Below, in pieces: positions 1 to 64,000 of a stretch of 64,000 bases of DNA. A model generated the notes under the pieces. It was not told the DNA's origin. It made no database searches and saw nothing but the letters and a program-made list of their open reading frames with translations. The position numbers and the translations under genes are program-made. The DNA comes from Terriglobia bacterium (lineage in GTDB: Bacteria; Acidobacteriota; Terriglobia; Terriglobales; Acidobacteriaceae), in NCBI GenBank assembly GCA_020072645.1, contig JAIQGK010000001.1:186001-250000 (forward strand), read 5' to 3'. Within the stretch, counting starts at the first letter, position 1. The number at the start of each line of letters is the position of its first letter.

Positions 1-436
1 CTTCGCAGATGTTCGCGGCGGTCCGCTGACTACGGTTCAATCAGTCGCCACAGTGGGGGTCAATGGCTTTCATGCAGCCATCCTCTCCGCGGAATTCGTC
101 AGGATCCAGATCTTCCGTTCCGACCACCACTGCGAACTGCTGTTGACTCAGCACACCTTGGTTTCAAAGGAAGGCAAAGTTCGGCCGGCGCTCTCGAATT
201 CAGTGATGTTCCACAGCGCACATGGCCGGCTCGAATGGGAGTTATGGGGCAAAGACAGTCGCCTGCAGAACATGGTTGCTCCCACCTTTTACAGCAAAAG
301 TGGTGAGCAGGTGCTACCGCCTGACTGCCTCCATGATGCAGTTCTGCGCGTCACTGCTGGCGCCTGTTGTGTCGGGTGTCGTCACGCCCACGTTGCTAGT
401 TCAACCAGACAAGTCGACGGAGAGCAACCGCTATGA
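1..436 (+). CDS. Hypothetical protein, 5' end outside window
   Basis: The frame is open from base 2 to a TGA at 434-436, so the gene is truncated by the window edge; a GTG at 53 is only an internal possibility. The visible 144 residues have a beta-rich look in the middle and a cysteine cluster near the end (ACCVGC). I recognise no family. Its stop overlaps the next start (ATGA at 433-436), so the two are probably translationally coupled in one accessory-island operon. Confidence 0.55.
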   Translation, partial: FADVRGGPLTTVQSVATVGVNGFHAAILSAEFVRIQIFRSDHHCELLLTQHTLVSKEGKVRPALSNSVMFHSAHGRLEWELWGKDSRLQNMVAPTFYSKSGEQVLPPDCLHDAVLRVTAGACCVGCRHAHVASSTRQVDGEQPL

Positions 437-624
437 CAGGCGAGCAGCAAGAACATGAACTGCCAACAATTGAAGAGGTTCTGCGCGATCCGTCGGCGTC
501 ATTCTGGTTGAAAGCGGCGCTCCGCTCTGCATTGGGCCGCGATCCTGTTGATGCCGCCAATGATGCAGAAGTATTGGCGCGCTTGCTCGATCAAAGATGC
601 CGGTCGATGCTTCGTGAAACGTGA
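433..624 (+). CDS. Small hypothetical protein (63 aa)
   Basis: Starts on the ATGA overlap with the preceding gene, which supports the start. The product is acidic at the N-terminus and then has a helical stretch ending in a leucine-rich segment (residues about 23-60). It has no signal peptide or membrane segment. I do not recognise the family. Coupling to the upstream gene suggests a partner or accessory protein of the same unknown function. Confidence 0.55.
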   Translation: MTGEQQEHELPTIEEVLRDPSASFWLKAALRSALGRDPVDAANDAEVLARLLDQRCRSMLRET

Positions 625-695
625 AGACCTGTTCGAAGTTTTGGGTGGGCACGGCGTGTGCTCGCGGGAACTTCGCAAATTTCTGCATAATTCTG

Positions 696-713
696 CCCCG
701 TACGGGGTATAAT
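696..713 (+). promoter_or_regulatory. Palindromic operator and -10 box of the DUF433/DUF5615 operon
   Basis: A perfect 12-bp palindrome, CCCCGTACGGGG (696-707), directly abuts a consensus TATAAT (708-713). The ATG follows only 7 bases after the -10 box and no Shine-Dalgarno sequence is present, so the mRNA is probably leaderless. A palindrome touching the -10 box fits autorepression by the antitoxin (inference). No clear -35 box is visible. Confidence 0.6.
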
Positions 714-720
714 TAATCTT

Positions 721-1341
721 ATGGAAACCCGAGAATACACCCCGGCGCAAGCTTCGGTACTGGCAAATCTCCCCCTTCCAGCGGTCCACAAAGTCATAGA
801 GCGCCGCCTCATTAGGCCGCGACGCCTTCGCACAGGGCGTTCTGTTCAAAGAATGCTTAACTGGCAGCAAGTGCTCTATTTGCGTCTCGAGGCTGAGGGT
901 GTGCGCCTCCTACCGGTATCCGCGCGCAGAGCTATCGCAAAGCAAATCGAGGCTTTTCCTGGAAAAGACATTGTGGTTCCCGGCGGCGGATCCGCTCTTG
1001 TAATTCAAGTGAAATCAGTGCGACAAGAGCTCGATGCAGACCTGAAAAGACTTGAACGGGCGGCGGAGATGGCGGTTTCCGACCCCGAGGTCATGCATGG
1101 AACTCCCGTCTATCGGGGAACCCGTATCCCTATCGAACTCATTGCTAATATGGTCCGACAGGGCGCCAAAATTGACGAAATTCTGGAAGGTTATCCAGCG
1201 TTAGACCTAGAGAAGGTCGAACTCGCCCCTCTCTACGTGCAAGCCTTCCCGCGCCGCGGCCGTCCAGCTAGTCGCCCCTGGGCCAAGAGAAGACCCGTAC
1301 GTGTGACGCGTGAGATCCGCAACCTTGTCGTTCGACAATGA
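721..1341 (+). CDS. DUF433-domain antitoxin with N-terminal helix-turn-helix region
   Basis: The 206-residue protein has a MerR-like helix-turn-helix segment at about residues 8-50 and a DUF433 domain at about 115-165, marked by GTPVYRGTRIP and the following helices ending in LEGYPALDLEKVE. DUF433 proteins are VapB-like antitoxins that bind DNA and neutralise PIN-fold toxins. The C-terminal tail is basic and proline/arginine rich, which could be the toxin-binding part. Its stop overlaps the next start (ATGA, 1338-1341), the usual antitoxin-toxin arrangement. It probably represses its own promoter through the palindrome at 696-707. Confidence 0.8.
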   Translation: METREYTPAQASVLANLPLPAVHKVIERRLIRPRRLRTGRSVQRMLNWQQVLYLRLEAEGVRLLPVSARRAIAKQIEAFPGKDIVVPGGGSALVIQVKSVRQELDADLKRLERAAEMAVSDPEVMHGTPVYRGTRIPIELIANMVRQGAKIDEILEGYPALDLEKVELAPLYVQAFPRRGRPASRPWAKRRPVRVTREIRNLVVRQ

Positions 1342-1718
1342 AGCTCCTCTTCGATGAATGCCTGCACACGTCCTTGGTTGAACTGGCGCACGCAGCAGGG
1401 CACGCGGCGGATCATGTCAATTATCTGGCGCTGGGTGGGTACAAAGACTGGCAGCTCATGGCCATCATCCGTGAACGGGAATACACGTTTGTGACCAACA
1501 ATCGCGTGGATTTTCTACGACTTCATGCCAACGAGCCACTTCATGCTGGAGTGATCGTTATTGTCCCGAATGTGCCACCGGCTGACCAGAGAGCGCTGTT
1601 TAGTGCGGCGCTCAAGCATATCGCTGCCCGAGACCTCACCAACACTATCGTTGAGGTTCGATATGCAGGCAACCAGATTACCTGTTCTCAGTACCTTCTA
1701 CCGGAAAGAAGCGAGTAA
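1338..1718 (+). CDS. DUF5615 PIN-like toxin
   Basis: The 126-residue product begins MKLLFDECLH, with the conserved Asp-Glu pair of DUF5615 (residues 6-7), and carries DWQLMAIIR near residue 46 and TNNRVDFLRL near 64-73, which supply the other acidic and polar residues of a PIN-like RNase site. DUF5615 proteins are Mut7-C/PIN-fold toxins paired with DUF433 antitoxins. It is translationally coupled to that antitoxin here. The length is normal and the gene looks intact, so an active toxin is likely. The exact RNA target cannot be inferred. Confidence 0.8.
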   Translation: MKLLFDECLHTSLVELAHAAGHAADHVNYLALGGYKDWQLMAIIREREYTFVTNNRVDFLRLHANEPLHAGVIVIVPNVPPADQRALFSAALKHIAARDLTNTIVEVRYAGNQITCSQYLLPERSE

Positions 1719-1762
1719 GCCAGGAACTCTGAACCCACTAAATTCTTCTTTGGAGATGCCCT

Positions 1763-2782
1763 ATGAGTCCACCAAATGGACACGCAAACGGCTCGCCTGG
1801 GAGCCAGGACCAGCATTCCATAGCGCCAGTTCTGTCGCCCGCTTGGAATACTGCGACTCATTACACAGCAGAGCAGATCAAAGAATTCGTCGCTCTCCTG
1901 GAAGTGCCTTTCGATCCAAGGGTTATTGAATGGAGGGTCACCAACACCACCAAAGGGAACAGGCAGTCACGAGGGCAGGTCATTCCTTACGCTGATCAAA
2001 GGGCTTACACAGACCGTCTCAACGCCCTCTTCAGTCCCGCAGGCTGGACGCGCAAGTACTCAGTCCACACCAGCGCAAACTTCCAACGGGCCAAGGACCA
2101 AAAGACTACTGCCAAGGTGTTTGTCACCTGCGATCTGACCATCTTTGGTATTGGCTCCCATTCGGCCACGGGCGAAGAATGGGCCGATGATGAAAATGCT
2201 GGGACCGCAGCGGAAGCCCAGGCCTTCAAGCGAAGCTGCGCCTGTTTTGGTCTTGGCCGGTACCTCTACCATTTCACCGGGACTTGGGTTGATCTAGATG
2301 ACCGCAAACGGCCGAAAACGATTCCGAAATTGGCCGGCTGGGCCACTCCTGAAGGCTGGCGGCAGGGCTTGCGACCCGGTCAAACACCAAATCCACAGCA
2401 CTCGATGGCACAAAAGGGCAACCAGACCCACCGAAACGGCCCCACCCAGGGCGAACAGCGTGAACTCGTTCAACGGATCGAGGGAATGGCGGACGTGCTA
2501 GGTAAGGGACTTTATCGGGGCCTGCTGAAGACGATAGCGACGGCGTGGAAACCCAGCGATGTCACGGATAATGTCGTACTCGAAAAGGTACTGACCCACA
2601 TGCAGGCAGCGCAGCGGGGACTGAAGAGACTCGAAGCCGCTTTGGACAGAACAGGCCCTGAGCCTTTGGCTACCATTCTGCGGTCGTTCAATCTGAACTC
2701 CCTTGACAGAGTTGAGAGCCTGGACACCCTACACAAGATCGTGCTGGCGCTCGAATCGAGAGCCGTCTCGCCTACCCAGTAG
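1763..2782 (+). CDS. Rad52/Rad22-family single-strand annealing protein
   Basis: The 339-residue protein has the Rad52-type annealing domain at about residues 35-205. Visible family features include ADQRAYTDRLNALF near 78, the GIGSHSATGEEWADDENAGT stretch near 132-150, and AEAQAFKRSCACFGLGRYLY near 152-171. Such proteins bind ssDNA, anneal complementary strands and promote RecA-independent recombination; they are common on phages and conjugative elements. The C-terminal region (215-339) is low-complexity then helical, probably for oligomerisation or partner binding. The start at 1763 is supported by a GGAG sequence about 8 bases upstream. Presence beside a helicase and a methyltransferase fits element-borne DNA processing. 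Confidence 0.85.
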   Translation: MSPPNGHANGSPGSQDQHSIAPVLSPAWNTATHYTAEQIKEFVALLEVPFDPRVIEWRVTNTTKGNRQSRGQVIPYADQRAYTDRLNALFSPAGWTRKYSVHTSANFQRAKDQKTTAKVFVTCDLTIFGIGSHSATGEEWADDENAGTAAEAQAFKRSCACFGLGRYLYHFTGTWVDLDDRKRPKTIPKLAGWATPEGWRQGLRPGQTPNPQHSMAQKGNQTHRNGPTQGEQRELVQRIEGMADVLGKGLYRGLLKTIATAWKPSDVTDNVVLEKVLTHMQAAQRGLKRLEAALDRTGPEPLATILRSFNLNSLDRVESLDTLHKIVLALESRAVSPTQ

Positions 2783-2948
2783 CAACCTTCCTCAACTCTC
2801 CCGTCTCAACTGTCTGTCTTCCCTGACCGCATAGCCCATCGCGCATTTGCCGCTTTGCGGTCGTTTTCCAACAAACAACCTGCATTCTCTCTCCACCGGT
2901 CTTTTTGGTTCACAGGACGGGAGGGGAGACGTTTGCCCGAAAGACGAA

Positions 2949-3344
2949 ATGAAAAGAAGGAAAGACCCTCCTGGTTACCCTGGTGATGAAGCCGTCCTGA
3001 AAGCCTTGGGAGACGCCTTGCGCGACATTCGCATTGAGAAGGGCATGTCTCTTGAACAGGCTGATGCAGCTTTTAAAGAAACCTTGAAACAAGATTTATA
3101 CCCGCGGCTGCCGCGAGCGTTGGGAATCGTCGTGCGGCGGCTGCGCGAAAAACAGAACATGTCACGGGCGCAATTGAGCGGCGCGTCTGGCTTGTCTGCA
3201 CGCTTCCTCAGCAGCCTTGAACGTGGCAAGGCCAGCAATGCAACAGTCACACAAATCGTGCGGCTCTCCTTCGGATTGAACTGTCCGGTTACGGATTTGG
3301 TCAATGAAGTCGTGGCGATGGAGGAGCAATTGAGGTCAGAGTAG
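2949..3344 (+). CDS. XRE-family regulator with two HTH segments
   Basis: I take the ATG at 2949 because the upstream extension (from 2847) is low-complexity and non-conserved. The 131-residue product has a degenerate HTH-like segment (ALRDIRIEKGMSLEQA, about 20-40) and a full XRE helix-turn-helix at about 60-115 (VVRRLREKQNMSRAQLSGAS followed by LSSLERGK). XRE proteins are repressors or activators of island genes. It stands between the Rad52 gene and a run of unknown genes on the same strand, and could control transfer or maintenance functions of the island. Confidence 0.75.
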   Translation: MKRRKDPPGYPGDEAVLKALGDALRDIRIEKGMSLEQADAAFKETLKQDLYPRLPRALGIVVRRLREKQNMSRAQLSGASGLSARFLSSLERGKASNATVTQIVRLSFGLNCPVTDLVNEVVAMEEQLRSE

Positions 3345-3446
3345 CTGGCAAACAGGAGCCGTGAAGATTCTCTAATCGGCCCGATGCGATGCCGCCACCT
3401 GCACCTCTCAAATGATCTCCCACACGGTCAAGGACCCGAAACTGAC

Positions 3447-3809
3447 ATGAATGAAAATGACCAGATTATTTCCCGCTACACGCGCGCTCAGGCCATTGAG
3501 GACGGTGTCCTGGTCGATGTAACTGAACAGGCCAAAGAGACCGGGTTACTCTTACCCACCGTCATTACCGATCACGTGCACCACGTACTGGAAGACATTC
3601 CAAAAGAGAGCTTAGGCCAGGATTATCGTGGCCGGCTTCACGATGTTCTCTGGATGGCGTATCTCAAGCTGCGGGGCCTCAAGAGCAAAGGAATCAAAGA
3701 GAACGATTTTCCTGCCGAATTCCAGGTCATCATCAACGCCCAGACGCATTCGCTGTGGATTGACGCAGACGGTGACGGTTTCACCATCATGTACCCAGAG
3801 GACTACTGA
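3447..3809 (+). CDS. DUF6573-family protein
   Basis: The ATG at 3447 is preferred over the upstream one at 3384 because the family motif begins just after it: IISRYTRAQAIEDGVLVDVT. The 120-residue product ends with a conserved beta section (LWIDADGDGFTIMYPEDY). This matches my memory of DUF6573, a family frequent on plasmids and ICEs and often near replication or methylase genes. Its molecular function is not established. It is small, soluble and without signal peptide. It is most likely an accessory element gene rather than a housekeeping one. Confidence 0.7.
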   Translation: MNENDQIISRYTRAQAIEDGVLVDVTEQAKETGLLLPTVITDHVHHVLEDIPKESLGQDYRGRLHDVLWMAYLKLRGLKSKGIKENDFPAEFQVIINAQTHSLWIDADGDGFTIMYPEDY

Positions 3810-3817
3810 CGCGCACC

Positions 3818-4231
3818 ATGATGCGCTCATTAAGTGCACCTTACGGTGCCACCATCAGCCTTGATTTTCGGAAGCAATTCGGTGATCGCGTCGAATTGGA
3901 TTGTTTCCAGTTCGTAATCCCTCCGGTTGAGTTTCGTTTGGTTAGGAACACCAGGCCACTCCAGGAATGGCAAGCGGCCAACACCGACATGTACGACCTG
4001 CAGCACGGGCCAGGAGTGCGGCGATGGGCACGTGACGATCACTGGTTCATCAACGACCTCGTGCATCGGCACGACGTCATGACCTGCGGGTTGTTATCCA
4101 AGAACGTGATGATGGAGACACGGGGCCTTGGATTTGACTTTCGTCTGCTGATTTGGCTCCGCGAGGGTACGTGGCGTGTCCAACAGAAGGAGCCGGCTGA
4201 ATATCGCGTACAAATTGTGCGCGTGCCGTGA
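3818..4231 (+). CDS. Hypothetical protein (137 aa)
   Basis: Follows the DUF6573 gene by 8 bases, so it is likely co-transcribed. The product is rich in aromatic residues and histidines (for example DDHWFINDLVHRHDVMTC near residues 68-86) with a beta-rich C-terminus (FDFRLLIWLREGTWRVQQ). No signal peptide or membrane segment is seen. I do not recognise the family. Two in-frame ATGs, 3818 and 3821, are possible starts. Confidence 0.55.
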   Translation: MMRSLSAPYGATISLDFRKQFGDRVELDCFQFVIPPVEFRLVRNTRPLQEWQAANTDMYDLQHGPGVRRWARDDHWFINDLVHRHDVMTCGLLSKNVMMETRGLGFDFRLLIWLREGTWRVQQKEPAEYRVQIVRVP

Positions 4232-4282
4232 AGTCTCCAGCGTTCTTTGCATCGTCAAATCCTGAATTCCAAGGAACACCGA

Positions 4283-4492
4283 ATGTCCTTAAGCATTTCC
4301 CCCAACCTGGCGAATCTCTCCGAGTGTGATGTTCGGCTAGTGGTAGAAGCTCAGTGCAGTTGCTGCGGCCCAATTCACGGGGATACGACACCGGGCCTGG
4401 AAAGTGTACAGGCCGCGGCGAGACACACTGCTGAAACCGGGCATGTAGTTATCCTCAACGGAACAGTAGATCGCCCGGAGATCGACGATTGA
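4283..4492 (+). CDS. Small hypothetical protein (69 aa)
   Basis: An AAGGAA sequence 8 bases before the ATG at 4283 decides this start over one at 4247. The product has a CSCC motif near residue 29 followed by HGDT, then a helix with AARHTAETGHVVIL. The pattern resembles small island proteins with a metal-binding knuckle, but only one cysteine cluster is present. It has no recognised family. It is in line with the two genes before it, on the same strand. Confidence 0.5.
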   Translation: MSLSISPNLANLSECDVRLVVEAQCSCCGPIHGDTTPGLESVQAAARHTAETGHVVILNGTVDRPEIDD

Positions 4493-4711
4493 GATGCTTC
4501 CGAGTAATTCCAAATAGGCGGCTATGCGCATCGGCGATTGCCGTCGACTAGATCAAGGAGTGAGATGAAGACAGGTTGGCCACGATCTCTCGATCGGCCA
4601 CCACTCTAACAGACATCCGCTCCCGAATCCCTGTCCTTTCCATCCTTCGAAACATTACGCCCACCCGCACTACCCCGGACGCCACACCTCTGCGCCCGCA
4701 AGTCCCTTCTT

Positions 4712-5518
4712 ATGTCATGTCCCCTTGATGCCGTACAGCACGTTAAGAGAATGCGAGGAGGATCGCAATCGCACCTTCTCCGCGCCTCCGATGGAGGCTT
4801 CTATGTCACCAAATTCTCCAACAACCCCCAGCACGTCCGCGTACTCGCCAACGAGATGCTGGCATCGCGGCTAGGCCGTTGGCTTGGCCTGCCGATGCCT
4901 GAAGTGGCTGTCATCGAAGTGTCGGATTGGCTGGTCCAGCACACGCCTGAGCTGTGTTTCGACACCGCCGGTCTGAGGGCCAAATGCAACAGTGGCCGCC
5001 AGCTTGGTTCACGGTATCCATGCGATCCTCTGGAAGACGTGCTCTTTGACTATCTTCCCGAAAGCATGTTCACCAGAGTCAGAAACGCCGCTGACTTCGC
5101 GCGTGTACTCGTGCTGGATAAATGGACAGCCAATTGCGATGGGCGACAGGTGGTGTTCAGCAAGAGAGCGAAGCAACGCCTCTATACCGCGACCTTCATT
5201 GATCAGGGTTATTGCTTCAATGCCGGTGAATGGAACTTTCCGGACAGCCCTTTGCGTGGCGTCTACTCCCGGAACTGTGTCTATGCGGGCGTGACCGGCT
5301 GGGACGCGTTTGAGCCCGCTCTTACGAAAGCCGAACAGGCTGAACCGCTCGACCTCTGGCGCTGCGCCGATCCGATCCCGCCAGAATGGTACGGCCGTGA
5401 CTTCAGTGCCTTACAGCAGCTTGTGGAAACGCTGCATCAGCAACGACTCAAACTCCGCGACTTGATCACTGCCTTTAGGGATTCAAGCCGCCAGCCGTTT
5501 CCGAACTGGAAGAATTAG
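4712..5518 (+). CDS. HipA-like kinase (HipA_2 type)
   Basis: The 268-residue protein resembles the compact HipA-like kinases. It has a glycine-rich segment (MRGGSQSHLL, about 14-23), the Lys-containing strand YVTKFSNN (about 31-38) that would hold ATP, a catalytic-loop-like NCDGRQVVF (about 143-151) and an FIDQG motif (about 166-170) in the place of the metal-binding Asp. HipA kinases phosphorylate proteins such as glutamyl-tRNA synthetase in persistence modules. No HipB-type antitoxin adjoins this gene; the nearest HTH gene is the XRE one 1.4 kb upstream. Whether it is a toxin, an orphan kinase or a defence protein is open. Confidence 0.7.
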   Translation: MSCPLDAVQHVKRMRGGSQSHLLRASDGGFYVTKFSNNPQHVRVLANEMLASRLGRWLGLPMPEVAVIEVSDWLVQHTPELCFDTAGLRAKCNSGRQLGSRYPCDPLEDVLFDYLPESMFTRVRNAADFARVLVLDKWTANCDGRQVVFSKRAKQRLYTATFIDQGYCFNAGEWNFPDSPLRGVYSRNCVYAGVTGWDAFEPALTKAEQAEPLDLWRCADPIPPEWYGRDFSALQQLVETLHQQRLKLRDLITAFRDSSRQPFPNWKN

Positions 5519-5610
5519 ACCTCTCACCTCTTCATCTCCAGCAAGACCGCGAAGAATCAGTTCGCGCAAAAACGCCACGAAAACGCGTGGAACAACACTA
5601 AGGTGAACCT

Positions 5611-5844
5611 GTGAAACGTGAAGATCTCTATTTTGCTCTGAACGAGACCAATCATGCTCTGAGGTTTGCGGAATCCGCCGCCAAGCGCTTCGCAACCAAT
5701 GTTGATGAACTCGAAGCCGGATCGCAAGTGGCAGTATCGGTTGCTTTTATCCAGAACCGGCTTTCCGATGCCCAGGAATCCCTTCTTGCGGCGGAAGGAG
5801 AAATTGGCCGAGTCATTCACGAAGGCAGGATCGAGCAGCCATAG
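5611..5844 (+). CDS. Small helical hypothetical protein (77 aa)
   Basis: GTG start at 5611. The product is almost entirely helical and heptad-like (LNETNHALRFAESAAKRF and later AFIQNRLSDAQESLLAAE), suggesting a short coiled-coil dimer. No signal peptide is present. It lies 52 bases before the methyltransferase gene on the same strand and is probably in the same transcript. I do not recognise the family. Confidence 0.5.
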   Translation: MKREDLYFALNETNHALRFAESAAKRFATNVDELEAGSQVAVSVAFIQNRLSDAQESLLAAEGEIGRVIHEGRIEQP

Positions 5845-5895
5845 CAAGACCACCAATGTTCCGTCTCATCCAGGACAACCTGCCCGAAGAGTCAT

Positions 5896-6933
5896 ATGAG
5901 AAACCAGGGAAAAATCAAACTTGGCTTTTACCCCTTGCCCGTAGCCGAAGCCAGACGCCTGAAGAATTGTCTTCTCTTCAGGGAGCAGATCTCAGCAGTT
6001 GATCCGTGCATCGGCGACGGTGTTGCCTTTTGCGCGCTCTTGGGAGGCGTCTCGGCCCATCGGTATGGAATTGAGATTGACGCCCATCGCGCAGAACAGG
6101 CCAAAGGCCTGGGAATCAGCACCGTTCAGGCAAACGCGCTCGATGTGCGCTGTCCGGCGGAGAGCATTTCACTGCTTTACCTGAACCCGCCTTACGACTT
6201 CGAGGCCGGCACAAGCGGCAATCAGCGGCTGGAGAGGGTGTTTCTGGAACATACTTACCGTTGGCTGAAGCCTGCGGGAGTGCTGGTCTTTGTGATTCCA
6301 CAACCGCAGTTGCAGCCCTGCGCACGGCTGTTGGCTGAGCACTTTACCAATCTCCGAATTTACCGGCTTACTGATCCGGCCTGTCTCCAATATAGGCAAA
6401 TTGCGGTGCTGGGAGTGCGCCGTAAACGCAATGAGCGCACAAGCGATACGGCGCTGCTTGACGCGTCCCGATACCTCGAAGGTCTGTCGGCCAAGAACGA
6501 TCTCGGCGCGCTGACCGATGAGCCCGATGGACGATATGAGGTGCCCGGTTCTCAACCCATCGTTCTGACGAACACCGGTATTCCGCTCGATGAGGTAGAA
6601 GACCTTCTGCCCGCATCTGCGGCTTACCGACAGGCCAGCCGGATCCTGCTGCGCGAACAAGGCAGTGTGTGCGGCAGGCCTTTGACTCCTCTTCATGGCG
6701 GCCATGTCGGCCTGCTCTGCACGGCAGGTATGCTCAATGGAGTATTTGGGGAAGGCGAAGAACGTCATATCGCGCACTGGCGTTCCGTCAAGTTTACCGA
6801 CCACTGGGAAGAAGAAGAGCCGGACGGCACCGTTCTCATTCACGATCGCGAGCGCTTCTCGCATGAACTGACGCTCATCTTTTGCTGCGGCAAGACCCAA
6901 ATCCTTACTCACGAAAAGCAGAACCCATCATGA
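5896..6933 (+). CDS. DUF6094-type N6-adenine DNA methyltransferase
   Basis: The 345-residue protein starts with KIKLGFYPLP, then a SAM-binding motif I (DPCIGDG, residues 36-42), an acidic strand end (YGIEIDAHRAEQAK, 57-70) and the catalytic NPPYDF motif (97-102). That set is typical of gamma-type N6-adenine methyltransferases; the family matches DUF6094 from memory. The C-terminal half (from about 200) is not recognised and may be the target-recognition part. There is no restriction nuclease gene next to it, so an orphan or element-protection methylase is likely. Its stop overlaps the next gene (ATGA, 6930-6933), giving tight coupling. Confidence 0.75.
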   Translation: MRNQGKIKLGFYPLPVAEARRLKNCLLFREQISAVDPCIGDGVAFCALLGGVSAHRYGIEIDAHRAEQAKGLGISTVQANALDVRCPAESISLLYLNPPYDFEAGTSGNQRLERVFLEHTYRWLKPAGVLVFVIPQPQLQPCARLLAEHFTNLRIYRLTDPACLQYRQIAVLGVRRKRNERTSDTALLDASRYLEGLSAKNDLGALTDEPDGRYEVPGSQPIVLTNTGIPLDEVEDLLPASAAYRQASRILLREQGSVCGRPLTPLHGGHVGLLCTAGMLNGVFGEGEERHIAHWRSVKFTDHWEEEEPDGTVLIHDRERFSHELTLIFCCGKTQILTHEKQNPS

Positions 6934-7604
6934 AGAACGCTCACCTTCGCTTTGGCTGGCTTACCTACATGAAGATGACGGAAAAGAGCACTACCCACTT
7001 CAAGGTGCGCCTGGACCGCTTTATTGGCGAGGTGCTGCCCGATCCGCCGCGGCAGGCCAAAGCGCACTTCCTCTCCGTCTTCGGGACAGACACCCAGGTT
7101 GCAGCGATCGGTGCGGCAATCTCCTTGGGCGACAAGTTCATGATTGAAGGCCCGAACCTTGCTTCAATTCGAGTGGGTTTCGATAAGAAAGCCGAATGTT
7201 ACAACGGCGCCCTTCAGCTGGCAGATAGAAAGAAGCCGGTCCGGCATCTCATTGGTATTTCAGAGGAGTTCGCCGCCAATTCGAGCGCCAATGCCGGGCG
7301 GACCTTGCTCGCCGGTGGCAGCCCATCCTTTATATGGGCCTCGCTCGCCCAATTACATGGTCTTCCCGGCATTCCGGATTGGGGCGAGTGGTTTGTAGAG
7401 CAGCTGGAAAATCATCAGGCGATCACACCATTGCTGGGCCTGGGATGTAATCCAGTATTGGTGAAGGGCAACAAGCAGCAGTTCCTGTCATGGCTGGCAA
7501 GGGGAGTAAAGACCGGCCAATTAGGGTTTCCGGAAGAGGCAGGGCCGACACACTGGCCAGGCCTGAGTTTGGAAAAGACTTTCCTGGCACAGCCGGCTGC
7601 CTAG
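6930..7604 (+). CDS. Hypothetical protein coupled to the methyltransferase
   Basis: Start placed at 6930 because of the ATGA overlap with the methyltransferase stop; an earlier in-frame ATG (6882) would overlap it more. The 224-residue product has an alpha/beta character with FGTDTQVAAIGAAISLGDKF (about 51-70) and a C-terminal helical part. I do not recognise a domain. The tight coupling suggests a protein working with the methyltransferase or the following helicase. Confidence 0.6.
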   Translation: MKNAHLRFGWLTYMKMTEKSTTHFKVRLDRFIGEVLPDPPRQAKAHFLSVFGTDTQVAAIGAAISLGDKFMIEGPNLASIRVGFDKKAECYNGALQLADRKKPVRHLIGISEEFAANSSANAGRTLLAGGSPSFIWASLAQLHGLPGIPDWGEWFVEQLENHQAITPLLGLGCNPVLVKGNKQQFLSWLARGVKTGQLGFPEEAGPTHWPGLSLEKTFLAQPAA

Positions 7605-7684
7605 GCTCTCCTTCGTCTAGCCCCCAACGCACGCTTAATCATTTCTGAATTTCTCTTTCAATCACATTTCTTCCAAGGCTTCCT

Positions 7685-10018
7685 ATGGCTGAACTGTCAA
7701 CCATTTACGACTACATGCGTTCCTATGCCCCACTTCTGGGTGAACGCATACTTCAGGAATATCCAGCCCTGCAGCAATTCGAGGACCCGGTCTCGCCACG
7801 GCTAGAGCGGCTGCTCCGCAAGCCCAAGCCGGCTCAGAACGTTGCCATCATGGGCGTGGTCAAACGCTGGCAGCGGGCCAGAACTGCGATGTTTGTGGCT
7901 GAATGCGGCACCGGTAAAACGTTGATGTCGCTGGCTGCTGTTCACGTCCATAGTGCCGGCAAACCCTACACGGCCTTGGCCATGGTGCCGCCACACTTGG
8001 TGGAAAAATGGGCGCGCGAGGCGTTTCTCACCATTCCCGGAATCCGGGTATTTCTCATCGACGATCTGCGCAATGGGGGTGATGACAAGACACCGCATGG
8101 CATTAACGAAGTCCGTCTAAAGAGCGGCCGCATAGTCCGAGAAGGCCTACAGACCACGCTGAGCGACATGCGGTTGAAGAAGCAATACAAAAGCTCGCGC
8201 AAACGATGGGCCTCGATCTGTTCCAGACCAGCATTGTTCATTGTCGGGCGCGAACGAGCCAAGCTCGGCTATTTCTGGCGGCACGCCTACAGGGTCCCCC
8301 GTTCAGGGCCCAGCCTCGGCTGTGTGGTCAATTCCGATACAGGCAGCCCAGTAATTGTTGATGGGGGCCGTCTCACGGTTGCCGATTTTCGCAAGGCCAA
8401 GATTGCGGAAGTCATCGAAGCTCGCGACGAGAAACCATGCAAGCAGGCCTACAGTCCGATGTGGCAGGCCGACCCGGAAAAGATCCACCGCATGGCGCCT
8501 ATTGAGTTTATCGGGCGATATATGCCCGGCTGGTTCGATTACGCCATCTGCGATGAGATTCACCAACTCGCGGGCGACACAGCCCAAGGCAATGCTCTCG
8601 GGACGCTCGCTGCCTGCACGGACAAGATCGTAGGACTCACCGGCACGCTGCTCGGCGGCTACGCCGACGATCTGTTCAACACGCTGTTTCGTCTGGAAGC
8701 CGCCAAGATGAAGCAACGCGGCTACGAGTTCGGCGCTGCGGGCCGCAGCGCTTTTGCGCAGGACTACGGAGTCCTTGAAACCATCACGAAGATTGAGCCG
8801 GCTGAGAACGCCTGCTCGAAGGCCAAGGCCACCACCATGGTACGGCGCAAGCCGGGAGCTTCACCGCTTCTGTTTGGCGAATTTCTGATGGACCTCTGTG
8901 CCTTCGTCTTTCTTGAAGACATCTCGGGTGAACTCCCGCCCTATGAGGAAACTTGTGTCAGCGTGCCTATGGAACCGCTGATGCGAGCGGCCTACGGCGA
9001 ACTGGAAGACGCGATTCGGACAGCATTGAAGGAGCACCGCGGCAATCGTTCCGTTCTGAGCATCATGCTCCACACCTTGCTCTTGTACCCTGATCATCCG
9101 TATGGCCTGGGTTCTCTATACGGGACAGAATTCGATCCCCAGCTTCAGCGCAAGATCAAGTTTCTGATTGCGCACACCCGCGATCTTCCCCAGGACCGGC
9201 TTCACGCAAAGGAACGCCGGCTGCTGGAAGAGATCAAACGGGAGCTGGCCGAGGGGCGCCGCTGCCAGGTCTTTGCCGTCTACACGCAGAAACATGATGT
9301 TACCGCCCGCCTGCGACAGATTTTAGAGAACGAGGGCATTCGGACCGCTGTTCTAAAAGCAAGTGTCGACACGTCAAAGCGCGAGGCCTGGTATGTCAAA
9401 CAAGTCAAAGAAGGTGTGCAGGTAGTCATCGGTCATCCCAAGCTGGTTGAAACCGGGCTGGACCTGCTCGATTTTCCCACCATCATCTTCTATGAGTCCG
9501 GCTATTCACTGCACACGCTCCGGCAGGCCAGCCGCAGATCGTGGCGCATCGGTCAAGCGCGGCCAGTACGGGTGAAATTCCTGTGCTACGAGAGCACGAT
9601 GCAGGGGTCTTGCCTGCGCTTAATGGGCAGGAAACTGCTGGTCGCACTCACCATGGAAGGCAAGTTCGCTGGAGAGGGCCTGCAGAGCATGGATGAAGAC
9701 GACGACATGCTCTCCGCGATGGCGCGGGAACTGGTAGAGAAGAACGGGATTGGAGACACTGCCGACGCTGTCTGGCGCTCGCTCAATGAAGAACATCAGA
9801 AGCTGTTTCCGGCAGTGCACAGCGCAATGGAAACCGAGGATGCTTCCGTGCTGATGCCTACCAGCGAAGACTCGCAAGCGACAGAGCTGATCGAGTCCGC
9901 AATCACCAGCGGCCCGGTGCTGGTGTTCGGGCAGAGCTCGGACGCACTACGTTCTTCCAGGCGCCGTCCGCGCACCAACTCAGTTCCAGAGCAACCCTCA
10001 TTGTTCAACTGGAATTAG
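7685..10018 (+). CDS. SF2 (DEAD/SNF2-like) helicase
   Basis: The 777-residue protein has a Walker A motif ECGTGKT (73-79), a Walker B/DEIH box (about 290-293), motif III-like LTGTLLGGY (about 317) and a C-terminal RecA-like lobe with GLDLL near 598 and the motif VI QASRRSWRIGQ (about 614-624). The QxSRRxWRIGQ form is that of SNF2-like translocases. About 130 residues separate Walker A from the DEIH box more than usual, with a basic insertion. It probably moves along DNA for element replication, transfer or repair. It lies between a methyltransferase and the DUF932 gene, with similar strand and codon use. Confidence 0.85.
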   Translation: MAELSTIYDYMRSYAPLLGERILQEYPALQQFEDPVSPRLERLLRKPKPAQNVAIMGVVKRWQRARTAMFVAECGTGKTLMSLAAVHVHSAGKPYTALAMVPPHLVEKWAREAFLTIPGIRVFLIDDLRNGGDDKTPHGINEVRLKSGRIVREGLQTTLSDMRLKKQYKSSRKRWASICSRPALFIVGRERAKLGYFWRHAYRVPRSGPSLGCVVNSDTGSPVIVDGGRLTVADFRKAKIAEVIEARDEKPCKQAYSPMWQADPEKIHRMAPIEFIGRYMPGWFDYAICDEIHQLAGDTAQGNALGTLAACTDKIVGLTGTLLGGYADDLFNTLFRLEAAKMKQRGYEFGAAGRSAFAQDYGVLETITKIEPAENACSKAKATTMVRRKPGASPLLFGEFLMDLCAFVFLEDISGELPPYEETCVSVPMEPLMRAAYGELEDAIRTALKEHRGNRSVLSIMLHTLLLYPDHPYGLGSLYGTEFDPQLQRKIKFLIAHTRDLPQDRLHAKERRLLEEIKRELAEGRRCQVFAVYTQKHDVTARLRQILENEGIRTAVLKASVDTSKREAWYVKQVKEGVQVVIGHPKLVETGLDLLDFPTIIFYESGYSLHTLRQASRRSWRIGQARPVRVKFLCYESTMQGSCLRLMGRKLLVALTMEGKFAGEGLQSMDEDDDMLSAMARELVEKNGIGDTADAVWRSLNEEHQKLFPAVHSAMETEDASVLMPTSEDSQATELIESAITSGPVLVFGQSSDALRSSRRRPRTNSVPEQPSLFNWN

Positions 10019-10065
10019 CAGGTCTGTTCGACAACACCTCTTTAAGAAAGGAGAACAACACCAAC

Positions 10066-10446
10066 ATGAGTGGAACCCTTGTAGCCAGCGGGCTGTCCAA
10101 AATTGGCCGGCCTGAGTTGGCGCAGATTGCAGTTCCTGAAGCAACCTCAACCCACAAACCCGTGCCTCATCACACCATCGTCGAGGCGCTGGTTGAAACC
10201 CTCAGCTTTCGCCACATCGGAGTTGTCCAGGAGGAATACGCTGTCTCTCCCGATGGCATGAAGATGTTTGGCGTGCTTGATCTGGAAACGCAAATGGAAG
10301 GATGCCGTTTCTCCATCGGCATTCGTAACTCCCACGACAAATCGATTCGTCTGGGACTCACCGCCGGCCTGCGGGTCTTTGTCTGCTCCAATATGGCATT
10401 CAGCGGCGATTTCACACCTGTGACAATGTTGCATAGTCAGGCCTGA
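10066..10446 (+). pseudogene. DUF932 gene, 5' half (interrupted by the element)
   Basis: A good ribosome site (AAGGAG) precedes the ATG. The first 116 residues align well with residues about 9-116 of the complete copy at 12287, for example EALVETLSFRHIGVVQEEYA and MFGVLDLE. After the Phe codon at 10411-10413 the reading frame enters element DNA, keeps TPV by chance, and ends after MLHSQA. The missing half lies at 22056-22433. DUF932 proteins are phage/plasmid proteins of unclear role. Translation of this half would give an unstable fragment. Confidence 0.9.
10401..10430 (+). other. attL, left junction of the serine-recombinase element
   Basis: The host reading frame (to GGCGAT, 10410) meets a TT core (10411-10412) and then the element arm CACACCTGTGACAATGTT (10413-10430). 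The reverse complement of this arm matches the right element arm (22041-22058) at 16 of 18 positions. TTCAC (10411-10415) is repeated at the right junction (22059-22063). Confidence 0.8.
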
Positions 10447-10554
10447 GATAGCAGTTCTCTTCGTCGTTACCAGGCACAAGACCGAAATCCAGCCTCTGGC
10501 ACTGGGCAAATTTATCCCGCATCTCCATCACAAATGTGAAGCCCAAGAGCGCAG

Positions 10555-12189
10555 CTAAGGCCGTGGCACACTGATCACGATGGAGTCATCAGCAAACCCA
10601 CGATCATTCTGCGTTAAGCGGAAAATGACGTTGATCATCTCTGTGTTTATGTCGATTTGCTGTATAAGGGTCCGGATAATCTCTCGTCTACGATGCCAGT
10701 CAGCGTTGGTGAGGTCGGCACCCATGGCAGTCGACAAATCGCGCACGCGTTGCACGGCCCATCGGAGGTTGTCTAAACGACTGACATCGCCTGTATCAGC
10801 CTTGATTTTGGCATCCAGATCAGTGATCCGTTCCTTGGTTCTATCCATCCGTAGTGTGAACTGTTCCTTGTCAATCAGCCCCGCGGTGAAGCCGTCGATC
10901 AAGCGCTCCACGGCGTGCTGCAGCTTGAGGCGCTGTGCTTTGAGACTCTCAAGGCGTTCCAAGGGAGCGCCGGAGTCACGACCTTTATACTCTTGCTCTA
11001 ATCTTCGAGGATTCGTTAGCAGTTCGCAGACCTGCTGCCACACAGCTGTTTCTAGGAACTTGCCCTCGACTTGCCTATTGCGGCAAATTGGTTCGCCGCC
11101 AAATCGATAGCCGTCGGACCCGCTGCATCGGTAATAAATGAAATCTTTCATCTGGCGCCCCGCGCCTAATTGGCGAATCGTTTTGCCGTAGTATGCATAT
11201 CCGCACAACGCGCAGCAGGTAAGCCCCTGCAGGAGATAGCCTGGCCTGCGTCGTCCTTGTCGCGCTCGGCTGCGATTCTCATCTAATTGGGCGTGCGCAG
11301 CGCGAAACAGCCCTGCGTCGACTAAGGCTGGAACGGAAATATACACCCACTCCTGTGGGCCAGCTTCGACTGGCCTGTTGCTTCGGTGTGGTTTCGATGG
11401 ACGCCCACGCGCCGCTCGCGGACGGGCCTGCTTTCCGCGTGGCATCATGTGTGTTTTCCCGTATGCGGCCTGTCCCCGATAAGCTGGGTTCTGGAGAACG
11501 TGCCACACAGCCTGTCTCGACCAGATTGGCTTCCTGGTAGCAGTGAGTTCACCTGCTTTCTCAAGCCGACGGCAAACCTCTGACAGACTGCAACGATCCT
11601 CAGCCACCCAAGCGAAAATCTGTTTGACGACCCGCGCCTGCCCGTCAACTGGCTCAAATCGTGCTTGGCCACCTCCCTCTTGAACAGACACATAGCGGTA
11701 TCCGAAGGGAGCGCCGGACATCACGTTGACCGATCCTCCTTGCGCAGCGTGCTTCTTGCCACGTCGACTCCGCTCCATGATCTTGGCTCGCTCATATTCC
11801 GCGACGATTCCTTGCACCTGCAGCAGCAAATCATCTTCTGGGCTCTTGCCGAGTGGCCGATTTAGAAAAACGACTTCGATCCCTCGCCGCTGCCACTCGT
11901 CGAGAAGCAGGACCTGGTAGGCGTAGTTGCGTGCCAGTCGGTCTGGTGAGTGGACATAGATCCGATCGATAGCGCCAACGCTAACAAGATCGCGCAACCG
12001 ATCCAAGGCTGGGCGAATAAGCGTGGCGCCGCTATACCCGTCATCGACAAACCGCCGCTCCGGCGGTACGGGTGTGCCGTCATTGCTAGCGCGCTCGCTG
12101 AGTACGGCAATCTGGCTTTCGATGGTGTGCGCGGCTGCCTGTTGTTCGCCGGAGACGCGCGCGTAGAACGCAGTTCGAATCGTGGTCAT
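10555..12189 (-). CDS. Large serine recombinase (integrase)
   Basis: I start at the ATG at 12189, which has GGAGG five bases upstream; an in-frame GTG at 12201 would overlap that site. The 544-residue protein has the resolvase catalytic domain (about 1-140) with ARVSGEQQ containing the nucleophilic Ser13, DGYSGATLIRPALDRL with family residues, and DRLARN. A recombinase domain (about 160-290) follows, then a zinc ribbon (CALCGYAYYG and YRCSGSDG with a further Cys) and a long coiled coil (about 400-480). This is the architecture of phiC31/Bxb1-type integrases, which join attP and attB with a 2-bp crossover. It is 125 bp from attL and would have mediated the insertion. Confidence 0.95.
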   Translation of the reverse strand: MTTIRTAFYARVSGEQQAAAHTIESQIAVLSERASNDGTPVPPERRFVDDGYSGATLIRPALDRLRDLVSVGAIDRIYVHSPDRLARNYAYQVLLLDEWQRRGIEVVFLNRPLGKSPEDDLLLQVQGIVAEYERAKIMERSRRGKKHAAQGGSVNVMSGAPFGYRYVSVQEGGGQARFEPVDGQARVVKQIFAWVAEDRCSLSEVCRRLEKAGELTATRKPIWSRQAVWHVLQNPAYRGQAAYGKTHMMPRGKQARPRAARGRPSKPHRSNRPVEAGPQEWVYISVPALVDAGLFRAAHAQLDENRSRARQGRRRPGYLLQGLTCCALCGYAYYGKTIRQLGAGRQMKDFIYYRCSGSDGYRFGGEPICRNRQVEGKFLETAVWQQVCELLTNPRRLEQEYKGRDSGAPLERLESLKAQRLKLQHAVERLIDGFTAGLIDKEQFTLRMDRTKERITDLDAKIKADTGDVSRLDNLRWAVQRVRDLSTAMGADLTNADWHRRREIIRTLIQQIDINTEMINVIFRLTQNDRGFADDSIVISVPRP

Positions 12190-12286
12190 AGAAGCCTCCA
12201 CAGAGAGGCTGAGAGAGCGCCGTGGCTGTGATCAAGTGCGAGGTCTGTGTTGGCAGTGAACTTAACTTGAAAGGAGAATGAATCAA

Positions 12287-13018
12287 ATGTTAGAAACAAG
12301 CACGCTTATTTCATGCACGGGCAAAATCACTCGGGCGGAACTGGCTAATCTGCCAACGCCGCCGGCAACAGCAACTCATATCCCAATCCCGCATGCCGCG
12401 GTTGTGCAGAGCCTAGTCGAAACCTTGAGCCACCGCCAGATCGGTGTGGTCGGCGAAGAGTTTGCTGTATCGAGCGGTGCAATGGAGATGTTCGGCGTGC
12501 TCGACCTGGAAACCAGTTTCGAGGGATGCCGATTTGCAATTGGGATTCGGAACGCGAACAACAAGCGATTCCGGCTGGCATGCACCGTCGGATTGCGAGT
12601 ATTCGTCTGCCACAACCTCGTGTTTCGAGGTGACTACACTCCCGTCTTGGCGAAACACTCGAAGCGCTTCTCGCTCGAAGATGCGCTCTCCATTGGCGTG
12701 GACAGGATGCAGAGGAATTTCGATCCGATGCGGCAGCAGGTCGAACGTTGGCGAGCGCTGCAGCTGTCTGCAGAGACTGCAAAGCTGACGATCTACCGGG
12801 CTTTCGTCGAAGGCGATCTAGACGTCCCGAAACACCTCGCCCGAAGAGTACACGAACTCTATTTCAATCCCCAGCATCAGGAGTTCGAACCTCGAACGAC
12901 GTGGAGCTTGTCAAACGCGTTCACCTCGGCATTCCAGGAACTAGACCCGATTCCGCGGTTTAAGGCCACTGCCAAGTTGGGTGGGTTCCTGGAGGCGCGG
13001 TTCTCCGGGTTGTTCTAG
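12287..13018 (+). CDS. Complete DUF932 protein carried by the element
   Basis: AAGGAG at 12271-12276 is too close to the ATG at 12278 but well placed for the ATG at 12287, which I use (243 residues). The protein is homologous along its whole length to the interrupted host gene (both contain SLVETLSHRQIGVVGEEFA- and MFGVLDLE-like blocks, and end in KATAKLGGFL). At the position matching the integration core the host codon is TTC (Phe) and here it is TAC (Tyr), so the core TT is TA. It is divergent from the integrase with an 97-bp shared control region. It probably supplies the function lost at the target. The biochemical role of DUF932 is unknown to me. Confidence 0.85.
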   Translation: MLETSTLISCTGKITRAELANLPTPPATATHIPIPHAAVVQSLVETLSHRQIGVVGEEFAVSSGAMEMFGVLDLETSFEGCRFAIGIRNANNKRFRLACTVGLRVFVCHNLVFRGDYTPVLAKHSKRFSLEDALSIGVDRMQRNFDPMRQQVERWRALQLSAETAKLTIYRAFVEGDLDVPKHLARRVHELYFNPQHQEFEPRTTWSLSNAFTSAFQELDPIPRFKATAKLGGFLEARFSGLF

Positions 13019-13025
13019 CGCATGG

Positions 13026-13053
13026 AGCGGTATTGGCCGACCGCTTCTTGTTT
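13026..13053 (+). terminator. Intrinsic terminator after the element DUF932 gene
   Basis: AGCGGT (13026-13031) and ACCGCT (13040-13045) form a 6-bp stem with an 8-base loop, followed by the T-rich TCTTGTTT. It stands 8 bases after the stop codon. The stem is short, so efficiency may be moderate. Confidence 0.5.
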
Positions 13054-13421
13054 AACCCAACTCATGAGTTATGGATGGGTCGTTTTGGCGTTTGAGCGTT
13101 TTTAAAGAGGAGAGCTTTGCGTAGGTGGAATAAACGCTGCGTCAACTTAAACTTTTCTGCGGGCAAGAAAATCAAGAATGGTGCGGGAGAATAAATTTGA
13201 ACCTCCGCTCCTCCTGGTCCCGAAATCGCCAACATCGAATGAAAGCAAACTACTTGCAGTTTTTAGAGTGGTGCTTCAGTCGGTAAGGGCGTTCTCTTTT
13301 GGTCGGGGTTCTCATTCAGAGATGAATGGGACCCCCTGAGTGGCAACCCCAGAGGAATGTTTCCTCCCACCCGATGTTGGGTTTATCTTGTAGCAACTTC
13401 GATCGAAGCCAACTGATCCTG
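13054..13421. other. Non-coding stretch in element, with tRNA 3'-end-like piece
   Basis: No convincing reading frame. On the minus strand, 13179-13205 reads GGTTCAA, a short degenerate segment, then CTCCCGCACCA, like the T-loop and acceptor end of a tRNA. The T-stem does not pair well and no 5' half of a tRNA was found in the next 80 bases. It may be a relic of an older tRNA-targeted integration, or chance. Confidence 0.3.
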
Positions 13422-14126
13422 TCAGCGTTGGCCTTCGGTGTTCCGCAAAGGAATACTCTTAGCTCCCTCGCATGATCTGCCCGAAAAATCTATCCCCTCT
13501 CCCGTAGGCTCAAGCTTTCGCAAAGACAGTTCATTTGCATGGATCCAATCCTTCCATAATTGAACTTGGCGGAGCAATTCCTGATTATCGAGCTTCGGAT
13601 CTGCCAGGTTCAGAGGTGGATTCGGAACGACCTTTGGAAGCTGCGCCAAGCTCCAGATACGCGGTTCTGATAAGAGCTTGGAATCCTGGCCAGGCTTGGT
13701 TTTTGCTCGATAGTATCGAATACGCGCTCCTGGTGACAGCAACTCTCGATACATCTGGATGGCATACCAGCCGCCTATATTCGGCAATTCCTCCAGTGCC
13801 ATTGATTGCATCTTCTGTTTGTCCGCACCAAGCAACTCGCAGACAAACTGCTGCTGCTCCGCTTTGTCTCCTAGTTTCGCGCGCGCCGTTCTGGATTTCA
13901 GCTTGTCCTCAGCAGAGAAAATTAATCCGACAGGACGAAATTCCAGCTTGTTACTGGAGAGGCCAACTGCGAGCAAGCTGCCTCGTCCTGCCAATGTCTT
14001 CGCCAGCGGTCTGCGGGAATGTTGTGCATCAACTGTCGGAATCGCATTTCGTATCTCCGGCGAGGAAGTTATTAGAGCTAAGAGTAGAAAAGTTGTCACC
14101 ATTTGGTTACCCCAAATCTCATTCAC
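13422..14126 (-). CDS. Secreted/HEAT-like paralogue, shortened
   Basis: GTG start at 14126; a Met at 14102 is an alternative (MVTTFLLLALITSS, a likely signal peptide). The 234-residue product shares a block with the N-terminal half of the next protein: ARAKLGDKAEQQQFVCEL against the related LAKLGDKEQQQKVFCDV, then PNIGGWYAIQMYRELLSPGA against PYIGGWFRTNILGSALSEHP, and a C-terminal LWKDWIHANELSLRKLEPTG matching the WQQWIEDHEQELMKLKPAGS region. It lacks the carboxypeptidase-regulatory-like and HEAT parts of that neighbour. It therefore looks like a tandem duplicate of the first half. Function is unknown; periplasmic location is likely. Confidence 0.65.
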   Translation of the reverse strand: MNEIWGNQMVTTFLLLALITSSPEIRNAIPTVDAQHSRRPLAKTLAGRGSLLAVGLSSNKLEFRPVGLIFSAEDKLKSRTARAKLGDKAEQQQFVCELLGADKQKMQSMALEELPNIGGWYAIQMYRELLSPGARIRYYRAKTKPGQDSKLLSEPRIWSLAQLPKVVPNPPLNLADPKLDNQELLRQVQLWKDWIHANELSLRKLEPTGEGIDFSGRSCEGAKSIPLRNTEGQR

Positions 14127-14189
14127 CGAACTCTCTTCAAGCCCGGCAGCATTGGAGCGGACGCTGCTGTGTGCCGTAACTCCGGGTTT

Positions 14190-15608
14190 TCAATTATCTT
14201 CTGAATCACTCTGAATACATGGAAGGTGGAGATGTGCGATGTAGTCTTGAGCCACCCGCAGCCTGGCCTGCTGCTCACTCGTAATGTTGGGTGCGGCTGC
14301 TTCCGACTCCAATTGGGCAACTACATCTTCTTCGCAAGTCCTGTGGATCAGGCCAAGCGCGTGAGCCGCATTCATTCTAATCAAATCGTTGTCACTTTCT
14401 TTGACCGTCCCGATCAGATATGAAACCGCCGGCTTTCCTATGACGGCTAGTGCGCCTATGGCAGGATACTGGATTTCCCTTGTCCCTAATTCATCCCCTT
14501 CAAAATCGAGCAGTCCAACCAGCGCGCCGGCGTAAGAACTGTCGCGGGACAGCGCGTAAAATGCCTTCTTGATTCTTGCGGGCTCGGCTTGGGTCCCAAA
14601 TCTCTTCGCATCAAGTAAGAACTGCAATGCAGCCCGGCTGTACTCGGTATCCCTTGCTAGGGATATGTTTAGCACGGCCTCCCGGCCGCTCTCGAGCCGT
14701 ATCTTTTGGCACTCTTGAAAATACCCAACCTCCTTGGCACAGACGCGGTATGGTCCGGGGGGGATGGTCTCTGCAATGGTTCCTTCGTCATGGGTTGTCA
14801 GAGTAAAGCGCAAACCACCCTCCTCATTGGGCTTCGCTCTGGCTGTGTCCCATTCCACTTCGAAACGCGCATTAGCGATCGGATTTCCATTGCTATCTAA
14901 GACTTTTCCGCTCAACAAAGGTTCTGGAGGGCAGTCCTGGTAGGAATAACTGCCCGCCGGTTTAAGTTTCATGAGTTCCTGCTCGTGATCCTCAATCCAT
15001 TGTTGCCATTTCGATGCATCTTCCTGGTATGTCAGCAGGCCGCCGAACGACAAACCCTCGGGCTCCTTGGGTGCCGGACCATCAGGAAAAAGCCGGCGCA
15101 ATTCTGAGACAGCATACCGCCTTAAATTGGGGTAGACGACGTCAGACCGGCTCCAGCCTATTTGGTTTTCCGGGTGCTCCGAAAGAGCAGAACCTAGGAT
15201 ATTGGTCCGAAACCACCCCCCAATATAAGGCAACTCAATCTCCGTAGCATATAAATGAATATCGATGTTCTTGCTGTAAACATCGCAAAAGACCTTTTGC
15301 TGTTGCTCCTTGTCTCCCAATTTCGCCAAGGCCAACCGGGCCGCGCCCGCAATAGATTCTTTATCTAAACCCCTGAGTTCATAGTCAGCAGGGAGTGGCT
15401 TTTCCTTGTTCTCTTGTCGGCGCACGATTTCTTGTAAGATTGGAATAAACCGCTGATCACCCGTTCCGCCTGCTTCGTAAATTGAGCTTCGATCTCCTCC
15501 TGCGAGCTTGCTCGCGAGAACTTGGTAGTTGTCAGACTGAAGCGATTGGCCGGCCATGCTACAGATAAAGAAGTAACATGCGAGCCAAAGAATAATAATC
15601 TTGTTCAT
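14190..15608 (-). CDS. Secreted protein with carboxypeptidase-regulatory-like and HEAT domains
   Basis: Start chosen at the ATG at 15608, which overlaps the stop of the upstream large gene (ATGA, 15605-15608) and begins a clean signal peptide (MNKIIILWLACYFFICSMAG). The N-terminal half is shared with the gene at 13422. Residues about 240-320 form a carboxypeptidase-regulatory-like beta sandwich (GKVLDSNGNPIANARFEVEW, PGPYRVCAKEVGY). Residues about 325-460 are helical repeats of HEAT type (AIGALAVIGKPAVSYLIGTV, AAHALGLIH). It probably binds another secreted protein, most likely the large upstream product. No catalytic residues are evident. Confidence 0.75.
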   Translation of the reverse strand: MNKIIILWLACYFFICSMAGQSLQSDNYQVLASKLAGGDRSSIYEAGGTGDQRFIPILQEIVRRQENKEKPLPADYELRGLDKESIAGAARLALAKLGDKEQQQKVFCDVYSKNIDIHLYATEIELPYIGGWFRTNILGSALSEHPENQIGWSRSDVVYPNLRRYAVSELRRLFPDGPAPKEPEGLSFGGLLTYQEDASKWQQWIEDHEQELMKLKPAGSYSYQDCPPEPLLSGKVLDSNGNPIANARFEVEWDTARAKPNEEGGLRFTLTTHDEGTIAETIPPGPYRVCAKEVGYFQECQKIRLESGREAVLNISLARDTEYSRAALQFLLDAKRFGTQAEPARIKKAFYALSRDSSYAGALVGLLDFEGDELGTREIQYPAIGALAVIGKPAVSYLIGTVKESDNDLIRMNAAHALGLIHRTCEEDVVAQLESEAAAPNITSEQQARLRVAQDYIAHLHLPCIQSDSEDN

Positions 15609-18600
15609 TGCGAAGTTCCTGGCGGGTTCATCCTGTCCCATTCGCGTTTACGAATCCGGCACGGATCGGGATGATCAGCCGCAGCTTGTCCAAACATCAA
15701 CTCATTCGTCTTATCCGCATCTACGATGTCAGGTGAGCCGAGGTAATGTCCCAGTTCGTGAGCCGTAACATTTTGCCTCGAATTGTGAATAAAAATTACA
15801 TGCGGATCCTGACTGACTTCAGGATCGCGAACCAGAGTTGGCCCGTTGATAGTAGCATGTCCAGATTCTGACAGTTTGGGATTACGAAAGGTGAACCCAT
15901 CCGGGTGGGTGGGAGGCGTTTGATCAAAGGCGTGCACATAAAAAACTAAGAGTTGATTGAGCGCGAAGTCTGCCACTGTGGCTTTTACAATCTCCTGCTC
16001 TTCGTCTTGTTTCTGTTCGCTATCAGGAAATGTCAGAGCCTTACTGCCGGCTGCTGCGTTGAGGTTGTAGTGCACCGATATAGCCTTAATCGGAGATACA
16101 GTAAGAGTAATCCCCGTCTGTTTGGGGAAGATGCGAGTCAGTTCATTTTGCAGTACTCCCTGTGTCGGTACGCTAGTCGGCTTCAATTTGCCATTCAGTT
16201 CGCTTACGCTATAAGGCGCAACGGCAAATTTTTTGTTCTGCTTAACATCTACTAAGACACGTCCAACCTCCGTCTGGGTCACACGGTTGATGAACTTTAG
16301 CCAACGAGGAGCAGAGGGAACGTCAATCGTTCCGTCCGGCTTAAACGTCGTCATTTCGGGCAGACCAACGGATTCGAACGTGACGTCGGTATCGACACCA
16401 GTCAAATGATCCGGGGTTATGGTGAAAACTGCGATATCGTTGCTTTTCAGGTCAATATTTTTCCAGTCGGGATAGTGCATCCTGACGACTTTCTGCGAAT
16501 CAGTCCTTTCCTGAGTAGTCCGTTGCGCGCCGGCAGTCGCTGCGAACGGAAGTACCAACGCGGTGGGCTGTAGGCTGTCGTCATAACCCGAACAAGCATC
16601 CGCCTGCACGGGCTTGAATTCAGGTTGTTTTTGCTGGCCCGAATTTCCATCGAAATCGACTGGAAAGCCTGCACTGATTTCATCGTCCAAGGATGTGCCC
16701 GCCAGCGAGGTATCGACCACCTGCCTGGACCCAAAATCCCCCTCGACTAGGAACAAGCTCGGGTCGAGATACGAGTCAGGGTACACTCCCTCAACTGTTG
16801 GTGATGGCGTACCATTCATATCTACGAACTGAGTCCCTTGTGCATTCACATGAATGATGCCACCGTTGTCTGTCGCCGCAAGCGCAGCTAAGCTGCTCGT
16901 GCTCCACTTCGGGATACCACTTGCGACATCCACAGCTGTAATGCTCAGCCCTCGGCTGGTTATAAAAGCCGTGCCTTGGTCATTGCTTGAAATCTCGCCG
17001 TCGGCCGGTAGCGGCACTGTATACACCGGGCTGCCATCCAAAAGCCGAGACAGAACGAGTTGCTGCGGATCATTCGCGGTCGATGATCTCCCACCCCAGG
17101 CAAGCAATAGCCCTCCGTTGCTATCGGGAGCGATCCTTCTGAAGAAAGCCTGGGGCAGCTGTGACGCGCCCTTGTCAAAACCCCAACCGCCGACAAAGCC
17201 GCCTAAAGTGGCTTCACCGCTCCAGGATACGCTATTCACCGGGAGGTGTTGTACTGCGCCGGCGGGGGTGATTTGGGCTATACCCACACTTGCACTGTAC
17301 TGCATTTGACCGTCAAGGGCGCTCACGAAGTAAGCAGGATCTGCGGGCGGCGCTCCTGGTGGGACAAAAATTTTAGTGAGCGCGCAGTGTGAGTAGCTAT
17401 AGGCGACATTCTCTCCTGTCTCCATGACATATAAATTACCATCTGTTCCGACAATAGGCTGAATTGAATTCTCGCCAGCACCTCCCACCGGTAACGGAAC
17501 ATTGATTGGCCTCGCAGCGGAAAAATAAGCTGCACAAGGCTGCCACGGATTCGTAGAGGTGACGGCGGTGCCGTCAGGGTTCGTGGTGTCTGGCTGCTCC
17601 GAAGAGATTACGCTCCGCGAGGAGGGCAATCCGCCACGATACCTGAACTTTTCTGTACCTGTGCCATCGTCGAGCGCGATGAGAGGAGAATCGTGATTGT
17701 TTGTGTCGTCTCCCTCTGACCAGAAGTATATCGTACCGTCGGGTCCGATCGTCGGCTCGAATGTGACATTAGTTGGTGTTGTGTATGTCCACTTGGGCTT
17801 GCCATCGGGCCCATATCGATACAAGGTATTGAAATTGTCGTTGTCGCCGCAGCACTCACCCATCATCGTCAGAATGCCGCCGTCGTTAGTGCCGGCGGAG
17901 ACAATGGGAAAGATAAAGTCATTTCCTGGGTGCGGATTGAGGGTCACTTTCCACTTCGAGTGGCCGCTTTCGTCAAGTGCATCCACGATTGCCGTGGCGG
18001 TCTCGAATGATGTGAAGTAAAGATAAGGATCGTCCGGGGTATTCCGTCTTGCCTTTATTCCATCGGCAAAACCACCATTTTGTGTCTGCGGATAAAAGCT
18101 CCAAGCGGGCGTCCCCACGGGCGTGCTACCAGGCAAATAGATCATCGCCTTTGCCTGAGCAGTGCCCAGAGCAGACGTCGCGGTAATGGTCACTTCGCCC
18201 GGTTGCAGTGCCTGAAGGATAGCTGCTCCCGGAGTGGTATCTGAAGTGATTGTAGCGATCGTGGACTCGTCAACGCTCCAGGTTGCATCAGTGACGACAT
18301 TGCCCGCCGCGTCTGATACGCTGAGCTTGGCAGATGCTGCGACCACCAGACTAGTTTCGTCTGGCGTGACATAGATCGCCTGGGCCGCGAACCGAATGGC
18401 TGGGGTAAATGTGAATTGGACTCCATTACTCGGACCGCTGGCGGTTGTAACGACTACGGGACCGGAATGCACTCCTGCGGGAGCCGGAACAACGATCTGC
18501 GTGTCACTCCAGAAACTCGGAGTGGCCGCGAGGCCATTGAACGTTACTGTGCTGTTGTTTTGCGAAGAGACGAAATTCGACCCGAAAATGGTGACAACAC

Positions 18601-21154
18601 TACCAGCGACCCCGGCACTGGGACTGATGAATGAAATCACCGGCGGGGGCGGCAAGATGACCACGAAAGCAACGCCGTTGCTATTCGCTAGGCCGCGTGA
18701 GACCACAACGGGCCCGCTTTGGACCAGAGGAATGACAGCCGTGATGGAACTGTCGCTCCAGGAGATTACGTTCATGGCAACGCCGTTCAGTGAAATCGCA
18801 GCATTGCCCTGTGCGCCTCCGAAGTTGGTGCCAGTCACAACGATTTGGCTACCGGGTGCGGAAGTGATGGGCTGGCCGCCAGGTGGAACCGTGATGGGAG
18901 TGACAGAATCTATGTGCGGCGCATTCTGATCGAGGACGGATACGGATTCTAGCGCCACATAGGCAAAGCCATCATCACGCGTTACTTGATCGGTAAGTGT
19001 AATTTTTTGACCTGAAGAGGCGGCCTGGAACTGGATGGTGTACCCCTTTTCACTGAAATTATTGGGGGTTGAAAAGGCTTGCACGAAAGGCGCAGCACTG
19101 CCATCGCTCAAACTGACCCGCAAGGTGGATTCCCCATATCCCGACGCCAGATATAGCTTCAATGTGCGAAGGGTGGTATCCGCAGGAATTGTCAGGGTAA
19201 ATCCGTTCTTAAAAGCCTGCATCTTCATCTGGGTGGCGGTTCCAATTTGGGAATCCGTGGGAACACCGGAACTCCAACTGTAATTGACACCGCCGAGGCT
19301 GGCCGCGTCAATAGAGTGGGCAGAACCGTCGGCCAGTGTCTTAAAGTCACTGATTTCCGGGTTGATTCCTGCCTTACGGTCTGGAATTGAGCTTCCCCAA
19401 TGCACCCAATCGGATGCGCCTGCACTCAGATCAACACTGGCGGGAGAATCGACGGAAGCGGTCAAGAAGCCACCTGTGCCGACCTCAGTTATCAAGACCG
19501 GGGCCGACGTGGTACTCAGACCCTGACTGTTGGTTGCAGTCGCCGTTAGTAGATGGTCGCCTGGCGATGGGCTCGCGAGGGTGAAGTTGTAGGGAGTGGT
19601 GGCCGCATCGAAAACGTCCTGACCGTCACTGAGGAACGAAACGGAGCTGATGGCCCCGCCGATCTGAGACGCGCTGACAGTCACCGGCACGTCTGAAGGA
19701 GAAGTGAGGGTTTGCCCGTTTGTTGGAGAAGTTAGAGCCACTGATGCCTGTGCAGGCAGTAGAACTGCGGATTGCAATGACACATAGCCTGCCAGCCCAG
19801 AGGCTGCACCGTGATCCGTTTCCAAGATGTAATCAATGTTTAAAGTTTGGCCTGGCTGGGTAGCTTGGAACGTCAGCGTGTACGTGCCGTTCGTATGATG
19901 ATCGCCATTCGCTGCCACGATATCAACCGAAGAGTCAACGAAGGATGGAGCGCTGTTGTCACTCAGCGATGCGGTGAGTTGGCCTTGCGCTTCCCAATCT
20001 CCGACGTAAAGGAGCAAGGTCTGAGGAACCACATCCGCAGGAATGCTGAGATGAAATCCGTTGCCGGCGCCAGTAACCGATACACCGGTCGTCGTGCGGT
20101 TAGCCACGCCGAGTTGGAAGCCATCAGTCCAGCTGTATTCGATCTCGCCGTCGCTGAACTGAATTGGGGTAGTTGCCCCGATGAGACTGAAATCCGAAAG
20201 AAATCCAACACTTGTCACTAGAGGAAAGTCGGACGATGTACCCCAATGTGCCCAGTCAATTGCATTAGGCGAGGTTAGGGTGACCGATGTGACTGTCGGA
20301 GAAACAGTTCCTGACAAAAAACCGCCAATTGTGAACGGAAGCCCGTTGCTGGCCTGCCCGCCCACCGTCACAACCACATTGCCCGATGTGGCTCCGGGCG
20401 GTACTGACGCACTAATACTTGTGTCTGTCCAGCTTGCCACCGTTGCAGTGACACCGTTAAATGTCAACGTGTTGGTACCCTGGATTGAGCCAAATCCGGA
20501 GCCGATAATTGTCACCTGTGTTCCCGTAGGACCGCTTGCGGGCGACATGGTTGTGATTGTAGGAGATGCTTGCGAGTTGACGGTAAAGTTTTCAGTTGCC
20601 GCAACGGAGTCCACAAAAAGCCAAATCGTCTGCTGCCCTGGAGTGGCGCCTTGCGGGACATTGAATACGATCTGCGTGTCCGACCAGGTGGTGATGGTCG
20701 CCGCCGGGCCGAGGCTCAACGTGCTGCTGCCCTGCGTTGCCCCGAAGTTCGCTCCCGTAAGTGTCACCTGAGTTCCGACGGTTCCGCTTGCTGGACTGAT
20801 GCTGTTGATCGTTGGTGGTGAGGTGACCGTGAAGTTAAAATTATTGCTCGCTCCTCCAGCCGTCGTGACCTGAAGGGTTGCCAGACCAGGCGTTGTTGTC
20901 GTGGGTATGGTGACATTCAACTGCGAATCAGTCCAATACCAGGGAACAATCTGTGTTCCATTCAGAGTCAGTGTGCTGTTGCCCTGAGCATTCCCGAAGC
21001 CGGTTCCATTGATGATTTGTCCCCCGCCCACAGGCATGCTGCTATGGGCAACCGAAATGATTTGCGGTGCCGCTTGAGCTTGTGCATCCAGGTGGGTCAT
21101 CAAAATGCCTAGAAGGGAGAGAGCTGCCATCAAGCCTTGAATGAAACGCCGCAT
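15605..21154 (-). CDS. Giant secreted IPT/TIG protein with C-terminal zinc metalloprotease motif
   Basis: AAAGAGGAAC upstream favours the ATG at 21154 over one at 21220; the product is then 1849 residues and opens with a signal peptide (MRRFIQGLMAALSLLGILMT). Three IPT/TIG repeats (about 30-290) carry SPASGTVGTQVTLTGANFG-type motifs. Two copies of a beta domain with AxDWxHWGxS follow, separated by an Ig-like repeat, then two more IPT repeats, a Big_2-like domain and a PQQ/YVTN-like propeller (from about 1090). The C-terminus holds HELGHYLGSPD and later NELMFG, the metzincin zinc site (three His ligands, Glu base) and a possible Met-turn. It is probably exported to bind surface ligands and cut protein. 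It is the main cargo of the element. Confidence 0.85.
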   Translation of the reverse strand: MRRFIQGLMAALSLLGILMTHLDAQAQAAPQIISVAHSSMPVGGGQIINGTGFGNAQGNSTLTLNGTQIVPWYWTDSQLNVTIPTTTTPGLATLQVTTAGGASNNFNFTVTSPPTINSISPASGTVGTQVTLTGANFGATQGSSTLSLGPAATITTWSDTQIVFNVPQGATPGQQTIWLFVDSVAATENFTVNSQASPTITTMSPASGPTGTQVTIIGSGFGSIQGTNTLTFNGVTATVASWTDTSISASVPPGATSGNVVVTVGGQASNGLPFTIGGFLSGTVSPTVTSVTLTSPNAIDWAHWGTSSDFPLVTSVGFLSDFSLIGATTPIQFSDGEIEYSWTDGFQLGVANRTTTGVSVTGAGNGFHLSIPADVVPQTLLLYVGDWEAQGQLTASLSDNSAPSFVDSSVDIVAANGDHHTNGTYTLTFQATQPGQTLNIDYILETDHGAASGLAGYVSLQSAVLLPAQASVALTSPTNGQTLTSPSDVPVTVSASQIGGAISSVSFLSDGQDVFDAATTPYNFTLASPSPGDHLLTATATNSQGLSTTSAPVLITEVGTGGFLTASVDSPASVDLSAGASDWVHWGSSIPDRKAGINPEISDFKTLADGSAHSIDAASLGGVNYSWSSGVPTDSQIGTATQMKMQAFKNGFTLTIPADTTLRTLKLYLASGYGESTLRVSLSDGSAAPFVQAFSTPNNFSEKGYTIQFQAASSGQKITLTDQVTRDDGFAYVALESVSVLDQNAPHIDSVTPITVPPGGQPITSAPGSQIVVTGTNFGGAQGNAAISLNGVAMNVISWSDSSITAVIPLVQSGPVVVSRGLANSNGVAFVVILPPPPVISFISPSAGVAGSVVTIFGSNFVSSQNNSTVTFNGLAATPSFWSDTQIVVPAPAGVHSGPVVVTTASGPSNGVQFTFTPAIRFAAQAIYVTPDETSLVVAASAKLSVSDAAGNVVTDATWSVDESTIATITSDTTPGAAILQALQPGEVTITATSALGTAQAKAMIYLPGSTPVGTPAWSFYPQTQNGGFADGIKARRNTPDDPYLYFTSFETATAIVDALDESGHSKWKVTLNPHPGNDFIFPIVSAGTNDGGILTMMGECCGDNDNFNTLYRYGPDGKPKWTYTTPTNVTFEPTIGPDGTIYFWSEGDDTNNHDSPLIALDDGTGTEKFRYRGGLPSSRSVISSEQPDTTNPDGTAVTSTNPWQPCAAYFSAARPINVPLPVGGAGENSIQPIVGTDGNLYVMETGENVAYSYSHCALTKIFVPPGAPPADPAYFVSALDGQMQYSASVGIAQITPAGAVQHLPVNSVSWSGEATLGGFVGGWGFDKGASQLPQAFFRRIAPDSNGGLLLAWGGRSSTANDPQQLVLSRLLDGSPVYTVPLPADGEISSNDQGTAFITSRGLSITAVDVASGIPKWSTSSLAALAATDNGGIIHVNAQGTQFVDMNGTPSPTVEGVYPDSYLDPSLFLVEGDFGSRQVVDTSLAGTSLDDEISAGFPVDFDGNSGQQKQPEFKPVQADACSGYDDSLQPTALVLPFAATAGAQRTTQERTDSQKVVRMHYPDWKNIDLKSNDIAVFTITPDHLTGVDTDVTFESVGLPEMTTFKPDGTIDVPSAPRWLKFINRVTQTEVGRVLVDVKQNKKFAVAPYSVSELNGKLKPTSVPTQGVLQNELTRIFPKQTGITLTVSPIKAISVHYNLNAAAGSKALTFPDSEQKQDEEQEIVKATVADFALNQLLVFYVHAFDQTPPTHPDGFTFRNPKLSESGHATINGPTLVRDPEVSQDPHVIFIHNSRQNVTAHELGHYLGSPDIVDADKTNELMFGQAAADHPDPCRIRKREWDRMNPPGTSQ

Positions 21155-22040
21155 TGTAGTTCCTCTTTTGTAATTCATCGTTGGTGGAATTCCGTGCACG
21201 ACTACCGTGCGAATGCTCAAGTTCGTGATCCGGGTCTTCGCTCTTTGGTGACAATTTGTTTCGGCTTACCCGTCCGACATACTGTGCTTCGCCTGTATTT
21301 TTCAAAACCAGAACCGCTGATAGTCAGGGATGAACCGAGCGGGACTGACTAGATCTAGGGTGGGTGAAATGCTGGAGATGGCCCCCGGCAAAGGTAGTGG
21401 AGCCGAACAGGAAGTTCTCGCATCAGCAGAACAGCCCTAAGGAACCGCACGTTTTTTACCATGGTAATCTATTATCTCGAAGCAGTTGATTACCTTTTCT
21501 TCTATCGTAGGGCGCAATTGCTGTTGCAAGTTGGACGAGTGTATAGAGTAGAAATGCGTTTTGCAAGATATTTTTTCTACTCCATATTAACCATCAAATT
21601 AGTATGTACCTGGCGTGAGGTATCAAGTACGGGGCTCTCCCTATATCTTTTATCGTTACTGAGGTGGCGCGTTATTCTAATAAGGTGATCCGCCGAGCTG
21701 AAAGAGTACTGGCAAATTCCCATAATGGAATTCACGAAGGTCTTATTTCCGTTTTAGGAAAAATAAAATTACTTGCCAGCTAATTACATGTATCTCGAGC
21801 GCCATTGACCCATGAAAGGCGGGTCGTCCTTATCCTGGTTCTTTTCACATTCAAGATTTTGCATGGACAAGCAAGACACGGGCAATCGGGCTGATCTGCT
21901 CGGAGTCCACTCACCGTAACAGCGACCGTTGATCTTCGTTGTGGTTGATCATGAAGCCACCGAGGCTCACACCAAGGGATCACCGGATTCACCGAGATTC
22001 CTCGTCGGCTCTGGGAAGTCAAGACTGACGGGAATTTGGA
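21155..22040. other. Non-coding right end of the element, AT-rich in part
   Basis: Upstream region of the giant gene, presumably holding its promoter. Bases 21461-21790 are distinctly richer in A+T than the surroundings and contain a 75-codon open frame (21461-21688) that has no ribosome site and unusual composition, so I do not call it a gene. The last 250 bases before the att arm show nothing I can name; they may hold integrase or excision-factor sites. Confidence 0.4.
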
Positions 22041-22070
22041 AACATTGTCTCAGGCGTGTTCACTCCTGTC
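22041..22070 (+). other. attR, right junction of the element
   Basis: The element arm AACATTGTCTCAGGCGTG (22041-22058) is followed by the TT core (22059-22060) and then host sequence CACTCCTGTC (22061-22070), which continues the DUF932 frame as Thr-Pro-Val-Leu-Ala. The arm is the inverted partner of 10413-10430. Confidence 0.8.
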
Positions 22071-22433
22071 CTGGCCAAGCACACCAAGAGCTTCAACCTG
22101 GTTGACACGCTCTCTGTCGGCGTGGACAGGATTCAACGGAACTTCGAGCCGCTGCAGCGCCAGGTTGAGACGTGGAGGAAGACGCAGATCACCGACGAGA
22201 CAGCGAAGCTGATCTTCTACTCCGCATTCATTGATGGCAAGCTGGAAGCTCCCAGGAGCCTCCTGCCCGAGGTCCACCGGCTCTACTTCGAGCCGCAGTA
22301 CCCGGAATTCTCGGCCCGGACCATGTGGAGCCTGTCGAACGCCTTCACCAGCGCCTTCAAGAAGCTTGATCCGGTGCCGCAGTTCAAAGCAACGGCCAAG
22401 CTGGGCGGCTTTCTCGCACAATTGCCGAATTAG
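22056..22433 (+). pseudogene. DUF932 gene, 3' half (interrupted by the element)
   Basis: From the Phe codon at 22059 the frame encodes TPVLAKHTKSFNLVDTLSVG and on to the conserved end KATAKLGGFLAQLPN, matching the C-terminal half of the complete copy at 12287. No ribosome-binding site precedes the GTG at 22056, so this half is unlikely to be translated. Joined in frame to 10066-10413 it gives a normal 239-residue DUF932 protein. It was originally co-directional with the helicase and next to the PRTRC genes. Confidence 0.9.
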
Positions 22434-22434
22434 C

Positions 22435-22486
22435 CCGTGATCTCCGCTTCAATCTTACGAGGCGGCGGAGATCACGGTTTCTTTTT
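22435..22486 (+). terminator. Strong intrinsic terminator after the DUF932 3' half
   Basis: CCGTGATCTCCGC (22435-22447) pairs perfectly over 13 bp with GCGGAGATCACGG (22465-22477), with a 17-base loop, then TTTCTTTTT. It lies directly after the stop codon. It implies that the DUF932 transcript ended here and that the PRTRC operon has its own promoter between this hairpin and 22542. Confidence 0.85.
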
Positions 22487-22541
22487 ACCTCGCCCTTTGC
22501 CGATTACCGCACAGACAAAAAAAGCCTCGTAAGGAGTCATC

Positions 22542-23138
22542 ATGTTCAAAGAATTACAGCCTCTGCTCGCGAAGCGTTCGCTGACAATCACGGTCGCCGC
22601 GCTGGGTGAGGGGCAAATCAGGGTCAATGTTATCCCGCATTCGCGTCCTGAAGACACCAAAGTCAACGAACAGATCAAGTATTCACACAAAGATGAGGTC
22701 GCTGCGATTCCGGAGGCGGCCGTGAAAGCCCTGACAACGCCGATCTCGCTGACTGGAACGGCAGAAGAGATTGACGCGAGGCTCTCAGATGTACTGCTTC
22801 AATTCGTCGAGTCCCATAGCCAGCTTCAGGCCACCTTTGATCGGGCCAGTGCGGAAATCTCGGATGCCGTGAAAGCGATTGACGAACGCAATAAGAACAA
22901 GTCGAAGGCCAAAACCGCCGGCGCCAAGACCGAGCAGAAGCAAGATCCCAAGCCAAAGCCCGACGACGCCAAACCCAAAACTGAGGAGACTCTGCCGCTC
23001 TGGTGGACAGACAAATCAGTTGCGCCGCCCGGAGCCCCTGCGCCACAAAGCACGAACTCCCCAGCAGCACCGGCCAATGGTTCAGCGGCAAACAGCCAAT
23101 CCACGAATGCACAGGAGGCAGGGTCTCTATGCCAGTAA
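22542..23138 (+). CDS. PRTRC system protein E
   Basis: AAGGAG lies 6 bases before the ATG. The 198-residue protein has the family N-terminus (MFKELQPLLAKRSLTITVAA), a conserved block to about residue 90 and then a helix, followed by a lysine/proline-rich low-complexity tail from about 115. PRTRC (ParB-related, ThiF-related cassette) genes occur together on plasmids and integrated elements; the system's function is not known. E heads the run E-C-F-B-ThiF here. The next start overlaps its stop (23129-23138), so the operon is tightly coupled. Confidence 0.85.
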   Translation: MFKELQPLLAKRSLTITVAALGEGQIRVNVIPHSRPEDTKVNEQIKYSHKDEVAAIPEAAVKALTTPISLTGTAEEIDARLSDVLLQFVESHSQLQATFDRASAEISDAVKAIDERNKNKSKAKTAGAKTEQKQDPKPKPDDAKPKTEETLPLWWTDKSVAPPGAPAPQSTNSPAAPANGSAANSQSTNAQEAGSLCQ

Positions 23139-23338
23139 CAGTCACCACGATTGAGCGGGAGTTCGTATTTGACGGACATCCGCTCCCCGATCCAAATCCC
23201 AACATGTCGGTCGAACAGGTGCGCGAGATGTATATTCCCACGCACCCGGAAATCACTACTGCTACCGTGACCGGCCCTGAACCTATCGATGACAAGCTCC
23301 GTTATACGTTCAGCCGGGCTATCGGGCACAAGGGATAA
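23129..23338 (+). CDS. PRTRC system protein C
   Basis: The 69-residue product starts inside the end of protein E, in another frame. It contains REFVFDGHPLPDPNPNMSVE and VREMYIPTHPEITTATVTGP, the hallmark of PRTRC protein C, a small family resembling the PRTRC/ubiquitin-like fold proteins. A small beta-grasp-like partner beside a ThiF-type protein is suggestive of a ubiquitin-like conjugation or sulfur-carrier reaction, but the C-terminus here (GHKG) has only a single Gly, so conjugation is unproven. Length is normal for the family. Confidence 0.85.
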   Translation: MPVTVTTIEREFVFDGHPLPDPNPNMSVEQVREMYIPTHPEITTATVTGPEPIDDKLRYTFSRAIGHKG

Positions 23339-23339
23339 T

Positions 23340-23561
23340 ATGCCACGGCGAAATCAGGAAAAACGCCTGCTTCGCGCGCTTCAACGAATCGCCGTCGAGG
23401 CGCAGTCCAAAGACGCACAAATGCTAAAAGAGATGGAAAAATGCCCGTCATCAAAGACCGCTTGCGCGATCTTCGCCGGCGCCCTGAATGCATCCCACTC
23501 CGGCGGAAATCGCGACGAACTCCTCAGACCGCATGCAAGCTGGATACATCCACTCGTCTGA
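23340..23561 (+). CDS. Possible small basic protein between PRTRC C and F
   Basis: TAATATG couples its start to the end of protein C. The first 35 residues are a basic helix (RRNQEKRLLRALQRIAVEAQ) and look like real coding sequence; the rest overlaps the start of protein F in another frame by 121 bases. Either this is a real small gene, or F begins further downstream and a frameshift joins them. I cannot decide between these. Confidence 0.35.
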   Translation: MPRRNQEKRLLRALQRIAVEAQSKDAQMLKEMEKCPSSKTACAIFAGALNASHSGGNRDELLRPHASWIHPLV

Positions 23562-24580
23562 TTGCGCCTCCTCACACGCTTACTCTTCCGGCCCTAGAAG
23601 GCGTGAAGGAGCGATTCGAGTTTTCTCTTGGCTGCGACGCGGCGCTCCCGTTGGCACGCGCACTCATAGGGAGAGGACTGCTGCGAGAGGAGCATCTGCA
23701 GGCGGCCAAGTCGCCGGTTAGTGCTCTGGAAGCTGCATTGGCGGAAATTGTGAACAACAACTTCTGTGGCGCCCAGGATGAATTCAATATCGACCTTTGC
23801 ATTTCGGACCGTCTTGAGGATTATCGAAAACTCGAAGACGTGTTGTTCTTCGTCTGGAACAATTCGATGGACCCGCAGTACATTCCCCTGCGTCCTGTTT
23901 TCGAGAAACTGGATGGGAATCCGTATCGTGAAACCCTAATGGCAAGCGTTTATCAGTGGCTTTATGGTGCGGCATCTCGGGTCTTTGATCCATTCGGGTT
24001 CGCCGAGGCGAAAAACGTATATGCCTGGCGCAAGGAGTGCTACACGGAGGCACGGGAAAACGGAGAAGATGTGGATATTGAAGGCGAGGTCGAGGCTTCC
24101 GATCCGGACAAAGTAGTCAGCTACATCCGCGATTCAGCGAAACTCGTCCTTAAAGCTAGGGAAGTGGCTGCTGTCGTCGAATCAATCACGGACGAGAAGC
24201 TCCGCGCGGCGTTCGTTAGTGCTCAACAGGTGTATGAGGTCTCACAGAAAATCAACTTACCCACCATGTCGGAAGACGGCCGGCGCATTCTGGATGACGC
24301 TGCTTACTACATGGACGCCTATCCAGTGCCCGGACTGGGCATAAGCCACTGGCGGGACGATCCCATCGTCGCCTGGTTTGATGAATTTTGCCAGGAGCAG
24401 TTCGAAAGCGGCTCGACCTGTCGTGCGCCAATCATTCTCTGTTTTCGCCCAAAGGACACGAAGTTCTTCTTACAAATTGTCGAAGCGCTTCCCGGATTAG
24501 TGCGGACAATAGCCGGCCTCAGTGAGTGGGTCCGTTTTGCCCAGGAGCTCGAAAATGCGTGTAACTACGGAGATCGGTAA
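23441..24580 (+). CDS. PRTRC system protein F
   Basis: The 379-residue product has the family features after about residue 47: LPALEGVKERFEFSLGCDAA, then an N-terminal alpha/beta part with PLARALIGRGLLREEHL, an acidic central stretch around residue 205-225 and a C-terminal domain ending in LENACNYGDR. The first 45 residues are arginine-rich and poorly conserved, so the true start may lie a little downstream. Family function is unknown. Its end overlaps the start of protein B by 26 bases. Confidence 0.75.
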   Translation: MPVIKDRLRDLRRRPECIPLRRKSRRTPQTACKLDTSTRLIAPPHTLTLPALEGVKERFEFSLGCDAALPLARALIGRGLLREEHLQAAKSPVSALEAALAEIVNNNFCGAQDEFNIDLCISDRLEDYRKLEDVLFFVWNNSMDPQYIPLRPVFEKLDGNPYRETLMASVYQWLYGAASRVFDPFGFAEAKNVYAWRKECYTEARENGEDVDIEGEVEASDPDKVVSYIRDSAKLVLKAREVAAVVESITDEKLRAAFVSAQQVYEVSQKINLPTMSEDGRRILDDAAYYMDAYPVPGLGISHWRDDPIVAWFDEFCQEQFESGSTCRAPIILCFRPKDTKFFLQIVEALPGLVRTIAGLSEWVRFAQELENACNYGDR

Positions 24581-25277
24581 CAGGCACGAGTTTGTATTGA
24601 AACAAGCGTTACTGGTCTATGAGGACCAGCTTTCCAGGCGCGAACAGTTCGTCACAGTCCATGACGTTATTCGCGAAGGCTCGCCGCCGCACCAATCGCG
24701 GCTGGGCCCGGGCCGGCTCCTTACGACTGCCTTCCTGAAACAGCTGTGCCGCGGCCTGGAGCGCCGAGGACAAGCAATTATCCTGCCAGAGAATGTCCTG
24801 GCCTGCACGTCGGACCTGCTGGTGTGGTGGACACCTCAAAGGCAGCATCGCATGTTCTTTTCCGATGGCGCCGAAGACCGCCGTGAACTCAACGGCAGGG
24901 CCTGCCCCCATCCAGCCCTGGTCTGGTTGGTGAGGCACGGGCGCCTCTCCCTACGGGCGCTGGACCAGTCCATTCGACCTAAACCCGCGACTCCTCTGAT
25001 GATTGCTCCTTACTGGAATACTGAGCCTTTGCGCGGGGACGTTTGCGAGGGTGACATGCGGCGGCCACGTGAGACCGCCGTCAACAACATGCTTGAATGG
25101 GAAGAAGGATTCTTCAACAGCAGGTTCACTCATCCCAGCGGCATGGGCAAGCTGACGACTCATCCTGGCGGGTTCATTGGGCTGTGGACCGAGCTGGCCG
25201 GCAAGCACCAGTTCCCAAGTCAATATCTATTGCCGGCGAGGCAGACGTTGCAGCAATTTGTGGGAGAGGCAGCATAA
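24555..25277 (+). CDS. PRTRC system protein B
   Basis: CAGGAG upstream supports the ATG at 24555. The 240-residue protein starts with a beta strand (FVLKQALLVYEDQ), and carries LVWWTPQRQHRMFFSDGAED and LVRHGRLSLRALDQ, features of PRTRC protein B. The C-terminal section has NNMLEWEEGFFNSRFTHPSG. Function is unknown. It is sandwiched by overlap with F and a 4-base gap to ThiF, so it belongs to the same operon. Confidence 0.8.
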   Translation: MRVTTEIGNRHEFVLKQALLVYEDQLSRREQFVTVHDVIREGSPPHQSRLGPGRLLTTAFLKQLCRGLERRGQAIILPENVLACTSDLLVWWTPQRQHRMFFSDGAEDRRELNGRACPHPALVWLVRHGRLSLRALDQSIRPKPATPLMIAPYWNTEPLRGDVCEGDMRRPRETAVNNMLEWEEGFFNSRFTHPSGMGKLTTHPGGFIGLWTELAGKHQFPSQYLLPARQTLQQFVGEAA

Positions 25278-25281
25278 GAAT

Positions 25282-26037
25282 ATGACCCACAGTGTTCATA
25301 AGCTCAGTCACTCGCGTGCCATGTATAGAGTGGCCGTGATCGGATGCGGGGGGACAGGCTCAGCCGTCATTGGCGGCTTGCCATTCCTGCATCAGGCACT
25401 GACCGCGATCGGCCATCCCGGCCTGCAGGTGATCATTGCTGATGGAGACAGAGTCTCAGCAACGAATTGTGTGCGGCAGCCGTTCTCTGAGTCGGAGATC
25501 GGTTTGTTCAAATCAACCGTGCTGGTGAACCGGCTGAACTTATTCTGGGGATTGAACTGGCAGGCCTCCACCGAATATGTGACCAGGAAGACCGAGGGCA
25601 AGATGGACATTCTCATTTCCTGCGTGGACACGCGTGCCGCACGTTTTGAAATTGTCCGTTCGCGGCTCTTCAAGGAATGCGGCTACTGGCTGGACATCGG
25701 GAATACAGCGGACGGTGGTCAGTTTGTGTTAGGGCAGCCACAGAACACCCGAAACAAGTGGACACGAAACAGACTGCCAACCGTGGCTGACTTGTTTCCA
25801 GAGATTATCGAACCCGCCCTCGACAAAGGTGACGATCTCCCGTCATGCAGTGCGATCGAAGCGCTCGAGCGGCAGGAGCCATTTATCAACCAAACGCTCG
25901 CATATCATGCTCTGGCCATGCTGGCACGACTCTTCCGGCATGAAGAGATTGTTTATCACGGCGGCTTCGTCAATCTAGCGAGCGGAAGAATGGCACCGCT
26001 GACAGTAGGGCTGGTAGACAAATGCAGAAGCAACTGA
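25282..26037 (+). CDS. PRTRC ThiF-family (E1-like) protein
   Basis: ATG at 25282, four bases after protein B stops; an ORF extension to 25177 is out of context. The 251-residue product has the nucleotide-binding GxGGxGS motif VIGCGGTGSAVIGGL (residues about 18-32), an aspartate after the second strand (IADGDRVSATNCVRQPF, about 53-69) and CVDTRAAR near residue 115, all as in ThiF/MoeB/E1 enzymes that adenylate the C-terminus of small carrier proteins. A candidate active cysteine is in DDLPSCSAIEALE (about 190). It closes the E-C-F-B-ThiF operon. The protein substrate is not known; PRTRC C is the obvious candidate. Confidence 0.85.
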   Translation: MTHSVHKLSHSRAMYRVAVIGCGGTGSAVIGGLPFLHQALTAIGHPGLQVIIADGDRVSATNCVRQPFSESEIGLFKSTVLVNRLNLFWGLNWQASTEYVTRKTEGKMDILISCVDTRAARFEIVRSRLFKECGYWLDIGNTADGGQFVLGQPQNTRNKWTRNRLPTVADLFPEIIEPALDKGDDLPSCSAIEALERQEPFINQTLAYHALAMLARLFRHEEIVYHGGFVNLASGRMAPLTVGLVDKCRSN

Positions 26038-26114
26038 CAGCCACGGCCAACATGCTCGTGCCCAAAATGCGTCGAGTAATATAGAGATCATGGAGAGACC
26101 AAGCAACAGCACCG

Positions 26115-26717
26115 TTGATTACCAGGGACTTCCATGCGGCCGCGAACCAACCGACAGGTCTCGGCGCATTCTTACGTGATCATTTGCCGTATGCATGGCG
26201 AGATGCATACATTGAAATGACTACCCACCCCGTCAATATCGTCCGCTGGCACCACGGCTCATTCGAATATGTCTTCGATGACTGCGCTTCTCTGGAACTG
26301 AGGGGCGTCGTGCCAGATGCGGCAGACGTCGAAGCCCGACTTGTCGGGGTGCTGGGATGCTCGAATCCGAAAGTGTGTTCTCGGGATGACTACCGCCTGA
26401 AGGGATGGCTTGGACCAACCGAGAAAATATTCGGTTCTGGCTGGGATAAAGGACACTACATCGCGCACACAATCGGTGGCGCTGTCGATGGAATGGAGGC
26501 GAACGTATTCATTCAGCGGCGGGACTTGAATCGGGGCTGGACGGAAGCAGGGAAGCGGTTTCGCGAGATGGAGAGATATTGCGTATCCAATCCAGGTACG
26601 TTTTGTTTCAGTCGTCCGATTTATTCGGATCAGACCGCTAGGCCCGCGTTTGTCGAATTTGGGGTACTCAAAGAAGACCGTGAACTCTGGCTAGAGTGCT
26701 TTGACAACCATCAATAG
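26115..26717 (+). CDS. DNA/RNA non-specific endonuclease-like (beta-beta-alpha-Me) protein
   Basis: The frame has only a TTG start at 26115. A GWDKGHYIAH motif (residues 109-118), with DKGH as the His-metal box, is followed by NVFIQRRDLNRGW (130-142), which gives the Asn/Gln/Asn pattern of NucA/EndA-type nucleases. The N-terminal 100 residues are not recognised. No signal peptide is seen, so it may be an intracellular toxin or defence nuclease. There is no obvious immunity gene beside it. An out-of-frame ATG at 26090 suggests the 5' end could be damaged or mis-called. Confidence 0.65.
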   Translation: MITRDFHAAANQPTGLGAFLRDHLPYAWRDAYIEMTTHPVNIVRWHHGSFEYVFDDCASLELRGVVPDAADVEARLVGVLGCSNPKVCSRDDYRLKGWLGPTEKIFGSGWDKGHYIAHTIGGAVDGMEANVFIQRRDLNRGWTEAGKRFREMERYCVSNPGTFCFSRPIYSDQTARPAFVEFGVLKEDRELWLECFDNHQ

Positions 26718-26761
26718 ATTGGTGCATTCACCCTTTTCTTCTCTAGTCGTGCGCATTTATA

Positions 26762-26803
26762 TTGACTCGTACGGCATTTAGCCGTACACTTTATTAAGGA
26801 GGG
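26762..26803 (+). promoter_or_regulatory. Promoter and operator of the DUF1778/GNAT toxin-antitoxin operon
   Basis: TTGACT (-35, 26762-26767) and TACACT (-10, 26785-26790) are separated by 17 bp. The spacer and -10 hold a perfect inverted repeat GTACGGC-ATTTA-GCCGTAC (26769-26787), well placed for autorepression by the ribbon-helix-helix antitoxin. AAGGAGGG (26796-26803) is a strong ribosome site four bases from the ATG. Confidence 0.85.
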
Positions 26804-26806
26804 ACA

Positions 26807-27112
26807 ATGGCACAGGTGTTAAAACGTCGTTCAGGCTCCCGCACCCGAAAGGAGCAGCGATTAGAGGCCAGGATCACTCCGGATCAAAAGCGTTTGATTG
26901 AGCGTGCCGCTCAGCTGCGCGGCACAACAGTTACGGAATTTGTCGTTGCCAGCGCGCAGCAAGCAGCGGCGGATACGATCAAGGATTTTGAGGTATTGAC
27001 CCTCCGCGACCAGGCCCGCAAAGTTTTTGTGAATGCAATACTCAACCCGCCCCCTCCAAACGAGGCCGCACGTGCCGCCGCACGTCGATACAAAGCACAA
27101 TTGGGAGGGTAA
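26807..27112 (+). CDS. DUF1778 (TacA-type) antitoxin
   Basis: The 101-residue protein has a basic N-terminal tail, then a ribbon-helix-helix fold (LEARITPDQKRLIERAAQLR, residues about 22-41, and TVTEFVVASAQQAA, 45-58) and a C-terminal helix with a proline-rich linker (ILNPPPPN) that fits the toxin-binding region. DUF1778 antitoxins bind operator DNA and neutralise GNAT toxins. Its stop (TAA, 27110-27112) is immediately followed by the toxin start. The operon has the inverted-repeat operator described upstream. Confidence 0.9.
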   Translation: MAQVLKRRSGSRTRKEQRLEARITPDQKRLIERAAQLRGTTVTEFVVASAQQAAADTIKDFEVLTLRDQARKVFVNAILNPPPPNEAARAAARRYKAQLGG

Positions 27113-27643
27113 TTGACAAAGGAACGCGAAGAACCTCACTTTGTGATTGAGCCGCTCGGAACAAGGCATGACCGAGCGGCTTTCTCTTGTGGCAACCACC
27201 AACTGGATTCATATTTGCAGAAGCAAGCTGGGCAAGACCTGAAAAAGAGGGCAGCCGTGCCATTTGTGATCACTCCCGATCACAAGATAATTGCCGGCTT
27301 CTACACCCTCTCGCAATACGCAGTGGATTTGGGAGAACTGCCGGAAGATATCAGCAAAAGGATGCCCAGATATCCGATGGTGTCGACGACACTCCTTGGG
27401 CGTCTGGCAGTCAGCGAGAGATTTCGGGGCCAAGGTTTAGGGGAGATGCTGCTCATGGATGCACTGCATCGTGCGCTGCAATCGAGCGAACAGATCGCTT
27501 CCGCGGCAGTTGTCGTAGACGCGAAAGACGACCAGGCGGTTGTGTTTTACAGGAAGTACGGATTCATCGATCTTCCCAAAATCGAAAGACGACTCTTCTT
27601 GCCCATGGCTACCATTGCGCAGCTGTTCTCTGGAGACGAGTGA
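27113..27643 (+). CDS. GNAT-family acetyltransferase toxin (TacT-type)
   Basis: TTG start directly abutting the antitoxin stop (TAATTG), an arrangement that would keep toxin translation low. The 176-residue protein begins with the TacT-like IEPLGTRHDRAAFSCGNHQLD, has YTLSQYAVDL near residue 64 and the acetyl-CoA loop RFRGQGLGEMLL (about 103-114), then KYGFIDLP near residue 149. Such toxins acetylate charged tRNA and stop translation. The motif set looks intact, so the toxin is probably functional and kept in check by the preceding DUF1778 gene. Confidence 0.9.
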   Translation: MTKEREEPHFVIEPLGTRHDRAAFSCGNHQLDSYLQKQAGQDLKKRAAVPFVITPDHKIIAGFYTLSQYAVDLGELPEDISKRMPRYPMVSTTLLGRLAVSERFRGQGLGEMLLMDALHRALQSSEQIASAAVVVDAKDDQAVVFYRKYGFIDLPKIERRLFLPMATIAQLFSGDE

Positions 27644-27773
27644 GCATCGCAGACAGGTCGCAATAGTCGACGATTGTATTTAGCGTCACAAAAACGAGCG
27701 TCAGGGCTGTCTCCTTGGAAGTGACATAGAACGCTCCGGGTCAAGGTTGAGGGAGATCGCAGATTGACGAACC

Positions 27774-30700
27774 TTAGTCCATCCAAAAATCACATGGATA
27801 CATCCGCAGGAGCCGAGGAATTGCAAGCCGTTTTTCAGCGTCTGCCAACAGCCTCTCGGGACCGACCAGGAAAAAGATTGATCTTTGCGATCGTTGGACA
27901 TTCTTGAATTCCGGCTTCAGGAGCACAGGGCCGATAGAAGGTAGACCAGATCGCGTCACCTCCGACATCAAACCAGGGTCATCCCTCAGCTTCAAAATGG
28001 CTTCTGAGAATCTCCGGACCTTGGTCGGCTCATTTTCGTCGTAAACATCGCGAGCGAAATTCTTGCCTCGATCGGCAAAAGATAACATTGATCTTTGGAA
28101 CGGGAAAGCCTTCTGGAGGGTGTAATCGATCAGCGAAGCGTCATTAAGATTAGGAATTGAAACCGCAGCAGAATTAACAAGTTGAATCAGCGATGCAATA
28201 TCGGGGACCCGGTCGGCATAATACATCAGGAGCCTGTTCCGTGGGTCGCTGCCGATCGAATTCGAGTATGCCAATCCACTCTCGATTGTTTTCATAAAGA
28301 ATGTATGCGGTCCAGTTCCAGAAGCGAGTTTACTCGCCAAAAACGTGATCAATGACTGCCGGTCCAGTTGTGTATAGCCGAGAAAATCGGCAGAAAACAC
28401 TACTCCTCCGTTCACACTGTGTGAGTCTTCCAACCCAACATACCAGGGGAAGTTATCGCCGGATGCCCCAACACGTTTTTCAATCGTCCGCATGATGGGC
28501 GCCGATCCGTCTATCCTTTTGGATACTTCTTGCCGGGATGCGACCTGTGGAATGGAACCAATAAACGTCGTCAGCATGGTCCTCACGTCCGCGAGAAGCG
28601 CTGGGTCAAGCGTTATGTCGACTCTCAGCGCATTCCTATCTACCACGAGCCTTTGCAGGTCCATGAGTTCCTTAAGTGATTGTGCCGGGCCTGCAGTTAG
28701 ATCCTGCTGCACTTCTGCTGTGAGTTGCTGGAGACCACGCAACCGCCCACTCTCTGGGAAAAAAGAAATGTTGTGCAACCAATACTGAACCAATTCCTTT
28801 TCCAGCCCCGTCACTTGTAGCTGGGATAGTCTTGTCGGCAACTGATCAGCCGGTACTCGCTCCGACGAAGCGAGAAATCCCTCTGCGAATGTGCCTAGAC
28901 GCTGTATCTCAGTATGGCTTACCGGTTGATGAAACAGCCACTGCAATCTGCCGTCCCAATGGGCCTGGGTGAAACGCGAATTTAGAGCGGTATATAAAGG
29001 ATCATCTTGGTAACGGAATGCGTTTGAAAGCTTCCACAGCCAACCAGAGTCGTTTGCCCTGAAGGCATCGTCATCAGCCAATCGCTCGTTTACTAGATCC
29101 CTGAGCCGGTCGACACTTGAAATGTCGACGGTGCTGAATTTAAGCATTTCACTTATCAAAGTGAGCGCTGTCTGAAGTTCCCGTGGCGACGTTGTAGAGG
29201 CCCGGATCGCCAGATCTGCTCGTCTTGAAGCCGCGTTGGAACTGTATTCAATCGAAAAAGCGCTCAAGTCTCTTTGCGTTTCCGTAAGTAAGTCTGAATA
29301 TGATGTTGCGCCCTTCTGCGTCTTCAATCCGAGGGAATCAAAAGATCGTGGCAAAATCGGAAGGTACTTGTAGTATTTCTGAGGGATTTTTCTAAGATCA
29401 AATGACATCCCCACATCGATTGTTGGTGCCCTGTCGAACAGCACGGCAATCACTGGGACCGTGTTGAGACGGAGTTGTTGATATTGAATATCATCGTCAG
29501 GGGTGAGCGGCGGATGGTCGGTGAAGCGCGGACGGGCGACCTTTGAGTCGATGCGGTCAATTTCTGCCGTCTTCTTGAGTTCTATTTGCTCGTATCGATC
29601 CAAGGCTTGTTGTTCCTCGGTGACACCGAACGCCATCTCAATCTGCTTTACTTTCTCCTGGATTCGTTGTTTTCTTTCAGATTCCAGCTTTGCCAGCAAC
29701 TGAGATGAGGGAGTTGAGGCCGTGGCATAGGGAGTTTCAAGAAGATGAAAGCTCCTGATCACCCCGCGCCACATGTTTTTGCCTGTTTTGATTTGCGAGT
29801 CGACGCTCTGCCAGACCGCCTTGTCCGACAGTGACCGGATAAAAGACGGGTCTGTTTCGAGATAATTGAGATGCTCTTTCCAATCGGTTTTATATTCTGA
29901 GCCAAAGAGAGGGGCACTCTTCATCCAGACCCGTTGGTCCCGCTCCCATGCTTTCGCATATGACATAACCAGGTGATTGAACGCGAGGAGTTCCTGTGAA
30001 TCGTCTGAATACGATGACACTGTTTTAATTGTCGTGAGAATATGCTGGCGCAATTGCTCAATCGTGTCAGTGTTTATGCGGTTGCCGGGAATGCCGCTCA
30101 GCCCTATGGATTCTGCAGGAAACCAAGGTGAGTTTCCGAGAAACACTTGGGACTCGATGCTTGTGGCTTCCGAGTTCAAAGTTTTGCTCTTGGTGTCGAT
30201 CAAGGACTTATATAGCAGTGAACGCTCTCCATCGGCCACGGCCCGAAGAAGCAACTGAAGCAACCGTAATTCCACTTGCGAGTTTGCTCTGATTGGGCCC
30301 CATCCGAAGCGCACTTCCCCTCGGTCGGAGTCATTTGCACTCGGGAATGGATAGATCTTGATTTCCTTGTCGGCCAATGACGTGAAATCATATTTGGGCT
30401 GCTTCGGAGCCAAGGGGCTCTCTGACGAGCCGGCACCTCTGGGAAGCCTTGCAAAGTCGGCGGATATCTGCGTCAAGAAGTTCGTCACATTTTCTTTGGG
30501 CGGGAACACGAAAATGAAACCGGTTGCGGGCCCGAGTCGATAGTGCTTAGCGTGGAATTGCCGTATTTCAGTCGGTGTAACATCCCGCATTTCATCCGGC
30601 GATCCCCCGATGTTGAAAGTAAACGGGTTTGAACTTCCGAATTGCTGTTTATTGAGCCCAAAATAAAAGTTGAGGCTCCCCTGATCCGTCTGCACCTCGT

Positions 30701-31268
30701 TGTAAACGGTGCCTTGTTCAATGAGGTGCCTTTGTTTTGTGGTCGGGTCGGAGGCGATCCCGAGGTGGTAGAACTCTCGTTCCGCCTCAATATCAGTAAA
30801 ATCCGGCGTGTATAGCGCATCGAGGAAGGCATGAAACTGTTCGGTGAATCCAGCCATCCCCGTTCCAGATGTTAAGCAGTACAAGTTATAGTCTTCATAA
30901 CTTGCGGCCCCAAACTGGCTGAGCCGCATTATTCGAAGCAGGTTCAGGTAGCGGCCCTTTGTCCCCTTTCTCGCAAGAAGATGTTCAAGAGAGTGAGCCA
31001 ATCCTCTATTAGAGAGCGCCGGCGTGTCGACCCACATGAATGTCTGTGGGGCGGTTTCAATTTGAATCACAAAAACCGGCGCGCCACTCAGGGTATGCAA
31101 GAATTTTGCCCCAACGATCTTTCCATCCGAATCGGCATATAAATTGGCAACTGCGAAAGCGCCGACTTTCTGATTTTGCTTGAGGTCGGATAACTCCTGC
31201 GCGACGACCCGGTTCATTGCCCCGAATGAGATTAAAGCAATGGTGATAAGAACAAACTGTGCCTTCAT
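27774..31268 (-). CDS. Secreted M16-family metallopeptidase (M16C/PreP-like)
   Basis: Start chosen at the ATG at 31268, where a signal peptide begins (MKAQFVLITIALISFGAMNR); an ORF start at 31340 would overlap the CHAT gene. The 1164-residue protein has the inverted zinc motif HSLEH (residues 92-96), with Glu ligands available in DIEAEREFYH (about 159-168). The order RGLAHSLEHLL and YLNLLRIMRLSQFGAASYED is that of presequence/peptide-degrading M16C enzymes with four repeated half-domains. It probably degrades peptides in the periplasm. It is 62 bp downstream of the CHAT gene, same strand, and very likely in one operon with it and the small secreted peptide. Confidence 0.85.
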   Translation of the reverse strand: MKAQFVLITIALISFGAMNRVVAQELSDLKQNQKVGAFAVANLYADSDGKIVGAKFLHTLSGAPVFVIQIETAPQTFMWVDTPALSNRGLAHSLEHLLARKGTKGRYLNLLRIMRLSQFGAASYEDYNLYCLTSGTGMAGFTEQFHAFLDALYTPDFTDIEAEREFYHLGIASDPTTKQRHLIEQGTVYNEVQTDQGSLNFYFGLNKQQFGSSNPFTFNIGGSPDEMRDVTPTEIRQFHAKHYRLGPATGFIFVFPPKENVTNFLTQISADFARLPRGAGSSESPLAPKQPKYDFTSLADKEIKIYPFPSANDSDRGEVRFGWGPIRANSQVELRLLQLLLRAVADGERSLLYKSLIDTKSKTLNSEATSIESQVFLGNSPWFPAESIGLSGIPGNRINTDTIEQLRQHILTTIKTVSSYSDDSQELLAFNHLVMSYAKAWERDQRVWMKSAPLFGSEYKTDWKEHLNYLETDPSFIRSLSDKAVWQSVDSQIKTGKNMWRGVIRSFHLLETPYATASTPSSQLLAKLESERKQRIQEKVKQIEMAFGVTEEQQALDRYEQIELKKTAEIDRIDSKVARPRFTDHPPLTPDDDIQYQQLRLNTVPVIAVLFDRAPTIDVGMSFDLRKIPQKYYKYLPILPRSFDSLGLKTQKGATSYSDLLTETQRDLSAFSIEYSSNAASRRADLAIRASTTSPRELQTALTLISEMLKFSTVDISSVDRLRDLVNERLADDDAFRANDSGWLWKLSNAFRYQDDPLYTALNSRFTQAHWDGRLQWLFHQPVSHTEIQRLGTFAEGFLASSERVPADQLPTRLSQLQVTGLEKELVQYWLHNISFFPESGRLRGLQQLTAEVQQDLTAGPAQSLKELMDLQRLVVDRNALRVDITLDPALLADVRTMLTTFIGSIPQVASRQEVSKRIDGSAPIMRTIEKRVGASGDNFPWYVGLEDSHSVNGGVVFSADFLGYTQLDRQSLITFLASKLASGTGPHTFFMKTIESGLAYSNSIGSDPRNRLLMYYADRVPDIASLIQLVNSAAVSIPNLNDASLIDYTLQKAFPFQRSMLSFADRGKNFARDVYDENEPTKVRRFSEAILKLRDDPGLMSEVTRSGLPSIGPVLLKPEFKNVQRSQRSIFFLVGPERLLADAEKRLAIPRLLRMYPCDFWMD

Positions 31269-31330
31269 GTGTTGTAACCCCGTCCATGGACCTATGCACG
31301 CGAAACCTTCAGCCGTCAAAGTACGAAACG

Positions 31331-34300
31331 CTACCGCCATTCACCTTGAATCTGGAATGCGGCCCAATAATATGGCGACTTCCATTGTTGCTGTTTCCAC
31401 ATTTGAATCTGAGCTGCACGTAAGGCTGCAGCTGGCCGCAGACCATTCTCCATGGATTTATAAAACTCGGCCATGAGCGTTGCTGTCGCTAGGTCGCTGA
31501 TGCTCCACAGACTCGCCACGACACGGCTGGCTCCTGCGTACATGAAACCCCTTGTCAAGCCAACCAGGCCTTCTCCGTTGATTTCTTCACCCAAACCGGT
31601 TTCGCAGCCGCTCAGCACGACCAGATCAGCCCGCAATTTCATGTCGTAAATATCCTGGAGCTTCAAGAACCCGTCGCGTGTCTTGCCCTGTTTATTCACA
31701 AGAGAAAGCACCAATCCAGACAGTTCAGGATGTTTGTTGTTCAGCAAACCATGAGTTGCAAAATGGATAACGCGATATTTAGCAAGGATTCCACTCATGG
31801 CCGTCGAACGGCTTGCCTCAAAATCCAGCGCCTGAAAGCCTTTTCCCACGGGGATGACCGCCATCACTGCGTTTGCTTCGTTGCGAGTGTAGATCAGACG
31901 ATTGAGATGAACTGTTCCATTCCTAGTCAATCCCAGATCAGCAGCAGCACGTCCGAGTTCGTTGCTGCGGATTGGGATCGTACCATTTGTCGCCGTTTTC
32001 AGATCCGTTGGGGAGACGCGTTCGTCTTTCGCATCGAACACCGGATCCGCCAAAATCGCGATCATTCCTGGCGGCTTGGGATGGCTATTATGGCGCTGCC
32101 TGATTTCTGCAATGACTGACGCGGATGGTAAGTTTACGATTTCGTGCCGGACAATTATCGGCATTGAACTCAAGGATTTGCCCGGTTCGGGAAGCGCCGC
32201 GAACGGGATGTACTGCAAAGCTCCATCGGCGACAATCACCAATCGTTTCGTTCCAAGAAGCCCTGTAACCGGCTCCAACACCATCTGACTAAGGCGCCGA
32301 GCTGCCCGCTCATAATCCCTTTCCCCTTTGCCTTTGCCGGCCTGTTCAATTACTCGCGAGGCCCAGAGATCGTACAACTCACGAGCTGCGCGCTCAATCT
32401 CCTTCTTTGGCAGCAGATCGTAAACCATCAACGCATCATTGGTCGCGGCCCAGAGATGGCTGCCATTCTCGCCTAGCGAGTACTCCAGCAATAACGTATT
32501 CCCATCGAGTAGTTGCTGAATCTCGGTTGTGCTAAGCTGCCGCGGCTCAACCAATGCCGCGTATTCGGGGGTGTTCAAAAGGAGCTGCGCCTTGATATCT
32601 TTTGCCTGCATTAAGAGGTTGTCGATTTCCGAATCGATACGGGACACTTGTTCTTGCGTGTGCTCGCTTGCCACCAAACGTACTCGGACCTCCGTTTTTG
32701 CCTGCAGCGTTCGCTGGAGATCGCGTTCTCGGGAGAGGAGGACACTGTCAACGCCCTTCCCGATGTTGATGTGGCCGTTAGAAAGCAGTTCTAATAATGT
32801 TCGCGCCCGAGAGCGCTCCATAACCTCAAATGCTTGTTCCCGTCGCCCTTGCCGAAGCAGGACATCAGCATATCCTTGGTAGTAGCGAATGTTCGTTGCC
32901 CTGTAACGGGAGCGGTCTTCCACCACTCCGCCCAGATGTAAAGCCTGCTTCTCTATGATTGTGAGGGCCTCTCGATATAGCTCTGAGGCGCCTTGCGTCT
33001 GTTCTTGATGTTGCAGAGTACCCGCCAATTCCGCAAGGAGTTCAGCATGATCCATGCCTCCCGGATTGGACTTCGCGACAATCTCAAGGGCACGGCGGTA
33101 AAGCTCCTCCGATTTGTGATACTCGCCCTGATCCCGGAAGACATTGGCTTCGCCCGTAAGAAGTTGCGCGCTCTCTTGCTCCGGAGCATTCGCCTTCGCC
33201 GCAGCCTCGATCGCCTTTATGTAGTATGCTTCAGCCCGCGCGAAGTCGTGGCGGACCCTCGCAATCTCGCCTAGACTTCCAAGAGTAAGCGCAACGGCAA
33301 CGGTCCCGGGCGCTGACTGTTCTCTAATTGTCAGGGCGCGCTTCTGATATTGTTCTGCCTTTGCGGCGTCGCCTTGCTCTAAAACGCATTCCCCAATATT
33401 GTTCAGGATCTCTGCTAGCTGGGGTCCGTTCTCCTCAATTTTCTCAGCAATGCTCAAGGCGCGGCGATGATAGGCCTCGGCTCTGCCCAGGTCGCCTCTC
33501 CAATGCATGAGTGTGCCAAGGTTGGTGAGGGTACTAGCCAATTGGCGACTGTCAGGAAAATATCTCTCTTCAATCTTCAATGCACCCAGATAGTACCGCT
33601 CGGCATTTTCCAGGTCACTTCGATCCTCGAACAGGATTCCAAAGTGCTCAAGGATTGTTGCGGTTTGAAAACTGTACGGGGCCAGCCGCCGTGCAATCGC
33701 CAAGGCTCGTGTTAAATGAGCGTCTGCCTGATCACTGTCATCTTGCTCCAAATCGACTGCCGCGAGCAACAGAAGGCTGTTGGCAACTTCCATGCCATCG
33801 GTATCAAGTTTCTCTGATTCCTGCAGGGTGTCCTGATAATAGCTGGCCGCTCTTGTGAGTTCGCCACGATATTCAAAAGAGCTGGCCCAGATACGAAAGA
33901 GTTCCGCTCTGACGATCGGTCCTGCATTTTGCGAAAGGTGTATCGCCTGCTCCAGTTTTTGATCAGATTCTTGCCATTTGCCGGCATGAATCAGGATCCT
34001 AGCCGCACTAGCAAGGAACCAGGACGCAAGCCATATAGGGTCGTCATTGCTTGTGATCGCAATAGCTGACTCGAGGCACTCAGCGGCTTCAATGGATTTG
34101 CCATCGGCTGCAAGTTGCATCGCTTGCTGGTAGATCGACAAATATGTTCCAGAAAAATTCGGCCGCGTTTGGACTCCCCATGAGTCTGATTGAAAGATCC
34201 AAGTCCGACTCTGCGTCCCTCTCGAACCGTGAACTGTGACCAATCCTCGGGAAGCCTGGTCGATCGCAACAAACGCAGGGGAAAATGGTGAATCAAATAT

Positions 34301-34507
34301 GCCCTTCGCATCGCCCCGCCTCCAGCTACGTATGATATCTCCGGGGCGTACACCTAACTTGTCAGCTTGCCTGCCTCTTACTACTGATTCAACGACGAGC
34401 CCGGGCTCAATTGTGCGGGACGGAGAAGGACTTTCGGCAGCGGAGAATGCACATAGGGTGACATTGAAGACGATGGCAAGTGGGACAGTTACGGCTTTAC
34501 ACAGCAT
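31331..34507 (-). CDS. Secreted PDZ-TPR-CHAT protease
   Basis: The ORF extends to a TTG at 34519, but the ATG at 34507 begins a signal peptide (MLCKAVTVPLAIVFNVTLCA). A PDZ-like region follows (VVESVVRGRQADKLGVRPGD, about 40-60), then some ten TPRs (about 120-500, repeating A..Y.. LxxLG.. patterns), a coiled segment, and a C-terminal CHAT domain. The CHAT catalytic pair is visible as IHFATHG (His about 919) and LSGCETG (Cys about 968). CHAT domains are caspase/separase-like peptidases. Here the enzyme looks periplasmic. Neighbours are a small secreted peptide upstream and an M16 peptidase downstream, so peptide cutting and disposal is the natural hypothesis. Confidence 0.85.
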   Translation of the reverse strand: MLCKAVTVPLAIVFNVTLCAFSAAESPSPSRTIEPGLVVESVVRGRQADKLGVRPGDIIRSWRRGDAKGIFDSPFSPAFVAIDQASRGLVTVHGSRGTQSRTWIFQSDSWGVQTRPNFSGTYLSIYQQAMQLAADGKSIEAAECLESAIAITSNDDPIWLASWFLASAARILIHAGKWQESDQKLEQAIHLSQNAGPIVRAELFRIWASSFEYRGELTRAASYYQDTLQESEKLDTDGMEVANSLLLLAAVDLEQDDSDQADAHLTRALAIARRLAPYSFQTATILEHFGILFEDRSDLENAERYYLGALKIEERYFPDSRQLASTLTNLGTLMHWRGDLGRAEAYHRRALSIAEKIEENGPQLAEILNNIGECVLEQGDAAKAEQYQKRALTIREQSAPGTVAVALTLGSLGEIARVRHDFARAEAYYIKAIEAAAKANAPEQESAQLLTGEANVFRDQGEYHKSEELYRRALEIVAKSNPGGMDHAELLAELAGTLQHQEQTQGASELYREALTIIEKQALHLGGVVEDRSRYRATNIRYYQGYADVLLRQGRREQAFEVMERSRARTLLELLSNGHINIGKGVDSVLLSRERDLQRTLQAKTEVRVRLVASEHTQEQVSRIDSEIDNLLMQAKDIKAQLLLNTPEYAALVEPRQLSTTEIQQLLDGNTLLLEYSLGENGSHLWAATNDALMVYDLLPKKEIERAARELYDLWASRVIEQAGKGKGERDYERAARRLSQMVLEPVTGLLGTKRLVIVADGALQYIPFAALPEPGKSLSSMPIIVRHEIVNLPSASVIAEIRQRHNSHPKPPGMIAILADPVFDAKDERVSPTDLKTATNGTIPIRSNELGRAAADLGLTRNGTVHLNRLIYTRNEANAVMAVIPVGKGFQALDFEASRSTAMSGILAKYRVIHFATHGLLNNKHPELSGLVLSLVNKQGKTRDGFLKLQDIYDMKLRADLVVLSGCETGLGEEINGEGLVGLTRGFMYAGASRVVASLWSISDLATATLMAEFYKSMENGLRPAAALRAAQIQMWKQQQWKSPYYWAAFQIQGEWR

Positions 34508-34520
34508 ATTAGACGACAAG

Positions 34521-34550
34521 AAAAGGGCTGACTAAATTTTTCGTCAACCC
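34521..34550 (-). terminator. Weak hairpin-plus-T terminator between peptide gene and CHAT gene
   Basis: On the minus strand GGGTTGAC (34550-34543) can pair with GTCAGCCC (34532-34525), with one G-T wobble, around a 10-base AT-rich loop, followed by TTTTCTTG. It lies 12 bases after the small peptide stop and before the CHAT start. It could act as an attenuator, giving much more peptide mRNA than protease mRNA. Confidence 0.5.
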
Positions 34551-34561
34551 TCGAATTATTC

Positions 34562-34708
34562 TCAATTACAAGGATCAACTGCTCCATCCCCGCCTGGGCA
34601 GGTCGGAGTAGGTTCAGGGTGTGGGCGCGACGCATCACGAGTAGACGGGGCGCTGGTCGTTGACTGAGCGGCTACTAGGGTTAGAAACATCAAAAGCCAA
34701 TAGAACAT
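34562..34708 (-). CDS. 48-residue secreted peptide
   Basis: Not caught by a 60-codon cut-off, but well supported. GGGAGAAATTT precedes the ATG at 34708. Residues 1-14 make a clean signal peptide (MFYWLLMFLTLVAA), with a probable cleavage before QSTTSAP, and the mature part is short, proline-rich and carries two cysteines (TCPGGDGAVDPCN), which could form a disulfide loop. The stop is at 34562. It is co-directional with the CHAT protease 54 bp downstream, and the hairpin between suggests it is made in excess. It could be a substrate, pro-peptide signal or inhibitor of the protease; none is shown. Confidence 0.6.
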   Translation of the reverse strand: MFYWLLMFLTLVAAQSTTSAPSTRDASRPHPEPTPTCPGGDGAVDPCN

Positions 34709-34934
34709 AAATTTCTCCCAAAAAAGAGTTGGCTGGCTTCGTTCAGACAGACCTTATCGAACAAGAAATTGCATTGTCGAAAGCAGATGGGATCCACCTT
34801 AGCGGGTGTTCGGGAAAGCACGGTAGAGAGTTTCAGCATGAGAGACTGTCCCAAACTCCTGAGATCTGCCGTATAGTGGGAATCATAGGAAACCAGCCCT
34901 GGGATGTCAATCCAGAGTTGACGCTGAATGTGCC

Positions 34935-34955
34935 ATTAGTCCAATAGTGCCACGC
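34935..34955 (+). repeat. Motif copy 1, ATTAGTCCAATAGTGCCACGC
   Basis: First of three copies of a motif with core TCC-A-AGYGCCAC. This copy lies 227 bp from the start of the secreted peptide gene and 250 bp before the plus-strand gene at 35204. It matches copy 2 at 19 of 21 positions. Confidence 0.6.
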
Positions 34956-35116
34956 TGTATGGCCCCTTTCATTGAAGCCTCACACGTTGAACTCGCCAGC
35001 AGACAAAGGCCTGCCCCAAACGCTGGTTGAGCTTCTATTGGCTTGGCTGGCGTTCGTGATGGCTGCACCAGATTTGGCGGATGCTGGCGATTACCGAAAG
35101 CAGCGGGCCGAAGTCG

Positions 35117-35137
35117 ATTAGTCCAACAGTGCCACAC
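35117..35137 (+). repeat. Motif copy 2, ATTAGTCCAACAGTGCCACAC
   Basis: Lies 67 bp before the ATG at 35204, same orientation as copy 1. It is the copy closest to the start of the sigma-like gene, a position suited to an upstream promoter element or operator. Confidence 0.6.
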
Positions 35138-35203
35138 CTCCGAGCGCGACTATTGCGGTACACTCTCACTCACTCTTTCCGAAACGAAGAGTGGAATCGC
35201 GAA

Positions 35204-35980
35204 ATGCGCAGTGGACCATCACAACGATCAAGCTTTTCATCCCAATTGCAGCGGGTAGTACTACCGGTCCGTAATTGGGACGCAACAAAGTCCGATGCGC
35301 CCGCCGAACTGCTCCAGAGAGGCTTTGAACTTGCCTATTTCCTCATTCCAGATCGTGTGACTGCAATTGGCATACTCACCCGTGCACTAGAGAAGATCCG
35401 TGCACGAAGCCGACGCGAAATGAAGAGACTGTACTGGCGCGATAAGCACGCAGAGCGGCCAGTTAGGCGGATTGCGCGCAGCGATATGGACATGTTGCAG
35501 TGGCTGATCATGTTCGAAGCCGAGCAAGACGAAAGAGCCCAGGAGCAAGCCGGCTCCATTTCATCAGGGGGCATGGCAATCCGTTACATCAAACACCTGA
35601 TACAGATCACAACCGCCTTGTCCTCGTTCTACGTCAACGTCGGTGTGAGCCGGTTACTCCACAACTACAGTACTTCGGAAGCACAACGTCTATACGAAAT
35701 GCTTACGTCCCGTTTTCTCGGGCCAGATGAATATCGCCGAGCCAAATCTGCACTGATGGATAAGATGAGCGAGCGCTTTGCCGGTTTGTTAAAGATAGCC
35801 CGGGTGGACCATGGAGAACTTAGGTTTGAAACCTCAGACAATCAGGAACAATGGGTCAACGCGGTCAGAGATTCTCTGAAGTGTCTTCACTCCCTGGAGC
35901 ACACAAGGACACTGCGCTCAATTCGTGAGCGTAAATGGCAACATCAAGCTCAAAGCGGCACAGAAGTCTGCCGATACTGA
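35204..35980 (+). CDS. Conserved protein with sigma-region-2-like N-terminus
   Basis: ATG at 35204 preferred; a frame extension to 35081 would run across the motif copy. The 258-residue product has LLQRGFELAYFLIPDRVTAI followed by a helix with ILTRALEKIRARSRR (about 40-75), then an MLQWLIMFEAEQDERAQEQA block and an SSFYVNVGVSRLLHNYSTSE block. The first part resembles region 2 of ECF sigma factors, but the usual region 4 HTH is not visible. From memory this family occurs in Acidobacteriota next to CHAT genes. I treat a transcription role as a hypothesis. It overlaps the next gene. Confidence 0.55.
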   Translation: MRSGPSQRSSFSSQLQRVVLPVRNWDATKSDAPAELLQRGFELAYFLIPDRVTAIGILTRALEKIRARSRREMKRLYWRDKHAERPVRRIARSDMDMLQWLIMFEAEQDERAQEQAGSISSGGMAIRYIKHLIQITTALSSFYVNVGVSRLLHNYSTSEAQRLYEMLTSRFLGPDEYRRAKSALMDKMSERFAGLLKIARVDHGELRFETSDNQEQWVNAVRDSLKCLHSLEHTRTLRSIRERKWQHQAQSGTEVCRY

Positions 35981-37088
35981 TCAGAACGAAAGTGAGCTGA
36001 GATGCTGCCACATCTTGATAGAACCCACGTGCTACGACCAACTGATGGAGGACTTGGCGTTCGATGCGCCAGAAACGAGGCTGGCCTTGCCAAGATTTGT
36101 TATGCCTGACAAACAAGAAAAGAGTGACGATAATAATGTCCAACCACCGCGCCCCCCTGAGTTGTCCCAGGAGGACCTGGATCAGATTCAGCGGCGGTTG
36201 GCAGTGACGGACGCGCGCCGACGTAACGCAAATCCGCGCATCGTAACAATCATGATCGATGGCGTGGAACACGCGCAGCTTGATTTGACACAGAAACACC
36301 AATTGCAGGTTGTCCTTGACGCGGGCGCCAGTCTGATCGAAATACGGGGTCATGACGAACACGGTGACCTCCTCTTAGCGACCCACTTCATTCCCTACGT
36401 AAATAACACTTTTGAGTCCTCAAGGGGAACAGCGAAACTCGGCGCGGGCAAACTGGAGTTTAAAATCATACCGGTTGCGACAGGTGGACAGAGGCCGCCT
36501 CAGGCTATATTGAGCCTGAATTATCATTCAGCGTTCCAATTGACTCGTCCCTGGATGGCTTGGCGCGAGCTCGCCAGCTTTCGGATAACCCTTCGTGAGT
36601 ACGTCCTTGCAGGGTTAGCTATCGCTCTCATTGGCTGGGGATTGGCGACTGCATTCTACTCGCACAAGGTTAAAGAGCTCGAACAAAAACTCGAGCTGGC
36701 CCGTCGGAGTCAACAGCAGTTGTCACCGACAGCTGCTCGCGCGATCATCTCCTATGCCCTGATTCGGGATGATCAGAGGGTCCGCGGAACTGAGACGGCC
36801 GGCATCCCGGAGATTTCATTGCATCTCCATTCGCCGGCAATTAGCCTTGAACTTCCACTTACCCCTACAGCGAAAGATTCAACCTACAGCGCTGAATTGA
36901 AGACCTTCACAGGGGATCAGACGCTGATGACACAGAACTTTCTCCAGCCGACGCGAGCCGACAACGGCTCGGTCGTAGAGATCGTGGTTCCAGTCGATCT
37001 GTTGAAAGCCGATACCTACTACACCGTGCACCTGCATTCCTCCGACAGAACAGACCGGTTCACCTTCAAAGTGGTTGATAACCGATAG
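35925..37088 (+). CDS. Single-span membrane protein, possible anti-sigma-like partner
   Basis: GTG start at 35925, overlapping the end of the previous gene by 56 bases, so translation is coupled. The 387-residue protein has a cytoplasmic N-terminal part (about 1-220), a membrane helix (YVLAGLAIALIGWGLATAFY, 226-245), a short coiled coil (KVKELEQKLELARRSQQQ, 248-266) and a beta-rich periplasmic domain to the end. The topology is like that of transmembrane anti-sigma factors or signal sensors. The periplasmic part faces the secreted CHAT and M16 enzymes coded on the other strand. Function is inferred from position only. Confidence 0.6.
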   Translation: MSVNGNIKLKAAQKSADTDQNESELRCCHILIEPTCYDQLMEDLAFDAPETRLALPRFVMPDKQEKSDDNNVQPPRPPELSQEDLDQIQRRLAVTDARRRNANPRIVTIMIDGVEHAQLDLTQKHQLQVVLDAGASLIEIRGHDEHGDLLLATHFIPYVNNTFESSRGTAKLGAGKLEFKIIPVATGGQRPPQAILSLNYHSAFQLTRPWMAWRELASFRITLREYVLAGLAIALIGWGLATAFYSHKVKELEQKLELARRSQQQLSPTAARAIISYALIRDDQRVRGTETAGIPEISLHLHSPAISLELPLTPTAKDSTYSAELKTFTGDQTLMTQNFLQPTRADNGSVVEIVVPVDLLKADTYYTVHLHSSDRTDRFTFKVVDNR

Positions 37089-37159
37089 CTTTCCTGAAAA
37101 AACAACACCTGGTTCGTCACGCCTCATTTTCCTGGGTTTCGCCATTAGGTGTATCTGCT

Positions 37160-37175
37160 CCGATAGCGCCACACA
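37160..37175 (+). repeat. Motif copy 3, TCCGATAGCGCCACAC
   Basis: Third copy of the core motif, in the 126-bp gap before the double-HTH gene at 37215, same orientation. It lacks the ATTAG of copies 1 and 2 in direct contact, but ATTAG occurs 15 bp upstream of it. Confidence 0.55.
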
Positions 37176-37214
37176 TTTGAGGCTCGCGCTCGTGTAGAAC
37201 TACGTGAGTCAACG

Positions 37215-38063
37215 ATGAACTCGAATCGCCATGAACGTGACAGTTCGCAAGAAGAGAATGCCCTGACCTCGCCTCCGTTATCTCAGTACAGCGATAGTTC
37301 CAAATTAGCTGCTACCGAGCCTGGTATTGCGAGTCACACGGATAACATCAAAGACAGGAATTCTCGCCGTGAGTTTCGCTGGTCAAAATCCGCACGCGAC
37401 CTCGTGCGAGCGAATATGAATGCCAGTGGAAGCGAAGTGAGTTTGTTGATTTCACGACTGGTGGCGGAATCTGGAAACCCCAGATGGGCCTGCCGAAGGT
37501 TCGTTCGCAGCATGGGCATCCAAGCGCGACGGCCCTATCGCATGTGGTCAGAGCAGGAACAGCAGCGCTTATTGAAGCTGATTGATCTACATCCCGTAAA
37601 TGAAATCGCCAGATTGATGCGTCGGTCACAGAGTTCAATCTGGCACATGCTCCAGCGCATGGGGGCAAATGCGAAGATGGGCAAGGATAATTTCACTGTG
37701 TACACGTTAGCGGAAGCTCTGCATGTTCGCCCAGAAAAAATTCAGGAGTGGATCTCGCGCGGATGGCTGAAGGCAAGACAGGTGGAAACCGGAAAGGCCG
37801 TGAGGGTCATTATCGAGGCAGAAGACTTCTGTGAATTCTGCCGGAAACACACGAGGGATGTTGTAGGGAATCGCCTTACAGAGGAGCGGCTGGACTTTGT
37901 TTATCACTTTGTATTCCCGCCAAGTCATGCGGGATTGCTGCCGGTACGTGAGAGCAAGAAAGAGCGCAATGCTTATGGTGCGCAATTGGAAGAGGCAGGG
38001 AATCAGCGATTCGGTCCTGACGTTTCCGGCGAGGGCAGGGAAGTTCTCGATCGCATTGCATGA
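37215..38063 (+). CDS. Double helix-turn-helix DNA-binding regulator
   Basis: The 282-residue protein has a disordered N-terminus (1-50), a three-helix homeodomain/Myb-like segment (about 110-150: WSEQEQQRLLKLIDLHPVNE and RLMRRSQSSIWHMLQ) and a second, MerR/HTH_17-like segment (YTLAEALHVRPEKIQEWISR, about 163-182). No ligand or enzymatic domain is seen. It is probably a transcriptional regulator of the neighbouring CHAT cluster, and motif copy 3 before its own start is a candidate binding site (inference). A similar protein could also act on the secreted genes further right. Confidence 0.65.
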   Translation: MNSNRHERDSSQEENALTSPPLSQYSDSSKLAATEPGIASHTDNIKDRNSRREFRWSKSARDLVRANMNASGSEVSLLISRLVAESGNPRWACRRFVRSMGIQARRPYRMWSEQEQQRLLKLIDLHPVNEIARLMRRSQSSIWHMLQRMGANAKMGKDNFTVYTLAEALHVRPEKIQEWISRGWLKARQVETGKAVRVIIEAEDFCEFCRKHTRDVVGNRLTEERLDFVYHFVFPPSHAGLLPVRESKKERNAYGAQLEEAGNQRFGPDVSGEGREVLDRIA

Positions 38064-38237
38064 GGGGACCGGCACAACTATGGTGTGGAATCTGGCAACC
38101 AATTGACGGCACAGACGACATCCTAAAATGGGCAGTTTGTTAATCCTCCGGGCGGTGATCAATGATCGCCTCGCGCGCGAATCGTCCGAACCTTTCTCTG
38201 GGTGGTTCAGCCGATTGAATACTGGTTAGGCAGCTAC

Positions 38238-41201
38238 TTAGTTTGACCCCGATAAAGGTCGCGGTTGAAGTCCTTTCGCATGATTCACGATGAGGGCGAA
38301 CCCTCTCGCGCTCGCCTCCTGAATAAGACTTGCCACCATGCTGTCACTGGTATTAGAGAATCCCGTCCTCGCTTCAAGTTCTACCAAGGCGAGCTTGGAC
38401 TCGAGGGCGAGCGCTACAAAGCCACGAGCTTGCGAATCGCGCATCGCACTCAGCAGGCGTACCTTCGCTTTTGAGGAGGAGCCGGGATCACAAGCGCCTT
38501 GAATGCGGGACTCCGTGATGGCAACGGAAGCCTGAAGTCTCGGGTTCTGGCTCTGTCTTGCCAATGTCAGAGCGCGCCCAATCTCTTCGCTGGCAGCGGT
38601 GCATTGCTTAGTGCCGAGTAGACTGCGGGCAAGAACTTCTCTGGCTTCGAGAAGCCCATCTCGTTCGCGCTGCTTTTCAAACTCCTTCACAACTTCTCGG
38701 GCCATTATCTCTGCCTGGTCATAGTGATTTTCCACAATCATTAGCTCAGCTGTTCCAAGTTGGTTTGCTGCATGAGAAAGTTTTCCGCCCACTTGGCTGA
38801 TCAGCGCAGCCGCTTCTGCATGTGCCTCTTCGGCTTCAGCAAAATTGGCCTGTGCTGCTAAAGCTTTTCCCAGGCTGTTCAGAATCCCTGCTTGAAGCAA
38901 CTTGTTGTGTCCGGTTTTACTTTCAGCAAGGGCCTGGCGCAACAAAGTCAGCGCGCCACTTACGTCGCCCTGAGCCAGTTGGATGTTGCCGATGTTTTCC
39001 AGATGACTCGCGATATTATCTTTGGCGTCGAGCTCTCGGGACAGGGCCAGCGCTTGCTCGTTTTGTTCTTTCGATTGCGTAAGTGCCCCCTGACGTTCAA
39101 GGATGCCGGCAATATTTCCTGTGGCCAGTACAATGCCTTGCTTGTGATCCAGCTTTTTGAACGATGCCAGGGCTTCTTCATATTTTTGTTTAGCACGCTG
39201 CAGGTCGCCTTGGATACCGTAAACCGTGCCAATGTTATTCAGGCAGACTGCGGTTCCTGCTTTGTCGTCGATCTCATTGCGCAGCCGCAACGCCGCCTCA
39301 TACATGACTATCGTAGTTTGCATGTCGCCCAGGTCTTCATACACCCCGGCCAAGGCGTTCAGCGTTCGCGCCTTATCACTCTTGTTACCAATCTGCTCGA
39401 AGACAGCGATGGCGTCTTCGTACATTTTTTTTCGTGTAGCAACAGGGCCGTTGTCCCTGAGCGCCCCGGCCCGCAAGACGAGAGCCCTCGCCATCCCCGC
39501 ACGGTCTCCAAGTTGCTCGTAAATATGCTCAGCCTGCTCGCTGGCTGAAATGGCAGCGTCATTCAGCCGAGAATACCGGTCAGCACTTGCTTTGATAGAG
39601 AACGCCTCGGCTACTAGCGTACGCGCGCCCGCGGCATTGCCCTTCGCGATTGCGCGCTGTGACGCTTCGTCAGATGCCTTGAAATCGCCGAGCGCCAGCT
39701 TAGCGGACGCCTGGGCCAGGTCCACGCGACCATCATCCTGGAATACGGGATTTTTCCGCAAAGCATCCAAAGTAATCAGTGCGTCGACACCCTTGCCAGC
39801 ACTGGTCTGAGTGTTGGCAAGCTGGAGTCCATATTCCAGGCGATCCGGAACATAATTGAAAAGTGTTCTGTACACGTCAATCGCTTTGTCCCACTCTTTT
39901 GTGCTCTGGCGGTATTGTCCTTCTACGGAAAGCCGCTGTTCCAGAGGAAGGGTACTTGCCAATGACACCGCACTTTCTCCCTCACGGCGGGCCAAAACCT
40001 CATATCCCAGATTTGACAATGCTGCCGCGAGAGCGGAGTGAATCAAAGGATGCCGTGGCTCCAGCGCCAGCGCGCGTTGAAACAGATTGCGGGCCTCCAG
40101 GAAGTTGGATGACCTGAGTTTTTCCAGCCCTTCGGAATATATTTCCGCTGCTTGAGGGTTGGAAGGAAAGAGGGTCTTAATAGTGTTGGCCTGCTCTGGT
40201 GGAAGTTCGGTCAGACCGAGGCTGGTGCGCAACACTCTGCCAGCCTCGGAGACAAAACCGAATAGGTACTTTTCCTTGCCTACAATACTTTTCCAGACGA
40301 CAGTTTCCCCAGTCCTTGTGTTTTGGACACGAACATCGAGCCGAATCTGGCTGTTTTCGCCTCTTCCCACCACAGTGTAGGAACCGGCCACGATGAAATC
40401 GGCGCTCAGATTCTTATGGATTCTTTCTAGGGTTTCAGGGCTTAGATTCTCATTGTCATTTATGGTGAGTTCGCGCTTGGCCCTGGCCACCCGGTCTGGA
40501 GGCACCACCCGCGACCCTTTACCGGCGGCTAGCTCGGTACTCAGCATCTCGGAAAAAGCCGTGGAGAGCCACATTTTGCCTGGCATAGCCGATAAGTTGC
40601 GAAAGCCAACTACAGCAACGGAGGGACGTGCCTGTTGCTCGACAAGCTGATCCTTTGTCGGAACTCGCAGGCGATCTTTTTCGCGGACTCTAGACCAGTA
40701 CAGCCCGCTTGCGACTACCAAGGCCGCGATCATGCATGCGCCGACAGTTTTTACCCATAAAGACCGGATCTTGGGTGCAGGCGTAGAAGACGCAGCCGCT
40801 GTGTTTGCGCTAGTGGCAGAAATGTTGGAAGAGTCAAAGCTGGCCGGCTCTCGATCCGCCTCGATAAGATCTTGCTTCACTTCTTCGATTATTGTGACCG
40901 GCGCCATAAACCGATAACCTCCGCCACGCACGGTTTCGATATAGCGTTCACCGTTCTCACCTATTGCCTTGCGGAGATTGCCGATGATCACCTTAAGCGC
41001 GTCTTCGGACACATAAGCATTTCCCCAAACCTTATTTCTTAGTGCTTCCTTAGAAATAAGCTTGCCGGAATTCTCGACAAACACTACCAGCAAACTAAAA
41101 AGCTGAGGACTCAGGCTAACCGGCTGTCCTTGGTGTAAGAGACGACGTTCTGCGGGATCTAAACGGAACCGTCCGAATTCGTATATGGGCTTTCCTTGCA
41201 T
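38238..41201 (-). CDS. CadC-like winged-helix regulator with TPR repeats
   Basis: The 987-residue protein opens with an OmpR/CadC winged helix (about 1-105; FGRFRLDPAERRLLHQGQPV, then KLISKEALRNKVWGNAYVSE and IETVRGGGYRF). A membrane helix follows (about 148-168; TVGACMIAALVVASGLYW), then a TolB/FlgO-like domain (AVVGFRNLSAMPGKMW, DFIVAGSYTVVGRG, about 193-310) and a long TPR array to the end. This membrane-anchored activator type is very common in Acidobacteriota. The TPRs probably sense or assemble partners in the periplasm. The 269-bp gap to the next gene could be its target. Confidence 0.9.
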   Translation of the reverse strand: MQGKPIYEFGRFRLDPAERRLLHQGQPVSLSPQLFSLLVVFVENSGKLISKEALRNKVWGNAYVSEDALKVIIGNLRKAIGENGERYIETVRGGGYRFMAPVTIIEEVKQDLIEADREPASFDSSNISATSANTAAASSTPAPKIRSLWVKTVGACMIAALVVASGLYWSRVREKDRLRVPTKDQLVEQQARPSVAVVGFRNLSAMPGKMWLSTAFSEMLSTELAAGKGSRVVPPDRVARAKRELTINDNENLSPETLERIHKNLSADFIVAGSYTVVGRGENSQIRLDVRVQNTRTGETVVWKSIVGKEKYLFGFVSEAGRVLRTSLGLTELPPEQANTIKTLFPSNPQAAEIYSEGLEKLRSSNFLEARNLFQRALALEPRHPLIHSALAAALSNLGYEVLARREGESAVSLASTLPLEQRLSVEGQYRQSTKEWDKAIDVYRTLFNYVPDRLEYGLQLANTQTSAGKGVDALITLDALRKNPVFQDDGRVDLAQASAKLALGDFKASDEASQRAIAKGNAAGARTLVAEAFSIKASADRYSRLNDAAISASEQAEHIYEQLGDRAGMARALVLRAGALRDNGPVATRKKMYEDAIAVFEQIGNKSDKARTLNALAGVYEDLGDMQTTIVMYEAALRLRNEIDDKAGTAVCLNNIGTVYGIQGDLQRAKQKYEEALASFKKLDHKQGIVLATGNIAGILERQGALTQSKEQNEQALALSRELDAKDNIASHLENIGNIQLAQGDVSGALTLLRQALAESKTGHNKLLQAGILNSLGKALAAQANFAEAEEAHAEAAALISQVGGKLSHAANQLGTAELMIVENHYDQAEIMAREVVKEFEKQRERDGLLEAREVLARSLLGTKQCTAASEEIGRALTLARQSQNPRLQASVAITESRIQGACDPGSSSKAKVRLLSAMRDSQARGFVALALESKLALVELEARTGFSNTSDSMVASLIQEASARGFALIVNHAKGLQPRPLSGSN

Positions 41202-41470
41202 ACGTTTGGGACTTTTACCAATTTTTTACCGGATGTTTCCTTGCCGGTTGCAAGAAGGGGGTGTTTTACTGCACCGCTGGTGTGAGTAGCTGAACGGTAG
41301 CGGGGCGGTGAGAGGGATTGTACAACGCTAAATTAGGAAAGCAAACCCTGAACTATCTTCCCGTGTCGAGCTTGGGCAGCTTAAGGCTGAGTAGCTTTGA
41401 GCGACCCCTCAAGCACTGTGCGTTCCCTAAATGGAGCATTGCATTGGCTGTAAAGAATAAGGAGAAGTCT

Positions 41471-44347
41471 GTGGTGTGTAGCTATCGCAAGAGAAATTTT
41501 GTTTTGTGCTTGGTTATGTCAGTTTGCTGGTTGGGTATGCCTGCCATAGCCCAGTCTTCCTCGACCTTTGGTAATCAGGCTGTTGGGACACCGAGCGCGC
41601 CGCAGATGATTCCAATTAACAATCCAAGCAGTTTATTCTCCCTTAGCTTCAAAATAACGCTGAGTACCCCCGATTTTCGCATAGGATCTGGCGACACTTG
41701 CCCCTTCTTCGGGAGCCTTGGGCCAAACTCAAGCTGCAATCTGAATATTGTGTTTGCACCTACGGCAATTGGTTCAAGAACTGGCACGGCGATGATTGAA
41801 GATCTGGGCTGTGCGCTTGGCTGTGTACCGCAAACAGTCTTTCTGAGCGGCACTGGCGTAACAGCGCCTGCTCCAACGCCTACGCCCTTGCCGACACCAC
41901 TGCCCTCCGCCGGAACGCCGTCGGGGAATCTAACGATTTCATTTGCTGATCCGGTCGGGGACAATACTGGCCCCATTGACATCACCGGTTTGCTGATGAC
42001 TTTTGACAATGCGACAGGAAACTACAGCATCACGCTAAGCACTACAAATGCCAATCCGTTCGTGGGTCAATTTCGCGTAAATGTAAACCTTTTTAATCCG
42101 GATGTTCCGGCCACGGAATCTTTCTTTACAGCCACAACGCGGGACTTCAACTTGTCCTCAGCCACCACGAACCTCGTTTTGACAGGAGGGAATAGTAATC
42201 TTCTGACATGGCGCGCGGGAAACCGGGTCGCTACCAGCACCGAGGCCGGGTTGGGTAATCCTCCTGGGGCCTCTTTTTTTCGAACATCCGTGTCCAGTTT
42301 TTCTTTGACGTTCCTCACCAATGAGGATGCAATAGCTTTTGGCCCCGCTGGTGTGGCGACGATCCGGGGAAACGAGGCATTCACTTCATTCACGAACCGT
42401 CAAGCGTGGCTCCAAGCTGTTTCAGGACAGATAACTTCCACAATTGACTTTGAAGGAATAGCTCCTGTTGGTAGCTTCACTTTCTTTGACACACCTTCAG
42501 GGCTGACTTTATCGGGAGTTAACTTTGCAGGACAAGAACCCAGCAATAGGCTCCAGTTTGAACTTATTGTGGTCGATCCACTTTTTGGCCCTGCTTTTTA
42601 CGATTGGAGCTCCGGTGCCATCCTGCTTGGGCCGCCGGTTCCGATCGGTCCATCCGGGGAAGGCGGGCCCAACAGCCATATCCACGTGACGCTTCCTAAA
42701 GGTGTTACCTCGTTCGGAACGGACATCATGAGTATTCTGCAGTATGCCTCGCCATTTGAGGTGACGGTATCCACGGCTGGGGGAAGTTCCAGATTTCAGG
42801 TCGCGTCTCTGACCCATCCTAACCGCGCGTTTGTTGGATTTGTTTCAGCAATTCCCATTGACTCTGTAGATTTCTCTGCCTTGAGCGGGTTTCCAATACT
42901 AGACAACTTCTCATTTGCACCGACGCCGAAGGAGAGCTTTGCTTATGAAACAAATTTTGCGTCAAGTAACCTGTCAGCATACGCCATCGATCCGCTTACT
43001 GGAACGTTAACCGTCGTGCCGGGTTCGCCTTTTAGCGCCGGCTCTGGGGCGATTGCTGTGGCAGTAGATCCCAGCAGCCGCTTTGCTTATGTCGCGAATT
43101 GGTTTGGAGACAGCGTTTCGGCATACACCATTAATCCTGCCACTGGTGCCCTGACGCCAATCCCGGGATCTCCTTTTCCGGCAGGTCTGCAACCCTTCGC
43201 GCTGACTGTAGATCCTGCAGGTAGTTTTTTGTATGTGGTTAACGCTAGCTCGAATAACATTTCTGTGTATGCGATTGACGGTGCAACAGGTGTTCTGTCG
43301 CCAATCCCCGGCTCTCCGTTTCCGGTAGGAACGTTGCCGAATTCAGTGAAAATAGATCCTTCTGGGAAGTTTCTTTACGTCACCAATCGGAATTCCAACG
43401 ACGTGTCCGCTTTCGTAGTCAATTCTTTGACCGGAGGACTGGCGCCAATTGCCGGATCTCCGTTCCCAACTCCAGTAACCCCGCAAGCAATCGTCATCGA
43501 CCACAAGAGCGCATTCGCCTATATAGCAAATTGCAGCGATGGTATTACGGCCTACAGCATCAATTCTGTGACGGGGGCATTAACCTCGATCGCCGGCTCA
43601 CCTTTTCCAGCAGGCTTTTGTCCGTGGTGGATCACGCTGGATCCATCAGGTCAGTTCGCGTTTGTAGCGAACGCAGGAGGGAGCGTCTCTGCATTCAGAG
43701 TCGACCCGGCCAGCGGTAGCTTGACACCTGCTCCAGGCTCCCCTTTTCCAGCAGGCCGCTTCCCTGCTTCGATAGCGGTTGACGCGACTGGAGCTGTTGT
43801 ATTGGTATCGAACAATACGGATGGCAACGTTGGGAGCTATCGCATTAATCCCGCCAACGGTGCATTGACATTGGTCGGCACGTTCCCTGCGGGAGCTCAG
43901 CCCGGATCCCTGGCACTTACTGGTGCGATTATCAACGGAGGTGGAAATGTAAATACAACACCACCAACAGGCCAGTCCTGCGGCGCAACAGACGTTTCAA
44001 GTCAGGTGCGTGTCGTGCGCTCAGGCATGAATTTTCTGCCGTTCACTACTTACGAATATTCGGAAAACATCACCGTCAGCAATTCTGGACCAGCCATACC
44101 TGGGCCGCTTTACTTGGTGCTTGACGGGCTTCCCACCAGTTCGAAGGGGCTGCTCGGGAACCAGCTTGTCACCCATTGTGGTACGACCTCTCCGATGGGA
44201 AGTTATCTCATTCCGCTCGTTTTCAACTTGGTAGGCGGCGAGTTGCCTCAGGGCGGCTCCGCCGGTGTGCCACTGGTCTTCGCATCGCAGGACCCATTTG
44301 GCATTGCCTATACGACACGAGTCTTAAGCGGAACCCCGAACCAGTAA
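41471..44347 (+). CDS. Secreted choice-of-anchor protein with YVTN/lactonase-like propeller
   Basis: GGAGAAG at 41461 supports a GTG start at 41471 (41474 is also possible); the longer frame from 41318 lacks a signal. The start gives a signal peptide (MVCSYRKRNFVLCLVMSVCW, cleaved after AIA). Next comes an Ig-like ASPM/SPD-2/HYDIN-type domain (FGNQAVGTPSAPQ, LNIVFAPTAIGSRTG), a beta domain with proline-threonine linker, and seven beta-propeller repeats (about 530-870) each with a GTLTPIPGSPFPAG-type motif as in 6-phosphogluconolactonase-like repeat proteins. It may bind surface sugars or proteins; catalysis is not implied. Confidence 0.8.
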   Translation: MVCSYRKRNFVLCLVMSVCWLGMPAIAQSSSTFGNQAVGTPSAPQMIPINNPSSLFSLSFKITLSTPDFRIGSGDTCPFFGSLGPNSSCNLNIVFAPTAIGSRTGTAMIEDLGCALGCVPQTVFLSGTGVTAPAPTPTPLPTPLPSAGTPSGNLTISFADPVGDNTGPIDITGLLMTFDNATGNYSITLSTTNANPFVGQFRVNVNLFNPDVPATESFFTATTRDFNLSSATTNLVLTGGNSNLLTWRAGNRVATSTEAGLGNPPGASFFRTSVSSFSLTFLTNEDAIAFGPAGVATIRGNEAFTSFTNRQAWLQAVSGQITSTIDFEGIAPVGSFTFFDTPSGLTLSGVNFAGQEPSNRLQFELIVVDPLFGPAFYDWSSGAILLGPPVPIGPSGEGGPNSHIHVTLPKGVTSFGTDIMSILQYASPFEVTVSTAGGSSRFQVASLTHPNRAFVGFVSAIPIDSVDFSALSGFPILDNFSFAPTPKESFAYETNFASSNLSAYAIDPLTGTLTVVPGSPFSAGSGAIAVAVDPSSRFAYVANWFGDSVSAYTINPATGALTPIPGSPFPAGLQPFALTVDPAGSFLYVVNASSNNISVYAIDGATGVLSPIPGSPFPVGTLPNSVKIDPSGKFLYVTNRNSNDVSAFVVNSLTGGLAPIAGSPFPTPVTPQAIVIDHKSAFAYIANCSDGITAYSINSVTGALTSIAGSPFPAGFCPWWITLDPSGQFAFVANAGGSVSAFRVDPASGSLTPAPGSPFPAGRFPASIAVDATGAVVLVSNNTDGNVGSYRINPANGALTLVGTFPAGAQPGSLALTGAIINGGGNVNTTPPTGQSCGATDVSSQVRVVRSGMNFLPFTTYEYSENITVSNSGPAIPGPLYLVLDGLPTSSKGLLGNQLVTHCGTTSPMGSYLIPLVFNLVGGELPQGGSAGVPLVFASQDPFGIAYTTRVLSGTPNQ

Positions 44348-44359
44348 AAGGAGCACATC

Positions 44360-45826
44360 ATGATTTTTAAGGCTTGGTCAATTCGCAATGGCTGTCTCTT
44401 GGCGGTTTTGTTCGTCATGGGCGGCCTTGTTCACGCCGACACGCTCGTCACGGTGACAATGGACACGTCGCAATTAGTCGGTCATCCCGCCGGTCCGTTT
44501 TACCTGGCTTTTCAGCTCACGGATGGAAGTGGCGCGGGAAACAGCAGCACCATGGCTGTCCTCAGTAATTTCCAGTTTGGCGGCGGCGCATCTTCCGGAA
44601 GCCCGACATTGATGGGAGGGGCTAGCGGAGACATTAACTCGTCCGTAACTCTGTCCGATTCCAGCTTCCTGAATTTTTTCAGCCAGCAATTCACTCCGGG
44701 AAGCACGCTAACATTCACCCTGTCCCTCACCGGAAGCGTCGAAGCGGGAAGTACACCGGACCATTTCGCGTTCTCCATCCTGGACCAGGCTTTTAAGGCG
44801 ATGCCTACGAAAGGCGGCTTGTTCTTTGACGTCTTCCTGGCAATCGACCTGGACTCACCGAATCCGACTCTACAGACGTTCGCCAGCGATCCCCAGCGTC
44901 TGCCAGTGGCCGGCGGGACCGCGGTGGCAACTGGGCAGCCTCAAGTCGTTGCCATCGATGGAATTCCTCCGACAAGCACTGTAGGTCTTTCTCCGCTACC
45001 CAACACCAACGGGTGGAACAACAGTGATGTAACGGTAAATTTCAGCGCCATAGATAACTCAGGCGGCTCGGGCGTACGGCAACTTAACATCAGCGCTACA
45101 GGCGCGCAGCCGATCGCAAGCACCATCATTGCCGCAAGCTCCGCCTTTGCAACTGTCTTCACTGAAGGTATTACGAACTTCAGCTTCTTTGCCACTGATC
45201 TCGCGAGCAATGTTGAGCCCGCGCATACACTTACAGTCAAACTCGACAAGACTCCACCTTCAATAACAGGCGCACGTATTCCCGTCGCAAATCTGAACGG
45301 CTGGAACAACACCAACGTCGCAGTAAGCTTTGCCTGTTCTGACGCCCTTTCCGGCCTGGCTTCGGACAGTCCTCCTGCGTCGACGGTACTGACTTCCGAG
45401 GGCGCGAACCAGCAGGTTACGGGCACATGCCAGGACTTGGCGGGCAATGTGGCTTCGGCGACGGCTGGCGGTATCAATATAGACAAGACACCGCCGGCGC
45501 TTTCCGGGTTGCCGGCCGCGAATTGTATACTCTGGCCACCGAACCATAATTTCGTCACGGTAACAACCATCTCGGCCGCCGATCTGCTCTCAGGGATGAG
45601 TTCATTTAGCGTGACAGGTACCAGTAGCGAGCCAATGGATCCGAACAATCCTGACATCATTATTACCGGAAGCGGTCTGGGGCCGCGGACCGTTCAGTTG
45701 AGGGCTGATCGTCTGGGCACCGCAAACGGGCGGATTTACACCATTACGAGCACGGCCACCGACGCTGCGGGGAACGTGGTAAACGTTGACAGCACCTGCG
45801 CCGTGCCCCACGATCAGGCACCTTAG
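44360..45826 (+). CDS. Secreted NF038129/Ig-like domain protein
   Basis: AAGGAG before the ATG. A signal peptide (GCLLAVLFVMGGLVHA) is followed by a beta domain of the NF038129 family type (about 27-180: VTMDTSQLVGHPAGPFYLAF, LSNFQFGGG) and three Ig-like repeats with GWNNSDVTVNFSAIDNSGGS and DKTPP linkers, the last with LWPPNHNFVTV. No C-terminal PEP-CTERM anchor is seen, so it is probably secreted or cell-surface bound by other means. It is 12 bp from the previous gene and probably co-transcribed. Confidence 0.75.
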   Translation: MIFKAWSIRNGCLLAVLFVMGGLVHADTLVTVTMDTSQLVGHPAGPFYLAFQLTDGSGAGNSSTMAVLSNFQFGGGASSGSPTLMGGASGDINSSVTLSDSSFLNFFSQQFTPGSTLTFTLSLTGSVEAGSTPDHFAFSILDQAFKAMPTKGGLFFDVFLAIDLDSPNPTLQTFASDPQRLPVAGGTAVATGQPQVVAIDGIPPTSTVGLSPLPNTNGWNNSDVTVNFSAIDNSGGSGVRQLNISATGAQPIASTIIAASSAFATVFTEGITNFSFFATDLASNVEPAHTLTVKLDKTPPSITGARIPVANLNGWNNTNVAVSFACSDALSGLASDSPPASTVLTSEGANQQVTGTCQDLAGNVASATAGGINIDKTPPALSGLPAANCILWPPNHNFVTVTTISAADLLSGMSSFSVTGTSSEPMDPNNPDIIITGSGLGPRTVQLRADRLGTANGRIYTITSTATDAAGNVVNVDSTCAVPHDQAP

Positions 45827-46101
45827 CTTTGTACCCCAAAATGGGCAACGCTGATACATGATGTAGCGAAGTGAGGGGAGGACGTAGTCGTCCTTCGTTC
45901 TGTCATTACTGGCCTTATCTTTTGCTGGGCCCTATGTGCGAAGTCGCAGGCTATGTGCGTAATCCACCTGTTTCGCCGGGCAAGACTGTCCAATTCCCAC
46001 CTTAAGTTGTCGGCAAGATCCCTCCGGGCAAATTGCCAGAAGCTGGTCTTCCCATGACAAGGAATTAAACCGAAACGCCCAAAAGATGGACGCCTGGAGT
46101 A
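45827..46101. other. Gap between secreted-protein genes and small minus-strand gene
   Basis: 275 bp without gene; no terminator hairpin or promoter that I can support. Confidence 0.3.
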
Positions 46102-46359
46102 TCACGCAATTCGGGTTGAAGGATTGAGCCCCTGCGGAGCAACTGGTTCCTTCCTCGATTGTTCCGGAAAGCTTTCAGTTTCAGCATCATCTTCCGCCGA
46201 TTTCTCTCCGAACACTGCACTTTCTGCTTCCGGGTCGAGGGCAAATTCGATCGCAGAATTGTCCACGCTTTGCATCGAGTATTCAGCCAGTTTTTCGCCA
46301 AAATAAAATTTCAAGTGCGCGAGTTGCCAAAGGTGCGAGATCTCTGCTTCGCTCTTCAT
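46102..46359 (-). CDS. Small acidic hypothetical protein (85 aa)
   Basis: An AAGGAC sequence lies six bases before the ATG at 46359. The product is acidic, with a helical N-terminal half (EAEISHLWQLAHLKFYFGEK) and an acidic tail. No signal peptide. It is isolated, 249 bp downstream of the end of the WecA-like gene, same strand. Unrecognised; could be a spurious frame, though the plausible ribosome site and codon use argue for a real gene. Confidence 0.45.
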   Translation of the reverse strand: MKSEAEISHLWQLAHLKFYFGEKLAEYSMQSVDNSAIEFALDPEAESAVFGEKSAEDDAETESFPEQSRKEPVAPQGLNPSTRIA

Positions 46360-46608
46360 ACTGTCCTTTTTTTCCGTATTTGTAAAACTGGCCCGACTGC
46401 GAAATTACGTTTGGCACAGAGGATGCCTTGTCTCTCTTGCCTGATCCTTATGCGAACAAGCATTTAAATTCATCTTTCAAGATTCAACTCGGCGACCGAG
46501 CGTGGTTTAATTAGGATCCTGGCCATGACTGAACGGCTTACCTCAAGAAGAATTTTCGCTGGCCAAACACCATCAGAATTACTGTCCCTCCGCAGCTTAA
46601 CTTGAAAC

Positions 46609-48114
46609 TCAGGCGTGGTAGGCCATGCTTTTGCTATGCGCCTCATCTGCGGACGTATGGATAATGCAATGTTCCAGTGCATATCCCAAGGCGCGCCGAA
46701 ACTCGTCCTGCAACAGACTTGAGTCGACCAGCAGCCGCTTGCCCGAGTTGTGTACCAGGAAAAGACGTCCGATCTTCCCATATTCCGACGTTACCAGGTC
46801 CATCATGAGCACCAGTTTGTCTTGCTGGCCATGCAACGACCAGGATCTCTCAAGCGCTCTGGTCGGCTGATCATCAAGAGTCAGCCAGTATCCCGGATCG
46901 AGGATGATTTTGAAGCTGTCGAATTCTGAGAGCAGACAATTTTCGAGCACCGCGACAATCGCCGGAGTGCCATTGGCGGCTTCCAGCCGGTCTGCCGCTT
47001 TGTGCAATGCAATGTTGGATGCCGCGACCTGCTTTTGCTGCCGCAGCCGGAGTGCAAACCTCTGCAGTTCGCCGAATTCCTGATAATTCAGACGGCGAAT
47101 TCCGAAAAAGAGAAACAAAACCATGATCGCCACCACCGGTACTGCGACCAGCCGGGACGGATAAATAAAGGTCAGGCTCATCACCGCGAATAGAGCAGAA
47201 ACGCCATACAGAATCGCAATAACCTGACGTTGGCTTAGCCCCAGTTCCAGAAGTTTGTGATGGATATGCCCACGGTCAGCGCCAAAGAGAGAATGCCCAG
47301 AAAGATAGCGCCGCACTATCGTAAGGGCCAGGTCAGTGAGCGGCAAAGCGAGCGAAATTATCGGTACGAGGATGGAATGCCATGGATTGGATTGCTGCCC
47401 AGATTCCGACATCACCAGCCCACTCAGCATGAACCCTATGAACAGGCTTCCAGAGTCGCCGAGAAAGATAGATGCGGGATTAAAGTTAAAGAGCAGAAAG
47501 CCCAGGTTCGCGCCCGCCAGGATGGTTACCGCCAGTGCAGACCCATGGCGCCCGTTTACCAAGGCAAAGGTAAAGATCGTGACCATGGAAAACAAGGCCG
47601 CTCCAGCGGCCAACCCATCCAGCCCGTCAATCAAGTTAATGGCATTGCAGACCAGTACAACAAAGCCTACGGTCAAGGCAAAGCAGACTGCCGCGCCCAC
47701 ATAGTGATTGCTTCCCAGGCTGTGCAGGCAGGCCAGACGAAATCCGCTGAAGTAGAGAACAGCCCCTCCGACCACCTGAGCCGCCAGCTTCAACTTCGCG
47801 CTCATACCGAGCAGATCATCAAGCAATCCAACCAGAAAGAGTCCGCTCGCTGGGATCAGAATATAGAGGAGAGAATAGCCCTTAGGGGCATGGACGAAGC
47901 CGAGCTTGGTAGTAAGCCAGTAAAGAAAAGAAATGATTAGAAAGGTAAAGAAGATTGCTACACCACCCAGCCGAGGAATCGGAGCTGCGTGAATGTGACG
48001 CGCTGAACTCGGCCCAAAAGCCAGCCCCATGTGGTTAGCGCGATCCCTGACCACTTTCGTCAGACCTGCCGCCATGGCTGCTGAAATGATGAGCAATGCC
48101 AAATAAATCAACAT
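46609..48114 (-). CDS. WecA/MraY-family undecaprenyl-phosphate sugar-1-phosphate transferase
   Basis: The 501-residue protein has about ten membrane helices in the first 330 residues and the family motifs DDLLGM, NLIDGLDGLAAG (Asp pair for Mg), FLGDSGSLFIGF and DRGHIHHKLLELG. These enzymes transfer GlcNAc-1-P or a similar sugar phosphate to undecaprenyl phosphate to start the glycan repeat. After residue 330 there is an extra soluble domain of about 150 residues, absent from WecA, with an unknown role. It is divergent from the export gene and begins the exopolysaccharide locus. Confidence 0.9.
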   Translation of the reverse strand: MLIYLALLIISAAMAAGLTKVVRDRANHMGLAFGPSSARHIHAAPIPRLGGVAIFFTFLIISFLYWLTTKLGFVHAPKGYSLLYILIPASGLFLVGLLDDLLGMSAKLKLAAQVVGGAVLYFSGFRLACLHSLGSNHYVGAAVCFALTVGFVVLVCNAINLIDGLDGLAAGAALFSMVTIFTFALVNGRHGSALAVTILAGANLGFLLFNFNPASIFLGDSGSLFIGFMLSGLVMSESGQQSNPWHSILVPIISLALPLTDLALTIVRRYLSGHSLFGADRGHIHHKLLELGLSQRQVIAILYGVSALFAVMSLTFIYPSRLVAVPVVAIMVLFLFFGIRRLNYQEFGELQRFALRLRQQKQVAASNIALHKAADRLEAANGTPAIVAVLENCLLSEFDSFKIILDPGYWLTLDDQPTRALERSWSLHGQQDKLVLMMDLVTSEYGKIGRLFLVHNSGKRLLVDSSLLQDEFRRALGYALEHCIIHTSADEAHSKSMAYHA

Positions 48115-48778
48115 AGAACGTCTAGCCGAGCTATTGCCTCGAACAGTTAAAATTGTTTCATTTCGGGATTGAGCGAACTAATACTACACAATGAGCAGCA
48201 ACTTGGGAATAAGTTTTTTGTGTAGTTTTGAACAACTTCATATTTAGAGGAAGTTTAGAGGAAGTTAATGTTGTGCTGAGAGAGCTAGCTTGTTTGGGGA
48301 TTCATTGATTGCGCCTGATTCATCCGGGTTATGCCATTTGTCTTGGCCATGCGACATGAGCCGAGCGGAATCGGCCGTAACGGTCTGAGAAATGCTTCAT
48401 CAGTCGATTCGATGCTCAAGGCTTTCTGGATGACCTGTGACAAGTAAGGTGGACGATGGCTGCGGTTCGCGGTAATGCTACAGCGCTCGAATTTGCGAAG
48501 AGAATTATAGAAAAAACAGGCAATCCTAGGGTCTTACTGTCGGGCCATCTCAGGAGTGAATAGTCTATAGACGTGGCCTGCAAACCGGGAAAACGCCCGA
48601 GGGGCGACCGCTAGCCAAATTGCGTTCTGGTGAGGTATAGTTTCACAGCTCAGTAAAAGATAAGACATGCCTTAAGTGCTTGTGCCTAGCCGCTAAAGCG
48701 CAGCCTTGATTTATGTTGGCAATCGTACGTTGGGCATATTATTGTGCCAAATAACGGTTTGAGCGATTAGAGAAAACT
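48115..48778. other. Divergent promoter region of the polysaccharide locus, possible structured RNA
   Basis: 664 bp between the WecA-like and Wza-like genes. At 48576-48616 the sequence CCTGCAAACCGGGAAAACG, then CCCGAGGGGCGACCGCTAGCC resembles the core of c-di-GMP-I (GEMM) aptamers (GCAAACC, GAAA loop, and a GGG...GCC closure), but the diagnostic ACGCAAAGCC is missing. I offer it as a weak candidate only. No sigma-54 or clear sigma-70 box is supported. Confidence 0.3.
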
Positions 48779-51253
48779 GTGTTACGAGCCGTATCTCCTT
48801 ACCTTTCTTTTTGCATGTTTGCGCTTGCGACCGCCGCTGCTCAAAGCGACCGCACGACTATGCCTGCGGATCGCCCAACACAAGGTATCCAGATTACCAA
48901 TACACCGGCTGAGCAGCAGCAACTAGGCCGAATAGACCGGCAGAGCCAGGAAAACGAAGGACAGAGTGAGCAATCCAGAGATGACAGGCGGACAGCATTA
49001 GAAAATTTTAATAATCCCAAAGAACCTGACATGGAATTCCAGCGTTTTGTTGCTGCGTCGTTGGGTTATCGTTTGGAAATCTTTGGGGAAAATCTGTTTC
49101 GCAACGTCCCCTCTACGTTTGCGCCTCTGGATCGGGTTCCAGTTACCCCGGACTATCTGATCGGGCCCGGCGACGAGCTGTTGATTCGGGCATGGGGGCA
49201 GATCGACATCAATTACCGTGCGGTGGTGGATCGTACCGGAGCAATCTACATACCGAAGATAGGGGCCATGAGCGTTGCCGGTCTGCGCTATGACGAGCTG
49301 AACAGTGCGCTTACCCGAAACATCGGCCGCGTGTTTAAGAATTTTGAGTTGAACGTTACTCTGGGCCAGTTGCGTTCCATCCAGATCTTTGTCGTAGGAC
49401 AGGTGAAACGGCCAGGCTCCTATACCGTCAGCTCCCTCAGCACGCTGGTCAATGCTTTATTCGCCTCCGGCGGGCCATCAAACCGCGGTTCCATGCGGCA
49501 AATTGTCCTGAAACGCCAGGGTAAGGAGATCACACGTTTTGATCTGTACGATCTGATTGTCTCGGGGGACAAAAGTAAGGACGCGCAATTGCTCCCCGGC
49601 GACGTGATCTATGTTCCACCCGTGGGCAAGCTGGTTGCGTTGGCCGGAAGCGTTAATGTGCCAGCAATTTATGAGTTAAGAGAGCGCGAGGATTTAAGCC
49701 AAGTGCTTGTTTACGCCGGCGGCCTGACCACCACCGCGGGCGGGCAGAAGGCTTTCGTCGACCGTATCGATGACCGCCTGACACGCCGTACTGCGGAGTT
49801 CGAACTTACGGCAGCGGGACTCAAGACCGAACTCAACGATGGCGACATCGTCAGGTTTTTGCACATCTCACCCAAGTTCGATAACGCTATAACGCTGCGG
49901 GGGAACGTCGCAGTTCCGGGCCGATATCCCTGGCGCCAGGGCATGCGTGTAAAGGACCTTATACCCAATCGTGAATTCCTCGTCACCGAAGAGTTCTGGA
50001 AACGGCAGAACAAGCTGGCTGTGGACCCGGACAGCCTGACGTTCCAGTCCCATGATGAGGCCGACCAGGAGCGGCAGCAGCAGAGACTGCGAGAATGGCA
50101 ACGTGATCGTAACGAGCCCTCGACGCAAAGCAGCGGTCAGAACCAGGCGCCAGTTCCTGTGCCTCCGTCTTCGAGTTCGAACGAGCTTCCATCCGACCAG
50201 CGTGGCACCCGGCGGAACGAAGACCTATCGAGCCGGGTAGGTCGAACCGAGGCGCAGCGCATCAAGCAGGAAGAATTGAAGAACGAAGTGAAGCGGTCAG
50301 CCGCCGAGATTAATTGGGAATATGCAGTAATCCAGCGAATCAACCCCGAGGATCTCACCACCCGGTTGGTACCCTTTAACCTAGGAAAGGCGATTAGTGG
50401 AGAAGAGACTGAAAACGTCGTGCTGCAGCCCGGCGACGTGGTCACGATTTTCTCCCAAAATGACATGCAGGTGCCAGCCGCACAGCAGACGAAATTCGTG
50501 CGCCTGGAAGGGGAATTCCGCACCGCCGGGGTCTACCAGGTTGAGCCAGCGGAGACATTGCGTCATTTGATTGTTCGAGTAGGCGGCCTTACGCCGCAGG
50601 CCTACCTTTATGGGTCAGAGTTTACCCGTGAGTCGACCAAGGAAGACCAGCAGAAGCGGCTCGATGAGTACATCAACGAACTGGAAAAGTCGATCGACCG
50701 CAACGCCGGTGCGCAGAGGAACCTCAGCGGAGAAGAGGCGCTGACCGAACGTCAGTCCCTGGAGGGCCAGCGCCAGCTGCTCGACAAGCTTCGCCAGCTA
50801 AAGGCAACCGGCCGTATCGTGCTTGAGTTGAAGCCCAATACCAGCGACATAGATGCTGTCCCGGACCTGCCCCTGGAAGATGGCGACAGGCTGCTCGTGC
50901 CCTTCCGGCCAGCGACGGTCAACGTAATCGGCTCAGTCTACAACAGCAATTCTTTCATTTTTAAGCAAGATAAGACGGTAGGCGACTATTTAAAGATATC
51001 GGGGGGACCTACGAAGAACGGGGACAAGGGGCATTTGTTCGTCATCCGGGCCGACGGGACTACGGTCAGTGGCCATGGACACAACGGGGTGTTCTTTAAA
51101 AGCTTTACCGAGGCAAGGTTGTCGCCGGGCGACACCATTGTGGTGCCGGAGAAGCTGGACAAGGGTGTGGTACTGCGAGGGTTCAAGGACTGGACACAAA
51201 TCATTGGCACGTTCGTGATTGGTGCTGCGGCCGCGAAGGTATTGTTTCCGTAA
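48779..51253 (+). CDS. Wza-like polysaccharide export protein with SLBB repeats
   Basis: GTG start at 48779 gives a signal peptide (SPYLSFCMFALATAAAQS). The 824-residue protein has a Poly_export domain (about 118-195: YLIGPGDELLIRAWGQIDIN and a VAGLRYDELNSAL helix) followed by several SLBB beta-grasp repeats (IFVVGQVKRPGSYTVSSLST, LAGSVNVPAIYELREREDLS, FVRLEGEFRTAGVYQVEPAE), and a short C-terminal hydrophobic helix (GTFVIGAAAAKVLF). A low-complexity linker lies at about 430-500. It would form the outer-membrane channel of the Wzx/Wzy export machine, larger than E. coli Wza because of extra SLBB copies. Confidence 0.9.
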   Translation: MLRAVSPYLSFCMFALATAAAQSDRTTMPADRPTQGIQITNTPAEQQQLGRIDRQSQENEGQSEQSRDDRRTALENFNNPKEPDMEFQRFVAASLGYRLEIFGENLFRNVPSTFAPLDRVPVTPDYLIGPGDELLIRAWGQIDINYRAVVDRTGAIYIPKIGAMSVAGLRYDELNSALTRNIGRVFKNFELNVTLGQLRSIQIFVVGQVKRPGSYTVSSLSTLVNALFASGGPSNRGSMRQIVLKRQGKEITRFDLYDLIVSGDKSKDAQLLPGDVIYVPPVGKLVALAGSVNVPAIYELREREDLSQVLVYAGGLTTTAGGQKAFVDRIDDRLTRRTAEFELTAAGLKTELNDGDIVRFLHISPKFDNAITLRGNVAVPGRYPWRQGMRVKDLIPNREFLVTEEFWKRQNKLAVDPDSLTFQSHDEADQERQQQRLREWQRDRNEPSTQSSGQNQAPVPVPPSSSSNELPSDQRGTRRNEDLSSRVGRTEAQRIKQEELKNEVKRSAAEINWEYAVIQRINPEDLTTRLVPFNLGKAISGEETENVVLQPGDVVTIFSQNDMQVPAAQQTKFVRLEGEFRTAGVYQVEPAETLRHLIVRVGGLTPQAYLYGSEFTRESTKEDQQKRLDEYINELEKSIDRNAGAQRNLSGEEALTERQSLEGQRQLLDKLRQLKATGRIVLELKPNTSDIDAVPDLPLEDGDRLLVPFRPATVNVIGSVYNSNSFIFKQDKTVGDYLKISGGPTKNGDKGHLFVIRADGTTVSGHGHNGVFFKSFTEARLSPGDTIVVPEKLDKGVVLRGFKDWTQIIGTFVIGAAAAKVLFP

Positions 51254-51583
51254 GATACCAGCTTGCCACCTAAGTCCGCCGTTGATGGTGCGAGAGCTAG
51301 ATTTATATTAAAAGCGCTTTAATATGGCTTGCTTGCAATGATCCGGGTGCCTACTTACGTTTAGTCTTACGTAATCGCATCTTCTCCAATGATATGAGGG
51401 GTTTGACTGATCCGCGTGTATTGTTCGGGGGCATAGAGGTCACCGTTCTTTAAGAGAAAGCATCAGCAGCATTGGGATTCACCAGCGCATCTGAGCTCGA
51501 AACATTAGCGGGGCCGTGGGTAAGAGCGGGTATGGCCAGTATCTCCTTGGCCTGCTCGAACGGCCGGCTTTTGAGGACATAAC
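51254..51583. other. Gap before rmlC with a palindrome
   Basis: 330 bp without gene. It contains ATATTAAAAGCGCTTTAATAT (51305-51324 region), whose core AAAGCGCTTT is a perfect 10-bp palindrome, possibly an operator. No terminator is evident. Confidence 0.35.
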
Positions 51584-52147
51584 GTGCAAGCAGTGAAGAC
51601 AAAACTTGAAGGCGTGTTGCTGGTGAGGCCAAGAGTGTTCAGCGATGATCGCGGCTTTTTCTTGGAAAGCTACAACGAGAAGGCGCTGGCTAGCGCCGAG
51701 ATACATTACCATTTTGTCCAGGACAATCACTCGCGGTCGAGCAGGAACGTCCTGCGCGGCCTGCACTACCAGATTCGCCAGCCACAAGGGAAGCTGGTGC
51801 GCGCCGTGGTCGGAGAAATCTTCGATGTAGCAGTTGATCTGCGACGAGAGTCGGCGACATTCGGGGAATGGGTTGGTGAGGTTCTGTCAGCAGAAAACAA
51901 AGACATGCTTTGGGTGCCGCCGGGATTTGCGCATGGTTTCATGGTCCTTTCCGAGTGGGCGGAAGTGCTCTATAAGACGACGGATTATTACGCCCCACAG
52001 TTTGAGCGCACAATCCGCTGGGACGACCCGGATATTGGTATCGACTGGCCCTTGGACGGAGAGCCGCAGTTGTCGGCTAAAGATAAGCAAGGAGAATGGT
52101 TGCGGGATGCCGAGGTGTCTGCCGAAGGCTGCTCATCTATGCGATGA
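51584..52147 (+). CDS. rfbC: dTDP-4-dehydrorhamnose 3,5-epimerase (RmlC)
   Basis: GTG start at 51584. The 187-residue protein has the complete cupin fold signature: VFSDDRGFFLESYN, FVQDNHSRSSRNVLRGLHYQ, KLVRAVVGEIFDVAVDLRRE, and WVPPGFAHGFMVLSEWAEVL. His in RGLHYQ (about 62) and the Asp-Tyr pair of the later beta strand are the catalytic residues. It converts dTDP-4-keto-6-deoxyglucose to the L-lyxo epimer in dTDP-L-rhamnose synthesis. Its partners rmlA, rmlB and an intact rmlD are not in this window, so they must be elsewhere. The stop overlaps the next tiny frame. Confidence 0.9.
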   Translation: MQAVKTKLEGVLLVRPRVFSDDRGFFLESYNEKALASAEIHYHFVQDNHSRSSRNVLRGLHYQIRQPQGKLVRAVVGEIFDVAVDLRRESATFGEWVGEVLSAENKDMLWVPPGFAHGFMVLSEWAEVLYKTTDYYAPQFERTIRWDDPDIGIDWPLDGEPQLSAKDKQGEWLRDAEVSAEGCSSMR

Positions 52148-52209
52148 AACGAGCTGATTCAAAAATCGTCATTGTGGGGCGCGATGGCCAGCAGGAAGTT
52201 AACGGCTAA
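52144..52209 (+). pseudogene. 21-codon frame, possible RmlD remnant
   Basis: ATG overlaps the rmlC stop (ATGA, 52144-52147) and its TAA overlaps the flippase ATG (TAATG, 52207-52211). The product is MKRADSKIVIVGRDGQQEVN followed by one residue. The SKIVIVGRDGQ portion resembles the N-terminal NAD-binding strand and loop of RmlD (VTGANGQLG-type). An internal deletion of rmlD that preserved translational coupling would explain it; a chance peptide is also possible. Confidence 0.4.
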
Positions 52210-53753
52210 TGAGCACAAAGTGGGTTGTGGTGAAGAACGCCGTAGCAAACTTGGCCCGTGGAGGCGCTTCAGGAATTGCTGCGCTGTTCCTGCCGGCGGT
52301 CTTGGTGCGCCATATGACGCAACTCGATTACACGGTCTGGGTACTTGTCCTACAAATCGCAGCCTACAGCGGTTATCTTGATTTTGGACTCCAGACGGCA
52401 ATCGGTCGCTACGTTGCGTTTGCAAATGAAAAACAGGATGCTGAACTGAGGAATGGCATTTTCAGCACGGCCTTTTTTGGACTATCATTGGCTTGCGTTA
52501 TCTTCATTGTCCTGCTATTCGCCGCTGGCGCAGGTGCGTCTTGGCTGTTTCCACAGATTTCAGCCCAGGTTGTTCCTACGATGCGTTGGGCCCTGCTGAT
52601 AGTTGGATCCTCCGTCGCGATCGGCCTGCCTGCTTCTGCGTGGAGCGGAGTTTTTGTAGGACTGCAGAGGAATGAAATTCCTGCCATCGTAACCGGCGGT
52701 GCCAAGATTGTCTCTGCGGTTGCGGTGGTGGCAGTCGTATTGCAGGGACACTCAATTATTGTGATGGCTGCCGTGCTGGCAGTGCTCAATCTGTTTTCGT
52801 ATCTGACACTTTTTGGGCTGGCTAAGAGAGTTGCTCCAGAAGTTAAGTTCCAGAATTCGCTGGTACGCTGGTCGAGTGCAAAAGAACTGAGCAACTATTG
52901 TTACAGCTTAACCATCTGGTCGTTCGCCATGATGCTCGTGACGGGGCTCGACCTGCTATTGGTTGGCCGTTTCCAGGTCAGCGCTCTTGGTCCATACGCT
53001 GTGGCCGCGAGTCTGGTGACATTTGTTGCCGGCGCCCAATCCGCTATCTTCAGCGCCATGATTCCTCGTGCGGCGGTAGCGCATGCTCAGCAGGATCCCG
53101 CGGCTTTAGGGAGAATGGTCTTAACGTCTACGCGGGTAGGCGTCTTACTGTTAGTTTTTACGGGAATGCCGCTCTTACTATTTGCTGATCCGATCATGGT
53201 TGCCTGGGTTGGACGACAGTATGCAATTCAGGCACATGCAGTGCTGCTGGTTTTAGTCAGCGCCAACATGATTCGTCTGACGGGGGTCCCATACTCAGTT
53301 GTTCTCATAGGAGCAGGGCAGCAGAAACTCATCACGTTGAGTCCCCTTGTGGAGGGACTGACGAATTTGGTTGCAAGCGTCCTCCTTGGACTGAAATTCG
53401 GCGCTATGGGTGTGGCATGGGGAACTTTGATTGGAGCAGGTGTCGGAGTGTTAGGCAATCTCGTTTATAATATTCCGCGTACCAACAAAGCAATTCGACT
53501 GCGGGTTCTGCAATACCTTTTCAGTGGGATTGTTTTTCCCGCACTCGCTGCTGTTCCGTTCCTCGTTTTAATACACTTGCCGAATTTGATGCATCCTCTA
53601 GAAACCCCACTATTGTTCATCATTGTTTTTGTAGCGCTCATCGGAGTAATTCTTTACAGGAGCCGAGTCGTTCGCCGGAACACGCTCCTGGAAGCTGACA
53701 GTAGGCGATTGGAGCGATTGGAGCGTTTGCATGCGAACAACGAGCATCCGTGA
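52209..53753 (+). CDS. Wzx-type oligosaccharide flippase
   Basis: The 514-residue protein has about 12-14 membrane segments and the MATE-like Polysacc_synt repeat layout (FLPAVLVRHMTQLDYTVWVL, GLQTAIGRYVAFANEKQDAE, and a second set with KELSNYCYSLTIWSFAMMLV). Such proteins flip the undecaprenyl-linked repeat unit across the inner membrane. Coupling by TAATG to the preceding tiny frame places it in the rmlC operon. The sequence looks intact. Confidence 0.85.
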   Translation: MSTKWVVVKNAVANLARGGASGIAALFLPAVLVRHMTQLDYTVWVLVLQIAAYSGYLDFGLQTAIGRYVAFANEKQDAELRNGIFSTAFFGLSLACVIFIVLLFAAGAGASWLFPQISAQVVPTMRWALLIVGSSVAIGLPASAWSGVFVGLQRNEIPAIVTGGAKIVSAVAVVAVVLQGHSIIVMAAVLAVLNLFSYLTLFGLAKRVAPEVKFQNSLVRWSSAKELSNYCYSLTIWSFAMMLVTGLDLLLVGRFQVSALGPYAVAASLVTFVAGAQSAIFSAMIPRAAVAHAQQDPAALGRMVLTSTRVGVLLLVFTGMPLLLFADPIMVAWVGRQYAIQAHAVLLVLVSANMIRLTGVPYSVVLIGAGQQKLITLSPLVEGLTNLVASVLLGLKFGAMGVAWGTLIGAGVGVLGNLVYNIPRTNKAIRLRVLQYLFSGIVFPALAAVPFLVLIHLPNLMHPLETPLLFIIVFVALIGVILYRSRVVRRNTLLEADSRRLERLERLHANNEHP

Positions 53754-54372
53754 ATGGCTGCGACGGTCGCCTGTCGAGAAAATCGCGTCGCTGCGTCATC
53801 GGTACTGGGCGGTGAAATCGCGGTTTTATTACCGTCCTCAGTTCATGGGTCTGGGCCGCGGGAGCGCCATTTACGCTCCGCTAATGATCAGGAATCCGGA
53901 ATGCATCGAAGTCGGCGAACGGGTTCTAATACGGGACGGCGTGCGATTGGAGGTGGTACGTGACCCATATGGCCGAAAGCCACATCTGTCCATTGGGTCG
54001 GACACTGGAATTGAGCAGAATGTGCATATCGTTTGCCATAGCACTATAAAGATTGGGATTGCGGTGGCTATTGCTGCCAACTGCGCGATCGTGGATGTTT
54101 CGCACCCATTTCGCGATGTAACGTCAACCTTGAAAGTAGCTGAGCGAATAGCAGACGAGGACTCGTTCGTTGAGATTGGAGACGGAGCTTTCCTTGGCTA
54201 TGGAGCAGTAATTCTACCCAATGTCCGAATTGGTCACCGAGCCGTGATCGGAGCCAATTCGGTAGTTAGTCGAGATGTGCCGGATTTTGGTGTAGCTGCC
54301 GGGAACCCCGCCGTCTTGCTGGAGGTATTTGACCAACAGGCTCAGAAGTGGGTCAAGGCTTCCAGGCGGTAG
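53731..54372 (+). CDS. Left-handed beta-helix acetyl/acyltransferase
   Basis: Start at 53731 overlaps the flippase by 23 bases. The 213-residue protein has hexapeptide repeats (ECIEVGERVLIRDGVRLEVV, LSIGSDTGIEQNVHIVCHST, FLGYGAVILPNVRIGHRAVI) and the C-terminal VAAGNPA motif of Maa/WbbJ-type acetyltransferases; the catalytic His is probably in VCHST or VSHPF. It likely O-acetylates a sugar of the exopolysaccharide. Its operon position between flippase and methyltransferase supports this. Confidence 0.85.
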   Translation: MRTTSIREWLRRSPVEKIASLRHRYWAVKSRFYYRPQFMGLGRGSAIYAPLMIRNPECIEVGERVLIRDGVRLEVVRDPYGRKPHLSIGSDTGIEQNVHIVCHSTIKIGIAVAIAANCAIVDVSHPFRDVTSTLKVAERIADEDSFVEIGDGAFLGYGAVILPNVRIGHRAVIGANSVVSRDVPDFGVAAGNPAVLLEVFDQQAQKWVKASRR

Positions 54373-54436
54373 AGAGATCGAGGTTCGTCTACGGTTATTG
54401 TTGAAGAGGGGATTATCACCCGTAAGATCAAGGAGA

Positions 54437-55372
54437 ATGTCACTTACTGTGAAATCGGCTATTGCGTCAAACCGGCACTGGCGGTCCCTTCGGCGCCGAC
54501 TTGGGTACTGCAAGAGGCGTGTTATATGGCTAGTGAAATGCCTGAAGACACCCACGGCTATGTTGGTGTCCTTCCGGTGTAACGTGTGCGGCATGAAAAC
54601 GTCCTTCCCCGGCGAGGAACTTTCACGAGAGAATTGGAGCTGCGTTCGTTGCGGATCAAACGTTCGTTGGCGTAGTGTAATCCATGCCTTATCGACGGAA
54701 TTGTTTGGAACGAGTATGGCGATACCCGACTTCCCGAGTCGTCCAGACCTCTCCGGTGTCGGCTTGAGCGACTGGGAAGGCTATGCCAGTCGTCTGGAAA
54801 AGAAACTCGGCTACACAAACACTTTTTACCACCAACATCCATTTCTTGATATCACGTCAGTTGATCATTCTCAAGCCGGTCTTTATGATTTCATTATTTC
54901 AACGGATGTTTTCGAGCATATTTGCCCTCCTATTTCAAAAGCGTTTGAGAATGCACGTCGCCTGCTGAAACCAGGCGGCGTGATGATTTTCACCGTACCG
55001 TATGTCGAAGGGGAAACGCGTGAGCACTTCCCGGAAACCTCTCGGTTCAGCGTTCAAAAGAAAGCTGACAAGTGGGTGTTGTTAAGTGAAACCGCTGATG
55101 GTCGAACGCGAGAGTTTACGGATATTACTTTCCACGGAGGCCCAGGTACAACCGTGGAATTCCGGCTTTTCGGAAAGGACGATCTATTGAGGGAGTGCAT
55201 AAATGCTGGGTTCAATCCCATCCGGATTCACGAGGAAGCGATACAGGAATACGGCATCCGATGGATTCCATATGTTGCGGAAAGAGCACCTTACCGCCCC
55301 TTGATCTTCGGCCTGGATACTCCTCCCTGGGCGCTTGTGAATGGCAGTGACACCGCAATGAGGAAGAGATGA
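54437..55372 (+). CDS. Class I methyltransferase with N-terminal zinc-ribbon-like motif
   Basis: I use the ATG at 54437, directly after an AAGGAG; an earlier one at 54329 lies inside the previous gene. The 311-residue protein has a CNVCG...CVRCG zinc-knuckle pair at about residues 48-71, then a Rossmann methyltransferase region with DFIISTDVFEHICPP (about 147-161) and LLKPGGVMIFTVP (about 175-187), as in type 11/12 methyltransferases. The classical glycine-rich motif I is weak. It may methylate a sugar or lipid-linked saccharide. ATGA overlap joins it to the next gene. Confidence 0.7.
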   Translation: MSLTVKSAIASNRHWRSLRRRLGYCKRRVIWLVKCLKTPTAMLVSFRCNVCGMKTSFPGEELSRENWSCVRCGSNVRWRSVIHALSTELFGTSMAIPDFPSRPDLSGVGLSDWEGYASRLEKKLGYTNTFYHQHPFLDITSVDHSQAGLYDFIISTDVFEHICPPISKAFENARRLLKPGGVMIFTVPYVEGETREHFPETSRFSVQKKADKWVLLSETADGRTREFTDITFHGGPGTTVEFRLFGKDDLLRECINAGFNPIRIHEEAIQEYGIRWIPYVAERAPYRPLIFGLDTPPWALVNGSDTAMRKR

Positions 55373-56496
55373 AAATCCTGATTAGTGGAGGGGCGGGATT
55401 TATTGGTACTCACGTTGCGCGACGTTTGCTCGACAATGGGTACGAAGTAACCGTGTTGGACAATTTCAGTGAGCAGATCCATGGCAAAGACCGGGAATTG
55501 GCCCCTGATTTGCGCGGAGAAGTCCGTTTGGTGGTGGGCGATGTCCGCGATGAAGATGCATGGCGGAAAGCACTTCTAGGTCAGGAAGTAGTTCTCCACC
55601 TTGCAGCCGAGACAGGTACCGGCCAGTCAATGTACCGGGTTCGGCATTACACCGACGTGAATATTGCCGGAACCTCGACCCTCGTGGAACTGCTCCTCGC
55701 TGGAAATACACAGGTCCAAAGCCTCATTGTAGCTTCGTCGCGAGCCGTCTATGGAGAAGGAGCTTACAAATGCGGGGAACACGGTACTGTCTATCCCGCT
55801 GGCAGGGTCGTTGCCGACATGAAAAAAGGGGAATACGAACCGAAGTGCCCAGTCTGTAGCCTCGCCTGTTTGACTATCCCCACTACCGAGGAAGCTCCTT
55901 TCCGTCCTTCGTCTCTGTACGGACTGACCAAGCAGGTACAAGAGCAGATGGCTCTGCTGTACGCTCATACGCTCGGAATCAACGGCTTCGCTCTGCGGTG
56001 TCAAAATGTGTTTGGCCCTGGACAATCCCTCAAGAATCCCTATACCGGTATACTGGCTATTTTTTCGAATCAGGCTCGCGCAAATGAGCCAATTTACATT
56101 TTTGAAGATGGAAAAGAGAGCCGGGATTTTGTCTATATCGATGATGTGGTGGAAGCAACTGTTCGCTGCGTAGAGGCCAAGCCACAACCGCCTGCGGCGT
56201 TAAATATCGGTTCGGGCCGCTCTGTCAGCGTCCAGCAGGTTGCGGAAGCGATCGTGCGGCACTTTAACAGCAAATCTGAAGTAATCGTGAACGGCGCGTT
56301 CCGGGAAGGTGATATCCGCCACAACACGGCTGATCTCTCTCGGGCTAAAAATGTTCTCGGTTTTTCGCCGGCATGGAAGTTTGCTGACGGCCTTCAAGAA
56401 TTCCTGATGTGGTCAGAGCGCCAGGACGCGGGCACCGCGCTTTATGAGCATTCTCTAGCGGAAATGCGGGAGAAAGGTTTGATGCATGGCAAGTAG
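55369..56496 (+). CDS. NAD-dependent SDR epimerase with cysteine insertion, perhaps dTDP-L-rhamnose 4-epimerase
   Basis: The 375-residue extended SDR has the NAD motif GGAGFIG (7-13), active-site Ser in VASSRAVYG (about 123-124) and the YGLTK pair (Tyr184, Lys188). An insertion at about 131-175 carries four cysteines (C135, C160, C163, C167) in CGEHG and CPVCSLAC, like a small zinc finger; this insertion is known in some rhamnose/talose epimerases. With rmlC in the same operon, a role in dTDP-6-deoxy-L-talose synthesis is a reasonable guess. The C-terminus is normal. Confidence 0.75.
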   Translation: MKILISGGAGFIGTHVARRLLDNGYEVTVLDNFSEQIHGKDRELAPDLRGEVRLVVGDVRDEDAWRKALLGQEVVLHLAAETGTGQSMYRVRHYTDVNIAGTSTLVELLLAGNTQVQSLIVASSRAVYGEGAYKCGEHGTVYPAGRVVADMKKGEYEPKCPVCSLACLTIPTTEEAPFRPSSLYGLTKQVQEQMALLYAHTLGINGFALRCQNVFGPGQSLKNPYTGILAIFSNQARANEPIYIFEDGKESRDFVYIDDVVEATVRCVEAKPQPPAALNIGSGRSVSVQQVAEAIVRHFNSKSEVIVNGAFREGDIRHNTADLSRAKNVLGFSPAWKFADGLQEFLMWSERQDAGTALYEHSLAEMREKGLMHGK

Positions 56497-57373
56497 CAAC
56501 AAGATCGGCATAGTCACGGTGACGTACAACAGCGGCAAGGTATTGCAGGATTTTCTGCACTGCGTTTTTGCCCAGAATCACAGCAACCTGGTCTTGTTTG
56601 TGATTGACAATGCATCAGCGGATTCAACACTGCAACTTCTTCGTGATTGCGTGGATCCCCGTCTGGTGATTATTGCAAATCCCGACAATCGCGGGGTCGC
56701 GGAAGGGAACAACCAGGGAATACGTGCCGCGTTGGAGGCGCGTTGCGATTCTGTTCTCCTCATAAATAACGATACTGTTTTCGACAATGACCTGGTCGAG
56801 AAGCTGTCGGCCGGCTTATCCCGACACGCGGCAGATATGACCTGCCCGAAAATGATGTACTTCGACGAACCAAGGCGCTTCTGGGCAGCTGGAGGGAGCT
56901 TTCAGCCCTGGTTCGGCTATCGAATTTTCCAGAGGGGAGAGGTCCTGGACTGCGGCCAGTACGACCAGGTTGAGCAGGTATCTTATGTACCCACCTGCTG
57001 TGTGCTGATTCAGGCAGCCCTTTTCGGCAGAACCGGACTGATGGATGCAAAGTACTTCGTCTATATGGATGATGTTGATTTCATGTTCCGTGCGCACCGC
57101 GTCGGAGCAAAGCTGATGTATCTGCCGGAGTGCAAGCTGCTGCACAAAGTGAGTTCACTCGCCGGCGGTAAGCATTCAACCGTCGAAATCCGTTACTGTA
57201 CCAGGAATCGGGTCTATTTCTTGATCAAGAGCTTCGGTTTTCTGAAAGCGCTCCCCTGGCTGCTTCTCTATGAGGCATACTTGTGTGCGCGGCTGGTGGT
57301 TCTCCGCGACAACATCGGGATGTTTAAATTCAAGCAGCAAGCGTTTTTTAACGGATTGTCGATGGGGCATTGA
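56486..57373 (+). CDS. GT2-family glycosyltransferase
   Basis: Start overlaps the epimerase by 11 bases. The 295-residue protein has the GT-A fold order: VTVTYNSGKVLQDFLHCVFA, FVIDNASADSTLQLL, the LLINNDTVFDNDLVE nucleotide site with acidic residues, then YVPTCCVLIQAALFGRTGLM, YMDDVDFMFRAHRVG with the catalytic Asp. Probably transfers rhamnose or a related sugar (the NDTVF type) to the lipid-linked repeat in the cytoplasm. Confidence 0.85.
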   Translation: MASSNKIGIVTVTYNSGKVLQDFLHCVFAQNHSNLVLFVIDNASADSTLQLLRDCVDPRLVIIANPDNRGVAEGNNQGIRAALEARCDSVLLINNDTVFDNDLVEKLSAGLSRHAADMTCPKMMYFDEPRRFWAAGGSFQPWFGYRIFQRGEVLDCGQYDQVEQVSYVPTCCVLIQAALFGRTGLMDAKYFVYMDDVDFMFRAHRVGAKLMYLPECKLLHKVSSLAGGKHSTVEIRYCTRNRVYFLIKSFGFLKALPWLLLYEAYLCARLVVLRDNIGMFKFKQQAFFNGLSMGH

Positions 57374-57421
57374 AAGCTGCCCATTGGGCAAACATTTGCG
57401 GAGGGCATATCAGTTCACGGT

Positions 57422-58711
57422 ATGAATGGAACGAAATTGAAACCTGAAAAGGAGATGTCAGGCTTTGTTCAGATTTGCATCTTCCTTTTTATTGCCTTAT
57501 CTCCTATTCAGGATTTCTTCCTGCAAGGAACTCCTTTGCGCAGCCTTGGCGCAAGTCCCTCTTTGTTCCCACTTCTGGCGATTGCGGTTGTGAGTTTCAC
57601 CCAGTGGCTAATTTACGGGAATCTGAACGTAGATCGCGCCCTTCTTGTTTGTTTGGTGTATGTCTTCCTAACAACTGCTTACGGTTTCCTATACTTCGGA
57701 CTGACAAGCCACGATCAAAACATGATTTGGAAAAGCACGACAAGTTTTATTTCGCTTGCCCTTCTTGTGTTCGCAGTCAGCAATATAGAATACCGAATCA
57801 ACTCGGTCGTTCGTGCCGGAATCTACACTGCTTTTGGCCTCGTGATTTTAGGTTTTTGTTTTAGCAACGCAAATCCATTTGGGCTGCCAGGCTTGTTAGA
57901 AACACGAATCCTGCACTTTACGCCGGTTGCCGACTTTAGGCCGCGCGGACTTTCAAGCGAACCGAGCGAGTTCTCAATTAGTGCGATCACGATGGGACTT
58001 CTGGGCGTCCATCTAACACGTTCGACGATTGCTCGGATCATCTTGTTCGCAGTGACCGCTGGTCTCCTAGTTGCGTCCGGATCAAAAGGCGGCATGTTGA
58101 CCCTCTTCTTCTGTGCCGTCGTTCTTTGCTTAATAAAGTGGCATTCACGCTGGTACCATATTGTCGGGATCCTATTAATTTTACTGCCATTTGGGGCATT
58201 GTTCATTCTAATGGTTGTTCCCAATTTGTTTCCTGAAGAAGTGATTGCGACGTCGGGAACGATACCCACCCGCTTCTCGATGATTCTTTGTGCTTTGATT
58301 ACTGTTACTCGGCACCCTCTTGGCGTTGGCTTGTCTGGATTCCTTCCCGCGGTTGGCGCTTATTTACCGAGCGCAATGTCAACGGTGCAATCATTTTTTG
58401 CGATACCCTTATATTTCGAAGAGGTCTCTCAATATCAGACATCTGCGGACATGGTAAGTACCAAGACCTTTTTTTTCGACCAGTTGATACGATTTGGAAT
58501 TCCTTTCGCATTTTGGTTTTTGATATTCATCGTGAGACTGCTAAATCGCTTGGTGGCCCAACGGCAATGGATTATTGCCATCGCCCTTATGGCCTCTGCG
58601 ATTGCTGTGACGACTTATATTCCTACTGCGGGCGTTTACACGGTCGCAATTGTGTTTGGGGTAGGGCTTAGCGAGGTGAGAAATGCGACGAATATTAGTC
58701 GTGGCAAATGA
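57422..58711 (+). CDS. O-antigen/exopolysaccharide polymerase (Wzy-like)
   Basis: The 429-residue protein is almost all hydrophobic with about 11-12 membrane segments and a periplasmic loop containing RPRGLSSEPSEFSISA near residue 178, similar to the Wzy_C loop with conserved Arg/Glu. It polymerises repeat units at the periplasmic face. Sequence identity between Wzy proteins is low, so recognition rests on topology and position in the operon. The end overlaps the next gene by 29 bases. Confidence 0.75.
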   Translation: MNGTKLKPEKEMSGFVQICIFLFIALSPIQDFFLQGTPLRSLGASPSLFPLLAIAVVSFTQWLIYGNLNVDRALLVCLVYVFLTTAYGFLYFGLTSHDQNMIWKSTTSFISLALLVFAVSNIEYRINSVVRAGIYTAFGLVILGFCFSNANPFGLPGLLETRILHFTPVADFRPRGLSSEPSEFSISAITMGLLGVHLTRSTIARIILFAVTAGLLVASGSKGGMLTLFFCAVVLCLIKWHSRWYHIVGILLILLPFGALFILMVVPNLFPEEVIATSGTIPTRFSMILCALITVTRHPLGVGLSGFLPAVGAYLPSAMSTVQSFFAIPLYFEEVSQYQTSADMVSTKTFFFDQLIRFGIPFAFWFLIFIVRLLNRLVAQRQWIIAIALMASAIAVTTYIPTAGVYTVAIVFGVGLSEVRNATNISRGK

Positions 58712-59861
58712 TTTTCCGTATCCTCCGCATCATGGCGCCGCAGTTGACATTTGGGGACGCATTCTGAATCTTAAGCGGCTTGGATTTACTCTGGACCTTA
58801 TTGCAACTGTTAAAAGTGGTCCCACCCAGGCGGATATTGACGCTGTCCAAGCTGTGGTTTCGCATTTGTGGATTCTCGAGCGCGACGTGAGATTGTCAGC
58901 GTCCTTATCTCTGGATCCCTTTCAAGTGCGCAGCAGGCGTGCGCTAAAACAGGTCACGTTAGCCGAGAAGTATGATGCCGTCCTCTTGGAATCCGAACAT
59001 GTCGGCCCAATTTTGGAGAATGTCCGACTGCAGGCTAAGGCGCGCATCCTGCGGTCCCAGAATGACGAAGCCAGATATTTCAGGGAGCTGAGCAAAAGCA
59101 GCCGCAATTGGAAAGAAAGACTGTTCTATAAACTTGAAGCTGTTCGTTTCGATAAGTACTCACCCGCTCTCAGAGCAAAGTGCGATTTGTTATGGTTCAT
59201 ATCTGATTGGGAGAGAACTCTTCATCTTCGGAAGAGCCCGACCGATGTTTCAAAAGCCGTCTTCTTGCCTCCCGATCCGGGCAGTAAGATAGGTTCATAC
59301 GCTGCTTTCGGCAAAGAGGTATTGTTTGTCGGTACACTCGCTGTATCGCTCAATGTGAATGCCTTACAATGGTACGTGGATCACATTCATCCACGCTTAT
59401 CTAAACTCGAAGGCTATTCACTGACCATTGCTGGACGTACTGGTGGGGTTCCCATTCCCGCTTTGATTAAAATGGTTGAGAGATACACAAATATCTCCTT
59501 TTGTCCGGATCCGCAAGATTTGAGCGATCTCTACAGCAGAGCCGCAGTATTTGTGAATCCCGTTCTTCGTGGTGCCGGGCTCAAAGTCAAGACGATTAAC
59601 GCGTTGCAGGCTGGAGTTGCAGTTGTGACTACCTCGATTGGGATGGAAGGCACTGGTCTTGTTAATGGTACACATTTGCTCGTGGCGGATTCGGTTGGCG
59701 AATTTGCGGGCAGCGTGGAAAGACTTCTCACGGACAGGTCACTTGCGGCTAAATTAGTTTGTTCCGCTCAATCTTTTTTTGCTGAAGAGTATAACCAGGA
59801 ACGGAATATTGAACAGTCGCTTTCGGCTGTATTGTCTATTCGTCCCGGCGATCACCAATGA
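58683..59861 (+). CDS. GT4-family glycosyltransferase
   Basis: The 392-residue protein has a GT-B shape: an N-terminal lobe starting MRRILVVANDFPYPPHHGAA with the acceptor loop, and a C-terminal lobe with GSKIGSYAAFGKEVLFVGTL, the SDLYSRAAVFVNPVLRGAGL loop and TSIGMEGTGL, which bind the nucleotide sugar (EX7E-like region). The catalytic Glu is not obvious in the usual form. Likely adds a sugar to the undecaprenyl-linked repeat. Confidence 0.8.
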   Translation: MRRILVVANDFPYPPHHGAAVDIWGRILNLKRLGFTLDLIATVKSGPTQADIDAVQAVVSHLWILERDVRLSASLSLDPFQVRSRRALKQVTLAEKYDAVLLESEHVGPILENVRLQAKARILRSQNDEARYFRELSKSSRNWKERLFYKLEAVRFDKYSPALRAKCDLLWFISDWERTLHLRKSPTDVSKAVFLPPDPGSKIGSYAAFGKEVLFVGTLAVSLNVNALQWYVDHIHPRLSKLEGYSLTIAGRTGGVPIPALIKMVERYTNISFCPDPQDLSDLYSRAAVFVNPVLRGAGLKVKTINALQAGVAVVTTSIGMEGTGLVNGTHLLVADSVGEFAGSVERLLTDRSLAAKLVCSAQSFFAEEYNQERNIEQSLSAVLSIRPGDHQ

Positions 59862-60697
59862 CAAGCCCGGTGGTGCACGGCAAAAAAGCCGTTAGGGTAA
59901 CATGTTCACTGGTGCTGTACCAGAATCAGCCAGAGCAGGTGCGCTTATGTATTAAAAGCGTGCTATCCAGCGATCTCAAGGTTCGTCTGGTTGTGATTGA
60001 CAACTCCCCGCTGGACAAACTTCGTGAGACAGCGGCCGGGGCGGATTATTACTTTTCAGGTCATAACTTGGGTTTCGGAGCAGGCCATAATATTGCCATT
60101 CGAAAATTGTTAAGTGGGTCGGATTATCATTTGATCGTCAATCCAGACGTCCGCTTCGGATCTGAAGTTCTCAACGCTCTCTATCAATTCATGCAACGCA
60201 ATCCGGATGTTGGGCTTGTCATGCCTCGCGTCCTTTATCCGGGCGGGGAAGAGCAAGGTTTATGCAAGCTTTTGCCAACCCCTTCAGACTTGCTGATACG
60301 AAGATTTGGCGGGCCATTGAGGAGGTCGATTTTTCGCGCGAAGATGGATCGCTATCTTCTCCGGGGAGTGGACCTGACATCACCTCGGGTAGTGCCGTCG
60401 CTTTCTGGTTGTTGCATGCTTGTAAGGACGAGTTTGTTCGAGAAAGTTGGTCTCTTTGACGAAAGATACTTTCTCTACATGGAGGACGTTGATCTGTGTC
60501 GCCGCATCGGGGAAGTATCAAAGACAATGTATTTCCCTGACGTGGCTGTTTTTCATGAATACCAGAAGGGGTCTTACCATAACTGGTTGCTGACGAAGCA
60601 TCACATCAGTTCGGCCTGGAAATACTTCAGCAAATGGGGTTGGTTTGTCGATAAAACGCGCGACCAATTGAATCAAAATGGCTGTGAACCCGTCTGA
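59858..60697 (+). CDS. GT2 rhamnosyltransferase-like
   Basis: ATGA overlap with the previous gene. The 279-residue protein has VTCSLVLYQNQPEQVRLCIK, LVVIDNSPLDKLRETA, LIVNPDVRFGSEVLN (DxD-like loop) and YFLYMEDVDLCRRIGE, the layout of the GT2 family that includes rhamnosyltransferases such as WbbL. It ends in a membrane-facing region rich in basic residues. It finishes the glycosyltransferase run. Confidence 0.85.
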   Translation: MTSPVVHGKKAVRVTCSLVLYQNQPEQVRLCIKSVLSSDLKVRLVVIDNSPLDKLRETAAGADYYFSGHNLGFGAGHNIAIRKLLSGSDYHLIVNPDVRFGSEVLNALYQFMQRNPDVGLVMPRVLYPGGEEQGLCKLLPTPSDLLIRRFGGPLRRSIFRAKMDRYLLRGVDLTSPRVVPSLSGCCMLVRTSLFEKVGLFDERYFLYMEDVDLCRRIGEVSKTMYFPDVAVFHEYQKGSYHNWLLTKHHISSAWKYFSKWGWFVDKTRDQLNQNGCEPV

Positions 60698-60724
60698 TAG
60701 GTTCACATAGCGACTAGCGTCCAT

Positions 60725-62029
60725 CTACGACTTGTGGGAATCTCTTTGCCACATCATTCTCAAGGCTTGCAGCCTGCGGTAGTCTTCCGGACGCTGGCCA
60801 GCCCGTCGGATGCCTTCCAAGAATAAAATTCCAAAGATCGCCAGAAGAATCCAGATGAACGTCACAGCGGGAACAATTAGGCTGATTTTCGGAAAGGATT
60901 TCTTGTCCGGGACGACCGCAGCGTCCACTACCTGGATAATCGCCCCTTCGCGAGCTTCATCGAGCTTGGCCAGCTCAAACTGTTTGGCGAGAAGCTCAAA
61001 GATCATCTCGTTGTATTTCACGTCACGCAGCTTGCGGATGTAGTCCATCCCCGCCTGGGGAATCTTGCCCCGGGGAACGATCAGGTCAGAATCTTCGCCG
61101 GACTGAGTCCCGCCGATCTGCCGCAGCTGTGACTGCAATGCCGCCAGCTGTTCCCGGGCCATCAGGAAGTCAGGGTTGCTGGGCGTTTCAGACAGGCTCA
61201 ATGACCTGATCTGCACCTCTTTAGCGGCGATCTGCGCTCGCAGCGCGGCCACCGACTCGATCAGAGCCTTGGCCTGGCTATCCAGCTGAATCATGCCGCT
61301 TTTTTGCTGCGACGCCTTTAACGCCTCTTCCGCGCCGGCCAGGTTGTTTTTGGCCTCAACCAGTTGGCGCTCGAAAAACAGCCGCCGCTGGCCCGCCTCC
61401 CCGATCGCCAGATGCTGCGAGAACCTCTGGTACTCGTCCACATAGGCGTTGGCCATCTCCGCAGCGCGCTGGGGATCGCGGTCTTCAATCTCAATGCGAA
61501 TCAGCCCGTCCTTTAGGTTGCTATCTATGGAAGTGTGATTCTCCAGCGACTTGCGAGCGTCGGAGAGCCTCTTGTCCTTGTAAAGCTTCATCAGATCGAA
61601 GCGCTGGATCATGGCGTCTTCAACGCTGCGGCTCTTCAACAAGGCAATTGTCATGTCTGCTGGATTCTTCAAGCCGATACTGCCTCCGGCCAGCGATCCT
61701 AAGGCGCCCAGGTTGCCCATCTGGGACAGGAGCGCGGCGCTCAGAGACGATCCCTGCTGCGGCGGAAGAACCGTGGTGGTGGCCGTATATCTCTTAGGGA
61801 TCAAGAGGGTGACGATCAGGGCCAGCGCAAACACGGCCAAAGTACTGGCCGCCAGGAACTTTTTCCGCCTGCCGATGACGATCAGCAGGTCAAGCAATGA
61901 GACGTCGTTGGACGATTCGGCCGTTTCAGATGTGTCCACTTCGGGACCGCCAAAACCGGTCATCTCTATCGTTTCTTGGCTTTTTTCTTCCCGAGCGTCT
62001 CGCATAACTTGCCGCATGCCTGTCCCCAC
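60725..62029 (-). CDS. Wzz/GNVR-type chain-length determinant
   Basis: Convergent with the glycosyltransferase run. The 434-residue protein has two membrane helices, at about 55-75 (FLAASTLAVFALALIVTLLI) and about 395-415 (IVPAVTFIWILLAIFGILFL), with a coiled-coil periplasmic domain containing the GNVR-like section (LLSQMGNLGALGSLAGGSIG, then MANAYVDEYQRF). It is of the Wzz type without the tyrosine kinase domain. It sets polymer length. A signal-less N-terminal cytoplasmic tail of about 50 residues is present. Confidence 0.85.
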   Translation of the reverse strand: MGTGMRQVMRDAREEKSQETIEMTGFGGPEVDTSETAESSNDVSLLDLLIVIGRRKKFLAASTLAVFALALIVTLLIPKRYTATTTVLPPQQGSSLSAALLSQMGNLGALGSLAGGSIGLKNPADMTIALLKSRSVEDAMIQRFDLMKLYKDKRLSDARKSLENHTSIDSNLKDGLIRIEIEDRDPQRAAEMANAYVDEYQRFSQHLAIGEAGQRRLFFERQLVEAKNNLAGAEEALKASQQKSGMIQLDSQAKALIESVAALRAQIAAKEVQIRSLSLSETPSNPDFLMAREQLAALQSQLRQIGGTQSGEDSDLIVPRGKIPQAGMDYIRKLRDVKYNEMIFELLAKQFELAKLDEAREGAIIQVVDAAVVPDKKSFPKISLIVPAVTFIWILLAIFGILFLEGIRRAGQRPEDYRRLQALRMMWQRDSHKS

Positions 62030-62440
62030 CGATGGCTAAATCAAACGCTTTCTATTACAGAAATAATCCCACTCTGCTGGCTTTTTGATATTGTACCTTG
62101 GAATGAAAAACAAGAGCACAACCGATCAGCTGAGAACGCCAAACAGATACACCTAGACGAGCGGCAATGAACATGTACACGTCTGGCCGTCCGGGGCTGT
62201 GTGTGGCGCCTAGCCTGGTATAGCGAAATCTAAGGCAAATCCCGCAAGACGCAATTGCAGCCCTGAATTATCATGAATGGTTGCGTCTCAACACAACATG
62301 CTGAGAATCGTATGACTTGGTGGAAGCAGACTTGGTATGCGTGTAATTCGAGGCAACTCGCAGCTTCCACAATCCTGCGCTGAGGCTATAGGGTAACAAG
62401 TTGGCCCCTCGATGCACGGCAGACCTTTTCCGTCAAAAGT
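62030..62440. other. Gap between Wzz gene and PAP2-Wzi gene
   Basis: 411 bp with no gene; it holds divergent upstream regions for the genes on either side. No -35/-10 pair, terminator or repeat that I can support. Confidence 0.3.
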
Positions 62441-64000
62441 ATGAAAATCAATCTTGTTTCGCGGGTAGCATTCGTCGGGACTTTCCTGCTGGGAGGTTGT
62501 TTTGCCCAGGAAGGTGACTTCCGGGTTGATAAGTCGACGCCGAAAACGTTAGTCTCCATTCAACCGCCTTCAGATATGCCCCGAATGGCTGGGGGATGCG
62601 CTGGACTCTGTGGCAATGGGTTCAATCAATGCGGGAAGGAGGTTTCCTGTTCCAAGGTGTCCGTTCCGGAATCACAGAGTTCCACGCCGGATGCCACGGG
62701 TCAGCAGAAGCAGCCTTCGGCCAAGATGTCAGTGAAAAGGGTATTCCTCAACCTTCCCGGAGATCAGAAGGCCATCTGGACATCGCCATTTCATCTGCGC
62801 TTCGAAGACGCTCCATGGGTGGTCCCTCTTGCCGGCGCGACCGGCCTCTTTTTCGCGCGCGATCGCAGCATCATGTCCCGCGAACACTCCAACCTTACGG
62901 CCATTGATCGGAGCGACAACATTTCCAACGGTGGCACGATCGCCCTCGCTGGCGTCCCAGCCATGATGTATGTGTGGGGAAGCCTCAACGGATCTGGACG
63001 TTCGAAAGAGACGGGTCTCCTGACAGGGGAAGCCCTGATCAACAGCTTCGTTGTCGTCGAAGCGCTGAAAGGCGTTTTCGGGAGGGAGCGCCCCACACTA
63101 CCTGATGGACGGGGAAGGTTCTTCCAGGATTTCGGCGACCCTTCGTTTCCTTCCCTTCATTCGATGCTGAGCTGGACGGCGGCGTCAGTGATCGCACATG
63201 AATATCCTGGATGGCTGTCCCAAACCCTGGCGTATGGCACCGCGTCTGCGGTGAGCGTGGCGCGAGTCACCGGCCGCAAGCATTTCCCCTCTGATGTCGT
63301 CATTGGTGGCGGGTTGGGATGGCTGATCGGCCGGCAAGTTTACAACAGGCACCACAATTCCGATCTTGATGAGGCTGACTATGGGAACTTCATTCCCGAA
63401 GGCCTCCACTTCGAAGGACCCCAGACCGGAACAACCTATGTGCCGATGGACAGCTGGGTATATCCAGAAATTGATCGGTTGGCAGCTCTCGGCTATATCA
63501 ACACTGCAGAATCAGGGATGCGCCCTTGGACTCGCTCTGAGTGTGCGAGGCTGGTGGATGAAGCAGGACAGGCAATTGATCTTCATGATTCCAGCAAATG
63601 GGGGGATATTTATAAGCGACTTGCGGCCGAGTTGTCCCCCGAATTGCAAGGAAAGCAAACCCAGCCGAACGCATTTCTGGAAGAAGCTTACACCCGTGTT
63701 GGCTTCGTCTCGGGCTCTCCTTTGTCGGATGATTATCACTTCGCTAAGACTTTTACCGAGGATTTCGGCCGGCCGTTTGGGAAAGGCGTGAACGATGTCA
63801 CCGGCGCCTCGGCACGGACCATTGTGGGGCGGCTCGCTTTTTACGTTCGCGGGGAATATCAGCATGCGGGGATGCTTTCACCTCTAAGCGCGACCGCGCA
63901 ACAGGCAATTGCCAATCTTGAGGGCTTGCCATTCGCCCCGCCGCAGCGTACTGACACGCTAGACCGTTTCCGCTTGCTCGATGCTTATGCTTCTTTTACT
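62441..64000 (+). CDS. PAP2 phosphatase fused to Wzi-type capsule assembly domain, 3' end outside window
   Basis: A frame open from the ATG at 62441 to the window edge. The signal region (RVAFVGTFLLGGCFAQ) carries LGGC, which could be a lipobox, or a normal cleavage at FA-Q. Residues about 105-300 are a PAP2 phosphatase: KGVFGRERP, PSLHS and ARVTGRKHFPSD carry the three motifs with Arg and His nucleophiles. From about 330 the Wzi-like outer-membrane barrel part begins (TYVPMDSWVYPEIDRLAALG). The fused phosphatase may recycle undecaprenyl pyrophosphate; Wzi proteins bind capsule to the surface. No stop is visible. Confidence 0.9.
   Translation, partial: MKINLVSRVAFVGTFLLGGCFAQEGDFRVDKSTPKTLVSIQPPSDMPRMAGGCAGLCGNGFNQCGKEVSCSKVSVPESQSSTPDATGQQKQPSAKMSVKRVFLNLPGDQKAIWTSPFHLRFEDAPWVVPLAGATGLFFARDRSIMSREHSNLTAIDRSDNISNGGTIALAGVPAMMYVWGSLNGSGRSKETGLLTGEALINSFVVVEALKGVFGRERPTLPDGRGRFFQDFGDPSFPSLHSMLSWTAASVIAHEYPGWLSQTLAYGTASAVSVARVTGRKHFPSDVVIGGGLGWLIGRQVYNRHHNSDLDEADYGNFIPEGLHFEGPQTGTTYVPMDSWVYPEIDRLAALGYINTAESGMRPWTRSECARLVDEAGQAIDLHDSSKWGDIYKRLAAELSPELQGKQTQPNAFLEEAYTRVGFVSGSPLSDDYHFAKTFTEDFGRPFGKGVNDVTGASARTIVGRLAFYVRGEYQHAGMLSPLSATAQQAIANLEGLPFAPPQRTDTLDRFRLLDAYASFT

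Follow-up and report, generated by a model that had tools for sequence, protein, structure and literature searches.

How can an integrative element afford to insert into the middle of a useful gene? This question is raised by a serine-integrase element at positions 10413-22060 of the 64,000-nucleotide stretch of DNA analyzed here (the window), which is inserted at a TT dinucleotide within a DUF932 gene lying between a helicase gene and the PRTRC E gene (Table 1).

The element, its junctions and its integrase

The left junction of the element reads GGCGAT-TT-CACACCTGTGACAATGTT, and the right junction reads AACATTGTCTCAGGCGTG-TT-CACTCCTGTCC. Joining the two flanks at the TT yields a single open frame of 239 amino acids, and the joined flanks align with an uninterrupted locus from the same genus (G118:C133) with no gap at the join (left flank, 88% across 419 bases; right flank, 80% across 631 bases). 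The ends of the element form an 18-nt inverted repeat centered on the TT (pair I13; 16 of 18 positions complementary), with a chance probability of about 2e-8 for one fixed pair of 18-mers. Together, the junctions, the dyad and the joined frame confirm the first-pass annotation, which had placed the element within a DUF932 gene with the frame restored at TTC. An empty, intact DUF932 gene beside PRTRC E was also sought and found: a second copy in the element's own genome (G000:C3) is uninterrupted, in the order helicase, DUF932, PRTRC E, and relatives likewise hold uninterrupted versions of the target gene.

Table 1. Positions of the element, its parts and the neighboring genes in the window.
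Feature	Position	Strand	Basis
SNF2-like helicase gene, left neighbor of the target whether the site is empty or filled	7685..10018	+	Pfam Helicase_C; synteny
Interrupted DUF932 gene, 5' half	10066..10412	+	Sequence, joined-flank frame
attL core dinucleotide TT	10411..10412	.	Junction sequence
P' arm (left element end, inverted repeat of right end)	10413..10430	.	Pair I13
Putative large serine integrase, 548 aa	10555..12201	-	Pfam Resolvase, Recombinase, Zn_ribbon_recom
Carried complete DUF932 gene, 246 aa, divergent from integrase	12278..13018	+	Sequence, similarity, dN/dS
TAC codon where the target has TTC (core TA, not TT)	12635..12637	+	Sequence alignment
Cargo ORF, 234 aa, no Pfam match at E 0.01	13422..14126	-	ORF, Pfam search
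Cargo ORF, CarboxypepD_reg-like and HEAT_2 matches, all below gathering score	14190..15641	-	Pfam
Cargo ORF, 1871 aa, five TIG stretches and bacterial Ig domains	15605..21220	-	Pfam
P arm (right element end; same 26 bp conserved at other junctions)	22033..22058	.	Dyad, junction comparison
attR core dinucleotide TT	22059..22060	.	Junction sequence
Interrupted DUF932 gene, displaced 3' half	22059..22433	+	Sequence, joined-flank frame
PRTRC E gene, right neighbor of the target	22542..23138	+	NCBIfam TIGR03741

By its sequence, the 548-aa protein encoded beside the left end is a member of the large serine integrase family. Resolvase N-terminal, Recombinase and zinc-ribbon domains occur together in this one protein, all three over their cut-offs, and its best match in the PDB is the catalytic domain of the TP901-1 integrase (E 1.5e-9). 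Its YARVS motif aligns with YTRVS of the TP901-1 enzyme, and the serine in this motif is presumably the catalytic residue. Ccr enzymes are also large serine recombinases; among the Ccr models the protein scores best with CcrB, at 84.7 bits versus a cut-off of 900, and is thus not a CcrA, CcrB or CcrC recombinase. This integrase probably made the insertion in the window.

The combination of integrase and divergent carried DUF932 gene also occurs in five other genomes (G362, G124, G256, G209 and L163), and the carried genes of the first four are 83-86% identical to that of the window. A full-length integrase is present in three of the six cases (the window, G362 and G124); that of G256 is cut, that of G209 decayed, and L163 retains a remnant of about 51 residues. 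Two left flanks are unusual: the element of G124 lies at a non-DUF932 site, and G362 shows an inverted piece of the 3' half. A wider integrase search (E 1e-100) across 376 genomes of the phylum returned only the element's own genome and G052, whose integrase is a 40%-identity relative and whose fetched stretch contains no DUF932 gene. We considered a viral origin of the element and rejected it; the set of viral contigs contained neither a relative of the integrase nor an exact match to the motif.

The carried gene and its core dinucleotide

The first-pass annotation had described a complete DUF932 gene beside the integrase, with TAC in place of the target's TTC and thus a core changed from TT to TA; both features are read directly in the sequence. 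The carried copy matches Pfam DUF932 (PF06067) marginally, with E 2.3e-4 and 21.4 bits, below the gathering score of 23; it shares 62% identity with the C3 copy, which scores above the Pfam cut-off. Four carried copies form a single clade (support 98/88), with dN/dS of 0.04-0.08 among them. These values and the full length of the gene fit a working DUF932 protein, though not a replacement specifically; the carried gene probably takes over the lost DUF932 function. We make no claim as to what that function is, because the predicted DUF932 structure is weak (pLDDT 65) and has no match in the PDB at E 0.001.

Both cores are readable in four elements, and in all four the carried core differs from the att core: carried TA and att TT in the window, in G362 and in G209 (where the right junction lies 27 kb away and was assigned to the same element), and carried TT and att TA in G124. 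In the genus of G124 (g24), the DUF932 genes with both halves read have core TA in three of four cases (G098:C79, G271:C195 and G271:C250, versus TT in G098:C106), and the sole junction seen there reads P arm, TA, 3' half (G271:C232). The core mismatch gains weight because the cores are swapped in this genus. TA was not necessarily acquired for immunity, since G098:C79 and G271:C195 are near relatives that are not carried and likewise have core TA; and since the TA copies share ancestry, the mismatch amounts to two states and one inferred switch (G124). Recombination by serine integrases requires matching cores, so the integrase should fail to finish recombination at the carried gene. Overall, these sequences support protection of the carried gene from the element's own integrase. 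Of the immunity to re-integration initially proposed, what stands is a mismatch that should block strand joining, backed by the swapped cores of g24.

Displaced 3' halves and their rows

Related genomes contain dozens of copies of the DUF932 3' half that begin at the same core. Most of the well-preserved ones lie directly behind the same 26-bp integrase arm, and some stand in rows of up to five, which are found in neighboring genera; these half-gene copies and rows are a new observation. The first-pass annotation would be contradicted by the same split arrangement without the element's integrase, and this was found only in part. Displaced 3' halves without this integrase proved to be common (15 of 16 genomes, all picked for having matches), but for the four rows that could be followed to their start in the fetched stretch, the upstream gene is intact rather than split, and no integrase was found there.

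A motif scan of 397 genomes gave 82 matches in 48 genomes, compared to five for the reversed pattern. We also assembled 24 nearly complete displaced halves by protein similarity alone, requiring a match over nearly the whole length in one piece, so that broken halves are absent from this set. The arm has at most 3 mismatches over 19 positions at 17 of these halves and at most 5 at 21, and is not recognizable at the other three, whereas the same place in 11 intact genes shows 10-12 mismatches. Conservation of the arm center and TT across 55 junctions is biased upward, because the junctions were partly found with the motif itself. At 17 of 51 arm-plus-TT sites in the fetched stretches, a 3' half could not be detected; some nine of them retain its first bases, and the remainder look like chance or other events.

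Of 72 orphan DUF932 fragments, 57 begin at the core; 5' halves account for only two, each from the window's genome and next to an integrase. In this set neighboring pieces were merged by hand and full-length copies left out; it also omits three frame-shifted or shortened near-full copies (G168:C74, G168:C51 and G117:C75), G361:C57 (whose match starts at position 17 of the profile), the carried gene of G209:C29, which is decayed, and G293:C212, truncated at the end of its contig. A binomial value computed for these fragments on the assumption of uniform starts is crude. A split insertion followed by simple deletion is disfavored as the origin of the 3' halves, since it should leave orphan 5' halves, of which there are only those two.

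Integrase sequences at least 68% identical to that of the window occur in only 5 of 397 genomes of the order. A search for Recombinase domains found none in the mapped rows and none at all in G344 and G361, both of which have displaced halves; the link between integrase and rows is thus indirect. Among the matches listed, no Phage_integrase domain lies inside a mapped row, and one lies about 0.6 kb from the 3' half at G344:C47, outside the mapped rows. A hidden junction before the cargo shared by G327 or by G209:C56 was looked for and not found, which makes those pairs weaker as evidence of cassettes. Some cargo is shared in reversed orientation; we left it out as evidence of cassette movement.

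A model for the locus and its relation to known systems

We consider it likely that this locus reflects an integrative element that was inserted by its own integrase and carries a DUF932 gene whose core is mismatched, and that insertions related to it but lacking an integrase entered other genomes. Junctions, dyad and empty sites show that the DUF932 gene is split; in this model, the large serine integrase would have split it by recombining attP (P arm, TT and P' arm, forming a dyad) with the mid-gene TT, part of a phenylalanine codon in the DUF932 gene of the PRTRC locus. A whole DUF932 gene of the element's own lineage lies beside the integrase; its mismatched core would keep it from use as a landing site and prevent the element from splitting itself by recombination between attP and the carried gene. 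Elsewhere, related insertions lacking an integrase would enter at the same TT, giving an intact host gene with a foreign 3' half and shifting the older 3' half downstream behind the P arm; this arrangement is seen in the rows with a visible start, and the route is inferred.

Other readings of the carried gene and of the rows must be weighed against this model. The carried gene could be an ordinary cargo or accessory gene, for example for directionality or transfer, with a TA that was inherited and has no protective role. The separate clade of carried copies, the TA of non-carried G098:C79 and G271:C195, and the presence of the gene in the G124 element despite its non-DUF932 site all agree with this idea, but the carried core is TT exactly where the att core is TA. 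Purifying selection and full length also speak for a working DUF932 protein, if not specifically for a replacement, and we regard mere cargo as rather unlikely. Assembly or binning artefacts seem very improbable: the named relatives are metagenome-assembled genomes and some units stop at contig edges, yet the motif occurs in 48 of 397 genomes, far above the control, the rows are embedded in long contigs (of 212 and 264 kb in G168), and the arm is conserved outside coding sequence.

For the rows, two further routes are possible, though each is doubtful. Rows could arise mainly by RecA: after a first junction of P arm and 3' half had formed, circles bearing about 380-800 bp of DUF932 3' half would join any 3' half, with no need for an integrase. 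Homologous recombination does also act here, as the mosaic 3' halves G209:C129 and G209:C56 show (85-90% over the first 80 bp, then 98-100% to base 300). In G067, moreover, the first 40 bp of the current gene are 95% similar to the G319 gene and those of the displaced half 80%, opposite to the trend in the rest of the gene; duplications often run beyond the gene into a small adjoining ORF, and the mapped rows contain no serine recombinase. Against a main role for RecA, the 26-bp arm at TT is present in a separate copy at the end of each of many different cargoes, and in one genus pair identity breaks at the core, with 1 difference in the 400 bp before it and 88.5% identity after it. Alternatively, the integrase-free inserts could be decayed elements of the window's type, whose left end was joined by the integrase to a matching carried core, with loss of the integrase and the carried 5' half; what remained would be a hybrid gene, itself intact, then cargo, then the P arm followed by the 3' half. 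The right part of the window (carried gene, cargo, P arm and 3' half) is indeed laid out as a row unit, and intramolecular attP x attB recombination in direct orientation would be the canonical reaction; such decay would explain the clean loss of the integrase, the foreign current 3' halves and the mismatched cores of the surviving complete elements. Its intermediate was not found, however, and in the tree none of the 30 intact genes other than the four carried copies falls within the clade of carried genes, a result that led us to reject those genes as the source of the current 3' halves.

We rate the element and its rows as a variant among serine-recombinase islands. Integrons hold cassette arrays in which cargo units are parted by related recombination sites. 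The rows similarly consist of unrelated cargo units parted by related sites, and the mapped units yielded no integrase, but no tyrosine integrase is among the matches listed there, and a serine integrase lies elsewhere in some genomes and was not found in others. Elements that restore gene ends are known at tRNA genes and, for phage 21 and e14, at icd. There, as here, incoming DNA supplies the missing gene part and displaces the old one; in DUF932, however, as much as half of the protein is restored, in diverged versions that take the place of the old one, and the element in the window brings a complete gene.

Staphylococcal SCC islands have 15-bp direct repeats downstream of orfX, and one unit lacks ccr (PMC4723332). 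As with SCC, SCCmec and pseudo-SCC behind rlmH (orfX), site-specific recombinase islands here follow an intact gene, in rows of units separated by repeated att sites, some without a recombinase. Here the repeat is a whole second gene half (about 124 codons) instead of 15 bp at the 3' end of a gene, and integration occurs in the middle of DUF932, not at the 3' end of rlmH. Unlike SCC, the integrase-bearing form splits its gene and carries a whole second one, and its integrase matches Ccr models only distantly (about 85 bits versus 900). A survey of gene-disrupting large serine recombinase elements describes, in its accessible sections, target-gene-specific integrases, a central core dinucleotide, and exchangeable cores that direct recombination (PMC10083194). 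The window's element resembles the elements of the survey in these features; those sections make no mention of a carried target-gene copy with a mismatched core, and "DUF932" is absent from the survey's main text. Among the literature titles and abstract openings listed, none describes the arrangement either; their coverage of subscription papers is thin, and we do not claim its absence from print.

The arrangement of the rows fits, at the level of sequence, cassettes moved by an integrase acting in trans. This raises a bolder idea, which we put forward only tentatively: a serine-integrase counterpart of the integron, with a DUF932 platform, circular cassettes, and a protected element that bears the integrase. 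If so, the platform would be a living DUF932 gene in the PRTRC locus of soil Acidobacteriota, and a cassette would be a circle of 3'-half gene, cargo and 26-bp arm. With each capture the platform gene would be rebuilt and gain a new second half, so that a row would record past captures while the protein diversified, and a full platform gene with a non-matching core would shield the integrase-bearing element.

More broadly, the element would show how a mid-gene insertion can be afforded, namely by bringing along a spare of the entire gene that is closed to recombination by the element's own enzyme. Because the cores change as a pair (TA/TT and TT/TA), this spare-copy idea can be tested directly using a single enzyme and several short DNA substrates. 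Half-gene rows would represent a new way for bacteria to stack foreign DNA, perhaps including defense genes, behind a gene that is kept whole, and serine integrases whose sites are well defined could be drawn from them as a natural source.

Site and content of the integrase element

In the window (G000:C1:186001-250000, part of a 6.4-Mb genome), a DUF932 gene located between a helicase gene and the gene for PRTRC E is broken at the dinucleotide TT. Together with this TT, the right (P arm) and left (P′ arm) ends of the element form a dyad of 18 nt, 16 of them complementary, with TT at its centre. Rejoining the flanks gives an open frame of 239 aa, which aligns to the unbroken locus in a genome of the same genus, gap-free at the join. 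Four mapped loci have an uninterrupted DUF932 gene directly 5′ of PRTRC E (genome:contig G118:C133, G168:C43, G000:C3 and G319:C164). The element encodes a large serine integrase, a complete DUF932 gene divergent from it (the “carried gene”), and three longer cargo ORFs. The integrase has the domains of the large serine recombinase family and is by these a member; its recombination activity is predicted. Elsewhere in this genome the integrase element occurs again as a decayed copy; it too immediately follows a DUF932 5′ half and has the window’s P′ arm.

We found the integrase sequence at 68% identity or more in 5 of 397 genomes of the order, its own included, and a divergent DUF932 gene adjoins it in all five. 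The window, G362 and G124 have the complete integrase; the G256 copy is cut off after about 250 residues, and the copy in G209 is decayed; in a sixth case (locus L163) about 51 residues are left, and the halves of the carried gene are about 90% identical. By title, the five named records containing this integrase are Acidobacteriota MAGs (Terriglobia, Acidobacteriaceae, Candidatus Sulfotelmatobacter), with isolate names that suggest soil and permafrost. The carried copies of the four relatives are 83-86% identical to the window’s. In our tree, four carried copies form a single clade (support 98/88) separate from the target genes, and these are under purifying selection (dN/dS 0.04-0.08); the carried gene probably works. 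Two insertions differ in placement: in G362 the integrase-side end abuts the beginning of a DUF932 3′ half that lies inverted and, read in the gene’s direction, has core AA, as if the insertion had entered the wrong way round, and in G124 the element sits at a non-DUF932 site with core TA, where insertion orientation should not be controlled because TA is palindromic.

Core mismatch between carried gene and att site

The core dinucleotide of the carried gene is TA in five of six cases (window, G362, G256, G209 and L163) and TT in G124. We could read the att core in four elements: TT in the window, G362 and G209:C29, whose right junction 27 kb away probably belongs to the same element, and TA in G124. 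None of the four has matching carried and att cores. Both halves were read for four DUF932 genes in G124’s genus; the core is TA in three of them. The only junction found there joins the P arm to a 3′ half through TA (G271:C232); a TA-motif scan of nine genomes of this genus returned G124’s own site and no others. Outside this genus, intact target genes that were read have TT, as do arm junctions preceding a 3′ half. Thus, both cores changed in G124 and the mismatch was kept. This persistence is the best evidence that the mismatch matters, with the caveats that it represents one switch on the tree and that TA also occurs in near genes that are not carried. We infer that the mismatch protects the carried gene.

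Integrase-free units and displaced 3′ halves

A 22-base motif (P arm, TT and first bases of the 3′ half; up to 3 mismatches) gave 82 matches across 48 of 397 genomes, some of them by chance, compared with 5 for the backwards pattern. Fetched stretches contain 51 arm-plus-TT sites (at most 3 mismatches in 19); a detectable 3′ half follows at once in 34, and its first bases are kept in about nine of the remaining 17. Protein similarity identified 24 nearly complete displaced halves: the arm is present with at most 3 mismatches in 17 of them and at most 5 in 21, and is unrecognisable at three, while the same position in 11 intact genes has 10-12 mismatches. Across 55 junctions, partly motif-selected, conservation spans -26 to TT in non-coding DNA and goes no further upstream. 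A profile search of 16 genomes picked for having matches, with partial copies merged by hand afterwards, gave 72 partial DUF932 copies: 57 start at the core, 13 start elsewhere, and two are 5′ halves, both in the window’s genome and each beside an integrase. The recurrent junctions were probably made by the integrase. In many copies (loci L073, L079, L120, L143 and L147) the duplicated stretch extends about 400 bp beyond DUF932, including a small ORF with start MFPLFPLGQIVATPGAL. At one junction of P arm and 3′ half, a 2.3-kb insert at the same TT encodes a second serine recombinase, 40% identical and with its own, different dyad ends; this is another integrase family with the same target.

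Several cargo units parted by displaced halves form rows, and the DUF932 gene is intact upstream in all four rows that start inside the fetched stretch. Cargo is varied: a joint scan of 81 of the 94 listed ORFs (150 aa or longer) matched 131 Pfam families, the commonest in two ORFs, and 3 of 7 ORFs scanned singly had a Pfam match. Matches to defence-protein models (MADS, DrmC and PD-T4-6 kinases) are no proof of defence. We found no Recombinase-domain match in the mapped rows or genome-wide in G344 and G361, and no tyrosine recombinase in the mapped rows among the matches listed. Outside these rows, G344 has a tyrosine recombinase match about 0.6 kb upstream of one of the displaced 3′ halves, and a recombinase may therefore be part of some units.

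Locations of mapped features (L, fetched locus, in locus coordinates)
Feature	Location	Arrangement
Integrase element	window 10413-22060	
P arm	window 22033-22058	26 bp
P′ arm	window 10413-10430	
Carried gene	window 12278-13018	
Decayed element copy	G000:C9 (L014) 8411-9772	
Inverted 3′-half start	G362:C9 (L028) about 8560-8690	
Element with core TA	G124:C98 (L029) about 8052	
Second-family insert	G234:C237 (L032) 1004-3270	
Tyrosine recombinase match	G344:C47:12845-14368	
Row	G067:C15	intact gene, one insert, then PRTRC E
Row	G168:C16	intact gene, two junctions plus remnant, then PRTRC E
Row	G209:C133	intact gene, four junctions
Row	G209:C129	intact gene, one junction
Row	G209:C19	54 kb with five half-gene starts; start outside fetched stretch
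Rows	G164:C119, G362:C20, G168:C43	start outside fetched stretch

Possible origins of the units and of exchanged gene halves

The 24 displaced halves, selected by a method that left out halves broken by frame shifts, are all stop-free, and 23 are full length, the remaining one being shorter. They are constrained as intact genes are (median dN/dS 0.045 versus 0.048), and their distance to the intact gene of their own genome is about the same as to those in other genomes, except that the G209:C56 half is 96% identical to G209:C129. The constraint and distance together imply that displaced halves were part of functional genes elsewhere for most of their history. Two intact genes from different genera (G209:C133 and G327:C97) have 1 difference in the 400 bp preceding the core and 11.5% following it; identity returns to 80-97% further upstream, ruling out a whole-locus transfer. 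The displaced half of G067, next to PRTRC E, is 85% identical to the G319 gene, versus 78% for the current half, with 90% agreement between 5′ halves; over the first 40 bp this trend is reversed relative to the rest of the 3′ half. A 2.9-kb block, 95% identical, begins exactly at the core both in G209:C112, behind the P arm, and in G344:C64, behind the gene’s 5′ half; this is one flank in filled and unfilled form. In G369 a 2.6-kb cargo block immediately follows a 3′ half; in G327 the block (79%) is located 16 kb behind the gene, and there we looked for a preceding junction and found none.

Integrase-free units could have arisen in several ways. Self-splitting of elements whose carried gene has a matching core is attractive, since it amounts to attP × attB recombination inside one circle and is favoured by the statement, in the abstract of PMC3783163, that other site pairings do not recombine; against it, the only intact genes in the carried-gene clade of the tree are the carried copies themselves. 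Integrase may instead have been supplied in trans, although the same statement weighs against this. Homologous recombination at the half gene may also generate units, and the mosaic 3′ half common to G209:C129 and C56 indicates that such recombination also acts.

Tests for Ccr and rlmH were negative, so these islands are not SCC. Their workings resemble those of SCC composite islands as described in PMC4723332, but here half a gene replaces the 15-bp repeat. IntI is absent from the mapped rows among the matches listed, so integron membership is not supported. A weak model of the carried protein (pLDDT 65) places the target codon in a low-confidence stretch (residues about 93-131) separating an alpha/beta first half from a helical second half, so that a domain may be replaced when the 3′ half is exchanged.
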